64,000 nucleotides of DNA from an uncultured Rhodopila sp. (lineage in GTDB: Bacteria > Pseudomonadota > Alphaproteobacteria > Acetobacterales > Acetobacteraceae): NCBI RefSeq assembly GCF_903944925.1, contig NZ_CAJATU010000132.1:1-64000 (forward strand), given 5' to 3'. The first letter of the stretch is position 1, and each line of letters starts with the position of its first letter. Shown one piece after another: positions 1 through 64,000 of the stretch. Under the pieces are notes generated by a model. The model was not told the origin of the DNA and did not search any database. It worked only from the letters and a program-made list of their open reading frames with translations. Both the position numbers and the translations under genes were made by a program.

Positions 1-70
1 CGAACAGCTCGACCAGCAGAGCCTCAAGCTCTGCACGGCTCAGATCGGAGAGGGCGGGCGGCGGCGGCAC
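1..70 (-). CDS. IS66-type transposase TnpC, N-terminal end, cut by window edge
   Basis: The minus strand reads from a GTG at 70 into a Pro-rich start followed by DLSRAELEALLVELF, which resembles the first residues of IS66-family TnpC transposases. Only 23 codons are visible before the window ends. The rest of the element would lie to the left. No terminal inverted repeat can be seen, so it may be a remnant. The call rests on a short stretch. Confidence 0.35.
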   Translation of the reverse strand, partial: MPPPPALSDLSRAELEALLVELF

Positions 71-254
71 ATCCGCACAGAATCTGACCGATTCGAGCCG
101 GGGCAAGCGAAAAATGTGGGCTGGCTCACTTTTTTGCCCCTGTTACTGACGAGTCAGATAAGCTTATGAAAACGCTCACCAGCTGAAAGATTTAACCGTG
201 CGACAATGCTCATACCATATGGCGGCGAGCGAAAGCCCGGCTTACAACGAAAGC

Positions 255-870
255 CTCTACGACCGGGAAGCAGTTCCCGACCCGCGCCCGACGCACCGTG
301 TGGTGATCCTGGACCCGTACCGATATCGTAATGACAACGGACCCGTAGAGGGCATCCGCCGCAGGCGGGAGACCGGGGGGCAGCAATGACTCGCGGCCAG
401 ATCGCGAATAGCCCAGTTCACCCGAATTGGGGTTGCGCGACCGAACCAGTAGTCGTGCTAAGCCCTGAAGGCGCGGGTCATAGCGAATGTCGACTAAGTG
501 ACGAGGCTCAAATACGCGTTCCAAGACCCGCACCATGTTCCCGTCGAGGAGGGGTTCAGGACGTTTGTGGGCAAACAGCAAGACAGCACTTGCAACATAC
601 TGGTCAACGGCAGGCAAGGCCTCAAGTTCATCGCGCGAAGCGGGAAACCCTGCAGGCCGACCCACCATCTCCTTCGCAAGCTCCTTGAGGGCAATCGCTC
701 TTCGGCGCCAAAGACCGATAGGTCGAAGGATGCTTTCAAGGTGGCAATGCTATCGAATTTTGGCCCAGGAGTGCGAAGTCTCAAAGAAGCGCCCAACTGT
801 CGATGCCTGGGTTCGCTGAAGCAACACCTCAGCTACCACTTGCTGAAATAACCCTGCCGCTGATGAGCGC
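255..870 (-). pseudogene. MutY-like A/G adenine DNA glycosylase, broken
   Basis: Three reading frames of the minus strand together give a HhH-GPD DNA glycosylase of the MutY type. In order they show VVAEVLLQRTQAST (about 840-800), LRPIGLWRRRAIALKELAKEM (about 730-668), the HhH motif LEALPAVDQYVASAVLLF (about 630-575), LLDGNMVRVLERVF, VNWAIRDLAA (about 440-410) and the Fe-S loop ACGGCPLRVRC (about 370-335). An in-frame TAG near 757 and at least two frameshifts (near 440 and 395) break it. The N-terminal end is missing where the IS debris begins. In living relatives this enzyme removes adenine mispaired with 8-oxoguanine; this copy cannot work. Confidence 0.6.
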
Positions 871-980
871 CATGGAAATTGGCGACCATTTTGGTCAGAG
901 GTGGCCGGCCAAATTCGGACAGGCCGATAAGTGGGATTTCTGCCTGAGAGCGGCGAGAATGCCGCGGATCAGGAGCACGC

Positions 981-1300
981 ATGACCAAGCGAACACGGCG
1001 GACCCACGCACCGGGCTTCAAGGCCAAGGTGGCGCTGGCCGCGATCAGGGGCGAGAAGACGCTGGCCGAATTGGCGCAGCAATACGATGTGCACCCGAAC
1101 CAGATCACCGCCTGGAAGGGGCATCTGGTCGAAGCCGCCTCGGGCCTGTTCGGCCCGGGCGGGGCGGCATCGGAGCCATCCCCGGCCATCGACGTGAAGA
1201 CGCTTCACGCCAAGATCGGGGAGCTGACCAGGCCGAGCTGGCGATTATGCGGCGGATCGACGCGCTGCATCTTGACTATCCGTTCGCGGGCATGATCGGT
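981..1300 (+). pseudogene. IS3-family transposase OrfA plus scrap of OrfB
   Basis: From ATG 981 the protein begins MTKRTRRTHAPGFKAKVALA and continues through a helix-turn-helix (LAELAQQYDVHPNQITAWK) to [11 protein letters not shown], which is IS3-family OrfA. It then breaks off. In the next frame a scrap of OrfB follows ([19 protein letters not shown], about 1235-1293). After that the sequence switches to OrfB in the opposite orientation. This is a rearranged remnant with no intact transposase. Confidence 0.7.
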
Positions 1301-1550
1301 ATTGAAAATGCTTGGTTTTCCATGCCGGGCCAGCGCCTCCTCAACCGCTTCGAGGCAGAAATCCACCTCCATGCTTATCGAAACCCGCCAGGCCAGAACA
1401 CGCCGGCTGAACCAGTCCACGACCGCGGCGAGATAGACAAAGCCGCGGGCCATCGGAATGTAGGTGACGTCCATCGCCCACACCTTCCGGCACGGGCTGC
1501 GGTTCGTAGTAGAGGCTGCTCCGGCTGAGCCGCAGCAGAACGGCAGGTTG
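1300..1550 (-). pseudogene. IS3-family transposase OrfB fragment, inverted
   Basis: The minus strand encodes the start of the DDE integrase core: [20 protein letters not shown], then [10 protein letters not shown] and GKPSIFNTD, where the second catalytic Asp lies. It stops at the junction at about 1300. Just upstream (about 1545-1500) the OrfB N-terminal [12 protein letters not shown] is present, with the part between deleted. The piece points against the OrfA fragment at 981, so two IS3 copies or an inversion must have been involved. Confidence 0.65.
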
Positions 1551-1840
1551 GTGGTTACGATCACCGCTGCCTTCTCCGCCCGGTCGGCGATCACCTGGAA
1601 CATCAGTTCGCAGGCCGTCTCGGCCAGCGGCACGTAGCCCAATTCGTCAATACAGATCAGATCAAGCCGTTCCCACCGGGCCAGCGCGCGGCTGAGCTGG
1701 TTGGCGTGCGCCGCCTCGGCCAGCTCGTTGATCAGCCCGCGCAGGTGAACCGCACCCGCCGCCGCTGCGGCAGGCGGCGACGCACAATCCCGTTGCCAGA
1801 TAGGTCTTCCCCGTACCGCGCCGACCTGCAGGATCGGGCC
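1551..1840 (-). pseudogene. IS21-family helper ATPase IstB fragment
   Basis: Minus-strand pieces in different frames match the AAA+ helper IstB. They are the Walker [22 protein letters not shown] (about 1830-1770), [21 protein letters not shown], the Walker [14 protein letters not shown], and VIVTTNLPF before the break at about 1550. Two frameshifts lie between the Walker A part and the rest. The N-terminal and C-terminal ends and IstA are missing. It appears to have landed inside the ABC ATPase remnant to its right. Confidence 0.65.
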
Positions 1841-1841
1841 A

Positions 1842-2350
1842 GCCGGCTTCCTGCACGGCGCCATCTTTCAGCACCACCGGCGAGTCCGCCCGCTCGGCGC
1901 CGATCGCCAGATCGTGGGTAATAAGCAGCAGTCTGATATCGAGATCGCGCTGCAACCGCCACAGCAGGTCGGGAATCCGCTTCTAGAGCGTGACGTCAAG
2001 CGAGGAGGTCGGCTCGTCCGCGACCAGCAACGCCGGCCGCGGAAGCACCGCCAGGCCGATCAGGACGCGCCGCAGCATGCCGCCAGACAATTGTTGCGGG
2101 TAGGAGTCAGACCCGCTGGGGGTTGTCGAGCCCGACCCGGCGAACGTTTCCAGTATCAGCGCCGTGCGGCCGGCCTTGTCGGGCAGGTCGAGGAGCGCCG
2201 CCGCCTCCATCGCCTGGGCGCCGATCGTCCGCACCGGGTTGAGCGCGTTGCCGGGGTCCTGCGGCACGAAGCCGATGGCCCGTCCCCGCAGCGGCCGGAA
2301 ACGACGCTCGGAGAGCCTCGGGACCTCCTGGCCATCGTCCCGCTGATGCA
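1842..2350 (-). pseudogene. Dpp/Opp-type ABC transporter ATPase remnant
   Basis: The minus strand gives the middle of an oligopeptide/nickel-type ABC ATPase: RPLRGRAIGFVPQDPGNALNPV (Q-loop region), then YPQQLSGGMLRRVLIGLA (signature), LLVADEPTSSLDVTL (Walker B and D-loop), and LLLITHDLAI (switch His). A TAG at 1983-1985 interrupts it directly after DVTL, where the family usually has Gln (DVTxQ), so CAG to TAG is likely. The Walker A half and the C-terminal end are absent. The IS21 fragment cuts it at about 1840. Confidence 0.65.
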
Positions 2351-2472
2351 GGATACGCCGTAATACGCTTCGAGCTACCAGGAACGCGGCGCCCGCCGGG
2401 CGGGGTTGCCTGAGGTGAAAAGGTTTGAGGGTCGGCTGTGTCCGTTTTCATAGTTACGTCCGAAGAGAGTTC

Positions 2473-2508
2473 GTTATACATATTGACGCGATACAATGGT
2501 TGTATAAC
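2473..2508. promoter_or_regulatory. Nested palindromic operator candidate upstream of the DszC-like gene
   Basis: GTTATACA at 2473-2480 pairs with TGTATAAC at 2501-2508. Inside lies a tighter palindrome, ATACAA-TGG-TTGTAT (2491-2505). The left part, TTATACATATTGACG (2474-2488), recurs with one mismatch at 4821-4835. Palindromes with TATAC half-sites resemble operators of GntR-type regulators. No regulator gene is in the window, so the binding protein is unknown. Confidence 0.4.
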
Positions 2509-2533
2509 CTGGGCGGCAAGGAGGATCATCCGC

Positions 2534-2584
2534 ATGCCCCTGGCGTCCAATTGTGCCGTGCTTTGCGGTCATGGCGGCGTCTGA
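2534..2584 (+). CDS. Possible 16-residue cysteine-containing leader peptide
   Basis: A strong Shine-Dalgarno sequence (AAGGAGG) precedes ATG 2534, which opens a 16-codon frame MPLASNCAVLCGHGGV ending at TGA 2582. It lies between the palindromic operator and the DszC-like gene, whose ATG is 37 bases downstream. Two Cys codons in a short, well-translated leader ahead of a sulfur-scavenging gene would fit cysteine-responsive attenuation, as proposed for Cys leaders in actinobacteria. No attenuator hairpin was established, so this is a hypothesis. Confidence 0.3.
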   Translation: MPLASNCAVLCGHGGV

Positions 2585-2620
2585 ATTCGATAAACCGCCG
2601 ACACGAAAGGCATCCGACTT

Positions 2621-3847
2621 ATGACCCAGATCGACGACGGCTGGGGCACGCCGGCCTCTTCTCGCTATGAGGCGCTCGCCGCACCATTCCGCCAGGTTTT
2701 CCAGGACATCAAGGCCACCGCGGTGGCGAACGAGCAGTCCCGCACCCTGCCCCGGGAACCCTTGCGCCGCCTGCGGGAACTCGGGTTCGCCCGGCTGCGG
2801 CTGCCGGTGGAATGGGGCGGGCTCGGCGCGACGCTGCCGGAGCTGTTCAATCTGATCATTGAACTGTCCATTGCCGACACCTCCGTCACCAACGCGCTGC
2901 GTGCGCAATGGGGCTTCACCGAGGACCTGCTGAACACGCCCGCTTCGCCGGAGCGTGAGCTTTGGGTGCGCCGCATCGCCGAGGGCGCCACCGTCGGCAG
3001 CGGCCACACCGAACTCGCCAGCGGTGTAGCGAACGCGATCAGCACCACGATTACGCCGGACGGCGACGGCTACCGGGTCAACGGCCGGAAGTTCTACACC
3101 TCCGGCTCGCTGTTCGCCGATTATATCAACCTCGCCGCGGTTGACGCGGACGGCAAGCCGATTGGCGCCCTGGTGCCGACAACAGCCGCGGGTGTCACGA
3201 TACTCGACGACTGGGACGGCTTTGGCCAGGCTTTGTCCGGCAGCGGTACCGCGGTGTTCGAAAATGTTTCGATATCAACCGATCTGCTGAGTCCGGTACC
3301 GGAACGATGCCGCTACACAGTCGGATTTTACCAGATGGTGCATGTCGCATCGCTGGCCGGCATCGCCCGCGCGGTCGCGCTGGACACCGGACGCCTGGTC
3401 GCGGGCCGCACCCGCTTCTACTTCCACGGCAACGCCGAATCGCCCGCTTCCGACCCGCAGGTGCTTCAGGTCGCTGGCCGGGTTCACGCCGCGGCTTATG
3501 CGGCCGGCGCCATCACCCTGAAGGCGGCGGAGGCGTTGCAGCGGGCGTACGAGGCGAAACTCTCCGGCGACCGGGATGCCGCGCACCTGGCCGGGCAGCG
3601 GGCCGATTTGGAGGTCAGCCAAGCGGTGACGGTGGTCAGCGATCTGGTGCTGCACGCCGTGACGGAAGCCTTCGATGCGCTGAGTGCGTCGGCCACGAAG
3701 CGGGACAACGGTCTCGACCGCTACTGGCGCAATGCGCGAACCATCGCGTCGCATAATCCGCGAATCTATCATCATCGCAGTGTCGGCGATTTCGCGGTCA
3801 ATGGCGCGCTGCCGCCGTTCAGTTGGGGCCGCGGGACGACGAGCTGA
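2621..3847 (+). CDS. DszC/SfnB-like flavin-dependent monooxygenase (acyl-CoA dehydrogenase fold)
   Basis: This 408-residue protein has the acyl-CoA dehydrogenase fold. It has an N-terminal helical domain (WGGLGAT near residue 65), a beta domain with NGRKFYTSG (154-162), and a C-terminal helical domain with YWRNARTIASHNP at about 368. The last stretch is typical of the DszC/SfnB branch, whose known members are FMNH2-dependent monooxygenases of organosulfur compounds (dibenzothiophene, dimethyl sulfone) rather than acyl-CoA oxidases. It would act in the cytoplasm and need a flavin reductase; the nitroreductase-family gene next door is one candidate. A GAAAGG lies upstream of ATG 2621. Palindromes and a short Cys-containing frame precede it. 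The exact substrate is unknown. Confidence 0.75.
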   Translation: MTQIDDGWGTPASSRYEALAAPFRQVFQDIKATAVANEQSRTLPREPLRRLRELGFARLRLPVEWGGLGATLPELFNLIIELSIADTSVTNALRAQWGFTEDLLNTPASPERELWVRRIAEGATVGSGHTELASGVANAISTTITPDGDGYRVNGRKFYTSGSLFADYINLAAVDADGKPIGALVPTTAAGVTILDDWDGFGQALSGSGTAVFENVSISTDLLSPVPERCRYTVGFYQMVHVASLAGIARAVALDTGRLVAGRTRFYFHGNAESPASDPQVLQVAGRVHAAAYAAGAITLKAAEALQRAYEAKLSGDRDAAHLAGQRADLEVSQAVTVVSDLVLHAVTEAFDALSASATKRDNGLDRYWRNARTIASHNPRIYHHRSVGDFAVNGALPPFSWGRGTTS

Positions 3848-3978
3848 ACTGACTGGAAAGCCAGCGGCGGGACGGCGGCCCCGGTCGAGGCCGCAGTCCC
3901 CGAAGCGAAGCGGATGATGCAAGCCGGCCGCGTCCCGCCTCCAGTCCGCTGCCGCGCCCGGGACGCCGTCGGCGCGGT

Positions 3979-4599
3979 TCAGCCGGGAGCTGCAAAGCCG
4001 CCTTCAAAGGCGAACTCCGCCACCGGCTTGCGTGCGCTTGGAAACTCGCGCGCCTGATATGCCTCCGGCAGGCTTGACCGCTCTCCCGGCCGGCCGATGG
4101 CGATGGCCAGTTCGACCGTGTGGCTCGCCGGCACGTTCAGCTCCGTTGCGGCACGTTCGGCGTCGAAGCCGCCCATGCCATGCGCCCGCCAACCAGCCCG
4201 CGTGGCTTGCAGTGCCAGGCTTGCCCAGGCCGCGCCGGCATCGAGCGAATGACTGCGCAGCGTTACCGGCTTGTCGGCGCCGGGCGGCAGGAAGACCGGA
4301 TCGGAGACCAGAACGATCAAGGCAGCCGCCCGGCTCGCCCAGACCTGATTGAATGGCACCAACAGACCGAGGAACTTCGTCCAGTGTGCCGTATCGCGGC
4401 GCGCATACAGGAAGCGCCAGGGCTGAGCGTTGTAGGCGGACGGCGCCCAGCGAGCGGCTTCGAACAACGCCAGCAGCTCAGCTTCGGCGATCGGTTCATC
4501 GGTAAAAGCGCGGGGCGACCAGCGCTCCAGGAACAACGGATCGATCGGGTGCTCGGCGTGGCGAGGCTTTTCGGCGAGACGGGTATCCACGGCGGTCAT
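3979..4599 (-). CDS. Nitroreductase-family FMN oxidoreductase
   Basis: Start ATG 4599 has a GGAG eight bases upstream, giving 206 residues, the usual size for the family. RWSPRAFTDEPI near the N-terminus and ARWAPSAYNAQPWRF carry the FMN-binding Arg/Ser and Asn/Gln/Pro positions of small nitroreductases. A Gly-rich GWRAHGMGGF follows toward the C-terminus. Such enzymes use NAD(P)H and FMN; physiological substrates are often unknown. It lies opposite the DszC-like gene and the SsuC-like permease, so it could supply reduced flavin to monooxygenases here, but nothing in the sequence proves that. A TATAAT-like -10 lies at 4825-4820 on its strand, implying a leader of about 210 bases. Confidence 0.75.
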   Translation of the reverse strand: MTAVDTRLAEKPRHAEHPIDPLFLERWSPRAFTDEPIAEAELLALFEAARWAPSAYNAQPWRFLYARRDTAHWTKFLGLLVPFNQVWASRAAALIVLVSDPVFLPPGADKPVTLRSHSLDAGAAWASLALQATRAGWRAHGMGGFDAERAATELNVPASHTVELAIAIGRPGERSSLPEAYQAREFPSARKPVAEFAFEGGFAAPG

Positions 4600-4731
4600 G
4601 ACGAAACTCCAAAAAAGCGACCGCCCGGGAACGAGAAACAGTTGCCTGCGCGGCAGCTCGGCCGTTCCATATTCGTGCCCGGTCGCGGGTCGCGCCGCCC
4701 GATGGCTTGGCCGCCGCAGGGTGGCGTGCCG

Positions 4732-4760
4732 GCACGCTATACAACGCTGTATGAGCGTGC
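4732..4760. promoter_or_regulatory. Imperfect inverted repeat in the nitroreductase/ssuC intergenic region
   Basis: GCACGCTATACA at 4732-4743 faces TGTATGAGCGTGC at 4748-4760. The arms match over 12 bases with one inserted base, and the core is ATACA-ACGC-TGTAT. The TATAC half-site recurs in the 2.5-kb and 63.8-kb control regions. It lies between the nitroreductase start and the ABC permease and could control either one. Confidence 0.4.
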
Positions 4761-4819
4761 AACATGATATTCCGACTCCGGCGAAACGGGTTTGTGCGGC
4801 CGCGATCGTGTTTTGGCTC

Positions 4820-4835
4820 ATTATACGTATTGACG
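4820..4835. promoter_or_regulatory. Recurrent TTATAC(A/G)TATTGACG element / minus-strand -10
   Basis: TTATACGTATTGACG at 4821-4835 matches TTATACATATTGACG at 2474-2488 in 14 of 15 positions. On the minus strand it contains a perfect TATAAT (4825-4820) that could be the -10 box for the nitroreductase gene. No convincing -35 was seen. It may be a shared promoter or operator element. Confidence 0.35.
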
Positions 4836-4920
4836 GCGTGCTAACTTGGCGCCAGCCTGAGACCGCATTTTCATCGACCGTAGGCCAGTATCATCGACAC
4901 CCCTTGGAATGGAAATCCCT

Positions 4921-5040
4921 ATGATTAACGGCATACCATCCACGCCGCCTATCGAGGCACCGACTATTTCCTGCATGCCGCGCGCCAGCGGTGTTCACCC
5001 TTTCCGCATATCTCGGCTGTCGGCCGGCGGGGTCGCCTGA
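4921..5040 (+). CDS. Small open frame ahead of the SsuC-like permease
   Basis: ATG 4921 (preceded by TGGAAAT) opens 39 codons beginning MINGIPSTPPIEAPTISCMP and stopping at 5038-5040, two bases before the TTG proposed for the permease. It could be a translationally coupled leader or chance. No family resemblance was seen. Confidence 0.2.
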   Translation: MINGIPSTPPIEAPTISCMPRASGVHPFRISRLSAGGVA

Positions 5041-5042
5041 AA

Positions 5043-5954
5043 TTGGCGGACGACCCGGTGTCAAGCATCATCAGGATCGAATTTCCGCCGGCCCAGCAAG
5101 CACCCGCGCGCGGCGGCGAGGGCGGCCTGATCGATCTCAGCCCGCAACGTCACGATCTCAGCCCGCAACGTCACCCCGCGCCGGGACGGTCACGCCTGAA
5201 CGGATGGCTGCTGCGCGCCGCCGCCCCCGCGGCTATCCTGCTGGCGTGGCAGCTTGCGTCCTCGTTCGGGTTCGTCGCGGTGGAGGTGCTGCCGTCGCCG
5301 GCGGACATCGTCGCCGCCTTTGCCGAACTCATTCGGCTTGGCGACTTGCAGGCGGCGTTGCCCGTCTCGCTCGGCAGGGCGGTGGCCGGCCTCGCCATCG
5401 GCGGCACAACCGGTCTGGCGCTCGGCCTGTTCGCCGGGCTGTGGCGCATCGGCGAGGGACTGTTCGATGCGCCGCTGCAGATGCTGCGGACCATTCCGTT
5501 CATCGCCCTGGTGCCGCTGTTCATCACCTGGTTCGGCATCGACGAACTGGCGAAGCTGATGGTGATCATCGCGGCGACGATCTTTCCAATGTACCTCAAC
5601 ACCTATGCCGGGGTCCGCGGGGTCGATCCGAAACTGATCGAGGCTGCCTCGATCTTCGGCCTCAGCCACCGCCAGGCGGCATGGCATGTGATCCTGCCGA
5701 CGGCCCTGCCCTCGATCCTCGTCGGTCTGCGGTATGCGTCGGGTGCGGCGCTGCTGGCGCTTGTCGTTGCAGAACAGATCAACGCCCGTTCCGGCATCGG
5801 CTACATCCTCAACAATGCCAACATGAACCAGCGATCCGATATCATCATCGCCGGTATCCTGGTTTACGCCGCGCTCGGGATCGCAATCGATCTGCTGATG
5901 CGCCTGCTGGAACACCTCGCGCTGCCATGGAGGCCGAAGCTTGCTCTCGCATGA
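5043..5954 (+). CDS. SsuC/TauC-like ABC transporter permease
   Basis: This inner-membrane subunit belongs to the nitrate/sulfonate/taurine importer class. An unusually long hydrophilic N-terminus of about 60 residues, including a duplicated LSPQRHD, precedes about six membrane helices. The EAA-type loop is visible as EAASIFGLSHRQAAWHVILP at about residues 200-220, where it docks on the ATPase. The TTG at 5043 keeps the frame; a later internal start would shorten the odd N-terminus. It overlaps the ATPase gene by 14 bases, and the binding protein follows. By family these importers bring in sulfonates, taurine or related small organic anions. Confidence 0.8.
   Translation: MADDPVSSIIRIEFPPAQQAPARGGEGGLIDLSPQRHDLSPQRHPAPGRSRLNGWLLRAAAPAAILLAWQLASSFGFVAVEVLPSPADIVAAFAELIRLGDLQAALPVSLGRAVAGLAIGGTTGLALGLFAGLWRIGEGLFDAPLQMLRTIPFIALVPLFITWFGIDELAKLMVIIAATIFPMYLNTYAGVRGVDPKLIEAASIFGLSHRQAAWHVILPTALPSILVGLRYASGAALLALVVAEQINARSGIGYILNNANMNQRSDIIIAGILVYAALGIAIDLLMRLLEHLALPWRPKLALA
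5133..5174 (+). repeat. Perfect 21-bp tandem duplication inside the permease gene
   Basis: The unit starting GATCTCAGCCCGCAACGTCA occurs twice back to back (5133-5153 and 5154-5174). It adds seven residues in frame to the hydrophilic N-terminus of the permease. It looks like a recent slippage event with no effect on the reading frame. Confidence 0.9.
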
Positions 5955-6648
5955 CCACGCGGTTGAACTGCATGGCGTCAGCCGGGTCTTTGCCGGGCGC
6001 GCCGTGCTGGACGGGTTTGCGCTGACGATCCGGCCCGCCGAATTCGTTGCGATCCTCGGCGCATCGGGCACCGGCAAGACGACGCTGCTGCGCCTGCTGT
6101 CGGGGCTTGACCGCGCGGACGGCGGTACGGTGCGGGTGCCGCGGCGGCGGTCCGTCGTGTTCCAGGAGCCTCGGTTGGTGCCGGCCAAGCGCGTCTGGCA
6201 GAATGTCGTGCTCGGCCGCCGCGGCGCCGCCGCACGCGCCCGCGCCGAAGCGGCGCTTACCGAGGTCGGCCTCGCCGCCCATGTGAACGCCTGGCCGAAG
6301 ACGTTGTCCGGCGGTGAGGCGCAGCGCGTGGCGCTGGCACGGGCGCTGGTGCAGGAACCCGATCTGCTGTTGCTCGACGAGCCGTTCGCCGCCCTGGATG
6401 CGCTGACCCGGATCAGGATGCATGAACTCGTCGGCCAGCTTTGGCAGCGCTACCGCCCGGCCGTGGTGCTGGTGACGCATGACGTCGATGAGGCGATCCT
6501 TCTGGCGGACCGGGTGCTCGTGCTGTCCGGCGGCCGGATATCGCTGGACGTGCCGGTGGATTTTCCGCAACCGCGGATTCGTTCCGGCCGGGATTTTTCC
6601 GATCTGCGCATGCGCCTGTTGAGCGAGCTCGGCGTTGCGGTGCACTGA
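5941..6648 (+). CDS. SsuB/TauB-like ABC transporter ATPase
   Basis: This 235-residue ATPase has Walker A GASGTGKTT at about residue 40, signature LSGGEAQRVALARAL, Walker B LLLLDEPFAALD and switch LVTHDVDEA. The order and length fit SsuB/NrtD-type subunits. The proposed start is TTG 5941, inside the end of the permease gene; no ATG fits before the conserved region. It would power import together with the preceding permease and the following binding protein. Confidence 0.85.
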   Translation: MLSHDHAVELHGVSRVFAGRAVLDGFALTIRPAEFVAILGASGTGKTTLLRLLSGLDRADGGTVRVPRRRSVVFQEPRLVPAKRVWQNVVLGRRGAAARARAEAALTEVGLAAHVNAWPKTLSGGEAQRVALARALVQEPDLLLLDEPFAALDALTRIRMHELVGQLWQRYRPAVVLVTHDVDEAILLADRVLVLSGGRISLDVPVDFPQPRIRSGRDFSDLRMRLLSELGVAVH

Positions 6649-6667
6649 AACAACGATGGAGCCTACC

Positions 6668-7669
6668 ATGTCGCTTTCCCGCCGCCGCCTCGCTGCTCTG
6701 ACTGCTGCCGCCACGCTGGCTGGGCCCTTCGCCCGGGCGCAGGAGCCGAAGGTCAGGCTGATCGTCGGCACGCAGGACATCGCGTTGCAGGAAACCGTCA
6801 ACGCTTCGGGCGTGCTGGAGGGTGCTCCGTTCGAGCTGCAATGGGCGACGCTGCCCGGTCCGGCAGCGCAACTTTCCGGTTTGTATTCGAAAGCGATCGA
6901 TGTCGGACTGATGGGCGACACCTCGCTGATCATCGAGCAAGGCCGCGCCCGCACCGATTGGACCGAAGGCAACCAGCCGCTGCAGATCGTTGCCGGCTGG
7001 CGGAACCTGGACCCGGCCTACCCGCCGATTGTCACCGCGGTTCGCACCGCGGCGCACATCGATACGCTGGAGGATTTGCGCGGCAAGAAATGGGCGTACA
7101 ACTTCGGCGGGTTTAACTACCTGCAATATATCCTGACCCGGATCAAGGCCGGGCTGAAGACCAGCGATATCGAGCCGGTGCAACTTGTCGATACCTACGC
7201 CGCGGCGGCGGCGTTCAACAGCGGCCGGGCGGACGTGTTCTCGGGCGGCCCGGGTCCGATCATTGAAAGCCTGAACAAGGGTTCGGCGCGTTTGCTGGTC
7301 ATCAGCGACGATCTGGGGATTCCCTCGCTGACGGTGTTCGCCGCGCGCAGCGATGTGTTGCGCGACGAGGCCAAGAGCCGGGCGTTGGCGGATTTCCTCA
7401 ATCGCGTCCGGCTGCACTGGACCTGGTATGCCCCCAACGTACCCGCGGTGGAGCGCATCCTGATCGAGAAGATGAAGCAGACGCCCGAAAAGGCGAGATA
7501 CGTGGCGGCGTACAATTCGTCAGTGTTTCGTCCGCTCGACGACGACCTTGTGCGGCGCGAGCAGCATATTGCGGACGTGCTGTTTGAGTCCGGCGATATT
7601 GCCAGAAAGATCGATGTGAACATCGAGTTCACCCGGCGGTTCAACCCCGCAACCGTGCCGGGCGCCTGA
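6668..7669 (+). CDS. SsuA-like ABC transporter substrate-binding protein
   Basis: This is a periplasmic binding protein of about 333 residues with signal sequence SRRRLAALTAAATLAGPFARAQ after the start. ATG 6668 has GGAG seven bases upstream; ATG 6656 is also in frame. The mature part shows the SsuA/TauA class pattern: LIVGTQDIALQETVNASG, IDVGLMGDTS, DLRGKKWAYNFGG, and a Ser/Gly-rich DVFSGGPGP. It ends two bases before the convergent broken methyltransferase gene, leaving no room for a terminator. Ligand unknown; sulfonate-like anions are likely from the family. Confidence 0.8.
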   Translation: MSLSRRRLAALTAAATLAGPFARAQEPKVRLIVGTQDIALQETVNASGVLEGAPFELQWATLPGPAAQLSGLYSKAIDVGLMGDTSLIIEQGRARTDWTEGNQPLQIVAGWRNLDPAYPPIVTAVRTAAHIDTLEDLRGKKWAYNFGGFNYLQYILTRIKAGLKTSDIEPVQLVDTYAAAAAFNSGRADVFSGGPGPIIESLNKGSARLLVISDDLGIPSLTVFAARSDVLRDEAKSRALADFLNRVRLHWTWYAPNVPAVERILIEKMKQTPEKARYVAAYNSSVFRPLDDDLVRREQHIADVLFESGDIARKIDVNIEFTRRFNPATVPGA

Positions 7670-7671
7670 CC

Positions 7672-8714
7672 TCACCCGCGGAACAGTCCTGGATCGAACG
7701 GATACCGGCCATACCGCCGTGCGGCGCCAACCAGCGCATGGATATTGTCAGGCGGCGTTGCGATCGGCAGTCCGCATCCCATCGCAAGAACGAACCCCTT
7801 CGGGCTGTCCCACGCCTTGCGCAGGCATTCCTTGACGTTCTCATCCACCACCGGCGGTGACCCGAGAAACATCGTTTCGGTGGGACGGATATTCCCCGTG
7901 AGCGTGATCCGATCGCCGACAGCTCCAGCGACAGGGCGCCCGCGCCGGTATCCGCCATCAGGTGCCAGTTCCGCCTTGTGTTGCCGCAGACATGCAGCAC
8001 CGGCGCGCGGCCGGACGCCTCGATGATCGCCGCGATCAGCCGCTGCTGATAGGGAAACGCGAAATCCCGATACACCGCGGGACCGATCAGGCTGCCCGAG
8101 GACACCGGATCGACGATCGTGAACCCCACCGGCAGCCGCGCGACTTCGCGAACGAAAGGCACGGTGATGGCAAGGGCGTATTCCAGCAACCTGTGAGCAA
8201 AGTCCGGGTCGCGGGCGATGTCGCGCATGAAACGTTCTGCGCTCCGCAAATTGCTCGCGGTGCTGACCGGTCCCCCAAGCGTCAGGCCGATCGGCACTTC
8301 GTCTCCGAGCGCCTCGACCAGCCCGGCGAGGGCGTCGAGGAACTGTGGAAACCGTCCGGCCGTCAGCGGATCGGGAATCACCAGGCGATCCAGATCGCTT
8401 GTTTCCTTGACCACGTAATCGACGACATACGGGGTGTTGAACTCGGGAAATGCCACGATGCTGCCGGCTGCCTCGGCAATGCCGGTTGAACCGGGGCCGA
8501 GCCCGACCGCGTCATGGCCGTAGCGCCGATACGCCTCGATTTGCCCCCGAATCATCAGCTCGGCCGACTGAGTATACTCCGCCACCGTAACACCCAGCAC
8601 GAGGGCGGCGTGGTCGGACAGGCTCGGGATGCACGGGATGCGGTCGTAGGGCGCGCCGGACACCAGCGCCTGCATCCGGGCCTTGGGCGTCATCCAGTCG
8701 CCGGTTTCGGTCAT
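7672..8714 (-). pseudogene. UroD/MtaA-type methyltransferase with a 31-bp internal deletion
   Basis: This close paralogue of the gene at 8724-9794 starts at ATG 8714. The first 268 residues or so are intact, including HVCGN (the His-x-Cys zinc site). At 7923/7924 it lacks 31 bases present in the paralogue (between the LSL codons and VGDRI), which shifts the frame. Beyond the junction the correct frame resumes at GDRITLTGNIRPTETMFLG and runs to TGA 7672, including the third zinc ligand in AMGCGLP. As read, the protein loses that Cys and about 85 residues. This is either real decay or a sequence error; 31 bp is large for an error. Confidence 0.75.
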
Positions 8715-8723
8715 GCGCTGCAC

Positions 8724-9794
8724 CTACGCCGCGAACAGCGCCGGGTCGTACGGATATTGCCCGTACTTCCTGGCAGCACGCACCAGCGCATGGACATTAT
8801 CCGCCGGGGTGGTAATCGGCATCCCGCATCCGACGGACAGAATGAACCCCGCCGGACTGTCCCACGCTTTGCGCAGGCACTCCCTGACGTTCTCCTCCAC
8901 CGTCTCCGGCGTGCCGAGATACATCGTCTCCGTCGGCCGGACATTGCCGCTGATGATGATCCGATCGCCCACCGCCGCCTTCGCCTCGGCAAGGTCGATG
9001 ACATTGTCGAGCGACAGCACGCCGGCCCCGGTTTCGGCCATAAGCTCCCAGTTGCGCCGCGTGTTGCCGCAGATATGCAGCACCGGCGGGCGTCCCGTCG
9101 CGGCGACGATCTCGGCGATCAACCGCCGCTGATACGGCAGCGCGAAGTCCCGGTACACCTTCGGGCTGATCAGGCTACCGGAGGCCACCGGATCGCCGAC
9201 ACCAATCGCCACCGGCAGTCTCACGGCCTCCCTGACAAAGGCGAGCGTGGCGGCGAGCGCGTATTCCAGCAACCGATGGGAGAACTCCGGATCGCGCGCG
9301 ATGTCGCGCATGAAGCTTTCCGCGCCGCGCAGATTGCTGGCGGTGCTGAACGCTCCCGCAACCTGGACGGAGACCGGCACCTCATCGCCCAGCTCCGCCG
9401 CCATGCGGGACGCGGCCTCCAGGATGATCGCGTATCGCCCCCCGGACGCCCCGTCGGGAACTTCAAGACGATCCAAATCGGCGCGATCCTTGACGACGTA
9501 GTCGGACACGTACGGAGTGGCATACTCCGGAAACGAGATCAGGCTGCCGGCCGCTTCGGCAACTCCGGCCAGGCCCGTCCCGACAACCACCCCGTCATGG
9601 CCATAGGTGCGGTACGCGGCGATTTGCCCGCGCGCCATCAGGTCGGCCGAGTGGTGATACTCGGCCACCGTAACGCCCGAGACGATCGCGGCGTGCTCGC
9701 TGAGCATGGCGCCGCAGGGGACGCGGTCATACGGCTCGCCGGCAACAAAGGCCGCAAGCCGGGCTTTCGGAGTCATCCGGTCGGGGGTGGTCAC
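8724..9794 (-). CDS. UroD/MtaA-family corrinoid-dependent methyltransferase
   Basis: This 356-residue protein is of the uroporphyrinogen decarboxylase fold subgroup that includes MtaA/MtbA (methylcobamide:CoM methyltransferases) and CmuA. The zinc site of that subgroup is present as His240-x-Cys242 and Cys323 (HICGN and SVGCG), which decarboxylases lack. It therefore most likely moves a methyl group between a corrinoid protein and a thiol or substrate. It overlaps the CobW gene upstream by four bases and is followed after nine bases by its broken twin. The partner corrinoid protein may be the one at 19.3 kb. Substrate unknown. Confidence 0.75.
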   Translation of the reverse strand: MTTPDRMTPKARLAAFVAGEPYDRVPCGAMLSEHAAIVSGVTVAEYHHSADLMARGQIAAYRTYGHDGVVVGTGLAGVAEAAGSLISFPEYATPYVSDYVVKDRADLDRLEVPDGASGGRYAIILEAASRMAAELGDEVPVSVQVAGAFSTASNLRGAESFMRDIARDPEFSHRLLEYALAATLAFVREAVRLPVAIGVGDPVASGSLISPKVYRDFALPYQRRLIAEIVAATGRPPVLHICGNTRRNWELMAETGAGVLSLDNVIDLAEAKAAVGDRIIISGNVRPTETMYLGTPETVEENVRECLRKAWDSPAGFILSVGCGMPITTPADNVHALVRAARKYGQYPYDPALFAA

Positions 9795-10729
9795 GCTATT
9801 TCCTTCCGTTTCCCAATTGGCAGAGCAGCCCTGATCGCGGCCTCATCGAGGCCGACGGCGATGAACACGAGCCGCGACAAGTCATCCCCGGCGTCCGGGA
9901 CCGAAAGCCAAACCGGCTCCTGCGGAACGCCGCGCACAGCTTGCACCACCAGCGGCCGATCGGCTCCGGCTAGCTGCAAAAGGCCCTTCACCCGCAAGAC
10001 GCCAGGCGTCCGCATCAGGCGCTCCAGCGCTGGGCCAAAGAGACCCCAGTCCACCGGTTCCGTCAGGGTCAGGCAAATGGCGCGCGGCGCCGGACCGTGC
10101 TGATGCGGCCCGCCTTCCAGCGGACGGTCCGGCCGGAGGCCGAAGACCTGCTCCGGCGTGACGTCGCCACGGGTGGCGACCACCAGTTCGGCCGAAGGAT
10201 TGATCTCGCTGAGCCGCCGCAACACCCCCGGCAGCGCCCCCGCCAGCGCAAGATCGCCCTTCGTCACCACCAGCCGATCGGCCAGGGCAATTTGGCGCTC
10301 AATGAGGTGATCGGAGAGTTCCGCTTCGCCGAGCAGGGCATCCACGGTGGCGATGACGGTGCCCGGAACATAGCGCCGCGCCAGATCGGGCGCCGCCGTC
10401 AAAGCCTGCAGGATCGGCAGCGGATCGGCCAGCCCGCTGGTCTCGATCACCACCCGCTCGAACGGCACCGCCGCGGCGCGGGCTTCCAGCGAACGGATGG
10501 CGGCGACGAAATCGCCCAACGCGAGGCAACACACGCAGCCGCCGGCCAGCACGACCGTCTGGCTGTCGGCATGGCCGAGCAGCACCGCATCCAGCGCGAT
10601 CTCGCCGTATTCGTTGACCACAACGCCGGTGCGCGCCATCGCCGGATGGCGCAGCAGCCCCGTCAGCAGCGTGGTCTTGCCGCTGCCGAGGCCGCCGGTC
10701 AGGACCGAAAATGGCAGGCGCTCCGGCAT
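9791..10729 (-). CDS. CobW/COG0523-family metal GTPase
   Basis: This 312-residue P-loop GTPase has GGLGSGKTT at 12-20, the metal-binding GGCVCC with Cys65, Cys67 and Cys68, ETSGLADP (switch region), TKGD (base specificity) and a CobW C-terminal domain. Known relatives deliver zinc or cobalt, or support corrinoid enzymes and nitrile hydratase. Its four-base overlap with a zinc-dependent, corrinoid-linked methyltransferase suggests service to that enzyme. A second, very similar copy closes the corrinoid operon at 24.75-25.7 kb, where it follows the activator gene. Neither copy has an obvious Zur-type operator upstream. Confidence 0.85.
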   Translation of the reverse strand: MPERLPFSVLTGGLGSGKTTLLTGLLRHPAMARTGVVVNEYGEIALDAVLLGHADSQTVVLAGGCVCCLALGDFVAAIRSLEARAAAVPFERVVIETSGLADPLPILQALTAAPDLARRYVPGTVIATVDALLGEAELSDHLIERQIALADRLVVTKGDLALAGALPGVLRRLSEINPSAELVVATRGDVTPEQVFGLRPDRPLEGGPHQHGPAPRAICLTLTEPVDWGLFGPALERLMRTPGVLRVKGLLQLAGADRPLVVQAVRGVPQEPVWLSVPDAGDDLSRLVFIAVGLDEAAIRAALPIGKRKEIA

Positions 10730-10740
10730 GGTGGTTTGGC

Positions 10741-11349
10741 TCAGCGGTAGAAGGGCGATGCGATCGCGGCACTCGCGGCCGCGGTCACGTCGGCGTCGAA
10801 CAGTTTGACGGACGTATTGGCCGCGCCGGCGCGCTTCTGCTTGATGCTGTCGAACACGTCAGCATCGAAGTCGGAGGGCTGGAAACGAATTTCCGGGAAA
10901 TACGGCGCGAAATAGTTGACGTGCAGGCGCAACGGATCTCCCGGATCGACGAAGCGCGCCTCGAAACCGAACTGGCGAAGGCGGTTGGCGAAGAAATTCC
11001 AACTTCCGCCGTAAAGATCGGTGCCGGTGACGATGTTGTCGCCTGCGGACACCAGCGTCAGTACGGAAAGCGCGGTCGCCGCCTGGCCGGAGGCAAGTGC
11101 CAGAGCCGCCGCACCGCCCTCGATCGCGGCAAGACGTTCTTCCAGGGCATCCTGCGTCGGATTGCCCAGGCGCGTATATACAAAGCCGATCTCCTCGAAA
11201 TTCACCAGCCGATCGGCATGTTCGGTAGTGCCGAGATTGAACGATGTGCTCTGGTAGATCGGCACCGCCGTCGCGCCTGTGGCCAGGTCGGTGCGATAGG
11301 CGCCTCCGTGTAATACCAGAGTGTCGATGTTTCTTGATGCTGACGCCAT
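10741..11349 (-). pseudogene. metY: Truncated O-acetylhomoserine sulfhydrylase (MetY) joined to a foreign tail
   Basis: GAGGAG precedes ATG 11349. The first 145 residues or so are the N-terminal part of a PLP-dependent MetY/MetZ enzyme: TLVLHGGAY, TAVPIYQSTSF, FVYTRLGNPTQDALEERLA, ASGQAATAL. At DPGDP the similarity stops, well before the PLP-binding Lys (about residue 210 in the roughly 430-residue family). The last 60 residues (YFAPYFPEIRFQPSDFDADV and on) instead look like the tail of a solute-binding protein. A deletion probably fused two genes. It cannot be an active sulfhydrylase; the binding-protein reading of the tail is weak. Confidence 0.6.
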
Positions 11350-11391
11350 CGGAATCTCCTCGCGGAACGGTCGGTGGCAACCCACCCGCGG

Positions 11392-12441
11392 TTACGTCAG
11401 CACGTTGGCGTAGATACGGTTGGCAAACTTGGCAGGATCGGTGCTCGGCTTCAGGACGCCTATCAGCTTCATGTCGGAGATGTAGACGGCAAGCTCGTCC
11501 TTCAGGTCGGGGGTTGACGGATGGTGGTGGTGCGTGTGTGTCCGCAGCATATCCGCCAAATCTTCGGGCGGAACAGTCGAGTATTTGCCGAAAACAACAC
11601 CGGCGTCGGCCGGATCGTTGGCGACATGCTCCGCAGCGTCCAGGATCGCCTGAGTCAGCGCCGCGGCAGCATCGCGATCCTCCTGGATCAGGTTGTTACG
11701 AATGCCCAGAACGCAGCAGGAGAGATTCTTGTAAGGACCATCCAGGTTGGTATCGATCGTCACCAGATCCCCTTTGCTGTGCTTCTCCAGCAAAGCCACA
11801 TTCGGATCGGCGTCGGCAATCGCCTGGATCTCGCCCTTTTGCAAAGCCAGACCCAGTAGGTCCCCGGGGTAGGCGCGCCATTGCACTTCGGAATTGGGGT
11901 CGATGCCCAGCTTCGTAAGCTGGATGGAATAAAAGTTCTTCGACGCACTGACCATGCTCGTCGTGCCGATCGTCTTGCCGCGCAAATGCGTCACCTGCGT
12001 GATGCCGGATTTGCTTCCCGCCAGCAGGCGGATGCATCCGCCATGCACCCCGGTGGTGAAACTCACTTTCAGCCCTTCCTCCAGCGGCTTCAGCCACTGC
12101 AAAGCGAAACTGACACCTGCGTCGGTCTTTCCGGTAGCGATCGATTCCAGGATCTGGTCTTGGGCCCCGCTGAAGTTGACGATTTCCACGTCAAGGCCGT
12201 GCTTGTCGAAATAGCCCCGATGGACGGCCACCGGCACGGCGCTGGTGCAAACCCCCGTGCCGCTCCATGCGAAACGGATTGGCCGCCGCGGCGAAAGTAT
12301 GATCGGCGCCGCAACATGACAGATCGGCGCGTCGATAACAGGTGCGGTCGACACCCGCGAAGCCCCGAACGTCCGGGCGCCGATGAGCCCAAGCGGGGCC
12401 GCCGCACCGATAACAAGCGCTGCACGCCGCGTCACGGTCAT
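11392..12441 (-). CDS. Orphan SsuA/THI5-like ABC substrate-binding protein
   Basis: ATG 12441 follows GAGGAAG. The 349-residue product begins with a Tat/Sec-like signal (MTVTRRAALVIGAAAPLG). The mature part shows GYFDKHGLDVEIVNFSG, DAGVSFALQWLKP, LRGKTIGTTSM and an Ala-rich end, typical of NMT1/THI5/SsuA binding proteins. A run THTHHHH sits at about residue 300, unusual for the family and possibly metal-binding. No permease or ATPase is next to it; it may share the SsuCB-like pair at 5.0-6.6 kb. It lies between groEL and the metY remnant in one minus-strand operon. Confidence 0.75.
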   Translation of the reverse strand: MTVTRRAALVIGAAAPLGLIGARTFGASRVSTAPVIDAPICHVAAPIILSPRRPIRFAWSGTGVCTSAVPVAVHRGYFDKHGLDVEIVNFSGAQDQILESIATGKTDAGVSFALQWLKPLEEGLKVSFTTGVHGGCIRLLAGSKSGITQVTHLRGKTIGTTSMVSASKNFYSIQLTKLGIDPNSEVQWRAYPGDLLGLALQKGEIQAIADADPNVALLEKHSKGDLVTIDTNLDGPYKNLSCCVLGIRNNLIQEDRDAAAALTQAILDAAEHVANDPADAGVVFGKYSTVPPEDLADMLRTHTHHHHPSTPDLKDELAVYISDMKLIGVLKPSTDPAKFANRIYANVLT

Positions 12442-12499
12442 TGCAATCTTCCTCTGACAGGGATTTGCGCCCGGGGAACAACCCCGGGCGCGCTTCGGC

Positions 12500-14146
<1,647 letters not shown>

Positions 14147-14155
14147 CTATGGAAT

Positions 14156-14476
14156 TCAGGCTGCTTTGCGGGCCTTCGCGGCCGTGCCGTCGATGATGCC
14201 GAGGATGTCCGACTCCTTGACGATCAGCAATTCCTCGCCGCCGAGCTTGACCTCGGTGCCGGACCACTTGCCGAACAGCACCGTGTCGCCGGCCTTGACT
14301 TCAAGCGGGACGACCTGCCCCTGCTCATTTCGCGCGCCCGGCCCCACCGCGACGACCTCCGCTTCGGTCGGCTTTTCCTGAGCGGTGCCAGGGATGATGA
14401 TGCCGCCCGCGGTCTGCTCCTCGGCAGTGAGCCGGCGGAGCACGACGCGGTCGTGCAGTGGACGGAAATTCGACAT
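14156..14476 (-). CDS. groS: Co-chaperonin GroES
   Basis: 106 residues, beginning [16 protein letters not shown] and ending [10 protein letters not shown], with the mobile loop region around [18 protein letters not shown]. It caps the GroEL ring. It is the first gene of the minus-strand operon that runs to 7672. No CIRCE (TTAGCACTC-N9-GAGTGCTAA) was found in the 224-base gap to the divergent gene at 14701, so heat control by HrcA is not supported. Confidence 0.95.
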
Positions 14477-14700
14477 GACTTCGCTCCGGTTTGGTCGTGT
14501 GTGACCCGTGCCTGCTTCGGCGGGTCCCGCGGTGCCAGTATCCGCATATCACACACTCGTGGCAAGTGGTTTATTCCATACGCACGCAGATACGGAGCAT
14601 ATTGAACGGTAGGAGGCACGCGCCATCTACGTGGGATTGACTCCGGCCACGAACCCGGCCCGGGATCAGGCTGATACAACCCCAGCGAAGGAGATCCGCC

Positions 14701-15510
14701 GTGCCGCTCGATGTTTCGATCGCCCCCAGGCATCTGACGGCGACGCTGTTTTATCAGCAGCGCACCAGCCGCAAGCCGGAGCGCTATGTCGGCGAGCCGC
14801 CGCCCGGTGTGGTGCCGTTCACCGGTATCGAGGACCCCAGGGAGGTGCGGATCGAGGATGCCCGCGGCCGCGAGTCGGAGTTCACGCTCGATCGCAACGG
14901 CTTCGCGCTGGTGCGGGCGCCGAGCCGGGTGCAGGACTTCTACAATCCGGACGAGGTCAAAAGTGTGTACTACCCGGAGGTCGAGCGGCTTTTGCTCGAT
15001 ACGCTGGGTGCCTCCCGCGTCGTGGTGTTCGATCATGGCGTCCGAAACGCCGGGCTGCCGGATGGGCGGGTGCCGTCGCGCCAGGTGCATAACGACCACA
15101 CGGTGAACTCCGCCCCGCGCCGGGTGCGCGATCACCTCGGCCCCGAGGCGGAGGCGTTGCTGAAGCACCGGTTCGGTGTGGTGAATGTGTGGCGGCCGAT
15201 CCGCGGGCCGGTGCTGGATTCGCCGCTGGCGCTGTGCGATGCGCGGACATTTACAGAAGCCGATCTAATCGCAAGCGATCTGGTTTACCCGCATGTGCGG
15301 GGCGAAACGTCGCGGGTGGAGTTCAAGCCGGAGCACCGTTGGTACTATTTCTCGGAACAGCAGCGGGATGAGGTGTTGCTGATCCGGGTGCACGACAGCG
15401 CCGATGATGGCCGGGCGCGGCTGTCGTTCCACACCTCGTTCGAAAATCCGCTGGCCCCGGGCGCGCCGCCGCGGGAGAGCATCGAGGTGCGAACCCTGGT
15501 GTTCTACTGA
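14701..15510 (+). CDS. CmcJ/NvfI-type putative Fe(II)/2-oxoglutarate oxygenase
   Basis: GTG 14701 follows a strong AAGGAGA. The 269-residue protein resembles the CmcJ/NvfI/AsaB group of putative hydroxylases. It has VPSRQVHNDHTV (the likely metal-binding His-x-Asp), NVWRPIRGPVLDSPLALCD, WYYFSEQQRDEVLLIRVHDS, and a distal SFHTSF with the likely third ligand and the conserved PRESIEVRTLVFY end. It would act in the cytoplasm on a small organic substrate with O2 and 2-oxoglutarate. It stands alone and is divergent from groES. Taurine dioxygenase is a functional analogue for sulfonates, but it is a different family, so the sulfur link is only from context. Confidence 0.7.
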   Translation: MPLDVSIAPRHLTATLFYQQRTSRKPERYVGEPPPGVVPFTGIEDPREVRIEDARGRESEFTLDRNGFALVRAPSRVQDFYNPDEVKSVYYPEVERLLLDTLGASRVVVFDHGVRNAGLPDGRVPSRQVHNDHTVNSAPRRVRDHLGPEAEALLKHRFGVVNVWRPIRGPVLDSPLALCDARTFTEADLIASDLVYPHVRGETSRVEFKPEHRWYYFSEQQRDEVLLIRVHDSADDGRARLSFHTSFENPLAPGAPPRESIEVRTLVFY

Positions 15511-15514
15511 TCCG

Positions 15515-15730
15515 TTACAACTTCCAGCCGGCGGATATGCCGATAGCCCACTCGCTCAGGTGGATATCGGCCTCGCCGCCGCCGAAGCCGGCCGGTGGAT
15601 AGCCGGCCGGAATCGATCCGCTCCCGTTGACCGTGGTTTCGGGCGCGTACATTGCGAAAACGCTGATCTCCGGTCCGTTCGGCAGCGTATAGGACGCAGC
15701 GGCGGTCAGATGCCGCTGGTTAGCCGTCAT
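15515..15730 (-). pseudogene. OmpP1/FadL-type outer membrane protein, C-terminal fragment
   Basis: 71 codons match the last strands of a FadL-like barrel: HLTAAASYTLPNGPEISVFAM, then FGGGEADIHLSEWAIGISAGWKL with the terminal aromatic/hydrophobic signature of outer membrane proteins. The first 350 residues or so are missing; the sequence upstream belongs to the acyl-CoA synthetase. It is probably debris from a recombination event. FadL-family pores bring hydrophobic substrates across the outer membrane. Confidence 0.5.
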
Positions 15731-15743
15731 ACGTGCCGGACTG

Positions 15744-17285
15744 TCAATAAGTGCCCGCGCGATTCGGGCCCGCTGTCGCCGCGCTGCCGGATACCGCCGG
15801 AGCCCCCAGCAGCCGCAACCGCTGCACCTTGCCCGACGGTCCCTTCAGCAGTTCGGCCAAAATACGCACCGTCCGCGGGGTCTTGAACCGGCCAAGCTGC
15901 TGCTCGCAGAAGGCAAGCAACTCCGCCTCCGAAACAGTCATGCCCGGCTTGACCACCACGCCGGCCTCGATGTCCTGACCATACAGCGGATCGGGGGCGC
16001 CGACGGCGGCGGCTTCCAGCAAGGCAGGATGCCTCAGCAAGGCCTCGTCGATCTCCCGCGGCGCGATGTTCTCGCCGCCCTTGATGATCAGCTCCTTCAG
16101 CCGTCCAGTGACAAAAAAGAATCCGTCCGCGTCGCAATAGCCGAGGTCGCCGGTGCGCAGCCACCTGTCGGCGGTCAATGCCCTCGCGGTTTCGCCCGGG
16201 TCCTTGTGGTAGCCCTGCATGACGCTCGGACCGCGGATCTGGATTTCTCCGACCTCGCCAGCCGCCGCTTTAACCACCCGGGCCTTGTTGCCGAAGGGCC
16301 GACCCACGCTGCCGATCCTGCGTCCGCCCGGATGCAGCGCGTTGCTGAACACCGGACCGGCCGCCTCGGTCAGGCCCATCGTTTCGATGATGGGAATGCC
16401 GGAACGATGCTCGAACGCAATCTGGTGCTCCGGCGGCAACGGAGCCGATGCCGATCGGCAGAAGCGAATGGCTGAAGGGTCGCGAGCGGGGGGCGTCGCG
16501 TTCAGCAGAAAGGCGATCATCGTCGGCACCACGTTCAGCCAGGTGCAGCGGTGGTCCGACGCCTGCGCCCAGAACCGGCTGGTGCTGAAGCGGTCCGGCA
16601 TCACCAGGCTGCCGCCATGGAACAGCGGCGCCATAACCGTAACGATCTGGGCGTTGATATGATACAGCGGCAGCACCGCCAGCACCCGGTCGTCCCGACC
16701 CAGCCGGTGCGCCTTGCTGACCAATGCGGCTCCGGTCAGGACATTGGAGTGCGTCAGCCTGACGCCCTTGGGCAGCCCGGTGGTGCCGGAGGTATACATC
16801 AGCAAACAGACCGCATCGGCTTCCCGCGGCGGCAACGGCCAGACAGCGCGCGCGTCCGCCGGGGCGTCGCCGCCCGAGGTCACGTCAAGCACGCCGATCG
16901 GCCGGGTTATCAGCGACAATGCCTGCCGCAGGATGGACTTCTGCCCGGGTGCAACAAAGACCAGCCGGCAATCGGAATGATCGAGCACATAGGCCAACCG
17001 CTCCGGGGTCAGCAGCAGGTTCAGCGGGGTGACCACATAGCCCGCGGCCATAATGCCGGCGAACAGCACCACCGCCTCAAGGCTGTTGGGCGCAAGCAAC
17101 GCAACCGAGTCACCCGGCGCAAGGCCGTGATCGCGCAAAATCCACGCCACCGACAGCGCCCGTTGCCGCAGGCCGTAAAACGTCAGCTCCCGTCCCGTGT
17201 CAGGGGAAACGAAATACGTTGCGTGCGGCGATGCGCTGGCGCGCCAGTCGATCAGGCTGCGCACGGACTGCGTGCTACCGACCAT
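15744..17285 (-). CDS. sauT: AMP-forming acyl-CoA ligase, likely sulfoacetate-CoA ligase (SauT-like)
   Basis: 513 residues from ATG 17285. The ANL-superfamily motifs are clear: P-loop YTSGTTGLPKG, METMGLTEA-type A5 (ETMGLTEAAG), WLRTGDLGY, GRLKELIIKGGENI and the terminal catalytic Lys in GPSGKVQR. Alone this would only be a short-chain acyl-CoA ligase. Its start overlaps the end of a CoA-acylating aldehyde dehydrogenase of the sulfoacetaldehyde type, and that pair is the SauS/SauT arrangement that turns sulfoacetate into sulfoacetyl-CoA and then sulfoacetaldehyde. A SauU transporter and sulfoacetaldehyde acetyltransferase (Xsc) are not in the window. An oxalate- or malonate-CoA ligase is the main alternative. 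Confidence 0.6.
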   Translation of the reverse strand: MVGSTQSVRSLIDWRASASPHATYFVSPDTGRELTFYGLRQRALSVAWILRDHGLAPGDSVALLAPNSLEAVVLFAGIMAAGYVVTPLNLLLTPERLAYVLDHSDCRLVFVAPGQKSILRQALSLITRPIGVLDVTSGGDAPADARAVWPLPPREADAVCLLMYTSGTTGLPKGVRLTHSNVLTGAALVSKAHRLGRDDRVLAVLPLYHINAQIVTVMAPLFHGGSLVMPDRFSTSRFWAQASDHRCTWLNVVPTMIAFLLNATPPARDPSAIRFCRSASAPLPPEHQIAFEHRSGIPIIETMGLTEAAGPVFSNALHPGGRRIGSVGRPFGNKARVVKAAAGEVGEIQIRGPSVMQGYHKDPGETARALTADRWLRTGDLGYCDADGFFFVTGRLKELIIKGGENIAPREIDEALLRHPALLEAAAVGAPDPLYGQDIEAGVVVKPGMTVSEAELLAFCEQQLGRFKTPRTVRILAELLKGPSGKVQRLRLLGAPAVSGSAATAGPNRAGTY

Positions 17286-18684
17286 AACGCTGCCAGTACT
17301 CGCCGAATATTTCGCTCTCAACCGGCTTTACCGGAGCAATCGCGCGCACGATCCGGGTGATATTGAGAAAATACCGGTAGTTCAGGTTGTCGGAAAACCC
17401 GTTGCCGCCCCGAGTGCCACACCCCATCGACAGGGAAAACGGCAGACTGTTGTCGAACGCGCCGCCGGTGGCGACGCAATGGGCCTGATCGACGATCACG
17501 CGGCACACCGGCAGTTCCAGCGCCAGGCGCAGAACCTGGTCCCGGGTGGCCCCGTGCACGCCGACGGAGTGGCCCTTGCCCTGGTAGTCATAGATCGCCC
17601 GCACCTGAGCAATCGCGGCGTCAAAATCCACGACGCGGTAAAGCGTCAGGACCGGAGACAGCTTTTCGCCGGAGAAAGGTTGGCCCGGGCCGGCATGGCC
17701 GGGTTCCTCCCGCACCATGATGAAGCGGCACGATGCAAAGGCGGCCCGATCCAGTCCGGCCAGAAAAGCCACGCGCGGGGCGGATCGGGCGATGAAATCC
17801 GAAGACAGCCCGCCGGACGGAAACATCGCCGCTTCAAGCCGGAGCTGCTCGTCCGCCTCCGCCAGCACGCCGCCCTGCCCGGCCAGCGCAGCCAGCAGGG
17901 GATCCCAGACCTCGGCCAGCACGACAAGGCTGTTCTCCGACGAACAACTGGTGGCGTGGTCGAAGCTCTTTGACGCCGCGATGCGGGCCGCCGCGGCCGG
18001 CAAGTCGGCTGCCGGTGCGACGATGGCGGCGACATTGCCAACGCCGACTCCCAGCGCCGGGGTGCCGCTGGAATAGGCGGCCCTCACATTGTCCCGCGAC
18101 CCGGTGGCCACCACCAGATCGGCCTGTCGCATCAGCTCCATCGTCAGGCCCTTGGACCCCGGCGGCGGCAGCATCTGCACCAGATCGGCCTCGACGCCGA
18201 CCTTCGCCAGTTCCCGATGCACATGCGCCAGCAAGGCGGCACAGACCCCTGCCCCCTTGGGCGAAGGCGAAAGCACGACGGCATTGCGGGTTTTGAGCGC
18301 GTTGATGATGACGTTGGCCGGAGTCGCTACCGGATTGGTCGACGGCGTGATGGCCGCCACGACGCCGGCGGGGCGGGCGATCTCGGTGATGCCGGTCGCC
18401 GGATCGTCGGTCAGCACACCGACGGAGCGGGCGCCCTTCAGGTCTCTCAGCAGGCCCAGCGTCTTGCGGTGGTTTTTGGCGATCTTGTCGGCGACGTTGC
18501 CCAGGCCGGTGTCGCGCACCGCCTGCTCGGCGAGGGCGCGGTTGCGTTCCGGTTCCAGCACCGCCCAGCCGGCCGCCGCGACGGCAAGGTCAACAGTCTC
18601 CTGATCGGCCCGGTCAAAGCCTTCCTGCGCCAGCCTGGCGCGGGCCAGCAGAGACCGCACGACCTCATTCTCGCCACCGGGCAT
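17275..18684 (-). CDS. sauS: CoA-acylating aldehyde dehydrogenase, likely sulfoacetaldehyde dehydrogenase (SauS-like)
   Basis: 469 residues from ATG 18684 (TTG 18699 is an alternative directly after GGAGG). It has the acylating-aldehyde-dehydrogenase pattern: ITPSTNPVATPANVIINALK, SPSPKGAG, VATGSRDNVRAAYSSGTPALG, and the catalytic Cys247 in DHATSCSSENS. The C-terminal DNLNYRYFLNITRI is shared with SauS and acetaldehyde/propanal dehydrogenases. With the overlapping ligase it would reduce sulfoacetyl-CoA with NAD(P)H to sulfoacetaldehyde. This direction is known from Cupriavidus necator sauRSTU; the assignment here is by pair context and could be another acyl-CoA reductase. Confidence 0.65.
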   Translation of the reverse strand: MPGGENEVVRSLLARARLAQEGFDRADQETVDLAVAAAGWAVLEPERNRALAEQAVRDTGLGNVADKIAKNHRKTLGLLRDLKGARSVGVLTDDPATGITEIARPAGVVAAITPSTNPVATPANVIINALKTRNAVVLSPSPKGAGVCAALLAHVHRELAKVGVEADLVQMLPPPGSKGLTMELMRQADLVVATGSRDNVRAAYSSGTPALGVGVGNVAAIVAPAADLPAAAARIAASKSFDHATSCSSENSLVVLAEVWDPLLAALAGQGGVLAEADEQLRLEAAMFPSGGLSSDFIARSAPRVAFLAGLDRAAFASCRFIMVREEPGHAGPGQPFSGEKLSPVLTLYRVVDFDAAIAQVRAIYDYQGKGHSVGVHGATRDQVLRLALELPVCRVIVDQAHCVATGGAFDNSLPFSLSMGCGTRGGNGFSDNLNYRYFLNITRIVRAIAPVKPVESEIFGEYWQRYGR

Positions 18685-18981
18685 CGTAATCCGCTTCAAC
18701 CTCCGCCGTACAATCGTTCAAACTGGCCCGGGTATCGACCAGCCCAAAGCAATACCAACGGGTAATATAATACGACCAACGAGCGGATTTGGCTATTTGG
18801 TTTGTTGCCGGCGCCGCCTATCGGAATACTGAAAGCCTACGAAGCGTTTTAGGGAATTGACCGCCGACGGTTTTATGTGAAATGTATCCGGACGAGAGAC
18901 AATTCACTCATGCGACCCGTGATCAGGCGGAACCCGCGGTTCCAACCGGGCCGCGCCGGCGCTTTGAAGGACGGACCAAGC

Positions 18982-19227
18982 GTGCCCTATCAGACCACCG
19001 GACTGCGCGAACATGCCAAACCACGCTTGCCCCGGGTGCCGCCTGCCGATGCCTGCGCCGGCTGCCCGACCGTCTGCGCCGAGGCCTGCTTCAACGACGC
19101 GATCACCCGGACCGGAGCCTCCATCAGCATCGATGCGGCCCGCTGCGCGGGATGCGGCGGCTGCGTCGGCGCCTGCCGTCATGAGTGCATCATCCTTGTC
19201 CATGGCGTCGCCCGCCTGCGGCCCTGA
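18982..19227 (+). CDS. Small 2[4Fe-4S] ferredoxin of the corrinoid operon
   Basis: An 81-residue protein from GTG 18982 (AAGGACGGA upstream); in-frame ATG 18910 would add 24 residues. Two cluster motifs are visible: CAGCPTVCAEAC and CAGCGGCVGAC. It is the first gene of the operon with a corrinoid protein, three methyltransferases and the RACE activator. It is therefore a natural low-potential electron donor for reductive reactivation of Co(II) corrinoid. A possible promoter TTGACC-N17-AAATGT lies at 18857-18885. In the 300 bases between sauS and this gene I see only promoter-like sequence. Confidence 0.75.
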   Translation: MPYQTTGLREHAKPRLPRVPPADACAGCPTVCAEACFNDAITRTGASISIDAARCAGCGGCVGACRHECIILVHGVARLRP

Positions 19228-19255
19228 TCACGAACCACGAACGACGGAGCCATCC

Positions 19256-19921
19256 ATGCCTGAGACCCCGGAAGACCTGCACGAAGCCCTGGCAACGGCT
19301 GTGCTCGAACTCGACGAAGTGCTGACCGCCGACTTGTGCAACAAAGCCGTGGCGCTCGGCTACGACGCCTGGACGACGATCGAGCAGGGCCTGATCGCCG
19401 GCATGAACCGGGCCGGCAAATTGTTCGATGAGGAAGAGTATTTTGTCCCCGAACTGCTGATCGCCTCCGACGCGATGTATGCCGGCCTGGGCATCCTGCG
19501 CCCGCATATCAGCCAGGCAAACACCATCCATGGCCGCCGCGTGGTCATCGGCGTGGTGCAGGGCGACACCCACGACATCGGCAAGAACCTCGTGCGCATC
19601 ATGCTCGAAGTCGCCGGGTTCGAGGTGTTCGACCTCGGCCGCGACGTCCCCGCGCAGGCATTCGTCGATCGCGCCGTGGAGGTGAACGCCGACGTCATCG
19701 CACTGTCCACGCTGATGACAACCACCATGACGCAGATGTCCAAGGTCGTCAGCATCCTCGAAGAGGGCAACATCCGCCACCGCTTCAAGGTGATCGTCGG
19801 CGGCGCCCCGCTGTCGCAGCAATTCTCCGACCGCATCGGCGCCGACGGCTACGCCCCCAAGGCGGCCCAGGCGGTGCAGCTCGCCAGGCAGCTCACCGGC
19901 CTTGTGAACGCAGCGGCATGA
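19256..19921 (+). CDS. Corrinoid (B12-binding) methyl carrier protein
   Basis: 221 residues from ATG 19256 (ACGGAG upstream). An N-terminal helical cap (LFDEEEYFVPELLIASDAM) is followed by a Rossmann-like cobalamin domain with the base-off His motif GDTHDIG at 103-109, then LSTLMTTTM and IVGGAPLSQQF. Length and order match MtbC/MttC/MtaC carriers. It shuttles a methyl group between a substrate methyltransferase and an acceptor methyltransferase. The next gene, a UroD-type methyltransferase, overlaps it by four bases. Confidence 0.9.
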   Translation: MPETPEDLHEALATAVLELDEVLTADLCNKAVALGYDAWTTIEQGLIAGMNRAGKLFDEEEYFVPELLIASDAMYAGLGILRPHISQANTIHGRRVVIGVVQGDTHDIGKNLVRIMLEVAGFEVFDLGRDVPAQAFVDRAVEVNADVIALSTLMTTTMTQMSKVVSILEEGNIRHRFKVIVGGAPLSQQFSDRIGADGYAPKAAQAVQLARQLTGLVNAAA

Positions 19922-20988
19922 GCGCCAACGGCCGCCGCGACGAACTGACCTCGCTGGAGCGGGTCGGGCTGGCGTTGCAGTACAAGAAGCCCGACCGGGT
20001 GCCGGCTGCGCCGCTGGTCTGTGGCGCCTCCTGCCGCGTGCTCGGCATCTCCTATGACCGCTGGTCGCAGGACCCGAAAGCCGCCACCGCCAGCCTGCTC
20101 GCGGCCCAGTCGCTGATTGGCTTCGACGGCTTCCTGACCCTGGTCGACCTCTCGGTGGAGGCCGAGGATTTCGGCCAGGAAGTGATCTTCCCGGAGTGGA
20201 GCACGGCCTACCCCAACTTCGACAACCCCTGCATCGCGACCGCCGAGGACTACGGCAAGGTGGAGCGCATCGAGCCGCGCAAGGCCCGCCGCAGCAGCGC
20301 GGTGATCGAGATCGTCCGCGGCCTGGCGGAAGCGCGCGGCAAGGACGTCGCGGTGATGGGCTTCGTCTATGGCCCGCTGGGCGTGCTGTCGCAGATCCGC
20401 GGCCACGCCGAACTGTTCAAGGACCTCATTCGCCACCCCGATCGCGTGCTGGAGGCGGTGGACACGATCACCGGCTCGCTGGTCGAGTACGCCATCGCCC
20501 AGGTCGAGGCCGGCGCCCATGCCATCGTGCTGGACCCGCTGTATTCGTCCTCCACGATCCTGCGCAAGCAGACCTGGGAACGGTTTGAGGGCGTGTTCAT
20601 GCGGCCAATAGCCGACGCCGTGCGGGCGGCCGGCGTCCCGGTGGTGGTGCATAATTGCGGCAACGGCGTCTACTTCGACGCGGTGATCGAGCACATCAAG
20701 CCGATCGCCATTTCGCACGCCTACCCGGCGCATGGGTCGCCGGATCTGAAGCATCACGCGGAGGCCTGGGGCAAGAAGGTCGTCACCATCGGTGTCATCG
20801 ATCCTGCCAAGGCCGGCCACGAGTGGAGCCAGGACGAATTGCTGGAAGAGTGCCGCCAGCAGATCGAAACCTTCCGCATCGCCGATGGCGGATTCATCCT
20901 CTCCAGCGGCTGCGAGTTTCCGCCCAACGGCAACCTGCAGAGCGCCGCCACCATGGTGAAGGCTGCGCAACTCCATGGCTGGTACTAG
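19918..20988 (+). CDS. UroD/MtaA-family methyltransferase 1 of corrinoid operon
   Basis: 356 residues. The zinc site is His245-x-Cys247 (HNCGN) and Cys332 (SSGCE), as in MtaA/MtbA-type methylcobamide:thiol methyltransferases. It is more distant from the other two operon copies than they are from each other: its N-terminus reads ERVGLALQYKKPDRVPAAPL instead of the DRPPVICTGG motif. This suggests different roles, for example substrate demethylation versus methyl acceptance. Four-base overlap with the corrinoid protein gene indicates coupled translation. Decarboxylase activity is unlikely given the zinc ligands. Confidence 0.75.
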   Translation: MSANGRRDELTSLERVGLALQYKKPDRVPAAPLVCGASCRVLGISYDRWSQDPKAATASLLAAQSLIGFDGFLTLVDLSVEAEDFGQEVIFPEWSTAYPNFDNPCIATAEDYGKVERIEPRKARRSSAVIEIVRGLAEARGKDVAVMGFVYGPLGVLSQIRGHAELFKDLIRHPDRVLEAVDTITGSLVEYAIAQVEAGAHAIVLDPLYSSSTILRKQTWERFEGVFMRPIADAVRAAGVPVVVHNCGNGVYFDAVIEHIKPIAISHAYPAHGSPDLKHHAEAWGKKVVTIGVIDPAKAGHEWSQDELLEECRQQIETFRIADGGFILSSGCEFPPNGNLQSAATMVKAAQLHGWY

Positions 20989-20989
20989 C

Positions 20990-22018
20990 GTGACAACTGA
21001 CCGCCGCGCCCGCCTGCTGCGCGCCCTCGCCCGCGAGCCGAATGATCGTCCGCCGGTGATCTGCACCGGCGGCAGCATGAGCGGCGTGCCGGAGGAGGTC
21101 GTGGCCCGTTCCGGCTACAGCCTGCCGGAAGCGCATCTCGATGCCGCCGCCATGGCCGGCCTCGCGCTGGCCGCCGCCCGGCTGACCGGTTTCGAGTCCG
21201 TTGGCGTGCCGCTCTGCACCACCGTCGAGGCGGAGGTCTTCGACGTCGGCATCAACCTCGGCGACGCGGCGACCGAGGCGCGCATCGTGCAGGAGCCGTA
21301 CGAACGCAGCGCCGACGTGGCGCGCCTGCCGCCCGGGCAGCGGATGCAGCGCGGCCGCGTCGGGATCACGGTCGAAGCGGTCCGCATTCTCGCGGCCACC
21401 GCGGGGGATCTGCCGATAATCGGCAACCTCATCGGCCCGGTCAGCGTCGCCGCGTCGGCGGTGCGGCCCGAGGCGTTCTTCCGCGAACTGCGCACCCGTC
21501 CGGCGGAGGCGCATGCGCTGATCGAACATGTCGTGGACTTCGAAGCCGAATTCGCCCGTGCGCTGGTCGCGGCCGGCGCGGATGTCATCGTCATCCACGA
21601 GGACACCGCGACCCCGGCCCTGGTCGGACCGAAGCTGTTCGAACAGGCCGTGCTGCCGCATCTGCACCGCCTGACCGAGGCGATCAAGCAGACCGGCGCG
21701 CGCGTGCTGCTGCATATGTGCGGCAGCATCGAGCGGGTCGAACAGCAGCTCGATACCCTGCGCTGCGACGGCTTCATCCCCGACGCGGCGGTCTCGGTGC
21801 ATGCTTTCGGCTGTTCGCATCCGCAATTGGCGGTGGTGGGCAATATCAGCACCTTCTTGCTGCACCAGGGCCAGCCGGGGCAGATCGCCAGCCTCGGCAC
21901 AAGGCTGGCGGCGGACGGCGTGCACGTCGTCTCCCCGGCCTGCGGGCTGGCGAGCGCCACGCCGCTGGCCAACATCGTCGCGCTGACCCATGCCATTGCC
22001 GGAGAGTCCGTCCCATGA
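20990..22018 (+). CDS. UroD/MtaA-family methyltransferase 2 of corrinoid operon
   Basis: About 342 residues from GTG 20990 (ATG 20975 is in frame but lies inside the previous gene). Alignment by eye with the next protein favours the GTG. Shared motifs are DRPPVICTGG near the N-terminus, His242-x-Cys244 (LHMCGS) and Cys318 (SPACGL), a three-ligand zinc site. FIGNLIGP-type region and DVIVIHEDTATPALVGPK place it with the following protein as a paralogous pair. It overlaps the next gene by four bases. The methyl donor or acceptor is not predictable from sequence. Confidence 0.7.
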   Translation: MTTDRRARLLRALAREPNDRPPVICTGGSMSGVPEEVVARSGYSLPEAHLDAAAMAGLALAAARLTGFESVGVPLCTTVEAEVFDVGINLGDAATEARIVQEPYERSADVARLPPGQRMQRGRVGITVEAVRILAATAGDLPIIGNLIGPVSVAASAVRPEAFFRELRTRPAEAHALIEHVVDFEAEFARALVAAGADVIVIHEDTATPALVGPKLFEQAVLPHLHRLTEAIKQTGARVLLHMCGSIERVEQQLDTLRCDGFIPDAAVSVHAFGCSHPQLAVVGNISTFLLHQGQPGQIASLGTRLAADGVHVVSPACGLASATPLANIVALTHAIAGESVP

Positions 22019-23049
22019 GCGACCTTGCCCCGCGTGACCGTCTCGGCCGCGTGCTGTCCAAACAAGGCGTCGACCGCCCGCCGGTGATCTGCACGGGCGG
22101 CATGATGAACGCGGCCGTCCTCGGGGTGATGGAGGAGGAAGCGGCGCCGAAGCTGCCGGCGGCGCATTTCTCGTCCGAGGGCATGGCGGCTCTGGCTGAG
22201 GCCGTGCACCACGCGACCGGCTTCGAGAATATCGGCGTGCCGTTCTGCATGACCGTCGAGCCGGAAGTGCTGGGCAGCCGCATCGATCCGGGCACGCTGG
22301 CGTGCGAGCCGAAGATCGCCGCGGAAGCCTATGCCTCCTCCGCCGCAGTGGACATCCACGACGTCCGCACCCTTCTTAAATGGGGGCGCATCGGCACGGT
22401 CGTCCAGGCCGCCTATTACCTCAAGCGGCGCAATCCGGAGGTGCCGATCATCGCGAGTTTGTCGGGGCCGGTCAGCACGGCCGCCTCGGTGGTGGACCCG
22501 CTGAGTTTCCTGAAGGAACTGCGGACGAAGCCGCAGGACGCGCACCGTGTGCTCGACTACGTCACGCGCTTGCTGATTGCCTATGCCGAGGAGGTCGCCC
22601 GCAACGGCGCCGATGTCATCGCCATCGGCGATCCCACCGCGACGGGCGAGATCCTCGGGCCGAAGATCTTCCGCGACTATGCGGTGCGCTACATCAACCA
22701 GCTTTGCGACGCGGTGCATGCCGCGGGCAAGCCGGTGATCGTGCATATCTGCGGCGACATGAGCCGCAGCCGCGAATACCTGGCCGATCTGCATTGCGAT
22801 GCCATCAGCACCGACGCCAAGGTCAACCTCGTGCGGCTGAAGGAGGATTACCCGCAGCTCAACACCATGGGCAATGTCAGCACCACGCTGCTGGAATTCG
22901 GCGATGCCGAGAAGGTTTCGCGCACGACCGAGCGGCTGGTGCGCGACGGCATCGACATCATTTCCCCGGCCTGCGGGCTGAGCACTTCGACGGGCCTGGA
23001 CAACATCCGCGCCCTGACGGGCGCCGTGAAGACGACGCGGCTGAACTGA
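22015..23049 (+). CDS. UroD/MtaA-family methyltransferase 3 of corrinoid operon
   Basis: 344 residues from ATG 22015 (GGAGAG upstream). DRPPVICTGGMMN near the N-terminus, His244-x-Cys246 (VHICGD) and Cys320 (SPACGL) mirror the preceding protein, so the two probably arose by duplication and may form a heterodimer or act on related methyl donors. The Asp after the HICG motif differs from the Ser in its twin. It would work with the corrinoid carrier at 19.3 kb. Confidence 0.75.
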   Translation: MSDLAPRDRLGRVLSKQGVDRPPVICTGGMMNAAVLGVMEEEAAPKLPAAHFSSEGMAALAEAVHHATGFENIGVPFCMTVEPEVLGSRIDPGTLACEPKIAAEAYASSAAVDIHDVRTLLKWGRIGTVVQAAYYLKRRNPEVPIIASLSGPVSTAASVVDPLSFLKELRTKPQDAHRVLDYVTRLLIAYAEEVARNGADVIAIGDPTATGEILGPKIFRDYAVRYINQLCDAVHAAGKPVIVHICGDMSRSREYLADLHCDAISTDAKVNLVRLKEDYPQLNTMGNVSTTLLEFGDAEKVSRTTERLVRDGIDIISPACGLSTSTGLDNIRALTGAVKTTRLN

Positions 23050-23052
23050 CCC

Positions 23053-24753
23053 ATGCCCATCGTCACCTTCTCGCCGTCGGGCGCCAGCGCGGAGATCCCC
23101 GCCGGTGGCACCCTGCTGGATGCCGCGCGGCTGGCGCGTGTTCGCCTGGAAGCGCCGTGCAACGGCGTCGGCACCTGCGGCAAATGCCGGGTCCGGTTGG
23201 ACGGGGCGTCGCTGGCACAGGCTCGCATCGTTGCCACGCGCAACCTGTCAGCCGAGCAGGTTGCGGAGGGTTTCGTGCTGCTGTGTTCCACCCTTGCCGA
23301 GGGCGACCTCGAGGTCACGGTGCCCGGGTCCGGCGAACGCCGCCTGCGCATTCTGGAGGACGGGGTTCGCCTCGACCTGCCGCTGAACCCGACGCTGCGC
23401 AAACGCTTCGATGCGGAGCGCCGCTGCACCGTGGTCAGCGCGGGCGAGCGGGTGCTGGCGGAGGAAGGCGGCGATACCACCACCCGGCTGTACGGGGTGG
23501 CGGTGGATATCGGGACAACCACCCTGGTGGCGTCGCTGCTCGATCTCGGCACCGGCGCGCGGGTCGGTTCGGTGTCAGCGCTGAACCCGCAGGTCACGCA
23601 TGCCCAGGACGTGCTGTCGCGGGTGCAGATCGCCTCGGAACCCGATGGCCTCGCCCTGCTCCACAGCGAACTCATGGCCGAAATCGACCGCAGTATCGGC
23701 CTGCTCGCCGCCGAGGCCCGCATTCCGCGGCGCCGCATCTATGAGGTCGTGATCGCCGGCAACACCTGCATGATGCACCTCGCCGCCGCCATCAGCCCCG
23801 AGCCGCTGGGACGCTTCCCCTACACCCCTGCCCTGTCCGGTCACGAGCACCGCCCCGCCGCCGCGCTGGGTTTGCACATCGCCTCCTGCGGGGAGGTGTA
23901 TTTCCCGCCGATAATCTCGGGCTTCGTCGGCTCCGACATCACGGTGGGCGTGCTGGCGACCGATCTGGCCGCCGCCGAGGGGGTCACGCTGTTCGTCGAT
24001 ATCGGCACCAACGGCGAGATGGTGCTGGCGCGCGACGGCAAGCTTCAGGCGACCTCGACCGCCGCCGGCCCCGCCTTCGAGGGCATGAACATCGCCTGCG
24101 GCATGCGTGCCGCTCGCGGTGCGATCGAACGCGTCGCCATCGAGGCGGACGACATCCGCACCGCCACCATCGACGAGGCCGAGGCCGTCGGCATCTGCGG
24201 CAGCGGCCTGTTCGATGCCGTCGCGGCAATGGCGGTGCTGGGGATCGTCGACAACTCGGGACGCTTCACCCGCAAGGCCGAGACGTTGCCGGCGCCGTTG
24301 CGGGCCCGGCTGCGTCCGCTCGACGGCAAGACGGTGTTCTACCTGGACGGCGAGGTCTATCTCAGCCAGCGCGATATCCGCCAGGTGCAGTTGGCCAAGG
24401 CCGCGGTGCGGGCCGGCATCGATACCATGCTGCTGCGCAACGGCCTGACGCCGGCGCAGCTCGACCGGGCGCTGGTCGCCGGATCGTTCGGCTACCACCT
24501 GACCACGCGCAGCCTGATCGATATCGGGCTGTTCCCGGCGGGCCTCGACGGCAAGGTCAGCTTCGTCGGCAACACCGCGCGCACCGGCGCCGAAGCCCTG
24601 CTGACCAATCACGAGGCGCGAGAGACGCTGCGCCTGGTGACCAGCCGGGTCGAAGCGGTCGAGCTTGCAACCGATCCGGACTTCACCAAGGTTTTCGTGG
24701 CCGCGATGGCGTTTCCGGCGCCTGTCAGGCCAGCGCTCTCCGACGCGGCATGA
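23053..24753 (+). CDS. RACE: ATP-dependent reductive activator of corrinoid enzymes
   Basis: 566 residues. The N-terminal [2Fe-2S] domain has Cys36, Cys42, Cys45 and Cys78 (CNGVGTCGKC, LLCST). A linker leads to the C-terminal ASKHA-like activator domain with DIGTTT at 152-157, GNTCMMHL, DIGTNGEMVLA and the closing GSFGYHL. Known RACE proteins reduce inactive Co(II) corrinoid proteins to Co(I) using ATP, drawing electrons through the [2Fe-2S] cluster. It follows the third methyltransferase by three bases and overlaps the CobW gene. The ferredoxin at the head of the operon is the likely electron source. Confidence 0.9.
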   Translation: MPIVTFSPSGASAEIPAGGTLLDAARLARVRLEAPCNGVGTCGKCRVRLDGASLAQARIVATRNLSAEQVAEGFVLLCSTLAEGDLEVTVPGSGERRLRILEDGVRLDLPLNPTLRKRFDAERRCTVVSAGERVLAEEGGDTTTRLYGVAVDIGTTTLVASLLDLGTGARVGSVSALNPQVTHAQDVLSRVQIASEPDGLALLHSELMAEIDRSIGLLAAEARIPRRRIYEVVIAGNTCMMHLAAAISPEPLGRFPYTPALSGHEHRPAAALGLHIASCGEVYFPPIISGFVGSDITVGVLATDLAAAEGVTLFVDIGTNGEMVLARDGKLQATSTAAGPAFEGMNIACGMRAARGAIERVAIEADDIRTATIDEAEAVGICGSGLFDAVAAMAVLGIVDNSGRFTRKAETLPAPLRARLRPLDGKTVFYLDGEVYLSQRDIRQVQLAKAAVRAGIDTMLLRNGLTPAQLDRALVAGSFGYHLTTRSLIDIGLFPAGLDGKVSFVGNTARTGAEALLTNHEARETLRLVTSRVEAVELATDPDFTKVFVAAMAFPAPVRPALSDAA

Positions 24754-25703
24754 GCGGCCGGGTTCCGTTCTCGATACTGACCGGCGGCCTGGGCAGCGGC
24801 AAGACCACCTTGCTGGCGCGGCTGCTGCGGCATCCCGGCATGGCGCGCACCGGAGTCGTGGTCAACGAATTCGGCGAGATCGGCCTCGACGCGGCGCTGC
24901 TCGGGCATGCCGAGGACCACACCGTCGTGCTGGCCGGAGGCTGCGTCTGTTGCGCCGCAACGGCGGATTTCGTGTCGGCGGTGCGGTCACTGGAGGCGCG
25001 CGCCGGTTCGCTATCGCGCGTGATGATCGAAACCAGCGGACTCGCCGATCCGGTGCCGATCTTGCACGCGCTGGCGGTGGACCCGCACTTGGCCGCGGGC
25101 TACGTGCCCGGCAGCGTCATCGCAACGGTCGACGCGCTTCAGGGTGAGCGCGAACTGGGCCGGAATAAGCTCGCCGTGCGGCAGGTGGCGGTGGCGGACC
25201 GGGTCATCGTGACCAAGAGCGACATCGCCGCACCGAGAGCGGTGCTGAGGCTGCGGCAGCGCTTGCAGGAGATCAACCCCGCCGCCGAAGTCCTGGTGGT
25301 GAACCACGGCGACGCGACGCCGGAGCAGGTGTTCGGCGGGCTGCCGGACCATCCGCGTACTCCCCCTGCCGAGGGTCACGCGCATCATCATCACGGTCCG
25401 GGTCCGCGCGCCTTCTGCCTCACCCGGGAGGACGCCGTGGACTGGCAGACGTTCGGTCCGGCGCTGGAGCAGTTGGTGACTGCGCTCGGCGACAGGTTGC
25501 TGCGGGTGAAGGGGCTGCTGCACGTTGCCGGCAGCGATCAGCCGCTGGTCTTGCAGGGCATACGCGGTTTTCTGCATCCGCCCGTCCCGCTTGCCGCATG
25601 GCCCTCGGCCGATCGGCTTTCAAGGATCGTGTTTATCGCGGAGGACGTGGAGGAGGCCGCGATTCGCGCCGCCGGACGCGCGTTGGGCGGGACGCTGGAG
25701 TAG
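24750..25703 (+). CDS. CobW/COG0523-family metal GTPase with His-rich loop
   Basis: 317 residues, close twin of the GTPase at 9791-10729: TGGLGSGKTT at 11-20, GGCVCC around residues 65-70, ETSGLADP, TKSD and the CobW C-terminal domain. It additionally carries GHAHHHHGPG near residue 209, a loop likely to bind zinc, cobalt or nickel. As last gene of the corrinoid operon it may load zinc into the three methyltransferases or assist cobalamin handling. The shorter twin has QHGPAP at this place, so the His cluster is specific to this copy. Confidence 0.85.
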   Translation: MSGRVPFSILTGGLGSGKTTLLARLLRHPGMARTGVVVNEFGEIGLDAALLGHAEDHTVVLAGGCVCCAATADFVSAVRSLEARAGSLSRVMIETSGLADPVPILHALAVDPHLAAGYVPGSVIATVDALQGERELGRNKLAVRQVAVADRVIVTKSDIAAPRAVLRLRQRLQEINPAAEVLVVNHGDATPEQVFGGLPDHPRTPPAEGHAHHHHGPGPRAFCLTREDAVDWQTFGPALEQLVTALGDRLLRVKGLLHVAGSDQPLVLQGIRGFLHPPVPLAAWPSADRLSRIVFIAEDVEEAAIRAAGRALGGTLE

Positions 25704-25704
25704 G

Positions 25705-25735
25705 GCTGCCCCGAGCCGCATGACCCGTGGGCAGC
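25705..25735. terminator. Stem-loop between convergent operons
   Basis: GCTGCCC (25705-25711) pairs with GGGCAGC (25729-25735) across a 17-base loop, directly after the CobW stop codon. There is no U-run on either strand, so it is at best a weak or Rho-assisted terminator. The 87-base gap holds nothing else recognisable. Confidence 0.3.
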
Positions 25736-25790
25736 ATCGCTTGGTCCGGTCGGTTCGGCCGTGTCAGGCGTGACCCGATAGCCGCGTCCC

Positions 25791-26495
25791 TCAATGCACC
25801 CCGAGCCAGCCGAGCAGCCTTGAACGCAAGGCGGTGAAGCCGGGTTGGCCGACTTCGCGGGGACGCGGCAGGTTCACCGGCAGTTCGTGCGCGATGCGCC
25901 CGTGGTCCATCATCAGCACGCGGTCCGCCAGCAGCAGCGCCTCCTGCACATCGTGCGTCACCAGCAGCACGGCGCAGCGGTGAAGCTGCCAGAGTTCGGC
26001 CACCAGCGCCTGCGCCTTCAGCCGGGTCAGCGCGTCCAGCGCGCCGAACGGTTCGTCCAGCAGCAGCAGGTCCGGCTCGCGAACCAGCGCGCGCGCCAGA
26101 GCGGCCCGCTGCGCCTCGCCCCCCGACAGCACCTTCGGCCATACGTCCGCGCGGTGCGACAGGCCGACCTCGGCGAGGGCTGCCTCGGCGCGGCGGCGGT
26201 CACGCCCGCCGCCGTTGGGCAGGCCGAGCACGACGTTGCGCCACACCCGCTTCCACGGCATCAGGCGCGGCGCCTGGAACGCGACGGCGCGGCGTTCCGT
26301 GACGCTCACCTCACCCGCGATCTCCGGGTCCAGGCCCGCCAGTATCCGCAACAGCGTGGATTTGTCGCAGCCGGATGCGCCGATCAGCGCGACGAACTCG
26401 CCAGGTGCAACGTCGATGTCCAGGGCATCGATCACCGGACGCTCGCCGAAATGGCGGCTCAGCCCGCGGACGCAAACCGCGGGCCGCAGCGTCAT
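25791..26495 (-). CDS. SsuB-like ABC transporter ATPase with altered Walker A
   Basis: 234 residues from ATG 26495, overlapping the stop of the rhodanese-repeat gene. Signature LSGGEAQRAALARAL, Walker B LLLLDEPFGALD and switch LVTHDVQEA are normal. The Walker A reads GASGCDKST at 39-47: the invariant Gly before Lys is Asp44 (GGC to GAC). That change should hinder ATP binding, so either the transporter is compromised or this is a sequence error. It belongs to the operon with the permease at 29131 and binding protein at 28139. The related ATPase at 5941 keeps GTGKTT. Confidence 0.8.
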   Translation of the reverse strand: MTLRPAVCVRGLSRHFGERPVIDALDIDVAPGEFVALIGASGCDKSTLLRILAGLDPEIAGEVSVTERRAVAFQAPRLMPWKRVWRNVVLGLPNGGGRDRRRAEAALAEVGLSHRADVWPKVLSGGEAQRAALARALVREPDLLLLDEPFGALDALTRLKAQALVAELWQLHRCAVLLVTHDVQEALLLADRVLMMDHGRIAHELPVNLPRPREVGQPGFTALRSRLLGWLGVH

Positions 26496-28114
26496 TCCGC
26501 CGCCTCGCGCGCCGGCGCCAGCGGCGGGAATCTGCGGAACCGAGCCGTGCCGTCGCGTTCCACTTGCTCGACGAGGCCGATTTCCCAGGCAAGGTACTCG
26601 CGGAACGCAGCGTGCGGGTCGGGTTGGTGATAGGGCGAGCGCCAGACATCCTCCGCCGGGTGCAGGCGGTCCACCGGTTCGGCGCCGATCGGCAATCCGG
26701 CCGCGCGCCACGCCGCGTTGCCGCCCGCCAGAGCGAACACCTCGCGGGAGCCGGTGGGCGCCAGGTCCGCAGCGGCAAACGCCGCCAGCGCGCCGTCTTC
26801 CGACGTCAGGACGATCGCGCCGTCGCCCGGCACCTGCGCCTGCGACTGCAACCATGCGCGAATGGCGAAACGCGCCCCCTCGATATGCCCCTTGTCGTAC
26901 CCCGGGCTCGGCTGGAGATCGAGCAGCGTAGCCCCGGCCCCCGCCAGCAAGCCGGCCAGCGCTCCGGGGGCGATGGTGCGAACCTCAGGCAGCGGCGCCG
27001 CAAGCCGCGCGGGTTGAACGCCGATGACCGGATCCAGGCTGAGCGCGTTGTCCAGGATAAAGACCTCGCCCCAGTTGATCTGCGCCAGCCAGGAGGCGGT
27101 GATGGCCGCGCGCACGCCGTTGGCGTCGTCCAGCAGCACGATGCGGCCGTTCTGCGTGGCGATCCAGTCGCCGGTTTGTTGGACGAGTTGGCCGCCCGGC
27201 GCCGGGATCGCACCATCCGGGTGTCCGGCGGCGTGTTCCTCGGGCGTGCGGACGTCGATCAGATGCAGGGTGCGGTCCGCTTCGGCGCGGAACCGCTCCA
27301 AGGTCGCGTGGTCGATGACCTTCAGGCCGAAGCGCTGCCTGAGCCGCGCCGCCGCCCGGGTGGCGGCTTCCAGCGCGTCGCCCTCGGGCGGCGGCACCGT
27401 GGCTTCGCGCCCATGCTCCAAGGTCCATCCCGCCAGCAGCCAGTCCATCGTGCCGTTGGCGAGCGAGACGACGCGATTGGGCACTCCGGCGTTGATCAGC
27501 GCCTGCGCGCCGATGATGCTGCGGGTGCGTCCGGCGCAGTTGACCACCACCAGCGTGTCGGGGTCGGGGACCGCCTGGTGGAACCGGTGCACGAGTTCCG
27601 CCCCCGGCAGGTCCAGCGCGCCGGGGAGGGAAAAATTGCGGAATTCGGGCACCGGCCGGCTGTCCAGCACGACCAGGTTCTCGCCCGCGTCCGGTCTGGC
27701 CTTCAGCTCCTGAACCGTCACATGCGGCGTGCCATCCTGGTGTTCGACGACCTCGCCGAACGCCTTGCTGAGCACGTTGGTGCCGGTGAACAGCTCGTAC
27801 CCGGCGTCCTTCCAGGCCCGGGTACCGCCGGCGAGGATGCGGGTATTGTGATAGCCCAGCTCCGCCAGGCGGATCGCGGCGCGGCGTGCCAGCGCCTCGG
27901 ACCCCTCATCATAGATGACGATTTCGGTGCTCAGGCGCGGGATCAACGTGGCCACCCGCACTTCCAGCCGGCTGAGCGGCAGGCTGACCGAGCGCAGGAT
28001 GTGCCCGTCACGCGAATGGACGCCGGTCTCGCGGACGTCGATGACAGCGTATTCCGCGTCGGTGGCCAGCAGGGCGCGCAGCGACGGGGCGGTGATGGCA
28101 ATCGGGCTGGTCAT
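26492..28114 (-). CDS. Four-domain rhodanese-repeat protein 1
   Basis: 540 residues made of four rhodanese-like domains: about 5-110, 130-235, 265-365 and 380-480, plus a C-terminal tail rich in aromatic and Pro residues. Only domain 2 keeps the catalytic Cys (Cys193 in NCAGRTRS). In the others the loop reads YDEGSEA, LDDANGV or SEDGALA. Rhodaneses move sulfane sulfur between thiols. One active and three degenerate domains suggest a scaffold or multi-step carrier. No signal peptide is seen, so it should be cytoplasmic. It sits inside an importer operon with a second copy at 29996-31603. Confidence 0.85.
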   Translation of the reverse strand: MTSPIAITAPSLRALLATDAEYAVIDVRETGVHSRDGHILRSVSLPLSRLEVRVATLIPRLSTEIVIYDEGSEALARRAAIRLAELGYHNTRILAGGTRAWKDAGYELFTGTNVLSKAFGEVVEHQDGTPHVTVQELKARPDAGENLVVLDSRPVPEFRNFSLPGALDLPGAELVHRFHQAVPDPDTLVVVNCAGRTRSIIGAQALINAGVPNRVVSLANGTMDWLLAGWTLEHGREATVPPPEGDALEAATRAAARLRQRFGLKVIDHATLERFRAEADRTLHLIDVRTPEEHAAGHPDGAIPAPGGQLVQQTGDWIATQNGRIVLLDDANGVRAAITASWLAQINWGEVFILDNALSLDPVIGVQPARLAAPLPEVRTIAPGALAGLLAGAGATLLDLQPSPGYDKGHIEGARFAIRAWLQSQAQVPGDGAIVLTSEDGALAAFAAADLAPTGSREVFALAGGNAAWRAAGLPIGAEPVDRLHPAEDVWRSPYHQPDPHAAFREYLAWEIGLVEQVERDGTARFRRFPPLAPAREAAE

Positions 28115-28138
28115 GGCGGGATCTCCTTTCGCGTTGCG

Positions 28139-29128
28139 TTACTGGCCGGCGGCGATGTCCGCATTCAGCCTGGTGTCGTATTGCAGCGAGACATCGACGC
28201 GGCGCGGAATCCCGGCAGCCTCGAACAGCGCGTCGGCGATGCGCTGTTCGGTGGCGAGGAACGCGGCATCGACCTGCACCGGATCGTTGATGTCCGCCCG
28301 GGCCAGATAGGCGGCGGTCTCGGGTTTCAAGTGGTTGGTCTGGATCAGGACCTTCTCCACCTCGGCTTCATGCGAGGCCTTCCAGTCATTCCAGCGGCGG
28401 ACGCGGTGGAAGAAATCGCGGATGGTCGCCTCCCGCGCCGCGTCCTTCAGGTCCGCCGTGCGCACGACGGTGGCGAGGCCGGCAGGAAAATCGACGTCGG
28501 TGTTGGTCAGCAGCACCCGCGCCTTGCCGCTGTCCACCAGGCTCTGCACCAGAGCGGGGCCATTGGTCAGCGCGTCCACCTGGCCGGACCGGAACGCGAT
28601 GAGCCCCTCGGCCGGGTTGAGTTCCACGAAGGTCACGTCCTGCGGCGTCAGCCCGCCCTTCTTCACGCTCAGCAGCGCCTGGGTGTTCATGTTGCCGCCC
28701 TTCTTGAAGGTGATCGAATGCCCCTTCAGATCGGACGGCGTGTGAATCGGCCCGTCCGCGCGGACCAGGGTGACCATGCTTTTGTAATGCACGGAATCCC
28801 GCGGCACATACGCGGCGATGATGGTGACCGGCACCTGTCCGTCCGCCCGGGATTTCTGGCTGCCGCCCTGCTGCAGGGTGACCGACACGGTGCCCTCCGC
28901 AAGCGCCAGGTCGGTGGTGTTGGCCAGCAGCGACGCGGTCTCGTCGGTCGCGGTGCCGAGCAGCGACCACTCGACGCGATACGGCGCGTCATTCAGCACG
29001 CCGGACAGGGCGAAGGTCTCGATATAGTCCTTCATCTGCGTGGACACGCGCAGCACCGGCGGTTCAGCGGCATGAGCGGCGCCGATCGGCAGCGCGACGG
29101 AGAGCAGCAGGAGGGCCAGGATGCGCAT
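28139..29128 (-). CDS. SsuA-like ABC substrate-binding protein
   Basis: 329 residues from ATG 29128 with signal MRILALLLLSVALPIGAAHA cleaved before AEPP. The mature part shows LRVSTQMKDYIETFALSGVL, TTDLALAEGTVSV, DLKGHSITFKKGGNMN and FRSGQVDALTNGPA, matching nitrate/sulfonate/taurine binding proteins and the binding protein at 6668 in layout. It is two bases from the permease gene. Ligand unknown; sulfur-containing anions are the likely class given the rhodanese-repeat and flavin monooxygenase partners. Confidence 0.8.
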   Translation of the reverse strand: MRILALLLLSVALPIGAAHAAEPPVLRVSTQMKDYIETFALSGVLNDAPYRVEWSLLGTATDETASLLANTTDLALAEGTVSVTLQQGGSQKSRADGQVPVTIIAAYVPRDSVHYKSMVTLVRADGPIHTPSDLKGHSITFKKGGNMNTQALLSVKKGGLTPQDVTFVELNPAEGLIAFRSGQVDALTNGPALVQSLVDSGKARVLLTNTDVDFPAGLATVVRTADLKDAAREATIRDFFHRVRRWNDWKASHEAEVEKVLIQTNHLKPETAAYLARADINDPVQVDAAFLATEQRIADALFEAAGIPRRVDVSLQYDTRLNADIAAGQ

Positions 29129-29130
29129 GG

Positions 29131-29985
29131 CTACAGTCCTCCAAAGCCGCGCCGCCACGGCAGCAGCACGGTTTCCAGCGTCAGCACCACGCCGTAGCCC
29201 GCCAGGCCGAGCACCGCGTAGATCGCGACGACGAGCATGATGATGTCCATGCGGAACGCCATCTGGGCGTCGCTCATGAGATGGCCGAGACCCGCCTTGG
29301 CGTTGATCGTCTCGGCGAAGATCAGCGCCAGCCAGGCCGAGGTCAGCGCGATCCGCAGCCCGCTGAGGAATCCCGACGCGCTGGCCGGTAGCAGGATGTC
29401 GAAGACGATCGACAGGCGCGACAGCCGCAGGCAGCGGGCCACGTCCATCAGCTCGGCGTCCACGTCGCGGATGGCGCTGAAGATATTGATATAGGCGGGC
29501 AAGGCCGCGGTGACGGCGATCAGGGCGATTTTCGGCGCCTCGCCAATACCGGTCCAGACGATGAACAGCGGCAGCAGCGCGAACACCGGGATGGCCTTCA
29601 GCACCTGCACGGTGGAATCGAGCACCTCGCCTGCCCCGCGTTGCAGCCCGGCGGCCAGGGCGACGACCGTGCCCGCGGCGACGCCGATGGCCAGCCCCTG
29701 CGCCACCCGCAGCAGCGACACCCACAAATTGGCGAGCAGTTCCCCCGAGCCGATGAGTTCCCGCGCCGCCAGGGCGACGTCATACGGGCCCGGCAGCAAC
29801 TCGGGATCGACCCCGGACAGCGCGGTCGCGACTTCCCACAGCGCCAGCAGCAACGCCGGCCCGGCAAGACGCCGGAGCACGCCGCCGCCGGGCAGCGTCC
29901 CGGCTCGGGGTGGCAGCACGCTCGTCAGACGCGGCCACGCCGAAGGGGCGAAGGACCGACCTCCGGTGCGAGTATTGCCGGACAC
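29131..29985 (-). CDS. SsuC-like ABC transporter permease
   Basis: About 284 residues from GTG 29985 (other GTG starts downstream are possible; no clear ribosome site). Around six hydrophobic segments and an EAA-type loop ELMDVARCLRLSRLSIVFDI mark an inner-membrane permease of the SsuC/TauC class. Its partners are the binding protein (two bases downstream) and the Walker-A-altered ATPase at 25791. It starts 10 bases after the second rhodanese-repeat gene. Confidence 0.8.
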   Translation of the reverse strand: MSGNTRTGGRSFAPSAWPRLTSVLPPRAGTLPGGGVLRRLAGPALLLALWEVATALSGVDPELLPGPYDVALAARELIGSGELLANLWVSLLRVAQGLAIGVAAGTVVALAAGLQRGAGEVLDSTVQVLKAIPVFALLPLFIVWTGIGEAPKIALIAVTAALPAYINIFSAIRDVDAELMDVARCLRLSRLSIVFDILLPASASGFLSGLRIALTSAWLALIFAETINAKAGLGHLMSDAQMAFRMDIIMLVVAIYAVLGLAGYGVVLTLETVLLPWRRGFGGL

Positions 29986-29995
29986 CGCTGATGGC

Positions 29996-31603
29996 TCAGG
30001 CTGGAAAAGCGGGAAAGCGGACCAGTCCGTCGCGCTCCAGTTCCGCGCCGATGCTGTGGCCCCAGGCAACATACGCGTCCAGATAGGCGCGCCGTTCCGG
30101 CAGGCTGAGCGGCTTCGGCAGCGCCTCGGAGGGGTGCAGCGCCGGCTGGCCGGTGCCGGTCTGGAAACCGAGGCCGACGGCGATCCAGGCGGCGGTCCCG
30201 CCTTGCAGCACCAGCACCGGCCGCGTGGCCGGACCGAGCGGATCGGATGCCGCGAATGCCGCCAGCACCCCATCCCCGGATGTCAGCACGATCGGCCCCT
30301 CGCCCGGCACCGAAGCCAGCCGCGCCGCCAAGGTGGAGCGGCGTGCGACGAACGAACCCGGGATGAAGCGGCGCACGCGGAAATACGGTTCCGCCGGATC
30401 GAGATCGAGCACCGTCGCCTTGCCGCCCGCGAGCAGACGCGACAGCTCCAGCGGGGCAATGACAGCGCGTGGCTCCGGCAAAGGCGGCAGGCGCGGCGCG
30501 ACCGGGCCGATTGCGCTGAGTTCGCCCGGTTCGGCCGGGTAGACATGAACATCGTGCAGCCCGAGTTGCAGCAGCCACGAGGCGGTAATCGTCGACCGCA
30601 CCAGATCCGGCGTGTCGATCAGAACGATGCGGCCCTGCCGGGTGCCGATGAAGCGGTCGGTGTTCTGCACCAACTGTCCGCCCGGCACGTGCCGGCTGCC
30701 GGGCAGATGGCCGGCGTCAAACTCCTGTCCCGTGCGGATGTCGAACAGGTAAAGCGTGCGCCGGGTAGCGTCCGCCCGGAACGCCTCCAACGCGTCGGCG
30801 GAGAGCGGGGCGATGCCGAAGCGGCGCGCCAGTCGCTGCTGCGCCTGCCGGGCCCGCGCCAGTCCCTCGGGCGAGGGCGCCGCCGCCTCCCGCGTCGCGC
30901 CGCGCGCCGGGGTCAGTTCGGCGAGCAGCCAGGCCGCCGTGCCGTTTTCCAGCGACACCACCGGATTGGGCACGCCGGCGTTGATCAGCGCCTGCGCACC
31001 GATGATCGCCCGGGTGCGGCCGGCGCAATTGACCACGATCGGGGTGGCGGGGTCGGGTGCGGCGTCGAATACGCGGAACAGCAGCTCGGCGCCGGGCGCG
31101 GCGATGCCCTCCGGCAGGGCGATATGGTTGAATTCCTCCAGCGGGCGGGTGTCGAGCACCACCAGGTCCTCGCCCGCGGCGAAACGGTCCCGCAGTTGGG
31201 AGGCCGTGATGCGCGGGGTGTGGTCGCGGCGTTCCACCACCTCGCCCAGCGCCTTGCTGAGCGCGTGCTGGCCCGTGATCAGGATGAAACCGGCAGCCTG
31301 CCAGCCCGCCACCCCGCCTTCCAGCACCGCCACGCCGGTGTAGCCGAGGGCCGTCAGCCGGGTTGCCGCCAGCACTGCCAGGCTGCCGCCGCCATCGTCG
31401 GTCACCACCAGCCTGACCCCGAGGCGGGGCAGCAGGGCATAGGCCTTCAGTTCCAGTTCGCTCAGCGGCAGTTCGACGGCGATCGAGATGTGGCCGTTGA
31501 CGACGTACGCGTCACCCTCCCGCACATCGATCACGGCGAGTTCCTCGCCGCCGAGGGCGGCGGCGCGCAGATCATACGCGGTGATGGTGGCAATCAGGGT
31601 CAT
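29996..31603 (-). CDS. Four-domain rhodanese-repeat protein 2
   Basis: 535 residues and a paralogue of the protein at 26492-28114, with the same four-domain plan. The single catalytic Cys is again in domain 2 at residue 193 (NCAGRTRA). The other loops read TDDGGGS, IDTPDLV and TSGDGVL. C-terminal region resembles its twin (HPSEALPKPLSLPERRAYLD versus HPAEDVWRSPYHQPDPHA). Two such genes in one importer operon suggest a pair acting on the imported sulfur compound or its product. Family role: persulfide sulfur transfer. Specific function unknown. Confidence 0.85.
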   Translation of the reverse strand: MTLIATITAYDLRAAALGGEELAVIDVREGDAYVVNGHISIAVELPLSELELKAYALLPRLGVRLVVTDDGGGSLAVLAATRLTALGYTGVAVLEGGVAGWQAAGFILITGQHALSKALGEVVERRDHTPRITASQLRDRFAAGEDLVVLDTRPLEEFNHIALPEGIAAPGAELLFRVFDAAPDPATPIVVNCAGRTRAIIGAQALINAGVPNPVVSLENGTAAWLLAELTPARGATREAAAPSPEGLARARQAQQRLARRFGIAPLSADALEAFRADATRRTLYLFDIRTGQEFDAGHLPGSRHVPGGQLVQNTDRFIGTRQGRIVLIDTPDLVRSTITASWLLQLGLHDVHVYPAEPGELSAIGPVAPRLPPLPEPRAVIAPLELSRLLAGGKATVLDLDPAEPYFRVRRFIPGSFVARRSTLAARLASVPGEGPIVLTSGDGVLAAFAASDPLGPATRPVLVLQGGTAAWIAVGLGFQTGTGQPALHPSEALPKPLSLPERRAYLDAYVAWGHSIGAELERDGLVRFPAFPA

Positions 31604-31615
31604 GCGCCGTCTCCG

Positions 31616-32971
31616 TCAGTTCGCCGCTGCGAGCAGGCCGTCCGCGCCCCCCGCCCGGATATGGTTGGCGGGACGTTCCAGCCCGAGATGGTCGCGCAAG
31701 GTCGTGCCGGAGTAGGCAGTGCGGAACAGGCCGCGCCGGCGCAGCACCGGCACGACGTGATCGACGAACAGCGCCAGGCCGGACGGATACGCATCGAAGT
31801 TCAGGTTGAACCCGTCGGCGGCATGATTTTCGAACCAGTGCTGGATCTCGTCGGCGATCTGTTCCGGGCCCCCGACAATCAGGCGGTGCCCGCCCAGCGG
31901 GTTGCGGCCGAGCACCTGGCGGACCGTCAGGTTTTCGCGGCGCGATTCGCGCACCAGGTTTTCCAGGAAGCCGCGGTTGGTGGCAGCCGTGCCGACATTG
32001 CCCAGAATGTCGTCGGGGAAAGGCTTGTCCAGATCCAGCTTTGCCGCCGGATAGCCGTAGCGCGCGGCGAGCTTGGCGAGCTCGTCGGCCGTGTCGAGCA
32101 AGGCATCGAATTCGGCCTTGCGGGCGAGCGCCTCGGCCTCGGTGGGGGCGACCACCGGGTACAGGCCGGGCAGGATCAGCGGGCCGCCGTCGCGGCGTCC
32201 GGCCCCGCGGGCGCGGGATTTGAGGTCTTCGTAGAAGACCCGCGCCTCCTCATAGGTGCGCTGAACGGTGAAGATGCCATCGGCGAAGCGGGCGCCGATG
32301 GCGCGGCTGTCGCCGGAATCGCCGGCGTGAATCAGGACCGGACGGCCCTGCGGCGGGCGCGGCAGGTTCAGCGCACCGCGAACGGAAAAGAATTCGCCGC
32401 GATGCTCAATCGGCCGCACCCGGGCAAAGTCGACGTATTGGCCGGTTTGCGTGTCGGCGACCACGGCTTCGTCGTCCCAACTGTCCCACAGCTTCACCAC
32501 GACATCGACGAATTCATTGGCCCGCCGATACCGATCCGCGTGCCCGGGCAAGCGCTCATAGCCGAAGTTCTGCGCAATCGAGTCCTGTTGCGAGGTGACG
32601 AAATTCCACGCCATCCGGCCGTGGCTCACATGGTCCAAGGTGGCGACCTTGCGGGCGACATGGTACGGCTGGTCCACGGTGGTGGAGGACGTGGCGACCA
32701 GGCCAATATGCGTCGTCGCCTGCGAGATGGCGGCGATCAGGATCGCCGGGTCGAGCGAGTGCCAGGGCCGATAGGCGGCGCTTTCGTCCAGCGCCTGATG
32801 GTCCGCGAAAAAGATCGCATCGAAGGTGCCGCGCTCGGCGGTTTGCGCGATCTCGATGAAATGGCCGATGTCGGAGACGGACTTCGAGACCGACGGATGC
32901 CGCCAGGCGGCGTTGTGTCGCCCGGTGGCGAGCACGTTGACGTTGAGGTGAAGCTGGCGCTGGACGGTCAT
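31616..32971 (-). CDS. Flavin-dependent monooxygenase, NtaA/SnaA/DszA family (1)
   Basis: About 451 residues from ATG 32971 (AAGAGAGA upstream; ATG 32977 also possible). Bacterial luciferase-fold two-component monooxygenase: HLNVNVLATGRHNAAWRHP, AQTAERGTFDAIFFAD, SSTTVDQPYHVARKVATLDHVS, WNFVTS, FVDVVVKLWDSW, FSVRGALNLPRPPQGRPVL and the ending DHVVPVLRRRGLFR. Characterised members use FMNH2 from a separate reductase to cleave C-N or C-S bonds (nitrilotriacetate, dibenzothiophene sulfone). It leads the operon with two rhodanese-repeat proteins and an importer, so C-S cleavage of an imported compound is a fair guess. Confidence 0.85.
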   Translation of the reverse strand: MTVQRQLHLNVNVLATGRHNAAWRHPSVSKSVSDIGHFIEIAQTAERGTFDAIFFADHQALDESAAYRPWHSLDPAILIAAISQATTHIGLVATSSTTVDQPYHVARKVATLDHVSHGRMAWNFVTSQQDSIAQNFGYERLPGHADRYRRANEFVDVVVKLWDSWDDEAVVADTQTGQYVDFARVRPIEHRGEFFSVRGALNLPRPPQGRPVLIHAGDSGDSRAIGARFADGIFTVQRTYEEARVFYEDLKSRARGAGRRDGGPLILPGLYPVVAPTEAEALARKAEFDALLDTADELAKLAARYGYPAAKLDLDKPFPDDILGNVGTAATNRGFLENLVRESRRENLTVRQVLGRNPLGGHRLIVGGPEQIADEIQHWFENHAADGFNLNFDAYPSGLALFVDHVVPVLRRRGLFRTAYSGTTLRDHLGLERPANHIRAGGADGLLAAAN

Positions 32972-33057
32972 CGGCATCTCTCTTGGGTGGGTGTGTCGGC
33001 CCGGGCGGCCGAGCTGTCTCGACCCGGGAAGGAAAGTCACGCGGGCGGGAAGTTATG

Positions 33058-33330
33058 TCAATAAGTAATACTCTTCCGGGACGTGATAATAATCCCGCCC
33101 GGCGCCGGACGAGGCCACGGCGCAGCCCCCGGCATCTCGATCAGCCCCAGCGCACCGCGATAGCCGGCATAGCTGCGCGACAGAACAACTTCGTAGGACG
33201 CCGGAAAGCTCACCTCCACAATGAAGCCGCGCAGTTCCTTCGCCAGATCGCGGTCCCGGGTGCTGCCGAGGATCAGCGGCGGCTTGCGGCCGAAATCGGC
33301 GGTCCGCGAACAGTTCGGGGCGTTCGGCCA
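33058..33330 (-). pseudogene. Nitrogenase component 1-like subunit, C-terminal fragment
   Basis: The minus strand reads TADFGRKPPLILGSTRDRDL, then VEVSFPASYEVVLSRSYAGY and RGALGLIE before TGA 33058. GSxxxRDLAKEL, SFPxxYxVVL and SYAGYRGAL are features of the last domain of nitrogenase-family NifK/AnfK/VnfK-like or related reductase subunits (the methylthio-alkane reductase group also belongs here). Everything upstream is missing, replaced by a fragment in the opposite direction. The sequence after GLIE is also abnormal. A debris fragment, with subfamily unresolved. Confidence 0.5.
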
Positions 33331-33539
33331 GTTGGCGCAGGGCGTCGGCCACGATCGCCCTCGGCATCGTCAGCCTGTGGGCGCAGGGGGCGACGCTCGG
33401 GCACGTGCTGGCCACCCCTGCCGCCACGCCGGCCAATCCGGGCCTGTCGCGAGCGCTGATCGGCCTGCACGGGTTTGGCACGAACCTGGTGCTGATCCTG
33501 ACGGCCGTTCATCTCGTCGCGGCGCTGGCGCATCATTAA
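33312..33539 (+). pseudogene. Cytochrome b561-type protein, C-terminal fragment
   Basis: The plus strand reads SATIALGIVSLWAQGATLGHV and then LSRALIGLHGFGTNLVLILTA, ending VHLVAALAHH at TAA 33537. This resembles the last helices of small cytochrome b561 proteins, with haem-ligand His in LHGFG and HLVAALAHH. No start or first helices exist. It meets the nitrogenase-like fragment head to tail at about 33330, so both are recombination debris. Confidence 0.4.
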
Positions 33540-33947
33540 CATTGGCGCAACGGCCTGCTCTACCGGGTGCACCCGCCGCGCCGCCACCAAAGGTGACCCG
33601 CACCCGTGGCGGAACCATGGCGGGCAATGTCCGGCCTTGTCGCGCGACAGGCGGATGCGACCCGATTGACAATGGGAGTTATACTAACTTATCGCGTATA
33701 TATATAGATGCGACCGCGCTGTGCGGTTGCGGGTCGGGCCGTCCTGTTCTGGAGCGAGAGAACCGCAGCAAGAATCGTCGAGATCTGTTGCTGGCCGGGG
33801 TCGCCTGAGCGATCCGACAAACGTCGTGCATGCCCGATTGGTGCTCTCTTGCAACAACCCGGTGCGTTTGCACCCGTGAAGGAAACGGCGCCTCGGATCA
33901 TCAACCAAACCAGGAACATTTGCAGTCTTTGACAAGGAGGCATGGTT
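33540..33947 (+). promoter_or_regulatory. Control region ahead of the acyl-CoA-dehydrogenase-like gene
   Basis: A 400-base gap with a plausible promoter TTGACA (33666-33671), 17-base spacer, TTATCG (33689-33694). AT-rich TTATACTAACTTATCGCG lies around it and again contains a TATAC half-site. A 74-codon frame from ATG 33708 to TGA 33932 ends nine bases before the next start and contains five Cys codons. It shows no family resemblance and may be a coupled leader or chance. Confidence 0.35.
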
Positions 33948-35114
33948 GTGGATTTCGGTTTCACAGATAAACACCAGGAGATTCTCGCGGTGGTCGGCCG
34001 AATTGGCCGAGAGAATTTCCGCGACCGTGCGGCGCAATACGATGCCGGCACGCAGAGCCCGATCGAGAACATCCTCGATTTCCAGCGTGCCGGGCTGCTC
34101 AACCTGACGATCCGCGCCGAATATGGCGGCCAGGACAGCGGAGCCCTCGGCTCCGATCCGCTGCTGTATCTGCTGGCTGTGGAGGAGACGGCGCGGTATT
34201 GCCCGGGGACCGCGCAGAGTATGCATATCCACTACCACGCCACGCATTTGCTCGACCGTCTGGCCACGGCGGTACAACGCGAGAAATTCCTCCGCCCGGC
34301 GGTGGAGCGCGGCGCTCTGCTCAACGCCACCGGCAGCGAGCCGGGCCGGACGGCGCGCGGGCTTTACGGCCTGCTCACCACGGCGCGCAAGGTCAATGGC
34401 GGCTACATCGTCAACGGCGAGAAGAACTATGCCACCCTGGCCGATGTCGTCTCTTTCCACATCGTCAACGCCGTGCTGGACGGCACGCCCGCGCCGGAGG
34501 GTCATTTGGCACTGATCATCCCGCAGGACTCGCCGGGGCTGAGCATCGTCGAGGGATCATGGAACCCGCTCGGCATGCGGGCCGCCTACAGCCCGAACAT
34601 TCTGCTGAAGGACGTTTTCGTGCCGGACGAAAACCTGCTCGGTGAGCCCGGCATCATGCCACGCCAGCGCTGGCAGTCCCGCTTCCATCTCAGCTTCGCC
34701 GCACAGTATGTCGGCGCGAGCGAGGGGATTTTCGACTTCCTGACGGACTACCTGCCCCGGCGCGGCACCGCCGGCGACGCCTTCACCCAGTTGCGGCTGG
34801 GAGAAATACGCGTGGCGATCGATTCCGCGCGTTGGCTGGTCTACCGCGCCGCGTGGCTATGGCAACAGAAGCAGGAGACAGAGGCGGAACTCAACTCGAT
34901 GCTCGCCAAGTATCGCGCCATCGACGCCGCGGTAGAGGTGATGGACAAAGCGGTCCAAATCGCCGGTTCGAGCGCGCTGCACGCGGACTCCGTGCTGTCG
35001 CGGCTGGTGCGGGACCTGCGGGTGCAGACCCTGCACGAGAACCTCGACAAGACCGCCGCCACTATCGGCCGCGCTCATCTCGGCCAGAGCTACGACACGA
35101 CGGCACGGCTATAG
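33948..35114 (+). CDS. Acyl-CoA dehydrogenase-family flavoprotein
   Basis: 388 residues from GTG 33948, with AAGGAGG seven bases upstream (ATG 33942 is in frame but too close to it). Fold features: FGFTDKHQEILAVV start, YGGQDSGALG, LNATGSEPG, VNGEKNYATLADV, WNPLGMRAAYSPNILL, and a helical C-terminus with VMDKAVQIAGSSALHADSVL. It may oxidise an acyl-CoA or, like SfnB/DszC, act as a flavin monooxygenase; the ATGSEP motif in place of the usual T-E-P/xGSD signature leaves this open. It converges on the MmgE/PrpD gene with 11 bases between. Confidence 0.75.
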   Translation: MDFGFTDKHQEILAVVGRIGRENFRDRAAQYDAGTQSPIENILDFQRAGLLNLTIRAEYGGQDSGALGSDPLLYLLAVEETARYCPGTAQSMHIHYHATHLLDRLATAVQREKFLRPAVERGALLNATGSEPGRTARGLYGLLTTARKVNGGYIVNGEKNYATLADVVSFHIVNAVLDGTPAPEGHLALIIPQDSPGLSIVEGSWNPLGMRAAYSPNILLKDVFVPDENLLGEPGIMPRQRWQSRFHLSFAAQYVGASEGIFDFLTDYLPRRGTAGDAFTQLRLGEIRVAIDSARWLVYRAAWLWQQKQETEAELNSMLAKYRAIDAAVEVMDKAVQIAGSSALHADSVLSRLVRDLRVQTLHENLDKTAATIGRAHLGQSYDTTARL

Positions 35115-35125
35115 CGCGTGGCGGC

Positions 35126-36497
35126 CTACACGATCCCGTCGAAGAACGCCGCCATATCGGCCAGCGCGGCCACGCCATCGACCCGCGCCCGTAACAGGCG
35201 GCCCTGCTCGCCGGACAGCGGATAGACCCCGCGGGAGGTGACATCGGCGAATTTGGCGGCGTGCTCGTCCGCCGACAGCGGGGTTTCCCGCGTGCCGGGC
35301 AGGCGCCGGCAGGCCTGGCGCAGTATGCTGCCGTCGGTCAGGTGCAGCGCCACGGCGGCCGGACTCAGCCGGTCATCCGGCCCGCCGGACAGTTCCACCC
35401 GGCTGCGCGCGACCAGCGCCGCAATCACCGGATCGCGCACCGAATCCGCATCCAGTTCCGCCAGCCCAAGCCGCCCGCGCAGCAAGACGGAGGCGACATG
35501 GTATTGCACGCTGAACTGCGCCGCCACCTGCGGGTTGGGATCCGGTGAAAACGGCGAGCCGACAAGGGGGTTCATGTAGGGCGTGATGGTGATGACGATC
35601 CCGGCGATCTGCTCCGGCTGCACGGGCGTGCGCGCGATCAGCTCCAGCGCCGCCTGGCTCGCGGCGTGGCCGCAGGCGCAGGTCGGGAATTTCTTGAAGA
35701 TCACCTCGCCATGTTCGAACCGCTGCCCGAGTCCTTGCAGGGCGATGGCCGGATCGCCGTCCTCATACATCGCGTAGAATCCGTAACGCCCCTCGAAAGC
35801 GGCTTCCGGCCCGGTGATGCCGTCAGCGGCCAACTGCGCCGCCTGCACCCCGGCCTGGGCTGCGAACGCCGATTGCAGGCGCCTTGGTCAGGCTGCGTTC
35901 CACCATCGGCTGCTGCGTGCCGCCGACGAGGCTGAGCGCGATGCCCAGCGCATGCGCCGCCTGCCCCGCGTCGAGTCCAAGCAGCCGGGCGCAGGCCGCC
36001 GCCGTGCCGAAGACGCCATGGATGGAGCTGTAGAACCAGCCGGAATGCGCCGTCGTCGCGAGCGCCAGGCGGCAGGTGATGTCGTTGCCCAAAGTCAGGG
36101 CGGCGAGAAACGCCAGTCCGCTGGCATGTTGCTGCTGCGACACGGCGAACACCGCCGGCGAGACGACCGCATCGGCGTGCACTGCCGCGGCCTCGTGCAC
36201 CGTGTCGTAGTCCAGCGCCGCCGCCGCAACCCCGTTGACGAAGGCGGCGGTTTGCGCAGGCACGAACACCGGGCCGCCCCAAAGCTGCGCCTCGCCCCGC
36301 CCGCCGGTGGCAAGCGCCCGGACCCGCAGCTTCCCGACGCCGGGCGCATCCGTCCCGCCCCAGGCAACGCCGAGCGTATCGGCGAATATGGCGGCGGCGG
36401 CGGCCAGGGCACTGGCCGGTATATCCGCGGCGCGGGTCTCGACGGCGAATTCGGCGATGATCCGGCTCAATGCGGCGGGCTTGACGGTGGCGTTCAT
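35126..36497 (-). pseudogene. MmgE/PrpD-family protein broken by a one-base insertion
   Basis: From ATG 36497 the N-terminal half of an MmgE/PrpD (2-methylcitrate/cis-aconitate dehydratase-like) protein is clear: FADTLGVAWGG, AAFVNGVAAAALDYDTVHEA, HADAVVSPAVFA, GIALSLVGGTQQPMVERSLTK. At 35882-35883 one extra base shifts the frame. The correct continuation RLQSAFAAQAGVQAAQLA runs to TGA 35126 with FKKFPTCACGHAASQAALEL and AKFADVTSRG. Corrected length is about 456 residues, normal for the family. It is last in the nine-gene operon, overlapping the binding-protein gene. Mutation or sequencing error. Confidence 0.75.
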
Positions 36498-38044
36498 GCT
36501 GTCCAGCCTATTTGACGGAAGTTGAGGTAGCCGGTGCCCGGCCGTGGCGCCCACATCAGGCCCTGCCTGGCGGCGAAAATGTCATGCAGTTCGCTGATGA
36601 AGATCGCGGCCGCGTCGTCATGCAGGCGGCGGTTGATCTCGCGGAACAGCGCGCCGCGTTCGCCCGGACCGGAGACCGGGATCACCTTCTGGATCAGCGC
36701 CTCGACCTCGGGATTGTCATAGTCGCACCAGGTGCCGGCGCGGGCGAACACGCCGCCGACGGGGTGGATCGGATCGAAGATGGCGTTCGCCATCTGCATC
36801 ACACCGAGCGGGCCGGCCTTGTGCGTGTTGTTGAGCTGCGCCCAGGTGGCATAGTCGTAGCGCTGGATGCGGATGCGCACGCCGATCTGGGCCCAGTAGC
36901 CGGCGGCGGCTTCGGCGATCTCGATCGGATGGTCGCTGCCGATGATCAGCCTTGCCTCGAACCCGTCCGGATAACCGGCGTTTTGCAGCAGTTGCCGGGC
37001 TTTGTCGGGGTCGTAGGGATAGGGTTGCAGCGCCGGATCGCTGCCATAGGGGTAGTAGCGCGAGATCATGCCGGCCAGCTTCTCTCCCGCGCCGTGCAGC
37101 ACGGTGTCGATGATCGCCTGCGTATCCATGCCGTAGCTCAGCGCCCGCCGCACCTCGCGCTTGAAGGTCGGCAGCCCGGGCTTGTCGGCATCGATATGGA
37201 TCAGCAGCGGCGAACCGAGCGGATTTGCCACGGCGAACAGCCCGGGCGTCTCGCGCAGGGTGGCCAAATCCTGGAACGGCACGCCGGCCACCAGATCCAC
37301 CTCACCGGTCAACAGGGCGGCGGTGCGACTGCCGGCTTCCGGAATCACCTTGAAGACCAGCCGCTTCACCTGCGGCTTCTCGCCCCAGTAATCCTCGAAC
37401 CGCTCGAGTTCGAGATAATCCATGCGAAAACTGCGCACCCGGTAAGGGCCGAGCGAGACCGGGGAGCGGGCGAAGAACGAAGCAGCCGGCTGGCTCGATC
37501 CATAGTCGCGCGGCACCACGGGCAGGTAGCCGGCGATCTTGTTGGGAAACGCGCCGTCGCGCTGTTTGAGGCGGAAAATGACCGTGGCCGGATCGGGGGT
37601 CTCGATTGACGCCACGACCGGCGCGAGCTGCGGCCGGCGGGTGCTCTTGCTGGCCGGGTCGAGGATGTGGTCGAGCGAGAACCGAACGTCGTCGGAGCTC
37701 AGCACGCCACCGGTGTGGAAGCGCACGCCGGGGCGAAGCGTATACGTGTAGCTCAGCCCGTCTTCCGAGACGGCAACGGTGGTCGCCAGGCGCGGCACAA
37801 GCTGGCCCCGGGCGTCGAAGCCATACAGCGTGTCGTAGATTTGCAGCACATACCGGTTCGAATCGCTGGTGATCGCCACCAGGGCGTCAAGGTTGGAGAA
37901 ATCGCGTTCCAAGGCGATGACCACGGTGTCGCGATCGACGGCGGGCCCGGGGCCTCCGGCCGCTGCCGCAGGCCGGCGGGTCAGCACTCCGGTGCCGGCC
38001 AGACCGGTCAGGGCTGCGCGGCGGGTAAGAAGCTGCTGGATCAT
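36494..38044 (-). CDS. Dpp/Opp-type ABC substrate-binding protein (SBP family 5)
   Basis: 516 residues with a twin-arginine-like start (LTRRAALTGLAG). Family-5 features: LERDFSNLDALVAIT, GLSYTYTLRPGVRFHTGG, SLGPYRVRSF, LELERFEDYWGEKP, EVRRALSYGMD, ISRYYPYGSDPALQPYPYDP and AARQGLMWAP. It is paralogous to the binding protein at 42540-44096, so one importer has two receptors. It lies between the SDR gene and MmgE/PrpD with ATGA overlaps on both sides. Peptides, nickel complexes or glutathione-like molecules are known ligands of this family; here unknown. Confidence 0.85.
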   Translation of the reverse strand: MIQQLLTRRAALTGLAGTGVLTRRPAAAAGGPGPAVDRDTVVIALERDFSNLDALVAITSDSNRYVLQIYDTLYGFDARGQLVPRLATTVAVSEDGLSYTYTLRPGVRFHTGGVLSSDDVRFSLDHILDPASKSTRRPQLAPVVASIETPDPATVIFRLKQRDGAFPNKIAGYLPVVPRDYGSSQPAASFFARSPVSLGPYRVRSFRMDYLELERFEDYWGEKPQVKRLVFKVIPEAGSRTAALLTGEVDLVAGVPFQDLATLRETPGLFAVANPLGSPLLIHIDADKPGLPTFKREVRRALSYGMDTQAIIDTVLHGAGEKLAGMISRYYPYGSDPALQPYPYDPDKARQLLQNAGYPDGFEARLIIGSDHPIEIAEAAAGYWAQIGVRIRIQRYDYATWAQLNNTHKAGPLGVMQMANAIFDPIHPVGGVFARAGTWCDYDNPEVEALIQKVIPVSGPGERGALFREINRRLHDDAAAIFISELHDIFAARQGLMWAPRPGTGYLNFRQIGWTA

Positions 38045-38793
38045 GGCTGGCCTCGCCTGACCGGTTCAGCCGCCGGCGGGGCGGCGCCGTCTACCGTGAT
38101 CGTGGTGCCCGAGATATGCGCCGCGGCGGGAGACAGCAGGAAGGCGATGGTTTGTGCCACGTCCTCCGGCCGCCCCGGCCCGGGATCTGACGGCTGCCCC
38201 GCGGAGGCGGCACGCAGCGCCTCCCAGCGCGGCGAGACGATCGGCCCGGGTGCGACGGTGTTGATGCGGATACCGCGCGGCGTATAGGCGCGGGCGAGGC
38301 CGAGGGCGAGCAGGTCGAGCGCCGCATTCGCGGTGCCGCCCGGCAGATGCACGGGGTTCGGATGCCGCCCGCCGCGGCCGGAGAGCAGCACGATGCTGCC
38401 GTCGCGGCGCTTCAGCATGTCCGGCAGCACGGCCCGTATTGCGCGCACCGCCCCCAACTGCTTGGTTTCGAACACGTCTCGCCAGGTCTCGTCATCCAAC
38501 TCCAGGATATCGCCAAACAGCGGCAGGGTTGTGGAGACCACGAGGAAGTCGATCCGCCCGAACCGGCCGATCACCAGTGCTGCCGCCGCGTTGACCGAGG
38601 CGGTTGAGGTAATGTCGAGCGGCACCGCGAGCGCCTCCGGGCCGATTTCGGCTGCGATGGCTTCCGGATGGCGCGACGAAAGCGCCAGCTCCGCGCCAGC
38701 CGCCGTCAGCACCTTTGCTGCCGACTGACCAAGCGCACCAGAGGCGCCAATGATCCAGCCGGCCTTTCCGGCGAAGGTGCGGGCATCCCTCAT
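38041..38793 (-). CDS. Short-chain dehydrogenase/reductase-fold protein lacking the usual catalytic pair
   Basis: 250 residues from ATG 38793. The nucleotide loop is IIGASGALGQ near residue 15, with LSSRHPE, VPLDIT, GRIDFLVV and INTVAPGPI following; the end SGTTITVDG is classic SDR. The catalytic YxxxK would fall at the segment PVHLPGGTANAAL, where Pro and Ala occupy the Tyr and Lys positions. A GGxANAAL variant occurs in some SDR subgroups. It may be a non-canonical reductase or a structural protein. It overlaps the genes on both sides by four bases in the Dpp-type operon. Confidence 0.75.
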   Translation of the reverse strand: MRDARTFAGKAGWIIGASGALGQSAAKVLTAAGAELALSSRHPEAIAAEIGPEALAVPLDITSTASVNAAAALVIGRFGRIDFLVVSTTLPLFGDILELDDETWRDVFETKQLGAVRAIRAVLPDMLKRRDGSIVLLSGRGGRHPNPVHLPGGTANAALDLLALGLARAYTPRGIRINTVAPGPIVSPRWEALRAASAGQPSDPGPGRPEDVAQTIAFLLSPAAAHISGTTITVDGAAPPAAEPVRRGQP

Positions 38794-39761
38794 GCGGCGG
38801 TTTCCTGTGCAGAGTCCGCCAGATGGCAGGCAGCGAGGTGGGTGCCGGAGATGCGCCGCAGCGCGGGCGGCGTGCTGTGGCACTCGCTGACGGCCTGCGG
38901 GCAGCGCGGATGGAACGGACAGCCGGAAGGCGGTGCCAGCGGCGAAGGCATTTCACCCTGGATCGCCTCCACCTCGCCGCCCGGTTCGGCGGCTGCGATC
39001 AGTGACCTTGTGTAGGGATGCCGCGGCGTCCGGATGACCGCGTTGCGGTCGCCGGCCTCGACCACCTGGCCGAGATACAGCACGGCGATATGCGTGCTGA
39101 GGTGCGCCACCACCGCCAGGTCGTGCGAGATCAGCAGGTAGGTCAGGCCCAGCCTGTCCTGCAGGTCCTGCAACAGGTTGATAACCTGCGCCTGCACCGA
39201 CATGTCGAGCGCCGAAACCGGTTCGTCGAGGATCAGCACGCGCGGCGAGATCGAAAGCGCACGGGCAATGGCCACACGCTGGCGCTGGCCACCGCTCAAC
39301 GCGACGGGCAGGCTTGTGGCCAGGGCGGCCGACAAGCCTACGAGTTCGAGCAGCTCCCTCACCCGCGCGGCGATCTCCGCCCGGCTGCCCTGGCGCTGGA
39401 TGTGCAGCGGCTCGCCGACAGTCTCGGCCACGGTCATCCGCGGGTTCAGCGCGCCGTAGGGATCTTGCAGCACCGGTTGCAGGGTTCGCCACAGCCAGGC
39501 GTCCGCGGCCCGTGGCAGGCCGGCGCGCACGTCCCGGCCGTCGATGCTGATTGTCCCGGCATCGGCATTTTCGGCGCCCATGACCAGCCGCGCGAGGGTG
39601 GACTTGCCGGAGCCGGATTCGCCAACCAGTCCCAGCGTGGTCCCGGCCTCGATCTGCAACGACACACCGCGCAGCGCCGCGAGTTCGCGGCGGCGCGAGA
39701 ACAAGGAGGTGCGGACCGGATAGGTCTTGGACACCGCCTCGATGTGTATCCGGGCGCTCAT
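38790..39761 (-). CDS. DppF-like ABC transporter ATPase
   Basis: 323 residues from ATG 39761. Walker A GESGSGKST, Q-loop VLQDPYGALNPRMTV, signature LSGGQRQRVAIARAL, Walker B VLILDEPVSALD, and the C-terminal oligopeptide-ATPase Cys motif PFHPRCPQAVSEC that is usual in DppF/OppF. It pairs with the DppD-like ATPase upstream and energises import by the DppBC-like permeases. ATGA overlaps on both sides. Confidence 0.9.
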   Translation of the reverse strand: MSARIHIEAVSKTYPVRTSLFSRRRELAALRGVSLQIEAGTTLGLVGESGSGKSTLARLVMGAENADAGTISIDGRDVRAGLPRAADAWLWRTLQPVLQDPYGALNPRMTVAETVGEPLHIQRQGSRAEIAARVRELLELVGLSAALATSLPVALSGGQRQRVAIARALSISPRVLILDEPVSALDMSVQAQVINLLQDLQDRLGLTYLLISHDLAVVAHLSTHIAVLYLGQVVEAGDRNAVIRTPRHPYTRSLIAAAEPGGEVEAIQGEMPSPLAPPSGCPFHPRCPQAVSECHSTPPALRRISGTHLAACHLADSAQETAA

Positions 39762-40741
39762 GCCGCCGCTTCCGCCGGGGGACGCGCGAAGGGTTTGCGG
39801 CAGGCGGCGGCGCGCTGCTCGCCGAGGTCCAGCAGATCCATGCGGCCCTGGCGGCACCCCGCGTCGGCCACGTCGCAGCGCGGCGCGAAGGCGCAGCCCG
39901 TCGCGATACTGCCCGGCGACGGCGGCTGGCCCGCGATCGTGGCGAGCCGGCGGCGGCCATCCAGGCGCGGCGTCGCACCGATCAGGCCGCGCGTGTAGGG
40001 ATGCGCCGGGTTTGCGAAAATCGCCTCCACCGGGCCGCGTTCGACGATCCGCCCGGCATACATCACCGCGACGTCGTCGCAGAACCGGGCGACCATCGGC
40101 AGGTCATGGGTGACCAGGATCAGCGCCATGCGGCGCTCCCGGCGGATGTCGCCGAGCAGGCGGAGGACCTGCAAGCGGATCGTCGCATCCAGCGCCGTTG
40201 TCGGCTCATCGGCGATCAGCAGGTCGGGCGCGCAGGCGATGTTCATCGCGATCGCCACGCGCTGGCGCATCCCGCCACTGAACTGGTGCGCATAGGCCGA
40301 TACACGCTGCTCGGGGGTCGGGATGCGCACCGCGCGCAGGGCCTCGACCGCCAGCTTCCACAAAGCCGTCCGCCCGCGGACACCGCGATGCACCGCAAAC
40401 GCCTCGCCGATCTGGTCACCGATGCGCATCAGGGGATTGAGGGAGGAGAGCGGGTTCTGCAGGACCATGCCGATGCGTCCGCCGCGCAATCTGCGCATTT
40501 CGGTATCCGTCAGCGCGGTGAGTTCCTGCCCGTCGAGCCGGATGCGGCCGTCCCGGATGTGCAGCCCCTCCGGCAGCAGGCGCAGCAGCGCGAGGCAGGC
40601 GAGCGTCTTGCCCGCGCCGGATTCGCCGACGAGTCCGAGCGCCTTGCCGCGATCGAGTTCCAGGCTGATGCCATCCACCAGAGCGGGCGCATGCGGCCCG
40701 GCGGCGATGCGCAGAGCCTCGACGTGCAGCAGCGGGCTCAT
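39758..40741 (-). CDS. DppD-like ABC transporter ATPase
   Basis: 327 residues from ATG 40741. Walker A GESGAGKT, Q-loop VLQNPLSSLNPLMRI, signature FSGGMRQRVAIAMNI, Walker B LLIADEPTTALD, switch LVTHDLPM and C-terminal CAFAPRCDVADAGC. The order B-C-D-F with binding proteins at both ends makes a complete family-5 importer. The start overlaps the DppC-like stop by four bases. Confidence 0.9.
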   Translation of the reverse strand: MSPLLHVEALRIAAGPHAPALVDGISLELDRGKALGLVGESGAGKTLACLALLRLLPEGLHIRDGRIRLDGQELTALTDTEMRRLRGGRIGMVLQNPLSSLNPLMRIGDQIGEAFAVHRGVRGRTALWKLAVEALRAVRIPTPEQRVSAYAHQFSGGMRQRVAIAMNIACAPDLLIADEPTTALDATIRLQVLRLLGDIRRERRMALILVTHDLPMVARFCDDVAVMYAGRIVERGPVEAIFANPAHPYTRGLIGATPRLDGRRRLATIAGQPPSPGSIATGCAFAPRCDVADAGCRQGRMDLLDLGEQRAAACRKPFARPPAEAAA

Positions 40742-41607
40742 TCCGCGCGCTCCGTGCCGGCCGTTGTCGCCAGCGCATCGCCGATCAGGTTGGAGGCGAG
40801 CACGGTCAGCATCAAAACCGACCCGGGCAGGATCGCGGTCCACCAGGCGCGATCCAGATAGCCGCGCCCGTCGGCGATCATCCCGCCCCAGGAGGGCGTC
40901 GGCGGCTGCACGCCAAGGCCGAGAAACGACAGCGTGGCTTCCAGCGTGACGATCAGGCCGATGTCGAGGGTGAGCAGAACGAAGAACGTGCTGCGCAGGT
41001 TGGGCGCGATGTGGCGCAGGATGATGCGCAGCCGCGAGGCGCCGGCCATGCGGGCGAGCAGGACGAAGTCGCGCTGGCTCAGGCTTTGTGCCTCCGCACG
41101 GATCACACGGGCGAAGCGGGGCCAGTTGGTCAGCGTCAGGACCAGCACGACGTTGGCGGTTCCGGACCCGAACACGCCCACCAGCAGGATAGCAAGGATC
41201 ACCGCCGGAAGCGCATACTGCACCTCGGCAAGGCGCATGACGGCCATGTCGAAGATGCCTCCGAGATAGGCCGCCGCGATGCCCATGAACATGCCGCCCA
41301 GCCCGGCCAGCACGACGGTCGAAGCGGCGATCGTCAGCGAAACGCGGCCGCCATACAGCGTTCGGGTGAGCACGTCGCGGCCAAGCTGGTCGGTGCCGAA
41401 CCAGTGCAGCATGGAAGGCGGCTGCAGCGTTGCCCTCAGAGCGATCGTATTGGGCGCGTAGGGCGAAAGAAGCGGCGCCAGCACGCTGGCCAGCACGATG
41501 ATCGCGAGCAACGTCACGCCCGCCCACAGCGCCAGACCGCGCCGCGACGGCAGGCGAACCCGCCTGCGCCGGGGCGGAGGTTGGTTACTGACAACAGGCG
41601 TCGCCAC
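40738..41607 (-). CDS. DppC-like ABC transporter permease
   Basis: 289 residues from GTG 41607, ten bases after the DppB-like stop. An Arg-rich N-terminus (PPRRRRVRLPSRRG) leads into the first helix; about six helices follow. HWFGTDQLGRDVLTRTLYG is the DppC/OppC hallmark near residue 80, and the EAA loop is VLLARMAGASRLRIILRHIAP. Inner-membrane half of the Dpp-type importer. Confidence 0.85.
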   Translation of the reverse strand: MATPVVSNQPPPRRRRVRLPSRRGLALWAGVTLLAIIVLASVLAPLLSPYAPNTIALRATLQPPSMLHWFGTDQLGRDVLTRTLYGGRVSLTIAASTVVLAGLGGMFMGIAAAYLGGIFDMAVMRLAEVQYALPAVILAILLVGVFGSGTANVVLVLTLTNWPRFARVIRAEAQSLSQRDFVLLARMAGASRLRIILRHIAPNLRSTFFVLLTLDIGLIVTLEATLSFLGLGVQPPTPSWGGMIADGRGYLDRAWWTAILPGSVLMLTVLASNLIGDALATTAGTERAE

Positions 41608-41617
41608 GGTGAGGCCG

Positions 41618-42538
41618 TCAGGAGCCAAGGCGGATTCTCGGATCGAGTGCCGCGCACAGAATGTCCGTGCACAGGTTGATGGCGATGAACAGCACCGCTG
41701 CCACCACCACCCCGGCCTGCACCACCGTGTAATCAAGCTGCGAGATCGCATCGACGATCAGCTTGCCGAAACCCGGCCAGGCAAACACCGCCTCGATGGA
41801 GACCGCGCTGCCAAGCAGAATCCCGAACTGCGAACTGGTAAACGTAATGATCGGCAGCGCCGCGTTGCGCAGCGCATGGCGCAGCAGCACCGCCCTGTCG
41901 GATACCCCCTTGATGCGCGCCGTCAGCATGTAGTCCGACCGCAAAGCCTCGCCGACGCTGGCGCGCGTCAGGCGCAGCAGGCCGGCGGCCGGGTACCAGC
42001 TCAGCGCGAAGGCCGGCATAACCAGATGCGTCACATCGCCATAGCCGCCCGTCGGCAAAAGCCGCCAGTTCACCGAGAGCAGGCGGATCAGCAGCAGCCC
42101 GACAAAGAACGGCGGTCCGGATTGGCCAAGCACCGCGAAGACCCGCCCCGTCCGGTCCGCCCAGCCGTCGGGCCGATATGCGGCGAGCAACCCCCATGGC
42201 ACCCCCAGCGCCACGGCCATCAGCATGGCGGCGCCTGCGAGCATCAGGCTCGGCGGCAGCATCGAGATCACCAAAGGCAGCGCCGGCTGCCGATAGGAGA
42301 AGCTCTCCCCCATGTCGCCGCGCAGAAGATCGAACAGAAAGGTTGCGTATTGGACCACCATCGGCCGGTCGAGGCCGAGTTCCTGGCGCAGCAAGGCGCG
42401 ATCGTCGTCGGTGGCCTCCGGCGGCAGCATCAGGTGGGTCGGATCGCCAACGAGGCGGATCAGGATGAAGATCACCAGGCTGGCGAGCAGGATGGTGGCC
42501 ACACTGCCGGCGAGGCGGCGCAACAGGAAACCTCCCAT
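41618..42538 (-). CDS. DppB-like ABC transporter permease
   Basis: 306 residues starting MGGFLLRRLAGSVATILLAS, the usual DppB/OppB first helix. GDMGESFSYRQP and the EAA-type DYMLTARIKGVSDRAVLLRH are visible, and it ends near GVVVAAVLFIAINLCTDILC. It follows the binding-protein gene by one base. Together with DppC it forms the membrane channel. Confidence 0.9.
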   Translation of the reverse strand: MGGFLLRRLAGSVATILLASLVIFILIRLVGDPTHLMLPPEATDDDRALLRQELGLDRPMVVQYATFLFDLLRGDMGESFSYRQPALPLVISMLPPSLMLAGAAMLMAVALGVPWGLLAAYRPDGWADRTGRVFAVLGQSGPPFFVGLLLIRLLSVNWRLLPTGGYGDVTHLVMPAFALSWYPAAGLLRLTRASVGEALRSDYMLTARIKGVSDRAVLLRHALRNAALPIITFTSSQFGILLGSAVSIEAVFAWPGFGKLIVDAISQLDYTVVQAGVVVAAVLFIAINLCTDILCAALDPRIRLGS

Positions 42539-42539
42539 C

Positions 42540-44096
42540 TCAGGCCCAACGCGCCGCGCGGAAGTCGAGGAACCCGGAGCCGATCTGGGGCGACCAGTTC
42601 AGCCCCTGCTTCCAGGCATAGACGTAATAGAGTTCCGAGATGAACACGCTGGACGCATCGTCGTGCAGGATGCGGCCGATTTTCTGGAACACCTGCCCGC
42701 GCGCCTCCGCGCCATAGGTGTGGTTCACGTCATCGACCAGCGCTTTGACCTCGGGGTTGAAGTAGTCGGCATAAGGGCCGCCCGGGTAGAAATGGCCGGA
42801 CACCGGATGCACCGCGTCGTAGATCGTGTTGGTGGACTGGGTGATCGCCATCGGTTCGGCTTTGTGCGCGTTCATCAGCTTCAGCCAGCTTTCGTAGTCC
42901 ATCCGCTGAATGGCCGCCTTCACGCCCACCTGTTCCCAATAGGCAGCGATCGCCTCGGCCAGTTCCACCGGCTGGTCGTTGGGGCTGTAGAGTTTCGTCG
43001 CAAAGCCGCCGGGGTAGCCCGCCTGCTTCAGCAGCGCCTGCGCCTTCTCAGGGTCATAGGGATACGGCGCGAGCGCCGGGTCCGTGCTATACGGATAGTA
43101 ACGCGAGATGAACGTGGCCAGCGGCTCACCCACACCGTCCAGCACGCTGTCGATGATCGCCCGCTCGTCGATCGCGTAATTGAGCGCCTGCCGCACTTCG
43201 CGCCTGGACAATGGGCTGTCCGGCTGTTCCGTGTAGAGATGCACGTGCAGCGGCGAGGCCATCGGCGCCGCCAGCACGTGCAACCCCGGCTCCGCCCGGA
43301 GCGCCTTGGTGTCGGGCAGCGGCACCACCACGGCGATATCGATCTCCCCGGTGCGCAGCGCCGCCACGCGGCTGCCGGGCTCCGGGATCACGCGGAAAAC
43401 CAGGTTGCGGATGGCGGGTTTCGGCCCCCAGTAGTCCTCGAACCGCTCCAGCTCCAACGCGCGGCCGGGCTTCAGCGATTTGACCCGCCAGGCGCCGAGC
43501 GACACCGGCGCCTGCGCAAAGGCGGACGCGGAGGCCAAATGATCGGCTGGCGCAATGAGCAGGTAGCCGGCGATCTTGTTGACGAAGACGCCGTCCTCCT
43601 GCGTCAGCCGAAACACCACGGTGAGGTCGTCCGGGGTGTCGATCCCGGCCACGAACGGCGCGAAGAACGGACGGCGCGAGCTGCGGTTCTCCGGGCGGAG
43701 GATGTATTCCAGGCTTGCCTTCACGTCGCGCGAGGTCATCGTCGCGCCGTTGTGGAACTTCACACCGCTGCGCAGCCGGTACGTGTAGCTCAGCCTGTCG
43801 GGCGCGATTGCCACATCGGTTGCCAGGCGCAGCACCAGATGCCCGGCGCTGTCGAGGCTGCTCAGCGTATCGAAGACCGACCAGGCGTAACGCTGGGAAT
43901 CGCCGCTGGCGACCACCAGGCCGTCGAGACTCTGGAAATCCTTTTCGACGCCGACGACCAGTGTTTCGCGATCCACCGCCGGGGCCGGGGTGGCAGCGGC
44001 GAAGCCCGGCCACGGCGCGGCAAGGCCAGCCAGCAAGCCGCCGAGCAGCGGCCTGCGGCGCAGGCTGGCACGATCGAGCGGACTCTCCCCGGGCAT
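42540..44096 (-). CDS. Dpp/Opp-type ABC substrate-binding protein (SBP family 5)
   Basis: 518 residues from ATG 44096 (GTG 44099 directly before it). Signal-like start RRRPLLGGLLAGLAAPWPGFAAA; then VGVEKDFQSLDGLVVAS, LRSGVKFHNGATMTS, LELERFEDYWGPKP, ISRYYPYSTDPALAPYPYDP. It is roughly collinear with the binding protein at 36494. Located directly before the DppB-like permease, it is the standard receptor for this importer. Confidence 0.85.
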   Translation of the reverse strand: MPGESPLDRASLRRRPLLGGLLAGLAAPWPGFAAATPAPAVDRETLVVGVEKDFQSLDGLVVASGDSQRYAWSVFDTLSSLDSAGHLVLRLATDVAIAPDRLSYTYRLRSGVKFHNGATMTSRDVKASLEYILRPENRSSRRPFFAPFVAGIDTPDDLTVVFRLTQEDGVFVNKIAGYLLIAPADHLASASAFAQAPVSLGAWRVKSLKPGRALELERFEDYWGPKPAIRNLVFRVIPEPGSRVAALRTGEIDIAVVVPLPDTKALRAEPGLHVLAAPMASPLHVHLYTEQPDSPLSRREVRQALNYAIDERAIIDSVLDGVGEPLATFISRYYPYSTDPALAPYPYDPEKAQALLKQAGYPGGFATKLYSPNDQPVELAEAIAAYWEQVGVKAAIQRMDYESWLKLMNAHKAEPMAITQSTNTIYDAVHPVSGHFYPGGPYADYFNPEVKALVDDVNHTYGAEARGQVFQKIGRILHDDASSVFISELYYVYAWKQGLNWSPQIGSGFLDFRAARWA

Positions 44097-44102
44097 CACC
44101 GG

Positions 44103-45449
44103 TCAGGCGCTCTGACGCAGGCTTTCGGCGAACTGGCTCGCCGGGCGCGGCGGGCCGAGATGCTCGCGCAGCGTCGTGCCGGTGTACTCCTCCCGGAACA
44201 GGCCCCGCTTGCGCAGGATCGGCACCACATGCTCGGCGAAACGGTCGAAGCCGCCGGGCAGCCAGGGCGGCATCACGTTGAAACCGTCGGCGGCGCCCGT
44301 GGTGAACCATGTCTCGATGATGCCGGCGATCCGCTCCGGCGTTCCGGCCACCACGTTGTGCCCGCGCGCGCCGGCGAGGCGGCGGATAAGCTGGCGGATC
44401 GTCAGCCCTTCGTTGCGGACAAGGTCGAAGATCAGCTTCGTGCGGCTGGTGTGGCCGCGTGGTTGGTGGTTCTCGATCAGCCGGAGCGGGAAAGGACCGT
44501 CGAGGTCGTGGCCGGAGAAGTCGATCCCGGTGAAATGACGGATTTGCGCGAGCGAGTATTCCGGCTGGATCAGCGCGTCGAATTCCTCCTGCAACGCCGC
44601 CGCCTCGGCCTCGGTCGAGCCGATGAACGGGCTGATCCCCGGCAGTATCCTCAGATGCGCGGGATTGCGGCCGAGGGCGGCGACCTGCGCTTTGACGTCG
44701 GCGTAGAACGCCTGCGCGGTGTCGATGGTCTGGTGCGCGGTAAAGATCGCCTCGGCATAGCGAGCGGCGAAGGAGCGGCCATCGGGCGAGGATCCGGCCT
44801 GGACATAGACCGGACGGCCCTGCGGCGAGCGCGGCACCGGCAGCGCGCCCTTGACCCGGAAATGCCGCCCGACATGCTCGATATCATGAATCTGCGCGTC
44901 GTCGGCGTAGATACCCGCCTGCTTGTCGAGCACCGGCGCGCCGTCCTCCCAGGAATCCCACAGTTTCGTCGCCACATCGACGAACTCCGCCGCACGCTGG
45001 TAGCGGTCGGCATGCGATGGCTGCTGCTGCAGGCCGAAATTGAACGCGGCGTTCTCGGCCGATGTGGTGACGATGTTCCAACCGGCCCGGCCGCCGGAGA
45101 GGTGGTCGAGGCCGGCGAAAAGCCGGGCGAAATTGTAAGGATCATAATAGCTGGTCGAGGCGGTGCCGATCAGGCCGATCCGGCTGGTTGCCACGGCGAT
45201 CGCCGTGAGCAGGGTGATCGGCTCCGGCCGGATCGCCTGGGCGTGGCGGATATTGTCCGGCAGGGAGGGACCATCGGCAAAGAAGACCGCATCGAATTTT
45301 GCGGCCTCGGCCTTGCGGGCGAGGTCCTGATAGAAGGTGACATCCAGCCCGCGCTCCGGCGCGGACAGCGAGTGCCGCCAGGCCGCTTCGTGGTGTCCGC
45401 CGGGATAGATGAACAGGTTCAGGGTCAGTTGGCGGCGCGTGTCGGTCAT
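44103..45449 (-). CDS. Flavin-dependent monooxygenase, NtaA/SnaA/DszA family (2)
   Basis: 448 residues from ATG 45449 (GAGGAAAG upstream). Luciferase-fold motifs: LNLFIYPGGHHEAAWRHSL, AKFDAVFFADGPS, STSYYDPYNFARLFAGLDHL, GGRAGWNIVTTS, FVDVATKLWDSWEDG, FRVKGALPVPRSPQGRPVY and HVVPILRKRGLFREEY. First gene of the nine-gene importer operon, so it probably attacks the imported compound with FMNH2 and O2. No dedicated flavin reductase is in this operon. It is about as different from the copies at 31616 and 45722 as those are from each other. Confidence 0.85.
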   Translation of the reverse strand: MTDTRRQLTLNLFIYPGGHHEAAWRHSLSAPERGLDVTFYQDLARKAEAAKFDAVFFADGPSLPDNIRHAQAIRPEPITLLTAIAVATSRIGLIGTASTSYYDPYNFARLFAGLDHLSGGRAGWNIVTTSAENAAFNFGLQQQPSHADRYQRAAEFVDVATKLWDSWEDGAPVLDKQAGIYADDAQIHDIEHVGRHFRVKGALPVPRSPQGRPVYVQAGSSPDGRSFAARYAEAIFTAHQTIDTAQAFYADVKAQVAALGRNPAHLRILPGISPFIGSTEAEAAALQEEFDALIQPEYSLAQIRHFTGIDFSGHDLDGPFPLRLIENHQPRGHTSRTKLIFDLVRNEGLTIRQLIRRLAGARGHNVVAGTPERIAGIIETWFTTGAADGFNVMPPWLPGGFDRFAEHVVPILRKRGLFREEYTGTTLREHLGPPRPASQFAESLRQSA

Positions 45450-45721
45450 CTGGCTTTCCTCTGGCAGCGATCCCCGGCGCGCTTTCCATCCCGCTTGACG
45501 GTGGCGGTCCGTGCGGCAAGACGGGCGGACGGTGGCCCGGGAGATCCACTTCGTCAACTGGCACTATAAGCTATTGTCTCTCAAATGATGTGACGTTGAC
45601 ATTTCCACCTCTGGAAAGCCCGGTGCGCATGGTGACCCGGCGCGCTTCGCCGCCTGATGCCGCGCCGGGTGGCGCGTTCCGGGCCGCGTCGTCATGCCGG
45701 CGACGGTCGGCATCCACGCCT

Positions 45722-47047
45722 TCATCCGGCGGGGGACGCCCAGCCGGGGCGCGCCAGCCCGAGGCGGTCACGTAACGTTTCGCCCTCGTAGGTTTCGCGG
45801 AAAATCCCGCGCCGCCGCAGCAGCGGAACAACCTGGTCGACAAAGGCTTCCAGCCCGGACGGCAGCACATCGGGCATAACGTTGAAACCGTCGGCTGCAC
45901 CGCTGCGGAACCAGGTCTCGATCGATGCGGCGATCTGCTCGGGCGTGCCGACGATGGCGCGGTGGTTGCTGCCGCCGCCAGCCTGGAACCGGATGAGCTG
46001 GCGCAAGGTGAGTTTCTGACGCCGGGCCTTGGCCAGTGCGCCGCTGGCAAACGTCGTCATGCCGTCCGCCGGCACGGCCAGGTCGTCCGGCAGGGGGGCA
46101 TCCAGATCGTAGCGCGAGGCGTCGATCTGCAGCAGGGCGCTGATCCAGGTGACGCCTTGTTCGGTCGATGTGAGCGCGTTCAAATCTTCCTCCCGCCGCT
46201 GGGCCTCGGTCTCGGTTCCGCCGATGATGGTGACAAGTCCGGGCAGCACCAGCACGGAACCCGGCGGGCGTCCCAGCGCCTCGGCGCGCGCCCGCAGCCG
46301 GTGCGCATAGGTCAGCGAATCCTCGGGCGTATGAGCGGCGGTGAACACCGCTTCGGCATGGCGTGCCGCCAATTCCAGCCCGTCATCCGATCCGCCGGCT
46401 TGGAGGATGACGGGATGCCCCTGGCGGGAGCGTGGCACGTTCAGCGCTCCCTGCACCTGGAAATAGCGCCCGTGGTGATGGGCCGGGTTGACCCGGGCGC
46501 GGTCGATGAAGACGCCGGTCGCCTTGTCCCCGGCCAGCGCGTCATCCTGCCAACTGTTCCACAGGGCTTTGAGGACATCGGTGAACTCGATGGCGCGGTC
46601 ATAGCGGGTGGCATGGTCGGCCGCCGCCTCCGACCCGAAATTGAACGCCGCGGTCCGATCGGCTGTAGTAACGATGTTGATGCCCGCCCGGCCGCCGCTG
46701 ATGATGTCCAGCGAGGCGAAGCGCCGGGCAATGTTCCAGGGCGCGTTGTAACTGGAGGAGATCGTTCCAATCAGGCCGATATGGCGGGTCGCGCCGGCGA
46801 TCGCGGTCAGAACGATGCTCGGCTCCAGCGCCTGGAACGGGCGGAGATCCGAACGCGCGGGCATGCTGGGATGATCGGCGAGAAACACCGCGTCAAACGT
46901 GCCTCGCTCGGCGAGGCGCGCGGTTTCCACCAGGTAGGTGGGGTCGACGAAGGCGTCGGGCCGGTTGCCAGGCCAGAGCCACGCCGCCGCATGGCTGCCG
47001 GCCGACAGAAAATTGAGGTTCAGATGCAGGCGTCTCGGCGCGGCCAT
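45722..47047 (-). CDS. Flavin-dependent monooxygenase, NtaA/SnaA/DszA family (3)
   Basis: 441 residues from ATG 47047. LHLNLNFLSAGSHAAAWLWP, AERGTFDAVFLADHPS, SSSYNAPWNIARRFASLDII, GGRAGINIVTTAD, FQVQGALNVPRSRQGHPVI and QVVPLLRRRGIFRETY match the family. It is transcribed alone, divergent from the ABC transporter at 47.5 kb. The 272 bases downstream (45450-45721) hold no gene that I can support. Substrate unknown; three paralogues within 16 kb suggest a set of related substrates. Confidence 0.85.
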   Translation of the reverse strand: MAAPRRLHLNLNFLSAGSHAAAWLWPGNRPDAFVDPTYLVETARLAERGTFDAVFLADHPSMPARSDLRPFQALEPSIVLTAIAGATRHIGLIGTISSSYNAPWNIARRFASLDIISGGRAGINIVTTADRTAAFNFGSEAAADHATRYDRAIEFTDVLKALWNSWQDDALAGDKATGVFIDRARVNPAHHHGRYFQVQGALNVPRSRQGHPVILQAGGSDDGLELAARHAEAVFTAAHTPEDSLTYAHRLRARAEALGRPPGSVLVLPGLVTIIGGTETEAQRREEDLNALTSTEQGVTWISALLQIDASRYDLDAPLPDDLAVPADGMTTFASGALAKARRQKLTLRQLIRFQAGGGSNHRAIVGTPEQIAASIETWFRSGAADGFNVMPDVLPSGLEAFVDQVVPLLRRRGIFRETYEGETLRDRLGLARPGWASPAG

Positions 47048-47495
47048 GGGAGGGTCCTATGGTGGTGGATGGGGCCAGACGAGTTGACCGGATGTGCTTG
47101 CCGTTCGGGCGTACTCCGGCACACCGCCGGAGATTCCTTCGCCGATCAGCGTATAAGTCGCCTAACCACGTGGTCAAGAGTTGGAATTTGGATCGGCTCC
47201 CGAGTTCACCCGCACGGGCACGAGCGATCTGCGCGGACAACCGGTCTAGCTCTGGTCCAAGGGGACCAGTGCGGATCGCGCCTATGCGATCGACGGACGC
47301 ATTTGTCCAACTGGAAGCAGATTGCGAAGCCAGCCGTTGGTCGGAATATTACCACTTGCGTATACGTTGGAATAGCCGCATTCTGCACCACGCCAATTCC
47401 ACGGGCTTCGCCGGGGAATGTCATGCTGGGACGGTGCTCTGTTACCTGCTGCGGAACCATGCTGCGGGACAAAGCCAAGCAAGGTGAATGGTCTG
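47048..47495. promoter_or_regulatory. Divergent control region between monooxygenase 3 and the third ABC transporter
   Basis: About 450 bases without a supported gene. It holds an inverted repeat CTGGTCC-AAGG-GGACCAG (47252-47269) and a GTATAC-centred palindrome CGTATACG near 47355-47362, again with TATAC half-sites as in the 2.5, 4.7 and 63.8 kb control regions. Base composition is less GC-rich than the flanking genes. Confidence 0.35.
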
Positions 47496-48569
47496 ATGGC
47501 GGATAAAATCGATCGGCGCAGTTTGCTCGGTGCCAGTGGTGCCGGTGCGGTGCTCGCCGCGGCGGGCATCTTCGGGGTGAAAAACATCGCGAGTGCAAGC
47601 ACTTCGAGTCCGGAGAATCCGGTCTACTTCACCTGGTCGGAAGACCCGCTGGCGATATCGCTCGTCAAGTTCGCCGACGAGCTCGGCTTCTGGAGCAATG
47701 CCGGTATCCGGCCTAAATTCGTGGGCGACATCAATGCGGGCCAGCTTCCTGCTCTCGTGGGCTCGGGAGATGTAACTTTCGCGAGCTTCATGTTCAACCG
47801 CGCTATGGCCGCGGTGGCGCACGGCGTCGACCTGAAGGTGATTGCCGCGCAAACCTACACGACAAAAGACGAACCGCATATGACGTACTTTACGCGGTCC
47901 GACTCGACCATCACGGCGAGCAATTTGAAGGATCTCGAAGGCAAGATTGTGGGCCTGGCGAGTCTCGGCGGTTGCGCGGAGTTCATTCTCAAGGATCTGC
48001 TGACCAAGAACGGCGTGAACGTCAAGAAGGTCAAGTTACTGACCCAGGGGGAGACTCTGCTACGCCAATCGCTCGAGTATGGCAGTATCGAACTCGCGGT
48101 GATCCACCCGCCTTATAATGGCGTGCTGCGCGCCGACACCGCCCTGAAGGCCGCGTTTTCCGACTACGACAATTCTCAGGAGGACGGCGGGTCCGCGCCG
48201 ATCAGCGGCAACGGAGAATTTATTCGCAGATACCCCGCGCAAACCAGGGAATTCGTTGGAATCATCGCGAAGACCGCAAACTGGGTTAATGCAAATCCGG
48301 CCAAGGCGCTGGAGATTACCGCCAGAGTGAATAAGCTTCCCCGACAATATGTCACGAAGCATTACTATGTGAATAATCTCATTCTGGACGAAAAGCAGCT
48401 TCAATTCTGGTGGGAACTTTACGATCGGATCGGTATTCTGACCCCGGAGCTGGCGAAACTCAAGCCGTCGGACGTGGCGACAAACGAGTACAATCCGCTC
48501 GCGCCATCGGCGAAGCTGATAGCCTCTCAGAAGGACAATCAAAAGGTGCTCACGTCCACCGACACCTGA
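47496..48569 (+). CDS. SsuA/NrtA-like ABC substrate-binding protein (Tat-type signal)
   Basis: 357 residues from ATG 47496 (AAGGTGA upstream). Start DRRSLLGASGAGAVLAAAGI carries a twin-arginine motif. Mature features: DPLAISLVKFADELGFWSNA, GSGDVTFASFMFNRAMAAVA, DLEGKIVGLASLGGCAEFIL and IHPPYNGVLRA. Codon choice here and in the next two genes is visibly less GC-rich than in the surrounding operons, consistent with separate acquisition. It leads a complete importer with ATPase and permease. Confidence 0.8.
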   Translation: MADKIDRRSLLGASGAGAVLAAAGIFGVKNIASASTSSPENPVYFTWSEDPLAISLVKFADELGFWSNAGIRPKFVGDINAGQLPALVGSGDVTFASFMFNRAMAAVAHGVDLKVIAAQTYTTKDEPHMTYFTRSDSTITASNLKDLEGKIVGLASLGGCAEFILKDLLTKNGVNVKKVKLLTQGETLLRQSLEYGSIELAVIHPPYNGVLRADTALKAAFSDYDNSQEDGGSAPISGNGEFIRRYPAQTREFVGIIAKTANWVNANPAKALEITARVNKLPRQYVTKHYYVNNLILDEKQLQFWWELYDRIGILTPELAKLKPSDVATNEYNPLAPSAKLIASQKDNQKVLTSTDT

Positions 48570-48630
48570 CGCATGGAGTCCCTTGATGTTCGTCTCCCGG
48601 GCGCCCCTTCCTGATCAGCATGGAGACCAT

Positions 48631-49473
48631 ATGACACAGCTTGTGACTGGCCTGACGAAAAGCGCGACCGGCAATGCGTACAAGCTCTATGCCGGGGATC
48701 TGGGCAAGACATTCCGACATGTCGGCCACGGCCACGGCGCCGGGACCGCTGCCACCGAGGTCTTGAAGGGGTTCAATCTGACCATTCAGGAGGGAGAGTT
48801 CGTCGCTCTGCTCGGCCCGAGTGGTTGCGGAAAGTCGACCTTCCTCAACATCATCGCCGGGCTGGAAGATTTCAACGAGGGCAGGCTGCTGCTCGACGGA
48901 GCGGCGGTTCGGGGCGTCAGCAAGACGGTTGGCGTGGTCTTCCAAAGCTACGCGCTCTTCCCGTGGCTATCCGTGCAGAAGAACGTCGAGGCCGGCCTCA
49001 GGATTCGTGGCGTGCCAGCGCGGGAACGGCACCAGATCGCGTCGCGGGTTCTGCGGATGGTCGGCCTGGAAGGATTCACCCAGCATCTCCCGCACCGCCT
49101 TTCGGGCGGCATGCGCCAGCGCGTGGCGATCGCGCGGGCGCTCGCCTATGACCCTGAGGTTCTTGTCCTGGACGAGCCGTTTGCGGCTCTCGACGCCCAG
49201 ACCCGTGAGTTCCTCCAGAACGAGTTGCTGCGGATCTGGGAGACGGTCGGGCGGAAAAAGACCATCCTGTTCGTAACCCACTCGATCGACGAAGCCATCT
49301 TTCTGGCCGACAGGATCGCGGTCATGACCAAGCGGCCGGGGAAGATCAAGTCGGTGATCGACGTTAACCTTTCGCGACCGCGGGACGATAACGCGCGTGC
49401 CACGGCGGAATACGGCCGAATCCGCCGCGAGGTAGCCGCGATCCTGCAAGAGGAGGTTGAACTTGGCAAATGA
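48631..49473 (+). CDS. SsuB/TauB-like ABC transporter ATPase
   Basis: 280 residues from ATG 48631 (GGAG six bases upstream; ATG 48586 is in frame). Walker A GPSGCGKST, Q-loop FQSYALFPWLSV, signature LSGGMRQRVAIARAL, Walker B VLVLDEPFAALD and switch FVTHSIDEA are intact, as is the nitrate/sulfonate-type AVMTKRPGKI region. A His/Gly-rich insertion RHVGHGHGAGT lies near residue 30. It couples with the permease that starts inside its end. Confidence 0.9.
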   Translation: MTQLVTGLTKSATGNAYKLYAGDLGKTFRHVGHGHGAGTAATEVLKGFNLTIQEGEFVALLGPSGCGKSTFLNIIAGLEDFNEGRLLLDGAAVRGVSKTVGVVFQSYALFPWLSVQKNVEAGLRIRGVPARERHQIASRVLRMVGLEGFTQHLPHRLSGGMRQRVAIARALAYDPEVLVLDEPFAALDAQTREFLQNELLRIWETVGRKKTILFVTHSIDEAIFLADRIAVMTKRPGKIKSVIDVNLSRPRDDNARATAEYGRIRREVAAILQEEVELGK

Positions 49474-50323
49474 TATATCGCTGCAGACCGCCACCGTGAA
49501 AGCGATGCTGTTCCGGGACGCAGGCGGCAAATCTATTCCGTCCATACAGTCGTTGTTGAAGTACGACAAGTATATCTATGGCTTGCTTGGCCTCGCCTTC
49601 TTCGTCTTCCTGTGGTGGTTCGCCAACAGCACCGGTGTGTTGAACCCGAAGTTCCTCTCGCCCCCGCAGACCGTCCTGATGACTCTGATTGCCGGCGTCC
49701 TCCCGGATGGAGACATATGGCCCGAGATCTGGCCGAGTCTTGGCCGGGGGCTGGAGGGATTTGCTATTGCCCTGGCGCTCGGAATCTTAGGCGGGATATT
49801 CGTCGGCTCGTTCACCTTGCTTGAGAAATTTCTTGCGCCAATTCTCCTGTTCTTTCGCAATCTGTCGATCCTGGCGCTGTTTCCCGTTTTTCTCCTGTTC
49901 TTCGGGATCGGGGAGGAGTCCAAGATTGCGATCGTCGCGTGGGCTTCGTTCTGGCCGATCTTCATAAGCACCACCAGCGCGGTCAAGGGAGTCGAGCGGA
50001 TTCTGATCAACGCCGCTCGCACCCTCGGCGCCGAAAGGCTCTACATTTTTGCTCATGTGGTGCTTCCCGCCGCCGTCCCGAACATCTTTCCCGGAATCCG
50101 TCTCGCGGCGAGCTACGCGTTCACAGCGTTGGTGGCTGCCGAGTACCTGGGGGCTACCGAAGGGCTGGGTATATACATCCGCGCCAGCCAGGAACGTTTC
50201 GAGATACCGAGCATGTATGCCGGCATTCTAGTGCTCGGCCTGATCGGCGTGGCTATTAACCTGGTTCTGACCGGGGTGGAGCAAAGGGTCACCAGATGGC
50301 AACTCGGTATCACGAGCCGGTAA
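49463..50323 (+). CDS. SsuC/TauC-like ABC transporter permease
   Basis: 286 residues from TTG 49463, six bases after AGGAGG (TTG 49457 is closer than normal to it). Six hydrophobic stretches and the EAA loop LINAARTLGAERLYIFAHVVLP mark the permease. It overlaps the ATPase by 11 bases. Completes the third sulfonate/nitrate-type importer of the window, placed next to the dehydratase-like operon. Confidence 0.85.
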   Translation: MANDISLQTATVKAMLFRDAGGKSIPSIQSLLKYDKYIYGLLGLAFFVFLWWFANSTGVLNPKFLSPPQTVLMTLIAGVLPDGDIWPEIWPSLGRGLEGFAIALALGILGGIFVGSFTLLEKFLAPILLFFRNLSILALFPVFLLFFGIGEESKIAIVAWASFWPIFISTTSAVKGVERILINAARTLGAERLYIFAHVVLPAAVPNIFPGIRLAASYAFTALVAAEYLGATEGLGIYIRASQERFEIPSMYAGILVLGLIGVAINLVLTGVEQRVTRWQLGITSR

Positions 50324-50390
50324 ATGTTCGGTAAAGCAATGACGTGTATGGGCGTTTTGCCGTGACGCCGGGGCGGCCGAGAAGCCTGCC

Positions 50391-51572
50391 GTGCGTGACA
50401 TGAGGGCAGCGCCCTCGGGCCGCCCGTCTCGCCGGCATGTGCTGGGCGGCCTTGCCGGCGCCACCGGGTTCGCTGCCGCGGCGGCCTTCAGTTTGCCGCG
50501 TCCGTCGGTCACGCCGCAGGCAGATGCCTCCGTCACGCCGGCAACCGATGGCCGGCGCATCCTCATCGTCACAGCCCGCGACAGCACCTCGGTAGCGCTG
50601 ATCGCCTACGACGAAAACCGGCTGATCGGCCATCTTGATCTTGGCATCGTGCCGCTTGAGTTACGGATGTCGGACGGCGGTGTCCTTCTGGCGGCAGCCG
50701 ATCGGCAGTCTCGCCAACTGGCGGTTGCCGAGGTCGCGGCGCGGACGGTGCGCCGCGTCGAACTTCCTTGCCGGCCGACACGCCTCCTGGTCAGCCCCGA
50801 TGGCGCCACCCTGGCCGCCATCGACGAGGACAGCGGCGAGATTGCGGTCATCGAGTTCCGCTCGGGGCGCATCGCGCTGTGCTTCCCGGGACCGGCGCAT
50901 ATCCGCGCCGTCATTTTCTCGCCCGACGGCGCTTTGCTGTTTGTCGGCGCCGACACCTTTCAGGGGGTCGCGGTTTTTGACCTCGACAGCGGCCGCCTCG
51001 CCGCCACCATCGACAGCCCACCGGTGGTCGACCTCGTTCGCTCACCGAATGGCCGCGAGGGTTTCGCCATCACCGCTGACCCTCAGCACGCGATCCTGCA
51101 CCTGGACCTGAAGGCAAGGAGCGTCCTGGGGCGGCTGACCGGTCGCCCGGCGGCCGGGGTATTCACAACCGGTTTCGGGCGCTACCTGTTGCTGCCGGAC
51201 CCGGACGCCGGCACCATGACAATAGCCTCGGTGGAGCCGCTACAGCCGGGCCCGTTGCTGGCCGCCGCTGCCGGCGTCTCGACCGCGTACAGTGCCTGGT
51301 TCGACACCGTCGCGTTCGTGCCCAGCGCGCCGGCGCACAAGGTATTTGTCTATGATCTCGAAGCCGGACGGAACGACGGCGCCATCGCGCTCGCCGGCCG
51401 CCCCGGCTTCGGCTCGATGTCGCCTGTGGGCGACAAGTTCTATCTCCCGGTCGAGGATACCGGCGAGGTGGTGGTGATCGACACCCGCGACCGCCGCCAA
51501 ACAGGTACCATCAGCGTGGCCGGGGCGCCGGTGCGGGCGGTGATCGCCGCCGGCTATGGCATCTGTCACTGA
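50391..51572 (+). CDS. Tat-exported beta-propeller protein (YncE/cd1-like repeats)
   Basis: 393 residues from GTG 50391 (ATG 50400 possible). The N-terminus has a twin-arginine signal (SRRHVLGGLAGATGFAAAAAF). The rest is a series of WD/YVTN-like blades such as GATLAAIDEDSGEIAVIEF, GALLFVGADTFQGVAVFDL and GDKFYLPVEDTGEVVVIDT, about seven in all. It should fold as a periplasmic propeller. No CxxCH haem site is present, so it is not a nitrite reductase; it may be a binding or docking protein. It follows the importer on the same strand and converges on the dehydratase-like operon 33 bases away. Confidence 0.7.
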   Translation: MRDMRAAPSGRPSRRHVLGGLAGATGFAAAAAFSLPRPSVTPQADASVTPATDGRRILIVTARDSTSVALIAYDENRLIGHLDLGIVPLELRMSDGGVLLAAADRQSRQLAVAEVAARTVRRVELPCRPTRLLVSPDGATLAAIDEDSGEIAVIEFRSGRIALCFPGPAHIRAVIFSPDGALLFVGADTFQGVAVFDLDSGRLAATIDSPPVVDLVRSPNGREGFAITADPQHAILHLDLKARSVLGRLTGRPAAGVFTTGFGRYLLLPDPDAGTMTIASVEPLQPGPLLAAAAGVSTAYSAWFDTVAFVPSAPAHKVFVYDLEAGRNDGAIALAGRPGFGSMSPVGDKFYLPVEDTGEVVVIDTRDRRQTGTISVAGAPVRAVIAAGYGICH

Positions 51573-51605
51573 TGCCACCTGCCGTGCCGCTCACCGGCTT
51601 CAATT

Positions 51606-52892
51606 TTACCGTGTGAGCATCTCGATGAAGGCCCGCACGCGGGTCAGGATCTGGCCACTTGCCGGGCCGACCTGAAACGATCCTTCCAGGAAGATGCTGG
51701 GAACGCCCTGGCGGTGGAAATAGTCCGCCTGGATCTCGCGATGCACGCTGCCGAACGAGCATCCGATATAGCCATAGAACAGGATGCCCTGCGCCCCGAA
51801 TTCCGGCAGGAATTCCTCGATCCTTTGCTGCTGGCGCACCGGCGAGCCGAGTGTGCGGCCCGTAATGATAAAGTCCGCATAAGCCTCCAGCGGCGGCAGG
51901 TCCTCGCGATAGTCGCGGGTCCAGTCATCGGCGTTGTGCCAGGCGGTCACCGCGCCGCCGGCATCGTCAATGGTCTTGTAGACGCCGAATTCCTGCCCGC
52001 GGCCGCCGACCCAGGCGAGACGGACCAGTTTGCCGGTGGGGATCGGTGCGGCGGCGTTGGCTTCGAATTCCTCGATCAGTTCGTCGAGGACATCCTCATA
52101 AGCCTCCGGCTTGCCGAAATAGGTGGACAGGCCGGCCAGCGTATACATCGTTGCCAGGCTGCGAAGGTAGAGCGGATTATGCAGCCGCAGCCGCAGGATT
52201 CGGCGCAGCTTGCCGATGATCCGGTTGGCCCGCTTGATTTCTGCTGCGAGACGGTTTTCGTCGATCTGTTTGCCGGTCAGCCAGAGCGATACTTGCTTGA
52301 TATCGTCGATGAAAAAAGACTGCAGTTGGGCAACGCGAGCGGCATCGTCGGCGACGTTCGGGCGGTTCACCGCTTCGATGCGGAACACGTCGAAGCCCTG
52401 GTCCTTCAGAAGCTCCCACCCGAGGTTCAGCGGCTCGCATTGCCCGTTGTAGACCACGAGACGGGGCGGGGTGCGGCCGGACCGCAGGTAGAACTCGCCG
52501 AGGATCGACGCCACCATGGAGCACGACTCCTTAGGAAGGTGGAACGTATCCTCGGCCGCCGTCAGCGCATCCGCCGAACCGAGCCTGCCAAGCTCGCTGA
52601 TCGGTATCGGCAGGACATCGTTGGCATAGAACACCGGAAACAGCGGTGCGCTGGTCCAGATGACGTTCTTGCCTTCCTGCCAGGAGGCTTCGTGGTCATA
52701 AACGTAGCTGAGCACGAGGTCGAACAGCCGATCCACTGCGCGGGAATAGCCATGCGCCTTGCGCGTTTCCTCGATATAGGAGAGCTGGCTGTCCAGCGCC
52801 TCGCTGGTATGGATTGGACCCTTGTGGGTCCGCACATGCGCCAATTCCAGAAGGTTCAGCCCCTGTTCGGCGAAAATTGCATCCGATGCCAT
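51606..52892 (-). CDS. 2-Hydroxyacyl-CoA dehydratase/benzoyl-CoA reductase-like subunit B (set 2)
   Basis: 428 residues. HgdB/BcrB-like fold (Pfam HGD-D class) with the three cluster cysteines: Cys124 (PKESCSMV), Cys152 (NGQCEPL) and Cys378 (YIGCSFGS). Partner of the fused protein directly upstream (one base between). In relatives such A/B dimers hold [4Fe-4S] or double-cubane clusters and are fired by an ATP-driven reductase; they dehydrate 2-hydroxyacyl-CoA, reduce aromatic rings, or, in DCCP, reduce small molecules. No acyl-CoA genes surround it, so substrate is open. Last gene of the six-gene operon. Confidence 0.8.
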   Translation of the reverse strand: MASDAIFAEQGLNLLELAHVRTHKGPIHTSEALDSQLSYIEETRKAHGYSRAVDRLFDLVLSYVYDHEASWQEGKNVIWTSAPLFPVFYANDVLPIPISELGRLGSADALTAAEDTFHLPKESCSMVASILGEFYLRSGRTPPRLVVYNGQCEPLNLGWELLKDQGFDVFRIEAVNRPNVADDAARVAQLQSFFIDDIKQVSLWLTGKQIDENRLAAEIKRANRIIGKLRRILRLRLHNPLYLRSLATMYTLAGLSTYFGKPEAYEDVLDELIEEFEANAAAPIPTGKLVRLAWVGGRGQEFGVYKTIDDAGGAVTAWHNADDWTRDYREDLPPLEAYADFIITGRTLGSPVRQQQRIEEFLPEFGAQGILFYGYIGCSFGSVHREIQADYFHRQGVPSIFLEGSFQVGPASGQILTRVRAFIEMLTR

Positions 52893-52893
52893 G

Positions 52894-54906
52894 TCAGACC
52901 CCTACTTTTTCTGTCAGAACTTCAACGAATGCCTCGACGCGTGTCTTGATCTGCCCGACATCGCCTTGCGAGTAGTCGGTGCCGAGTTCAAGCACCGGGA
53001 AGCCGGCGGCCTGGAACGCGTTGATGAACTTCCCTTTGGTCAGGCCGTAGCATGGGCAGAACTTGAGGTAGGTGAACAGCACGCCGTCCACCTTGTACTC
53101 GCGCGCCAGATCGACGGCGAACTGGACCCGTTTCTCCAACGGCACCTGCCGCGCGCACGGCGCCCGATCGAGATAGCCGCTGGCAAGCGCCCGCCACGGA
53201 TCGCCGGTTGCGTCGGTGTCCTGGTAGAACGGGCTGAGGCCGGTGCAGTGATCTTCAGCCACGATCGTGGCGCCGATTTCGTCTTCGACCAGATCGAGCA
53301 CGCGCCGATCACCGTCGGCGATGATGCCGCCGGACATCAGCAGCCGCAGCCGGCGCGGGCCTGCGTCGGGCACGCGGGACAGCCGGCCGAGCACTTCCTC
53401 CAGCAGCGGGATCAGCTGTTCCGCTTCCAGCGTCGCGGCGGCGCGGGTGATTTCCAGGAAGTCGCGCCCGTCCAGCGGCGGATTGTTCCGTTTGCGCAGG
53501 GCGGAGATGTCGCGCACCAGGGCGCGCACCCGGTTGAACAGGCGGATCTGGGTCTGCACGTCCTCCTCATGGATTTCGTGACCGGTCAGCTTTTCCAGAT
53601 CGCGGCGGAAGTTCAGGATTTCTGCGCGGAAGAATTCCCGCCCGTTGGGCTCGTTGCCGTTGCGCGGAACGATGTAGCCGCGCGCCGGCTTGTAGAAGTT
53701 GTCGATCGCCTGCGACGTCGCCCGCATGGCGTCGCAGGTGTAGAACGTGAACACCTCATCGACGGCTTCATTGATGGGCGCCTTGGTTTCAAACTGGCCG
53801 AGTACTGCCTTGGTGAAATCGCAGAACACCGCCTTGGTGATGCGCTCGCCGCGCGAAACGTCCTCGGCATCGCCGCATTTCAGCAGGCGAATGAACGCCG
53901 CGCCGGAGGCGCCAAGCAGCTCCACCGGCACATAGTTGCAGAGATACGCGGCCTTTTTCGCATCGGTCCGGGCGATGAAAAATGCCTCCGCCTGGGCGAT
54001 GCGCGCGGTGACATCCGACAGGTCCGCGCGTTCGGTGCGCTCCGGCTGCAGCAGGGCGCCGCGGCGGTCCGCCAGGAACTGCTGCGCGTAAACCGCAGCG
54101 CCGAGCGCACCAGCATAGATCGCATCGATCCTCGTCGGCTTTATTCCGAAGCCGATAAGGGTCTCCAAAGCGTGCTTCATGCCGGCGTTATTGGAGACGC
54201 CGCCGGTGAACACGAGGTCTTCCTCCAGCTTTACCTTGCTGACGAGGTTGCGCACCCGTTTCGCCGAGGCGAAATGGATGCCGGCAGCGATGTCCTCTCG
54301 CGGCAGGCCACGCGCCCGCAACGAGATGATTTCCGACTCCGCGAACACCGTGCACTGGCTGCTGATCGCCGGCAGCGATCCGGCCTGCAGGGAGGCGGGT
54401 CCAACCTGCTTGACGGTGTAGTCGAGCAGGGCGGCGGCTTTTTCCAGGAAGCGCCCGGTTCCGGCGGCGCATTTGTCGTTCATGATGAACTTGGCGACCT
54501 TGCCGGTATCCGGATCGATCTGGATCGCCTTCGAATCCTGGCCGCCGATGTCGATGATCGTGCGGGTGGCTGCGTTCAGGTAGTGCGCCCCCATCGCGTG
54601 GCAGGAGATTTCGGTCACGATCTCCGTAGGAACGGTTTCAAATCGCAGCGAGATCCGGCCGTAGCCGGTTCCGACGGCGTAGTCGATGTCGTCCTGCGTG
54701 ATTGCCGCGCTGTCCAGCAACTCCTCCTGCAATTCCTCGGCCGTCGTCTGCATGTTTACGCCGGTGGGAATCTGGGCGAGGAAGACCTGGCCGTCGTGCA
54801 GCAGAACGGCTTTGGCCGAACGCGATCCGATGTCGACGCCGAGCACCGTACCGGAGCCGATACGGTGGACCAGAACAGGGTCAATGACGTCCTGAATTGT
54901 CAGCAT
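52894..54906 (-). CDS. Fusion: BadF/HgdC-type ATPase activator plus dehydratase-like subunit A (set 2)
   Basis: 670 residues from ATG 54906 (GGAGGAG upstream). Residues 1-275 are an ASKHA ATPase: GVDIGSRSAKAVLL (23-36), GTGYGRI, DIGGQDSK (119-126), cluster ligands Cys146 (NDKCAAGTG) and Cys185 (SQCTVFAESE), and TGGVSNN. Residues 315-670 are an HgdA/BcrC-like subunit with CNYVPVELLGA (from 323), FCDFTK, TCDAMRATSQ, MSGGIIADGDRR, DHCTGLSPF and FCPCYGLTKGKF. Activator and catalytic subunit are normally separate because the activator docks only transiently. A permanent link is unusual. The linker 276-314 is charged. Confidence 0.85.
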   Translation of the reverse strand: MLTIQDVIDPVLVHRIGSGTVLGVDIGSRSAKAVLLHDGQVFLAQIPTGVNMQTTAEELQEELLDSAAITQDDIDYAVGTGYGRISLRFETVPTEIVTEISCHAMGAHYLNAATRTIIDIGGQDSKAIQIDPDTGKVAKFIMNDKCAAGTGRFLEKAAALLDYTVKQVGPASLQAGSLPAISSQCTVFAESEIISLRARGLPREDIAAGIHFASAKRVRNLVSKVKLEEDLVFTGGVSNNAGMKHALETLIGFGIKPTRIDAIYAGALGAAVYAQQFLADRRGALLQPERTERADLSDVTARIAQAEAFFIARTDAKKAAYLCNYVPVELLGASGAAFIRLLKCGDAEDVSRGERITKAVFCDFTKAVLGQFETKAPINEAVDEVFTFYTCDAMRATSQAIDNFYKPARGYIVPRNGNEPNGREFFRAEILNFRRDLEKLTGHEIHEEDVQTQIRLFNRVRALVRDISALRKRNNPPLDGRDFLEITRAAATLEAEQLIPLLEEVLGRLSRVPDAGPRRLRLLMSGGIIADGDRRVLDLVEDEIGATIVAEDHCTGLSPFYQDTDATGDPWRALASGYLDRAPCARQVPLEKRVQFAVDLAREYKVDGVLFTYLKFCPCYGLTKGKFINAFQAAGFPVLELGTDYSQGDVGQIKTRVEAFVEVLTEKVGV

Positions 54907-54922
54907 GTGCGTCTCCTCCTGT

Positions 54923-55771
54923 TCAGGCGTGGCCGGCCTGGTAATGACGTTGCGCCAGCACCGCGGCGCCGACCGCCCCGGCGTAGACCATGTCGAGTTT
55001 CGGCGTTGTGAAGGGATGCCCAACCAGGGATTCCAGCGCCTGTTTCATGCCGAGATTGTTGGACACCCCGCCGCAGAAGACGATTTCCGGATCGAGCCCC
55101 AGGCGGTTGACCAGGTTGCGCACCCGGCGGGCCGAGGCGAGGTGAATCGCGGCGGCAATGTCCTGCGGTCTTTCGCCTTTCGCCTTCAACGAAATGACCT
55201 CGGATTCCGCGAACACGACGCACTGGCTGCTGATGTCGATTTTCTTGCCCGATTCCAGAGAGCGTTCGCCGAGTTCTTCCAGCGTGTAGCCCAGCAATTC
55301 GGCGATGCGTTCCAGGAAACGACCGGTGCCGGCGGCGCATTTGTCGTTCATGATGAACTCGATGACGCGGCCGTTTTCGGGATCGACACGGATTGCCTTG
55401 GCGTCCTGGCCGCCGATATCGATGATCGTTCTGGTGCCGCGATTCAGCGCGTGCGCCCCCATGGCGTGACACGATATTTCGGTCACGATGGTTGTGGGCA
55501 CGTCTTCGTAACTCAGGGCGATGCGGCCGTATCCGGTGCCGACAACGAACCCGAGATCGTCGCGCGTAACGCCAGCCTGGCGGAGCAGGCGGTTGACCAG
55601 GCGGTCGGCGGTTTCCTGCGAATCGACCCCGCTGGCGGTGATGGCGGTGTGAACCGACCCGCCGCCGATAAGGGCGGCCTTTGCCTGTCGCGAACCGATA
55701 TCGACGCCGATTGTGGTGATCTGCGGAAGGGTTGCGACAAGGTCGTCCCCGAAGACGTCATTGGCTTTCAT
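54923..55771 (-). CDS. BadF/BcrD/HgdC-type ATPase activator (2)
   Basis: 282 residues, the usual single-domain size. GVDIGSRQAKAALI at about 22-35, GTGYGRI, DIGGQDAK (118-125), Cys145 (NDKCAAGTG) and Cys184 (SQCVVFAESE) that bind the bridging [4Fe-4S] cluster of the dimer, CGGVSNN. It hydrolyses ATP to push an electron onto the dehydratase-like partner. It follows the set-1 subunits by 33 bases and precedes the fusion gene by 16. With the activator at 58217 it could form a BcrA/BcrD-like heterodimer, or each could serve its own set. Confidence 0.85.
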   Translation of the reverse strand: MKANDVFGDDLVATLPQITTIGVDIGSRQAKAALIGGGSVHTAITASGVDSQETADRLVNRLLRQAGVTRDDLGFVVGTGYGRIALSYEDVPTTIVTEISCHAMGAHALNRGTRTIIDIGGQDAKAIRVDPENGRVIEFIMNDKCAAGTGRFLERIAELLGYTLEELGERSLESGKKIDISSQCVVFAESEVISLKAKGERPQDIAAAIHLASARRVRNLVNRLGLDPEIVFCGGVSNNLGMKQALESLVGHPFTTPKLDMVYAGAVGAAVLAQRHYQAGHA

Positions 55772-55804
55772 TTTAGGAAACTCCAGGTAGCGATCGACCG
55801 CCGT

Positions 55805-57016
55805 CTAAGACAACATCTCGACAAAAGCCTTGACCCGCATGATCTGTTCTTCAGTCGGAGGCTCCCGGTGCACATCGGTTTCCAGCGCAATCAGCGGAAT
55901 GCCGAGCTTCGAAAAATGATCGCGCTCAAGCTGCTGCATCAGGCTGGCGTAGGGGCAGCCGATGATCGAAGAAGAAATGATTCCGCGCGCGCCGGTCTTG
56001 CGCACTTCTTCCTCGACCAGGATGCGCCGATATGCAACCGATGCGCCGACAGCCTCACCCAGGTCGCCGCGGGCCTGCGCGTCGAGCACGAAATGTGCCA
56101 GGCTTTCAAGCGGCGGCAGGGTTTCGTCGTATTTCTGGGTGCCGTGATAGACCCAGCCGGCGATGCCGCCGCCCGATTCTTCGATCGCCTGGAACAGGCG
56201 CTGGTTGCCGACACTGCCGGCGAGAACCAGCGGAATATAGTTGGCCGGTTCGGGGTGACGGTCCAGCGCCCGCAGTTCGGCAATCAGCGTATCCAGCACG
56301 ATGCCGAACTGTTCCGGATTGCCGAACATGTGCATCGCGCCCATGAAGATCTGCTTGGTCTGAATGCCCGGAATATACAGCGGATGGCGGGCGCGCAGGT
56401 CCAGCAAAGTCTCGACCTTGGTCAGCAGAAGGTTCTTCCGCCGGATTTCGTCGGCTACGCGTTCTTCGTCCACCGGATGGCCGGTCAGCCAGAACCCGAT
56501 CCGGCGCAGCTCGGAGACCAGGAAGGCGATGCCCGAAGCACGCTTTTCCGCGGTCCGGAACGCGGTCACCGTATCCAGCGTCTCGACATCGTAGCCGTCG
56601 CGCTTGGCCAGTTCCAGCACCGAGGAAATCGGCTCGCAGCCGGAACCGAAATGCAGGATGCGCTTGATGTTGTTGTCGCGGTCGCTGTGCAGACGGCCGA
56701 TCATTGCTTTGATCATGGAACAGAATTCGCCGGGAACCTGGAAATGATCTTCGGCGATGGCTTCCGATTTGCGGCTGTCGTCGTACCAAAGCTGGTCGTA
56801 ACCCAGCGGGATCGTGTCGCATGCGTAAATCAGCGGCGAATCCCAGCTCCAGCCGCCCCACAGCACGGACTGTCCGGCCGCGGCCTCGCGCTGGATATTG
56901 GCGTACGAATATGACTCGGCCAGCGTCTGCAAGGCGGCGAGGCCGGCAGAATCGGCGGCGGTGCGGGGGCGGCGGCGCGACGTCTTGCGACGGCTCCGTT
57001 CGAGGACTTCACCCAT
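55805..57016 (-). CDS. 2-Hydroxyacyl-CoA dehydratase/benzoyl-CoA reductase-like subunit B (set 1)
   Basis: 403 residues from ATG 57016, overlapping subunit A by eight bases. Cys99 (PGEFCSMI), Cys127 (GSGCEPIS) and Cys354 (IIGCPYAS) match the cluster ligands of the set-2 paralogue. A short Arg/Lys-rich N-terminus (RSRRKTSRRRPRT) is odd and not seen in the twin. Forms with the gene at 57009-58205 the catalytic dimer of set 1. Confidence 0.8.
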   Translation of the reverse strand: MGEVLERSRRKTSRRRPRTAADSAGLAALQTLAESYSYANIQREAAAGQSVLWGGWSWDSPLIYACDTIPLGYDQLWYDDSRKSEAIAEDHFQVPGEFCSMIKAMIGRLHSDRDNNIKRILHFGSGCEPISSVLELAKRDGYDVETLDTVTAFRTAEKRASGIAFLVSELRRIGFWLTGHPVDEERVADEIRRKNLLLTKVETLLDLRARHPLYIPGIQTKQIFMGAMHMFGNPEQFGIVLDTLIAELRALDRHPEPANYIPLVLAGSVGNQRLFQAIEESGGGIAGWVYHGTQKYDETLPPLESLAHFVLDAQARGDLGEAVGASVAYRRILVEEEVRKTGARGIISSSIIGCPYASLMQQLERDHFSKLGIPLIALETDVHREPPTEEQIMRVKAFVEMLS

Positions 57017-58205
57017 GGACGTGCTCCTTGCTGTTCGTTTCGATGCGGTCGTCCCGCTGGCCCTGCAGCACTTCAAGGAAGGCTTCGACACGGGTTTTGA
57101 GCTGGCCGATATCGCTTACAGAGTAGTCGCTGGAAATTTCCAGCACCGGCACGCCGCTGGCGGTCAGGCGGTCGAGAAACTCCAGCTTGCTGACCCCGTA
57201 ACAGGCGCAGAACTTGAGATAGACGTAGATCACGCCATCGACGCCGTATTCCTCCGCCAGGCCGGTGGAGAAATCCAGGCTGTCGTCCAACGGCTTCATG
57301 CGGGCGCAGGGCGCCTGGTCGAGATATCCGTCCGCCAGCGCAGCGAACGGATCGCCATCTTCCCGCAAGGTGTGGGCGAATGGCCGGTAGCCGGTGCAAT
57401 GGTCCTCGACAACAACGCGGGCGCCGATTTCCCGCTCGATCAGCTCGACAAGCCGGCGGTCGCCATCGGCCATGATGCTGCCGGAGATCATCAGACGTAT
57501 CGGCCGGGAACCGTCATCGTGCGTCCGGGCCAGCTTTTGATACAGCTTTTCATATGCAGTCAGCAGCGTTGCCGGCGGCAGATAGTAGAAGCCGCGCACG
57601 AGTTCCAGGAAGTCCAGGCCGGTGAGCGGTGGGTTCGGCCGTTTGCGCAGCTCGGAAAAATCGCGCAGCAGGCGGCGGACCTTGTTGTACAGCGCGATTT
57701 GTGCGCTGACCTCGCTGTCCGTGACGGCGCGGCCAACCAGTTCGGCCACGTCGTCGCGGTAATGCAGGATCTCAGAGCGGAAAAAGTCGCGCGACGCGGC
57801 TTCGTTGCGCAGCCGCGGCAGGTTGAGCAGGGTAGTCGGAACGAACTGCTCGATCACCTCGGCGGCCCGCTTCATCGATGCGCAGGTGTGGAAGGTATAA
57901 AGCTTGTCCACCGCATGGTAGAACGGATCGCCACCTTCCTTGTCGAAAGCGCCGATGCAGCTTTTGCTGAAGTCGCAGAATACGCTTTGGGTGTAGCGCT
58001 CGCCTTGGGAAACGATCTCCGGACTGCCGGCCTTGAACAGGCGCGCGTGGCGCAGCCCGGCGGCATTCAGGATTTCCGGCGGGGTGTAGGCGCAGAAATA
58101 GCCGGCCCGTTTCCTGCCGCCTTCATCCGCAATAAACGCCTGCTGTTCCGCCTCGATCAGCGCATGGATCGGCAGCAGATCCGCGCTAAACAGAGAGTTT
58201 GTCAT
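57009..58205 (-). CDS. 2-Hydroxyacyl-CoA dehydratase/benzoyl-CoA reductase-like subunit A (set 1)
   Basis: 398 residues from ATG 58205 (GGTGA upstream; GTG 58214 also in frame). Motifs correspond to the C-terminal half of the fusion protein: FCAYTPPEILNAAGL with Cys38, SVFCDFSKSC with Cys77 and Cys83, FHTCAS, ISGSIMADGDRRLVEL, DHCTGYRPF and KFCACYGVSKLEFL. This paralogy shows that the operon holds two complete A/B sets. Extra cysteines (CDFSKSC, CACYG) beyond the minimal three raise the possibility of a larger cluster. The start lies 12 bases after the activator stop. Confidence 0.8.
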   Translation of the reverse strand: MTNSLFSADLLPIHALIEAEQQAFIADEGGRKRAGYFCAYTPPEILNAAGLRHARLFKAGSPEIVSQGERYTQSVFCDFSKSCIGAFDKEGGDPFYHAVDKLYTFHTCASMKRAAEVIEQFVPTTLLNLPRLRNEAASRDFFRSEILHYRDDVAELVGRAVTDSEVSAQIALYNKVRRLLRDFSELRKRPNPPLTGLDFLELVRGFYYLPPATLLTAYEKLYQKLARTHDDGSRPIRLMISGSIMADGDRRLVELIEREIGARVVVEDHCTGYRPFAHTLREDGDPFAALADGYLDQAPCARMKPLDDSLDFSTGLAEEYGVDGVIYVYLKFCACYGVSKLEFLDRLTASGVPVLEISSDYSVSDIGQLKTRVEAFLEVLQGQRDDRIETNSKEHVHG

Positions 58206-58216
58206 CTTGTTCACCG

Positions 58217-59164
58217 TTATGCTGTGTGAGCCAGGGCGGGTTTCTCCGCCGCCGTGGCGGCGCGTCTGCGCGGCGGCGCGGCGCTGCCGGCCTGTTTTGC
58301 TGCTGCGGCCGCGGCCTGGTGGCGGCCGGCGTGGACCGCGGCGCCCAATGCGCCCGCATAGATCATGTCGATTGGTGCCGGAACGAACCTGGCCCCGATA
58401 AGCGTTTCCAGTGCGTGGCGCATACCCGGGTTGTTGGCAACGCCGCCGGTGAAAACCAGATCCGGTTCGGTACCGACACGCCCGAGCAGCGATTTCACGC
58501 GCCGGGCCGATGCGAAATGAATCCCCGCGGCGATGTTGGCGTGGGCGGCACCGTCCTTGTGGCGTTCACCGCGCGCGCGCAACGAGATCATCTCGGACTC
58601 GGCGAACACCACGCATTGGCTGCTGATCACCGCCGGCTCGGTCGCCTGCAACGATACGTCGCCCAGCTTGTCGAGTTCGAGCCCCAGCAGCACGGCGGCC
58701 TTTTCCAGGAACCGGCCCGTTCCGGCGGCGCATTTGTCGTTCATGACAAATTCAAGAACCCTGCCGGTCGCCGGATCGACCTTGATCGCCTTCGAATCCT
58801 GGCCGCCGATATCGATGATCGTGCGCGTGCGCGGATTGAGCGCGTGCGCGCCGCTGGCGTGGCAGGTGATTTCGGTGACGACCTGGTAGGGAATATCCTT
58901 ATAGGCGAGAGAGATACGGCCATAGCCTGTTCCGACGACGTAAGCGATGTCGCGCCGCCGCAGTTTCGCCTCCTTCAGCAGCCGCGCGAGCAGCTCGTCC
59001 GCCGTTTCCTGCATATAGAGCCCGGTCGGAATGAAGGTGGTGTAGATGCTGTCGGGGGTGAGCAGAACGCCCTTCGAGCCGCGCGAGCCGATGTCGAATC
59101 CGACCACGGGTGCGGCAGGCGCGGGCTTCCAGGGATCTGATCCGATGATGTCGCTAATTTTCAT
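58217..59164 (-). CDS. BadF/BcrA/HgdC-type ATPase activator (1), first gene of operon
   Basis: 315 residues from ATG 59164. FDIGSRGSKGVLL at about 23-35, GTGYGRI, DIGGQDSK (118-125), Cys145 (NDKCAAGTG) and Cys184 (SQCVVFAESE), TGGVANN. A C-terminal Ala/Lys/Arg-rich tail of about 40 residues (AAAAAAKQAG onwards) and an insertion KDGAAHAN near residue 205 set it apart from the 282-residue copy. It heads the six-gene operon, about 200 bases downstream of a perfect FNR/FixK box. Function: ATP-driven one-electron donor for the dehydratase-like partner. Confidence 0.85.
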   Translation of the reverse strand: MKISDIIGSDPWKPAPAAPVVGFDIGSRGSKGVLLTPDSIYTTFIPTGLYMQETADELLARLLKEAKLRRRDIAYVVGTGYGRISLAYKDIPYQVVTEITCHASGAHALNPRTRTIIDIGGQDSKAIKVDPATGRVLEFVMNDKCAAGTGRFLEKAAVLLGLELDKLGDVSLQATEPAVISSQCVVFAESEMISLRARGERHKDGAAHANIAAGIHFASARRVKSLLGRVGTEPDLVFTGGVANNPGMRHALETLIGARFVPAPIDMIYAGALGAAVHAGRHQAAAAAAKQAGSAAPPRRRAATAAEKPALAHTA

Positions 59165-59364
59165 GTAGTTAAGAACCCCGATTGCTGTTGCATGACGCAA
59201 AGACGAAAGAACACGACCGCGCAGTTCAGCAGCGGGTCGCATAGCGGGAAGCGTGTCCGGTCCCACGGAACAATAAGCCTGCCGGCTGATCCAACCACGC
59301 TTATGCGACGTGGCTATAACCAGACTACCTATAGTGCACGTTATTCAGACGCAGGCCGCTGTCT

Positions 59365-59378
59365 TTGATCTGGATCAA
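59365..59378 (-). promoter_or_regulatory. Perfect FNR/FixK (Anr) box
   Basis: TTGAT-CTGG-ATCAA, the exact FNR/FixK consensus half-sites with N4 spacing, extended by T and A on the outside. On the minus strand, 30 bases beyond its centre lies GAATAA/AATAAC (about 59346-59340), at the right distance for the -10 box of a class II FNR promoter with the site at -41.5. Transcription would start near 59330 and read into the activator gene at 59164. No gene on the plus strand could use it. It predicts induction when oxygen is absent. Confidence 0.75.
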
Positions 59379-59442
59379 ACCGAACCGTCACGGGGCAATC
59401 TCCGTCGAGGCGTCAAACCCGACCATCCGACAGTTCATACAC

Positions 59443-59459
59443 TATTGCAAGGTGCAATA
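59443..59459. promoter_or_regulatory. Perfect inverted repeat beside soeC end
   Basis: TATTGCA-AGG-TGCAATA, seven-base arms around three bases. It lies 16 bases downstream of the soeC stop and about 70 bases upstream of the FNR box. There is no T-run, so a protein operator for the dehydratase-like operon is more likely than a terminator. The cognate regulator is not in the window. Confidence 0.4.
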
Positions 59460-59474
59460 TGACAATAACTGTGT

Positions 59475-60362
59475 TTACGAGTGTTTATCGGACCGCCGTC
59501 CGGCATCAAACCACGCCCCGGCGATGTGACCCGCCTCGGCAAAAAACAGCCAACGCTCCAGCAACACGCCGGCGCCCGCGGCCAGCACGGCGGCAACGGC
59601 AAGCACCGGCGAAAAGCCGGCAAGAAGCTCAAGCAAGCTCAGGCCAAGCGGCAGCGCGAACAGCAAGGCGCCCGCGACCCGGCGCAGCATCCGCGCCCGT
59701 GAAACGCCGCCGCCCATTTCACTCAGCGCCGAACCCATGACGGCCAGCGTCGGATCCAGCAACCGCACCCGGCCGACGCGGTCCAGCCCGGCGGCTGCGA
59801 TCGTGTCGCCCGACGCCGAAAGTTCGTCGAGCCGCCGCCAGTAGGCCAGCTTGACCGCCCCGGCAGGCGGGATCGCCGCCACCGCCAGGGCGACGAGGCC
59901 GCCCGTCAGCAGCACCAGCAACAGCGCCCCCGTCATACCGGCGATCAACAGGAAACCCGCCGGCACCAGGCCGGTGTGCCATTGCGGCACCGGCCGCAGG
60001 CTGGCGTAGATCATTGCGGTACTGGCGACAGCACCCGTCGCCAGCACCGCCATCGTCAGGCCGAGGACCCTGCCGACCACGGCGCCCTGCGGCACGCCCG
60101 CGAAGCCCAGCGCCACCGCCGCGCAGGCCACCGCCGCGACGGCCTCCCGCGACAGCCACGACGTCCGCGCCCGCGTCAGCGCCCGCAGCAACCCCCCGGG
60201 CCGGCCCAGATGCCGCTTGGCCGCCAGTAGACCGCCGGCCACCAGTACCAAACCCACGGCCGGGATCGCGCCGCCCACCGCCAGGACTCCCGCCAGCGCC
60301 AGCAGACCGAACCCGGCGCCGGAGGCGGTGGTGAACACGATCAACGGGAATGCCCGGTGCAT
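59475..60362 (-). CDS. soeC: Sulfite dehydrogenase (quinone) membrane subunit SoeC
   Basis: 295 residues with about eight hydrophobic helices, DmsC/NrfD-like anchor. Typical details: FPLIVFTTASGAGFGLL at the start, KRHLGRPGGLLRAL, SWLSREAVAAV (the WxSRE motif of DmsC/SoeC) and YASLRPVPQWH. It takes electrons from SoeAB to the quinone pool. It starts two bases after the soeB stop. The gene itself is intact, unlike soeA and soeB. Confidence 0.8.
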   Translation of the reverse strand: MHRAFPLIVFTTASGAGFGLLALAGVLAVGGAIPAVGLVLVAGGLLAAKRHLGRPGGLLRALTRARTSWLSREAVAAVACAAVALGFAGVPQGAVVGRVLGLTMAVLATGAVASTAMIYASLRPVPQWHTGLVPAGFLLIAGMTGALLLVLLTGGLVALAVAAIPPAGAVKLAYWRRLDELSASGDTIAAAGLDRVGRVRLLDPTLAVMGSALSEMGGGVSRARMLRRVAGALLFALPLGLSLLELLAGFSPVLAVAAVLAAGAGVLLERWLFFAEAGHIAGAWFDAGRRSDKHS

Positions 60363-60364
60363 GA

Positions 60365-60982
60365 TCAGCGCGACACAACGCGGCCGATCCAGCGGTCCAG
60401 CCCGCCGGATGACTTGCCATCAGCCGTTGGAAGCCCCGCGGCGCGCGGCCGGGGCGGCAGATACCGCACCGCCGGGCCGTATTCCGGCAGCAGCGCAAAC
60501 CCGCCGCGCCGGTGCACCAGCTCGGAAACCGCCGACGCGGGATCGCCGATATTGCCGAAATGGCGCGCGCCGCTCGGGCAGGTGGCGACGCAGGCGGGCA
60601 CGGCCACGTCGCGCCGATCGATACACAATGTGCATTTGCGCATCACCCCTGCCGCCGCATCGTATTCGCGTGCGCCATAGGGGCAGGCCTAGGCGCACAG
60701 CCGGCAGCCGATGCAGCGCTCCGCGTCGATCAAGACGACCCCGTCCGCCGTCCGCCGGAACGATGCCCCGGTCGGGCAGACCGTCACGCAGCCCGGACTT
60801 TCGCAGTGCTGGCACATGCGCGGCACGTAGACGGTGCGCGCACCGCCCTCGATCTCGTAACCGAACACCTGGTTCGGCCAAACACTGTCGTCGAAGGCCG
60901 CCGCGCCTTTGCAGGCCACGCTGCAGGCATGGCAGCCGACACAGATATCGAGGTCGATGACCAGCGCGAGCCGGACGGTCAC
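60365..60982 (-). pseudogene. soeB: SoeB iron-sulfur subunit interrupted by an in-frame amber codon
   Basis: GTG 60982 (overlapping the corrected soeA stop as GTGA) to TGA 60365 would give 205 residues with four [4Fe-4S] motifs: CVGCHACSVACK, CQHCESPGCVTVCP, CIGCRLC-x-ACPYGA and CTLCIDRRDVAVPACVATCP. Codon 98, in the third motif, is TAG (60689-60691) where relatives have Trp in CAWACPYG; TGG to TAG needs one change. The frame on both sides is otherwise perfect. Truncation after 97 residues would remove two clusters. This is a nonsense mutation, a suppressed codon, or a sequence error. Confidence 0.8.
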
Positions 60983-63755
60983 ACCACGACCCTCCGCAGC
61001 GCATCCAGCGAAGCGAATTGCGGTTCCACCGGGCCGGCTCGCCCGGGCCGCAGGGTTCCAGCCGCACCCGCTGGTCGAACCACGCCGCCTGTCCGGTCAC
61101 CGGATCGGCGTTCGCCAACCGCCTTGTTCCAGCCGCCGCGGGCAGGTGGTCGTCAATCAGATGGTTCAGCAGGAAGCCCTCCCGCACCTCAGTCGCATCC
61201 GCCGCCAGGCCCCAGGCGCCGGCGCGCTTGCCGATGGCGTTCCAGGTCCAGACGGTGTCGGCCTGAACCCCTTCCATCGTGCGGATGCGCAGCTTGAGGC
61301 GCCCGTGCGCGCTGACCAGCCACGCCCGGGCGCCATCCTGCAAGCCGAGCGCCCGGGCGGTGGACGCCGCAACATACAGGTCATTGCGGCTGAGGATCTG
61401 CTTCAGCCACGCATTCTGCGATCCCCAGGAGTGATACATGATCATCGGCCGCTGCGTCAGCGCGTACAGCGGAAAGTCCGGCGTGTCGGCTGCCAGCGGC
61501 GGATGCCAGCCGGGCAACGGATCGAAGGCGGCGATGATCCGGTCCCGCAGGTCACCCGGCGGCTGCAGCGGCCCGTGGCCCTGCGCGGCGAGGCGGAACC
61601 GCTGCAAAGGCTCGGAATAGATCTGTAGCACGATGGGTTCTGCGTTGGGAACGAAGCCCATCTTCACCGCGAAATCCAGATACCCGGCATTGGCGTGGCG
61701 GTAGAAGCGGTGCGCCGGTTCCAGTTCCTGCCGCCAGAAGCAGCCATTGGCGATATACGCTTCAAGCTGTTTCGGGTTGGGGGCGCCGCGGCCGATGGCC
61801 GAGCCGTCCGGGCCGCGCCAGCCGGCCAGCGGACCAACCCCCGGCGCACGTTCGTGGTTCGCCAGATAATCCGCATATCCGCCAGGGTAGCGCGGCGCGC
61901 CGTCGGGCGTCAGCAGCCCGGGCAGGCCGAGGCGCACACCGAGATCGAGCAGCACGTCCTGGAAAGGCCGCACGTCGCGCTCCGGCTGCACCACCGGCTG
62001 GCGTATCGAATCCGCGATCCCGTCGGCGTCGGAGATCGGCCGATCCAGAATCGAAATGCAGTCCCAGCGTTCCAGATAGGTCGTGTCGGGCAGCACGAGA
62101 TCGGCGTACGCCACCATTTCCGACGCGAACGCATCGGCGTAGATGATGTGCGGAATCTTGTAGTCGCCGGTCGCCGGGTCGCGCGCGGTCAGCAGCTCCA
62201 TCGTGCCGGCGGTGTTCATCGAGGAGTTCCACGCCATGTTCGCCATGAACAGGAACAACGTGTCGATCGGGTAGGGATCGCCCGCGACGGCGTTGGCGAT
62301 CACCATCTGCATCATGCCGTGCGCGGCGAGCGGCGCCTCCCACGAAAAGGCATGGTCCAGGCGCAGCGGCTGGCCGTCCGGCTCCAGCAGCAGATCTTCC
62401 GGCCCGACGGGCATGCCCAGCGGCATGCCGCCCAACGGCTTACCCGGCGCGTAGCCCTTCCCGGCCGGCTTCGGCCCCGGCGGTATCGGCTTGGGGAACG
62501 GCGGCTTGAAACGGAAACCGCCGGGACAGTCGATCGTGCCCAGCAGCATTTGCAGCAGATGCAGGGCGCGCGTGGTGTCGAAGCCGTTGCTGTGCGCGGA
62601 TATGCCGCGCATCGCATGCATCGATACGGGACGCCCGCGCGTCGTGGCATGCTGCCGCCCGGTCGTGTCGGTCCAGGGGATATCGAGTTCGATCGCCTGC
62701 TCGAACGCCACCGCGGCAAGTTCAACGGCGATCCGCCGGATGGTGGCGGCGGGGACGCCGGTGACCGCCTCGGCAGCCTCCGGTGCATAGGCGGCATCAA
62801 GGTAACGCTTGGCAAGCAAAGCAAAGACCGGCGTCGCGACCCGGCCGTCCGGCAGGGTGAAGCGCCCGGCGACGGCGGGGGAGATGCCGGTGGCGCCGGC
62901 ATCCACCGGCGCCCCGTCGGCCCAGCACAGCGGGCGATTGCCGGCGTCGCGGGCGAAACGGCCGTGCTCCGCGGTGCCGGGCGCCTGCACCACCAGCCAG
63001 TGGGCGTTGGTGAAGCGGACCAGGTATTCGAGGTCGATGCGATCGGTGCGCAGCAATTCGTGCACCAAAGCGAGCACCAGGGCGCCGTCGGTGCCGGGAC
63101 GAATGCCGATCCATTCATCGGCGATGGCGGAGTAGCCGGTGCGGATGGGGTTGACGGATACAACCTTGGCGCCGCGTTGTTTCAGCTTGCCGAGGCCGAT
63201 TTTGATCGGGTTGGAATCGTGGTCCTCGGCGACGCCCAAGAGAAGAAGGTACTTGGTTCGGTCCCAGTCCGGCTCCCCGAACTCCCAGAACGATCCGCCG
63301 ATGGTGTACAGCCCGGCCGTTGCGACGTTGACCGAGCACAATCCGCCGTGCGCAGCGAAGTTCGGGGTGCCGAACTGCGCGGCCCACCATCCGGTCAGCG
63401 ACTGGCTCTGGTCGCGGCCGGTGAAGAAGGCCAGGCGGCGCGGGTCGCTGCGGCGGATGGCGCCGAGCCATGCGGTGGCGATGTCCAGCGCCTCATCCCA
63501 TTCGATCTCGACGAACGAAGCCTCCCCGCGCGGGCCGACACGCTTGAGCGGCTTGCGCAACCGGGCGGCGGAGAAATGATGCTGGAGACCCGCGGCGCCC
63601 TTGCCGCACAGAACGCCGCGGTTCTTCGGATGTGCCGGATTGCCCTCGATGCGGATGGGTACGCCGTCCCGCAGATGCACGTTGATGCCGCAGCGGCAGG
63701 TGCACATGTAGCAGGTAGTCTGCCGCATGGAAGACACGCCGGGGTCAGGCGTCAT
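60979..63755 (-). CDS. soeA: Sulfite dehydrogenase (quinone) molybdopterin subunit SoeA, frameshifted at its end
   Basis: Start ATG 63755 (or 63728). N-terminal [4Fe-4S] ligands Cys15, Cys18, Cys22 and Cys50 (CYMCTCRC, VLCGKG); then FTGRDQSQSLTGWWAAQFGT, HGGLCSVNVATAGLYTIGGS, GVAEDHDSNPIKIGLGKL, VSVNPIRTGYSAIADEWIG, closely following SoeA of Allochromatium-type SoeABC. No Tat signal, so it faces the cytoplasm. It oxidises sulfite to sulfate. At the GGG run 61031-61033 one base appears lost: the frame runs on through soeB to 60420, whereas restoring one base gives EPQFASLDALRRVVV and TGA 60979 overlapping the soeB start. About 925 residues when corrected. Confidence 0.85.
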
Positions 63756-63780
63756 GTGGATTCGTTCCGTCCATGCCCGT

Positions 63781-63797
63781 GCAGCGTTATACGCTGC
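63781..63797. promoter_or_regulatory. Palindrome GCAGCGT-TAT-ACGCTGC upstream of soeA
   Basis: Perfect seven-base arms around TAT, 26 bases upstream of the soeA start codon. The core GTTATAC resembles the TATAC half-sites at 2.5 and 4.7 kb. Likely an operator for the soeABC operon or the divergent gene at 63970. Confidence 0.45.
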
Positions 63798-63822
63798 ATC
63801 CACGGAAACGTGCAAACGTACT

Positions 63823-63838
63823 TTTCCGCGTGCGGAAA
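63823..63838. promoter_or_regulatory. Palindrome TTTCCGC-GT-GCGGAAA between divergent genes
   Basis: Perfect seven-base arms around two bases, 26 bases further from soeA than the first palindrome. No T-run suggests operator rather than terminator. Two different palindromes imply two regulators or one with extended contacts. Confidence 0.4.
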
Positions 63839-63969
63839 GAGTATACACTATGAACAAATGTATGTCATTGCAAGGCGCGCCGCCCATGTGTATTTACCGG
63901 TGGCGCCGCGCGCGCCGGGCCAGGTGACCGCACCGGCAATATCGCAGTCAACGAACGGAGAACGAGTTC

Positions 63970-64000
63970 ATGTCGCGCCTGAGTCTGGCCCTGGACAACA
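63970..64000 (+). CDS. Start of an unidentified gene, cut by window edge
   Basis: ATG 63970 with GGAGAACGAG upstream opens MSRLSLALDN and leaves the window after ten codons. It is divergent from soeA. Too short to assign. Confidence 0.4.
   Translation, partial: MSRLSLALDN

Follow-up and report, generated by a model that had tools for sequence, protein, structure and literature searches.

An operon of six genes in an uncultured Rhodopila sp. comprises, judged by its sequence, two activator–A–B reductases of the benzoyl-CoA reductase / 2-hydroxyacyl-CoA dehydratase / double-cubane superfamily, which stand in a clade of their own. It would represent an ATP-powered iron–sulfur reductase of a kind not previously placed. 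The reading that we favour, at slightly less than an even chance, is that A and B form a heterodimeric reductase that spends ATP to acquire sulfur under anaerobic conditions; its substrate and reaction we infer. The window analysed here is the whole stretch of 64,000 nucleotides in which the operon lies; the host is a lake bacterium with kinship to purple bacteria.

The six ORFs are closely packed on the minus strand (51606–59164) in the order Act1-A1-B1 and then Act2-(Act3+A2)-B2, and the intergenic distances along the operon, taken from the sequence, are 2, −8, 33, 16 and 1 nt. The operon and its neighbouring features are as follows:

59365–59378: FNR-type box TTGATNNNNATCAA, a perfect match lying 200 nt upstream of Act1
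58217–59164, minus strand: Act1, BadF/BadG-family ATPase activator of set 1 (Pfam BcrAD_BadFG, E = 2.4e-55; TIGR00241, 215 bits against a cut-off of 125)
57009–58214, minus strand: A1, predicted electron-relay subunit of set 1, with six double-cubane cysteines (HGD-D, E = 1.4e-87)
55805–57016, minus strand: B1, predicted catalytic subunit of set 1, with three cysteines (HGD-D, E = 2.1e-28)
54923–55771, minus strand: Act2, second stand-alone ATPase activator, set 2 (Pfam BcrAD_BadFG, E = 5e-55)
52894–54906, minus strand: Act3-A2 fusion of an activator and a predicted electron-relay subunit, set 2 (BcrAD_BadFG at residues 22–274, HGD-D at 323–664)
51606–52892, minus strand: B2, predicted catalytic subunit of set 2 (HGD-D, E = 1.1e-32)
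50391–51572, plus strand: beta-propeller-like protein with a C-terminal GICH (weak NCBIfam matches, at most 43.5 bits)
48583–50323, plus strand: ABC importer ATPase and permease genes (PF00005, PF00528)
47418–48569, plus strand: NMT1/SsuA-like substrate-binding protein of an ABC importer, across from the operon (PF09084, E = 1e-18)

The ORFs and Pfam matches agree with the earlier note on this DNA, which had described a six-gene operon with two paralogous sets, three activator domains and short spacings or overlaps. A1 starts with GTG, or alternatively with an ATG at 58205. Within the fusion, the Act3 domain matched BcrAD_BadFG with E = 1.2e-58 and the A2 domain matched HGD-D with E = 1.6e-78 (Pfam), and every activator has both the NDKCAAGTGRF and the SSQC-VFAE motifs. 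B2 is 31% identical to B1 in the alignment. Purifying selection is strong on all six genes (dN/dS 0.04–0.09 against the orthologues of L039, which are 93–97% identical). We observed that the Act3-A2 type of fusion recurs in L038, L039, G877, G1165 (two) and Azoarcus KH32C, and that the B gene adjoins A, or sits one gene off, wherever both were read in a set.

In the alignment columns, none of the six cysteines by which BzdN binds its [8Fe-9S] double cubane is missing from A1 or A2, while B1 and B2 have only three, at universal columns, as in the subunit with the open-site [4Fe-4S] cluster; the claim that the cluster cysteines are complete is upheld in this form. The cysteine ligands of the BzdNO clusters are described in PMC11971306, according to which [8Fe-9S] double-cubane clusters are rare, large Fe–S cofactors and the catalytic role of the one in DCCP is still unclear. 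The six double-cubane columns co-occur in all 14 A rows and in DCCP, BzdN and YjiM; BcrC of the window genome and MbdN keep three of them, HadC four, and the B rows the three universal ones. Among PDB sequences, A1 matched DCCP best (3.6e-39) and BzdN second (2.2e-32), and the AF2 model of B1 (pLDDT 80) gave Foldseek matches to DCCP, HAD, MbdO and BzdO. The A and B subunits would be expected to carry the corresponding clusters.

The earlier note had suggested an undescribed reductive enzyme and called for a tree of the A and B subunits. We built this tree without the activators and without BzdO, which was available as fragments only. The A rows form one 100/100 clade and the B rows another, and no DCCP, YjiM, BzdN, Bcr, Mbd or Had row falls within either, so that both sets lie outside the characterised clades included. 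The proteins are also below the cut-offs of the DCCP equivalog NF040772 (A1 242 and A2 206 bits; cut-off 350), of bzdN (112 and 106 bits; 453.8), of BcrC (74 and 81 bits; 421) and of HadC NF052456 (72 and 73 of 700 bits), and the activators, at 113–157 bits, are below those of BcrA/BcrD. The bzdO equivalog of NCBIfam matched none of the operon proteins, and the BcrB profile matched neither B1 nor B2. Nor are they nitrogenase-type H, D and K proteins, their families being HGD-D and BcrAD_BadFG. That the operon is the host's benzoyl-CoA reductase was ruled out, as a separate set on contig C30 of the window genome (G000) reaches all four Bcr cut-offs.

Strong matches to the B profile (>400 bits) were found in overlapping genome samples: in 1 of 385 genomes of the class and 1 of 398 of the phylum, in both cases the window genome; in 2 of 249 of its family; in 2 of 248 of the family of G778 and 1 of 397 of its order (G778 itself); and in 1 of 82 of the family of G779 (G779 itself). 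The remaining listed matches were either below 60 bits or a decayed piece on contig C63. Full-length matches to the Act3-A2 protein occur in 3 of 59 near relatives, the window genome included. The named hosts are Rhodopseudomonas rhenobacensis DSM 12706 and Azospirillum sp. TSO22-1, which would allow the substrate to be hunted by genetics. The plasmid search gave one record, common to B1 and B2, and the Azoarcus KH32C relative is carried on a mobilizable plasmid. A phage origin is unsupported, no relatives having been found among phages or viral contigs.

The FNR box, which was first noticed by eye in k-mer output and tested afterwards, is the sole perfect match within the window (0.01 expected). 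It is retained upstream of Act1 in the close relatives L038 and L039, and none of the remaining set-bearing loci has a perfect box. The k-mers shared among 22 upstream regions were chiefly GC-rich words, and the promoter and terminator scans stayed at about the level of shuffles. The box suggests that the operon is under anoxic control, presumably through binding of FNR, in line with the anoxia proposed earlier.

We then consider the neighbours. The placement of SoeABC genes on both sides of the operon needs correcting: a molybdopterin oxidoreductase cluster (59475–63887) lies on one flank only, and its identity as SoeABC is not established because the catalytic subunit is below every NCBIfam cut-off (best PhsA, 215 of 694 bits). 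The substrate-binding protein at 47418–48569 scored 60.6 bits against TIGR01728, below the cut-off of 163.5; since the NMT1/SsuA-like proteins are below the SsuA cut-off and their family takes many substrates, they do not prove organosulfur import. As for the reported lack of a CoA ligase, the window does have a ligase-like gene (15744–17321), below its cut-offs and 34 kb away, next to a SauS equivalog (696 bits; cut-off 600). The window also contains three DmoA/NtaA-family monooxygenases, SsuA-like binding proteins, rhodanese-like genes, MtaA/CmuA-like methyltransferases, a corrinoid-activator-like gene and a RamA/AcsV-like protein. No close MarD occurs in the window genome, and the encapsulin of this genome lies on a contig other than that of the operon. 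Similar-looking beta-propeller-like proteins adjoin the sets in L042, G877 and G1165 (translations compared by eye), and those of L042 and G1165 had no Pfam match at 1e-5.

A survey of the neighbourhoods of relatives, also called for by the earlier note, revealed that a sulfur-scavenging context recurs in several: sulfur genes are neighbours of sets in the window genome, R. rhenobacensis, Azospirillum, G877 and G1165. At loci that are few and in part related by descent, and with distance limits set after the loci had been seen, 12 of 115 matches to NMT1 importer proteins (six genomes) lie within 10 kb of sets (0.93 expected), and within 12 kb, in five genomes, lie 2 of 10 MarD-like copies (0.09 expected) and 2 of 5 SrpI encapsulins (0.035 expected). 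The latter two counts leave out the fragmented MAGs G780, G781 and G782, where nine MarD-like and three SrpI genes are all on contigs without sets. Methylthio-alkane-reductase-like genes stand by sets in two genomes, and so, in two, does the pair of SrpI encapsulin and cysteine desulfurase. In G1165, the NifD-like protein scored 758 bits against the methylthio-alkane reductase complex (PDB 9FMG), and the same island contains SsuD (577 bits; cut-off 518) and PLP enzymes of Cys/Met metabolism. In G877 and Azospirillum, the encapsulin and its cysteine-desulfurase cargo beside the sets are both over their cut-offs. The sulfur role proposed at the outset gains from these relatives, but as a general role it is counted against by Azoarcus sp. 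KH32C, because set 2 there sits among genes for acyl-CoA dehydrogenase, a ligase and a thiolase. The PLSDB gene table of this plasmid, which is incomplete, lists no sulfur assimilation gene in 37 kb and one 'putative sulfate exporter'.

In the sulfur-acquisition reading, homology suggests that the activator would accept low-potential electrons and use ATP to drive them singly into the [8Fe-9S] cluster of A. Following the BzdNO structure, A would hand electrons to the open-site [4Fe-4S] cluster of B, where the substrate would be reduced. An imported organosulfur compound, proposed because of the operon's gene neighbourhood, would be attacked reductively, by one or both sets, and its sulfur assimilated without oxygen. 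The operon might then be the anoxic counterpart of the nearby monooxygenases and a functional parallel to the nitrogenase-like MarHDK. A more specific version, possible though doubtful, is a non-CoA branch of the superfamily that cleaves C–S bonds of imported organosulfur compounds, with interchangeable B subunits on shared activator-A modules; the stand-alone B genes would be among these subunits. We know of no sulfur enzyme in this superfamily. Among openly licensed PMC papers, only PMC10418091 was found to bear on a sulfur role of the enzyme family.

It is also conceivable, though unlikely, that the sets act on CoA esters, as a divergent member of the class I aryl-CoA reductases or as a dehydratase, with an acyl-CoA substrate whose acid might contain sulfur. 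Rhodopseudomonas benzoyl-CoA reductase operons are under FNR-family control, a feature that the operon may share; the solved heterodimeric relatives found use CoA esters, the Azoarcus relative adjoins acyl-CoA genes, and the window has the ligase-like gene and SauS. However, the thioester oxygen accepts a hydrogen bond from Tyr97 in BzdO (PMC11971306), and at the position of this residue (Cys1+2) all 16 of the B rows reaching the site have Met (n = 17, one being a fragment that stops short of it), while MbdO, HadB and BcrB of the window genome have Tyr. This replacement argues against an acyl-CoA substrate, and the B subunits do not look built for a thioester. Moreover, no ligase adjoins Act-A-B in L042, L044, G877 and G1165 (by eye), the A and B clades are separate, and the window genome encodes its benzoyl-CoA reductase elsewhere. 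An AMP-binding gene lies 7 kb away on the opposite strand in L042.

A DCCP-like reductase of a small molecule unconnected with sulfur, its neighbourhood arising from chance clustering in islands, would suit both the closeness of A1 to DCCP and the small number of independent loci; the recurrence of sulfur neighbours in five hosts makes it quite improbable. We give little credence to the sets using ATP to donate electrons to another metalloenzyme, such as the corrinoid methyltransferases or MarHDK, and thereby activating it, while reducing no nutrient themselves. The methyltransferases and corrinoid-activator-like gene of the window would fit, and methyl-coenzyme M reductase provides a precedent with other proteins, being activated in an ATP-driven manner via complex Fe–S clusters (PMC12176620). 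However, B retains the three-Cys site of the catalytic BzdO, the window already has a RamA/AcsV-like protein, and its genome has the operon yet no close MarD; in addition, L043 and L107 have B genes with no A beside them, which suggests that the choice of substrate lies with B. Selenium salvage, by a DCCP-like system of methyl-selenium metabolism, appears very improbable. Kountz and Balskus assigned DCCP genes to selenium-type mlp gene clusters (PMC10418091), and MtaA/CmuA-like genes are in the window, but the neighbours, in a survey that did not take in selenium genes, are sulfur genes, and the same paper links the non-selenium mlp clusters to MarHDK and sulfur.

Finally, we compared the operon with known systems. 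The class I benzoyl-CoA reductase BzdNOPQ of Aromatoleum has the heterodimer plan predicted for the operon, with ATPase activators, its six-Cys double-cubane N corresponding to A and its three-Cys open-site O to B. The operon differs in its own clades, the Met for Tyr97 in B and scores below the bzdN cut-off, and, unlike BzdNOPQ, it has no aromatic pathway genes beside it by eye. With DCCP/DCCP-R and E. coli YjiM/YjiL, A shares the six cysteines, is closest to DCCP by profile and, in set 1, stands beside one activator; in contrast to DCCP, which to our knowledge has no separate B-type subunit, A is accompanied by a B gene and falls in a separate clade. The B1 model has the fold of 2-hydroxyisocaproyl-CoA dehydratase (PDB 3O3M; Foldseek), although that enzyme takes a CoA ester and, of the six double-cubane Cys columns, four are present in its C subunit. 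MarHDK belongs to the nitrogenase superfamily and is unrelated to the operon's proteins, but it is an ATP-dependent reductase linked to sulfur assimilation, a role that the operon may share, and in two genomes set 1 has MarD/MarK-like genes close by. If the clade does cleave C–S bonds, it would provide a further ATP-dependent anoxic route to sulfur beside MarHDK.

We found all six genes that the earlier note had described, on one strand and in the following order:

Window 51606-59164, minus strand: Act1-A1-B1-Act2-(Act3+A2)-B2, where Act is an ATPase activator, A the predicted electron-relay subunit and B the predicted catalytic subunit; the first three genes form set 1 and the others set 2.

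The genes are spaced by 2, −8, 33, 16 and 1 nt, and Pfam gave three BcrAD_BadFG and four HGD-D domains, in agreement with the claimed three activator domains and four dehydratase-type subunits. Another lake MAG (L039) has an orthologous operon whose proteins are 93–97% identical to these, and a third MAG (L038) has a near-identical copy. All six genes are maintained, since dN/dS against L039 was 0.04–0.09 for each of them. The host genome (G000; 7.0 Mb, 200 contigs) also carries a decayed set 2 copy, with pieces of A2 and B2, beside an XRE-cupin regulator (L046:7762-8685; G000 C63:41475-41937).

In a maximum-likelihood tree of 46 rows, built without BzdO, the A subunits of both sets formed one clade (100/100) with two supported groups within, and the B subunits formed another (100/100) on a long stem. 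Placement inside a characterised clade, which the earlier note had named, together with matching acyl-CoA pathway genes elsewhere in the genome, as the outcome against a new system, was not observed: no reference row lies inside either clade. The deeper joins are unsure, because the program warned of long branches. The sets are old paralogues and did not arise by a recent duplication: Rhodopseudomonas rhenobacensis and Azospirillum sp. TSO22-1 have only set 1, and a plasmid of Azoarcus sp. KH32C was found to carry only set 2. Both occur together in the window genome, L038, L039 and the genomes G877 and G1165; B1-type genes without an adjoining A were seen at two loci (L043, L107). Strong B matches were so few in the sampled genomes (1/385 of the class, 1/398 of the phylum, and 2/248, 2/249, 1/82 and 1/397 in family and order samples, centre genomes counted in) that the clade is rare. 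The superfamily is known, but within it the A and B proteins make up a genuine clade that had apparently not been described.

More distant HGD-D-type proteins were observed in the genomes G1100 and G1312 (L111:7687-10424, L112:4000-6722, L110:7724-13224), adjoining importer-like (by eye) and FAD-binding flavoprotein genes; the Y-type rows among them miss the first universal Cys, and in G1100 they share a contig with an SrpI encapsulin gene.

The case that the true benzoyl-CoA reductase of the host is located outside this operon was strengthened by a second set on contig C30 of the same genome, beside enoyl-CoA-hydratase-type, alcohol-dehydrogenase-type and molybdenum hydroxylase genes. Each of its four proteins scores above the NCBIfam equivalog cut-off of one benzoyl-CoA reductase subunit (C, 735/421; B, 872/487; A, 822/578; D, 501/313 bits/cut-off).

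We next compared the neighbourhoods of the sets:

R. rhenobacensis: two NMT1 (importer substrate-binding) genes and a beta-propeller-like gene upstream; Act-A-B; two O-acetylhomoserine-sulfhydrylase-like PLP enzymes (490 and 355 bits, cut-off 495); MarD/MarK-like genes (Mar, methylthio-alkane reductase), with no MarH-like gene seen at this locus.
G1165, ~44 kb: MarH-, MarD- and MarK-like; O-acetylhomoserine-sulfhydrylase-like; importers; Act1-A1-B1; QRPTase-like; beta-propeller-like; Act3A2-B2; SsuD; a second set 2; a methionine-gamma-lyase-type PLP gene.
G877: three NMT1 proteins and both sets, followed by SrpI encapsulin with its cysteine-desulfurase cargo (each over its cut-off).
Azospirillum: an SrpI/cysteine-desulfurase pair over cut-offs, 5 kb upstream of the set.

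The NifD-like protein of G1165 scored 758 bits against PDB 9FMG, the methylthio-alkane reductase complex according to the available part of PMC12552129, and SrpI of Synechococcus is induced on sulfur starvation (PMC8049743, accessible portion). In three genomes, the gene immediately after B1 is of the QRPTase family (L106:3565-4434, L040:6846-7709, L044:11259-12110), and in G877 an Rrf2-type gene, possibly a sulfur or redox regulator, lies between set 2 and set 1 (L102:7513-7962).

With distance limits chosen after the loci had been inspected, NMT1 matches lay within 10 kb of sets in 12 of 115 cases (0.93 expected; six genomes), and MarD (2/10; 0.09 expected) and SrpI (2/5; 0.035 expected) within 12 kb, counted over five genomes. 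Three fragmented MAGs (G780, G781, G782) were left out of the latter two counts; every one of their nine additional MarD-like copies and three SrpI genes is on a set-free contig. We take these counts as indications.

The survey of relatives that the earlier note had proposed gave a divided answer. The sulfur-scavenging setting of the clade does recur in them; the set 2 relative on the Azoarcus sp. KH32C plasmid, however, is surrounded by genes for acyl-CoA dehydrogenase, AMP-ligase, thiolase and DUF1302/DUF1329 proteins and has a ferredoxin close by, and the genes listed over 37 kb include none for sulfur assimilation. Therefore, the two sets may not share one function, or the sulfur link may be misleading; NMT1 proteins have no specificity for sulfur, which also counts against the link. 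In our searches of openly licensed PMC papers, only PMC10418091 came near a sulfur role for the family: in its available part, selenium-type mlp clusters are linked to DCCP genes and the non-selenium type to MarHDK.

The 64 kb around the operon include SauS, SfnB-like, DmoA/NtaA-family, SsuA-like, rhodanese-like and MtaA/CmuA-like genes. When 20 window proteins were scanned, curated cut-offs were exceeded only by SauS, the three proteins of the DmoA/NtaA family and a single methyltransferase (20975-22018); no close MarD was found in the window genome. Several neighbours were also observed:

7641-10729 and 19918-25703: MtaA/CmuA-like methyltransferase clusters with CobW-like (by eye) and RamA/AcsV-like genes, both resembling the mlp clusters of Kountz and Balskus, here in a presumed alphaproteobacterium.
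10741-11385: O-acetylhomoserine-sulfhydrylase-like gene covering about the first third of the family (2-134 of 418), hence truncated or frameshifted.
15744-18699: SauS (acylating sulfoacetaldehyde dehydrogenase, over cut-off) and a CoA-ligase-like gene; possible sulfoacetate use.
60365-60982/60420-63887: molybdopterin oxidoreductase cluster, ferredoxin-type subunit in two frames and catalytic ORF running on; both are whole genes on the near-identical contig L038, so the window has an indel or assembly error.

The only perfect FNR box in the 64 kb (0.01 expected) lies 200 nt before Act1. It is kept in L038 and L039, the rest of the L039 upstream region being only 43% identical; other set-bearing loci have no perfect box. 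The box suggests anaerobic expression in this host, where FNR would bind it.

From the alignment of 46 sequences, we observed that three Cys columns of the double cubane, beyond the universal three, are present in DCCP, BzdN, YjiM and 14/14 A rows, and in 0 B rows; MbdN and the host's own BcrC have none of them and HadC one. The six A cysteines align with BzdN Cys36/73/100/263/293/327 and the three B cysteines with BzdO Cys95/128/380 (numbering from the available part of PMC11971306). The B1 structure model (pLDDT 80, pTM 0.83) matched this superfamily only, its 19 hits at E < 0.001 being DCCP, HAD, MbdO, MbdN, BzdO and BzdN chains. At the second residue past the first Cys, Tyr is found in MbdO, HadB and the host's own BcrB, and Met in 16/16 B rows (of 17 rows, one is a fragment too short to cover the site); the 'KW' following the second Cys in the same three proteins is missing from B rows. 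In BzdO, this Tyr97 hydrogen-bonds to the thioester oxygen (PMC11971306, same portion).

Beyond the gene content, we infer the whole mechanism, of which the most likely course would be as follows. A donor would reduce the activator, and ATP-gated transfer would bring electrons to the double cubane of A, where they would be stored, as is thought plausible for BzdN in the accessible text of PMC11971306. They would then pass to the cubane of B, where an organosulfur compound would be bound and reduced and its C-S bond cleaved. Set 1 would need an Act1 homodimer; for Act2 of set 2, the Act3 domain may be the partner, as BzdQ is for BzdP. From the cysteine correspondences and the B1 model matches, a double cubane is expected in A and an open-site cubane in B, as in BzdNO, with A corresponding to BzdN and B to BzdO.
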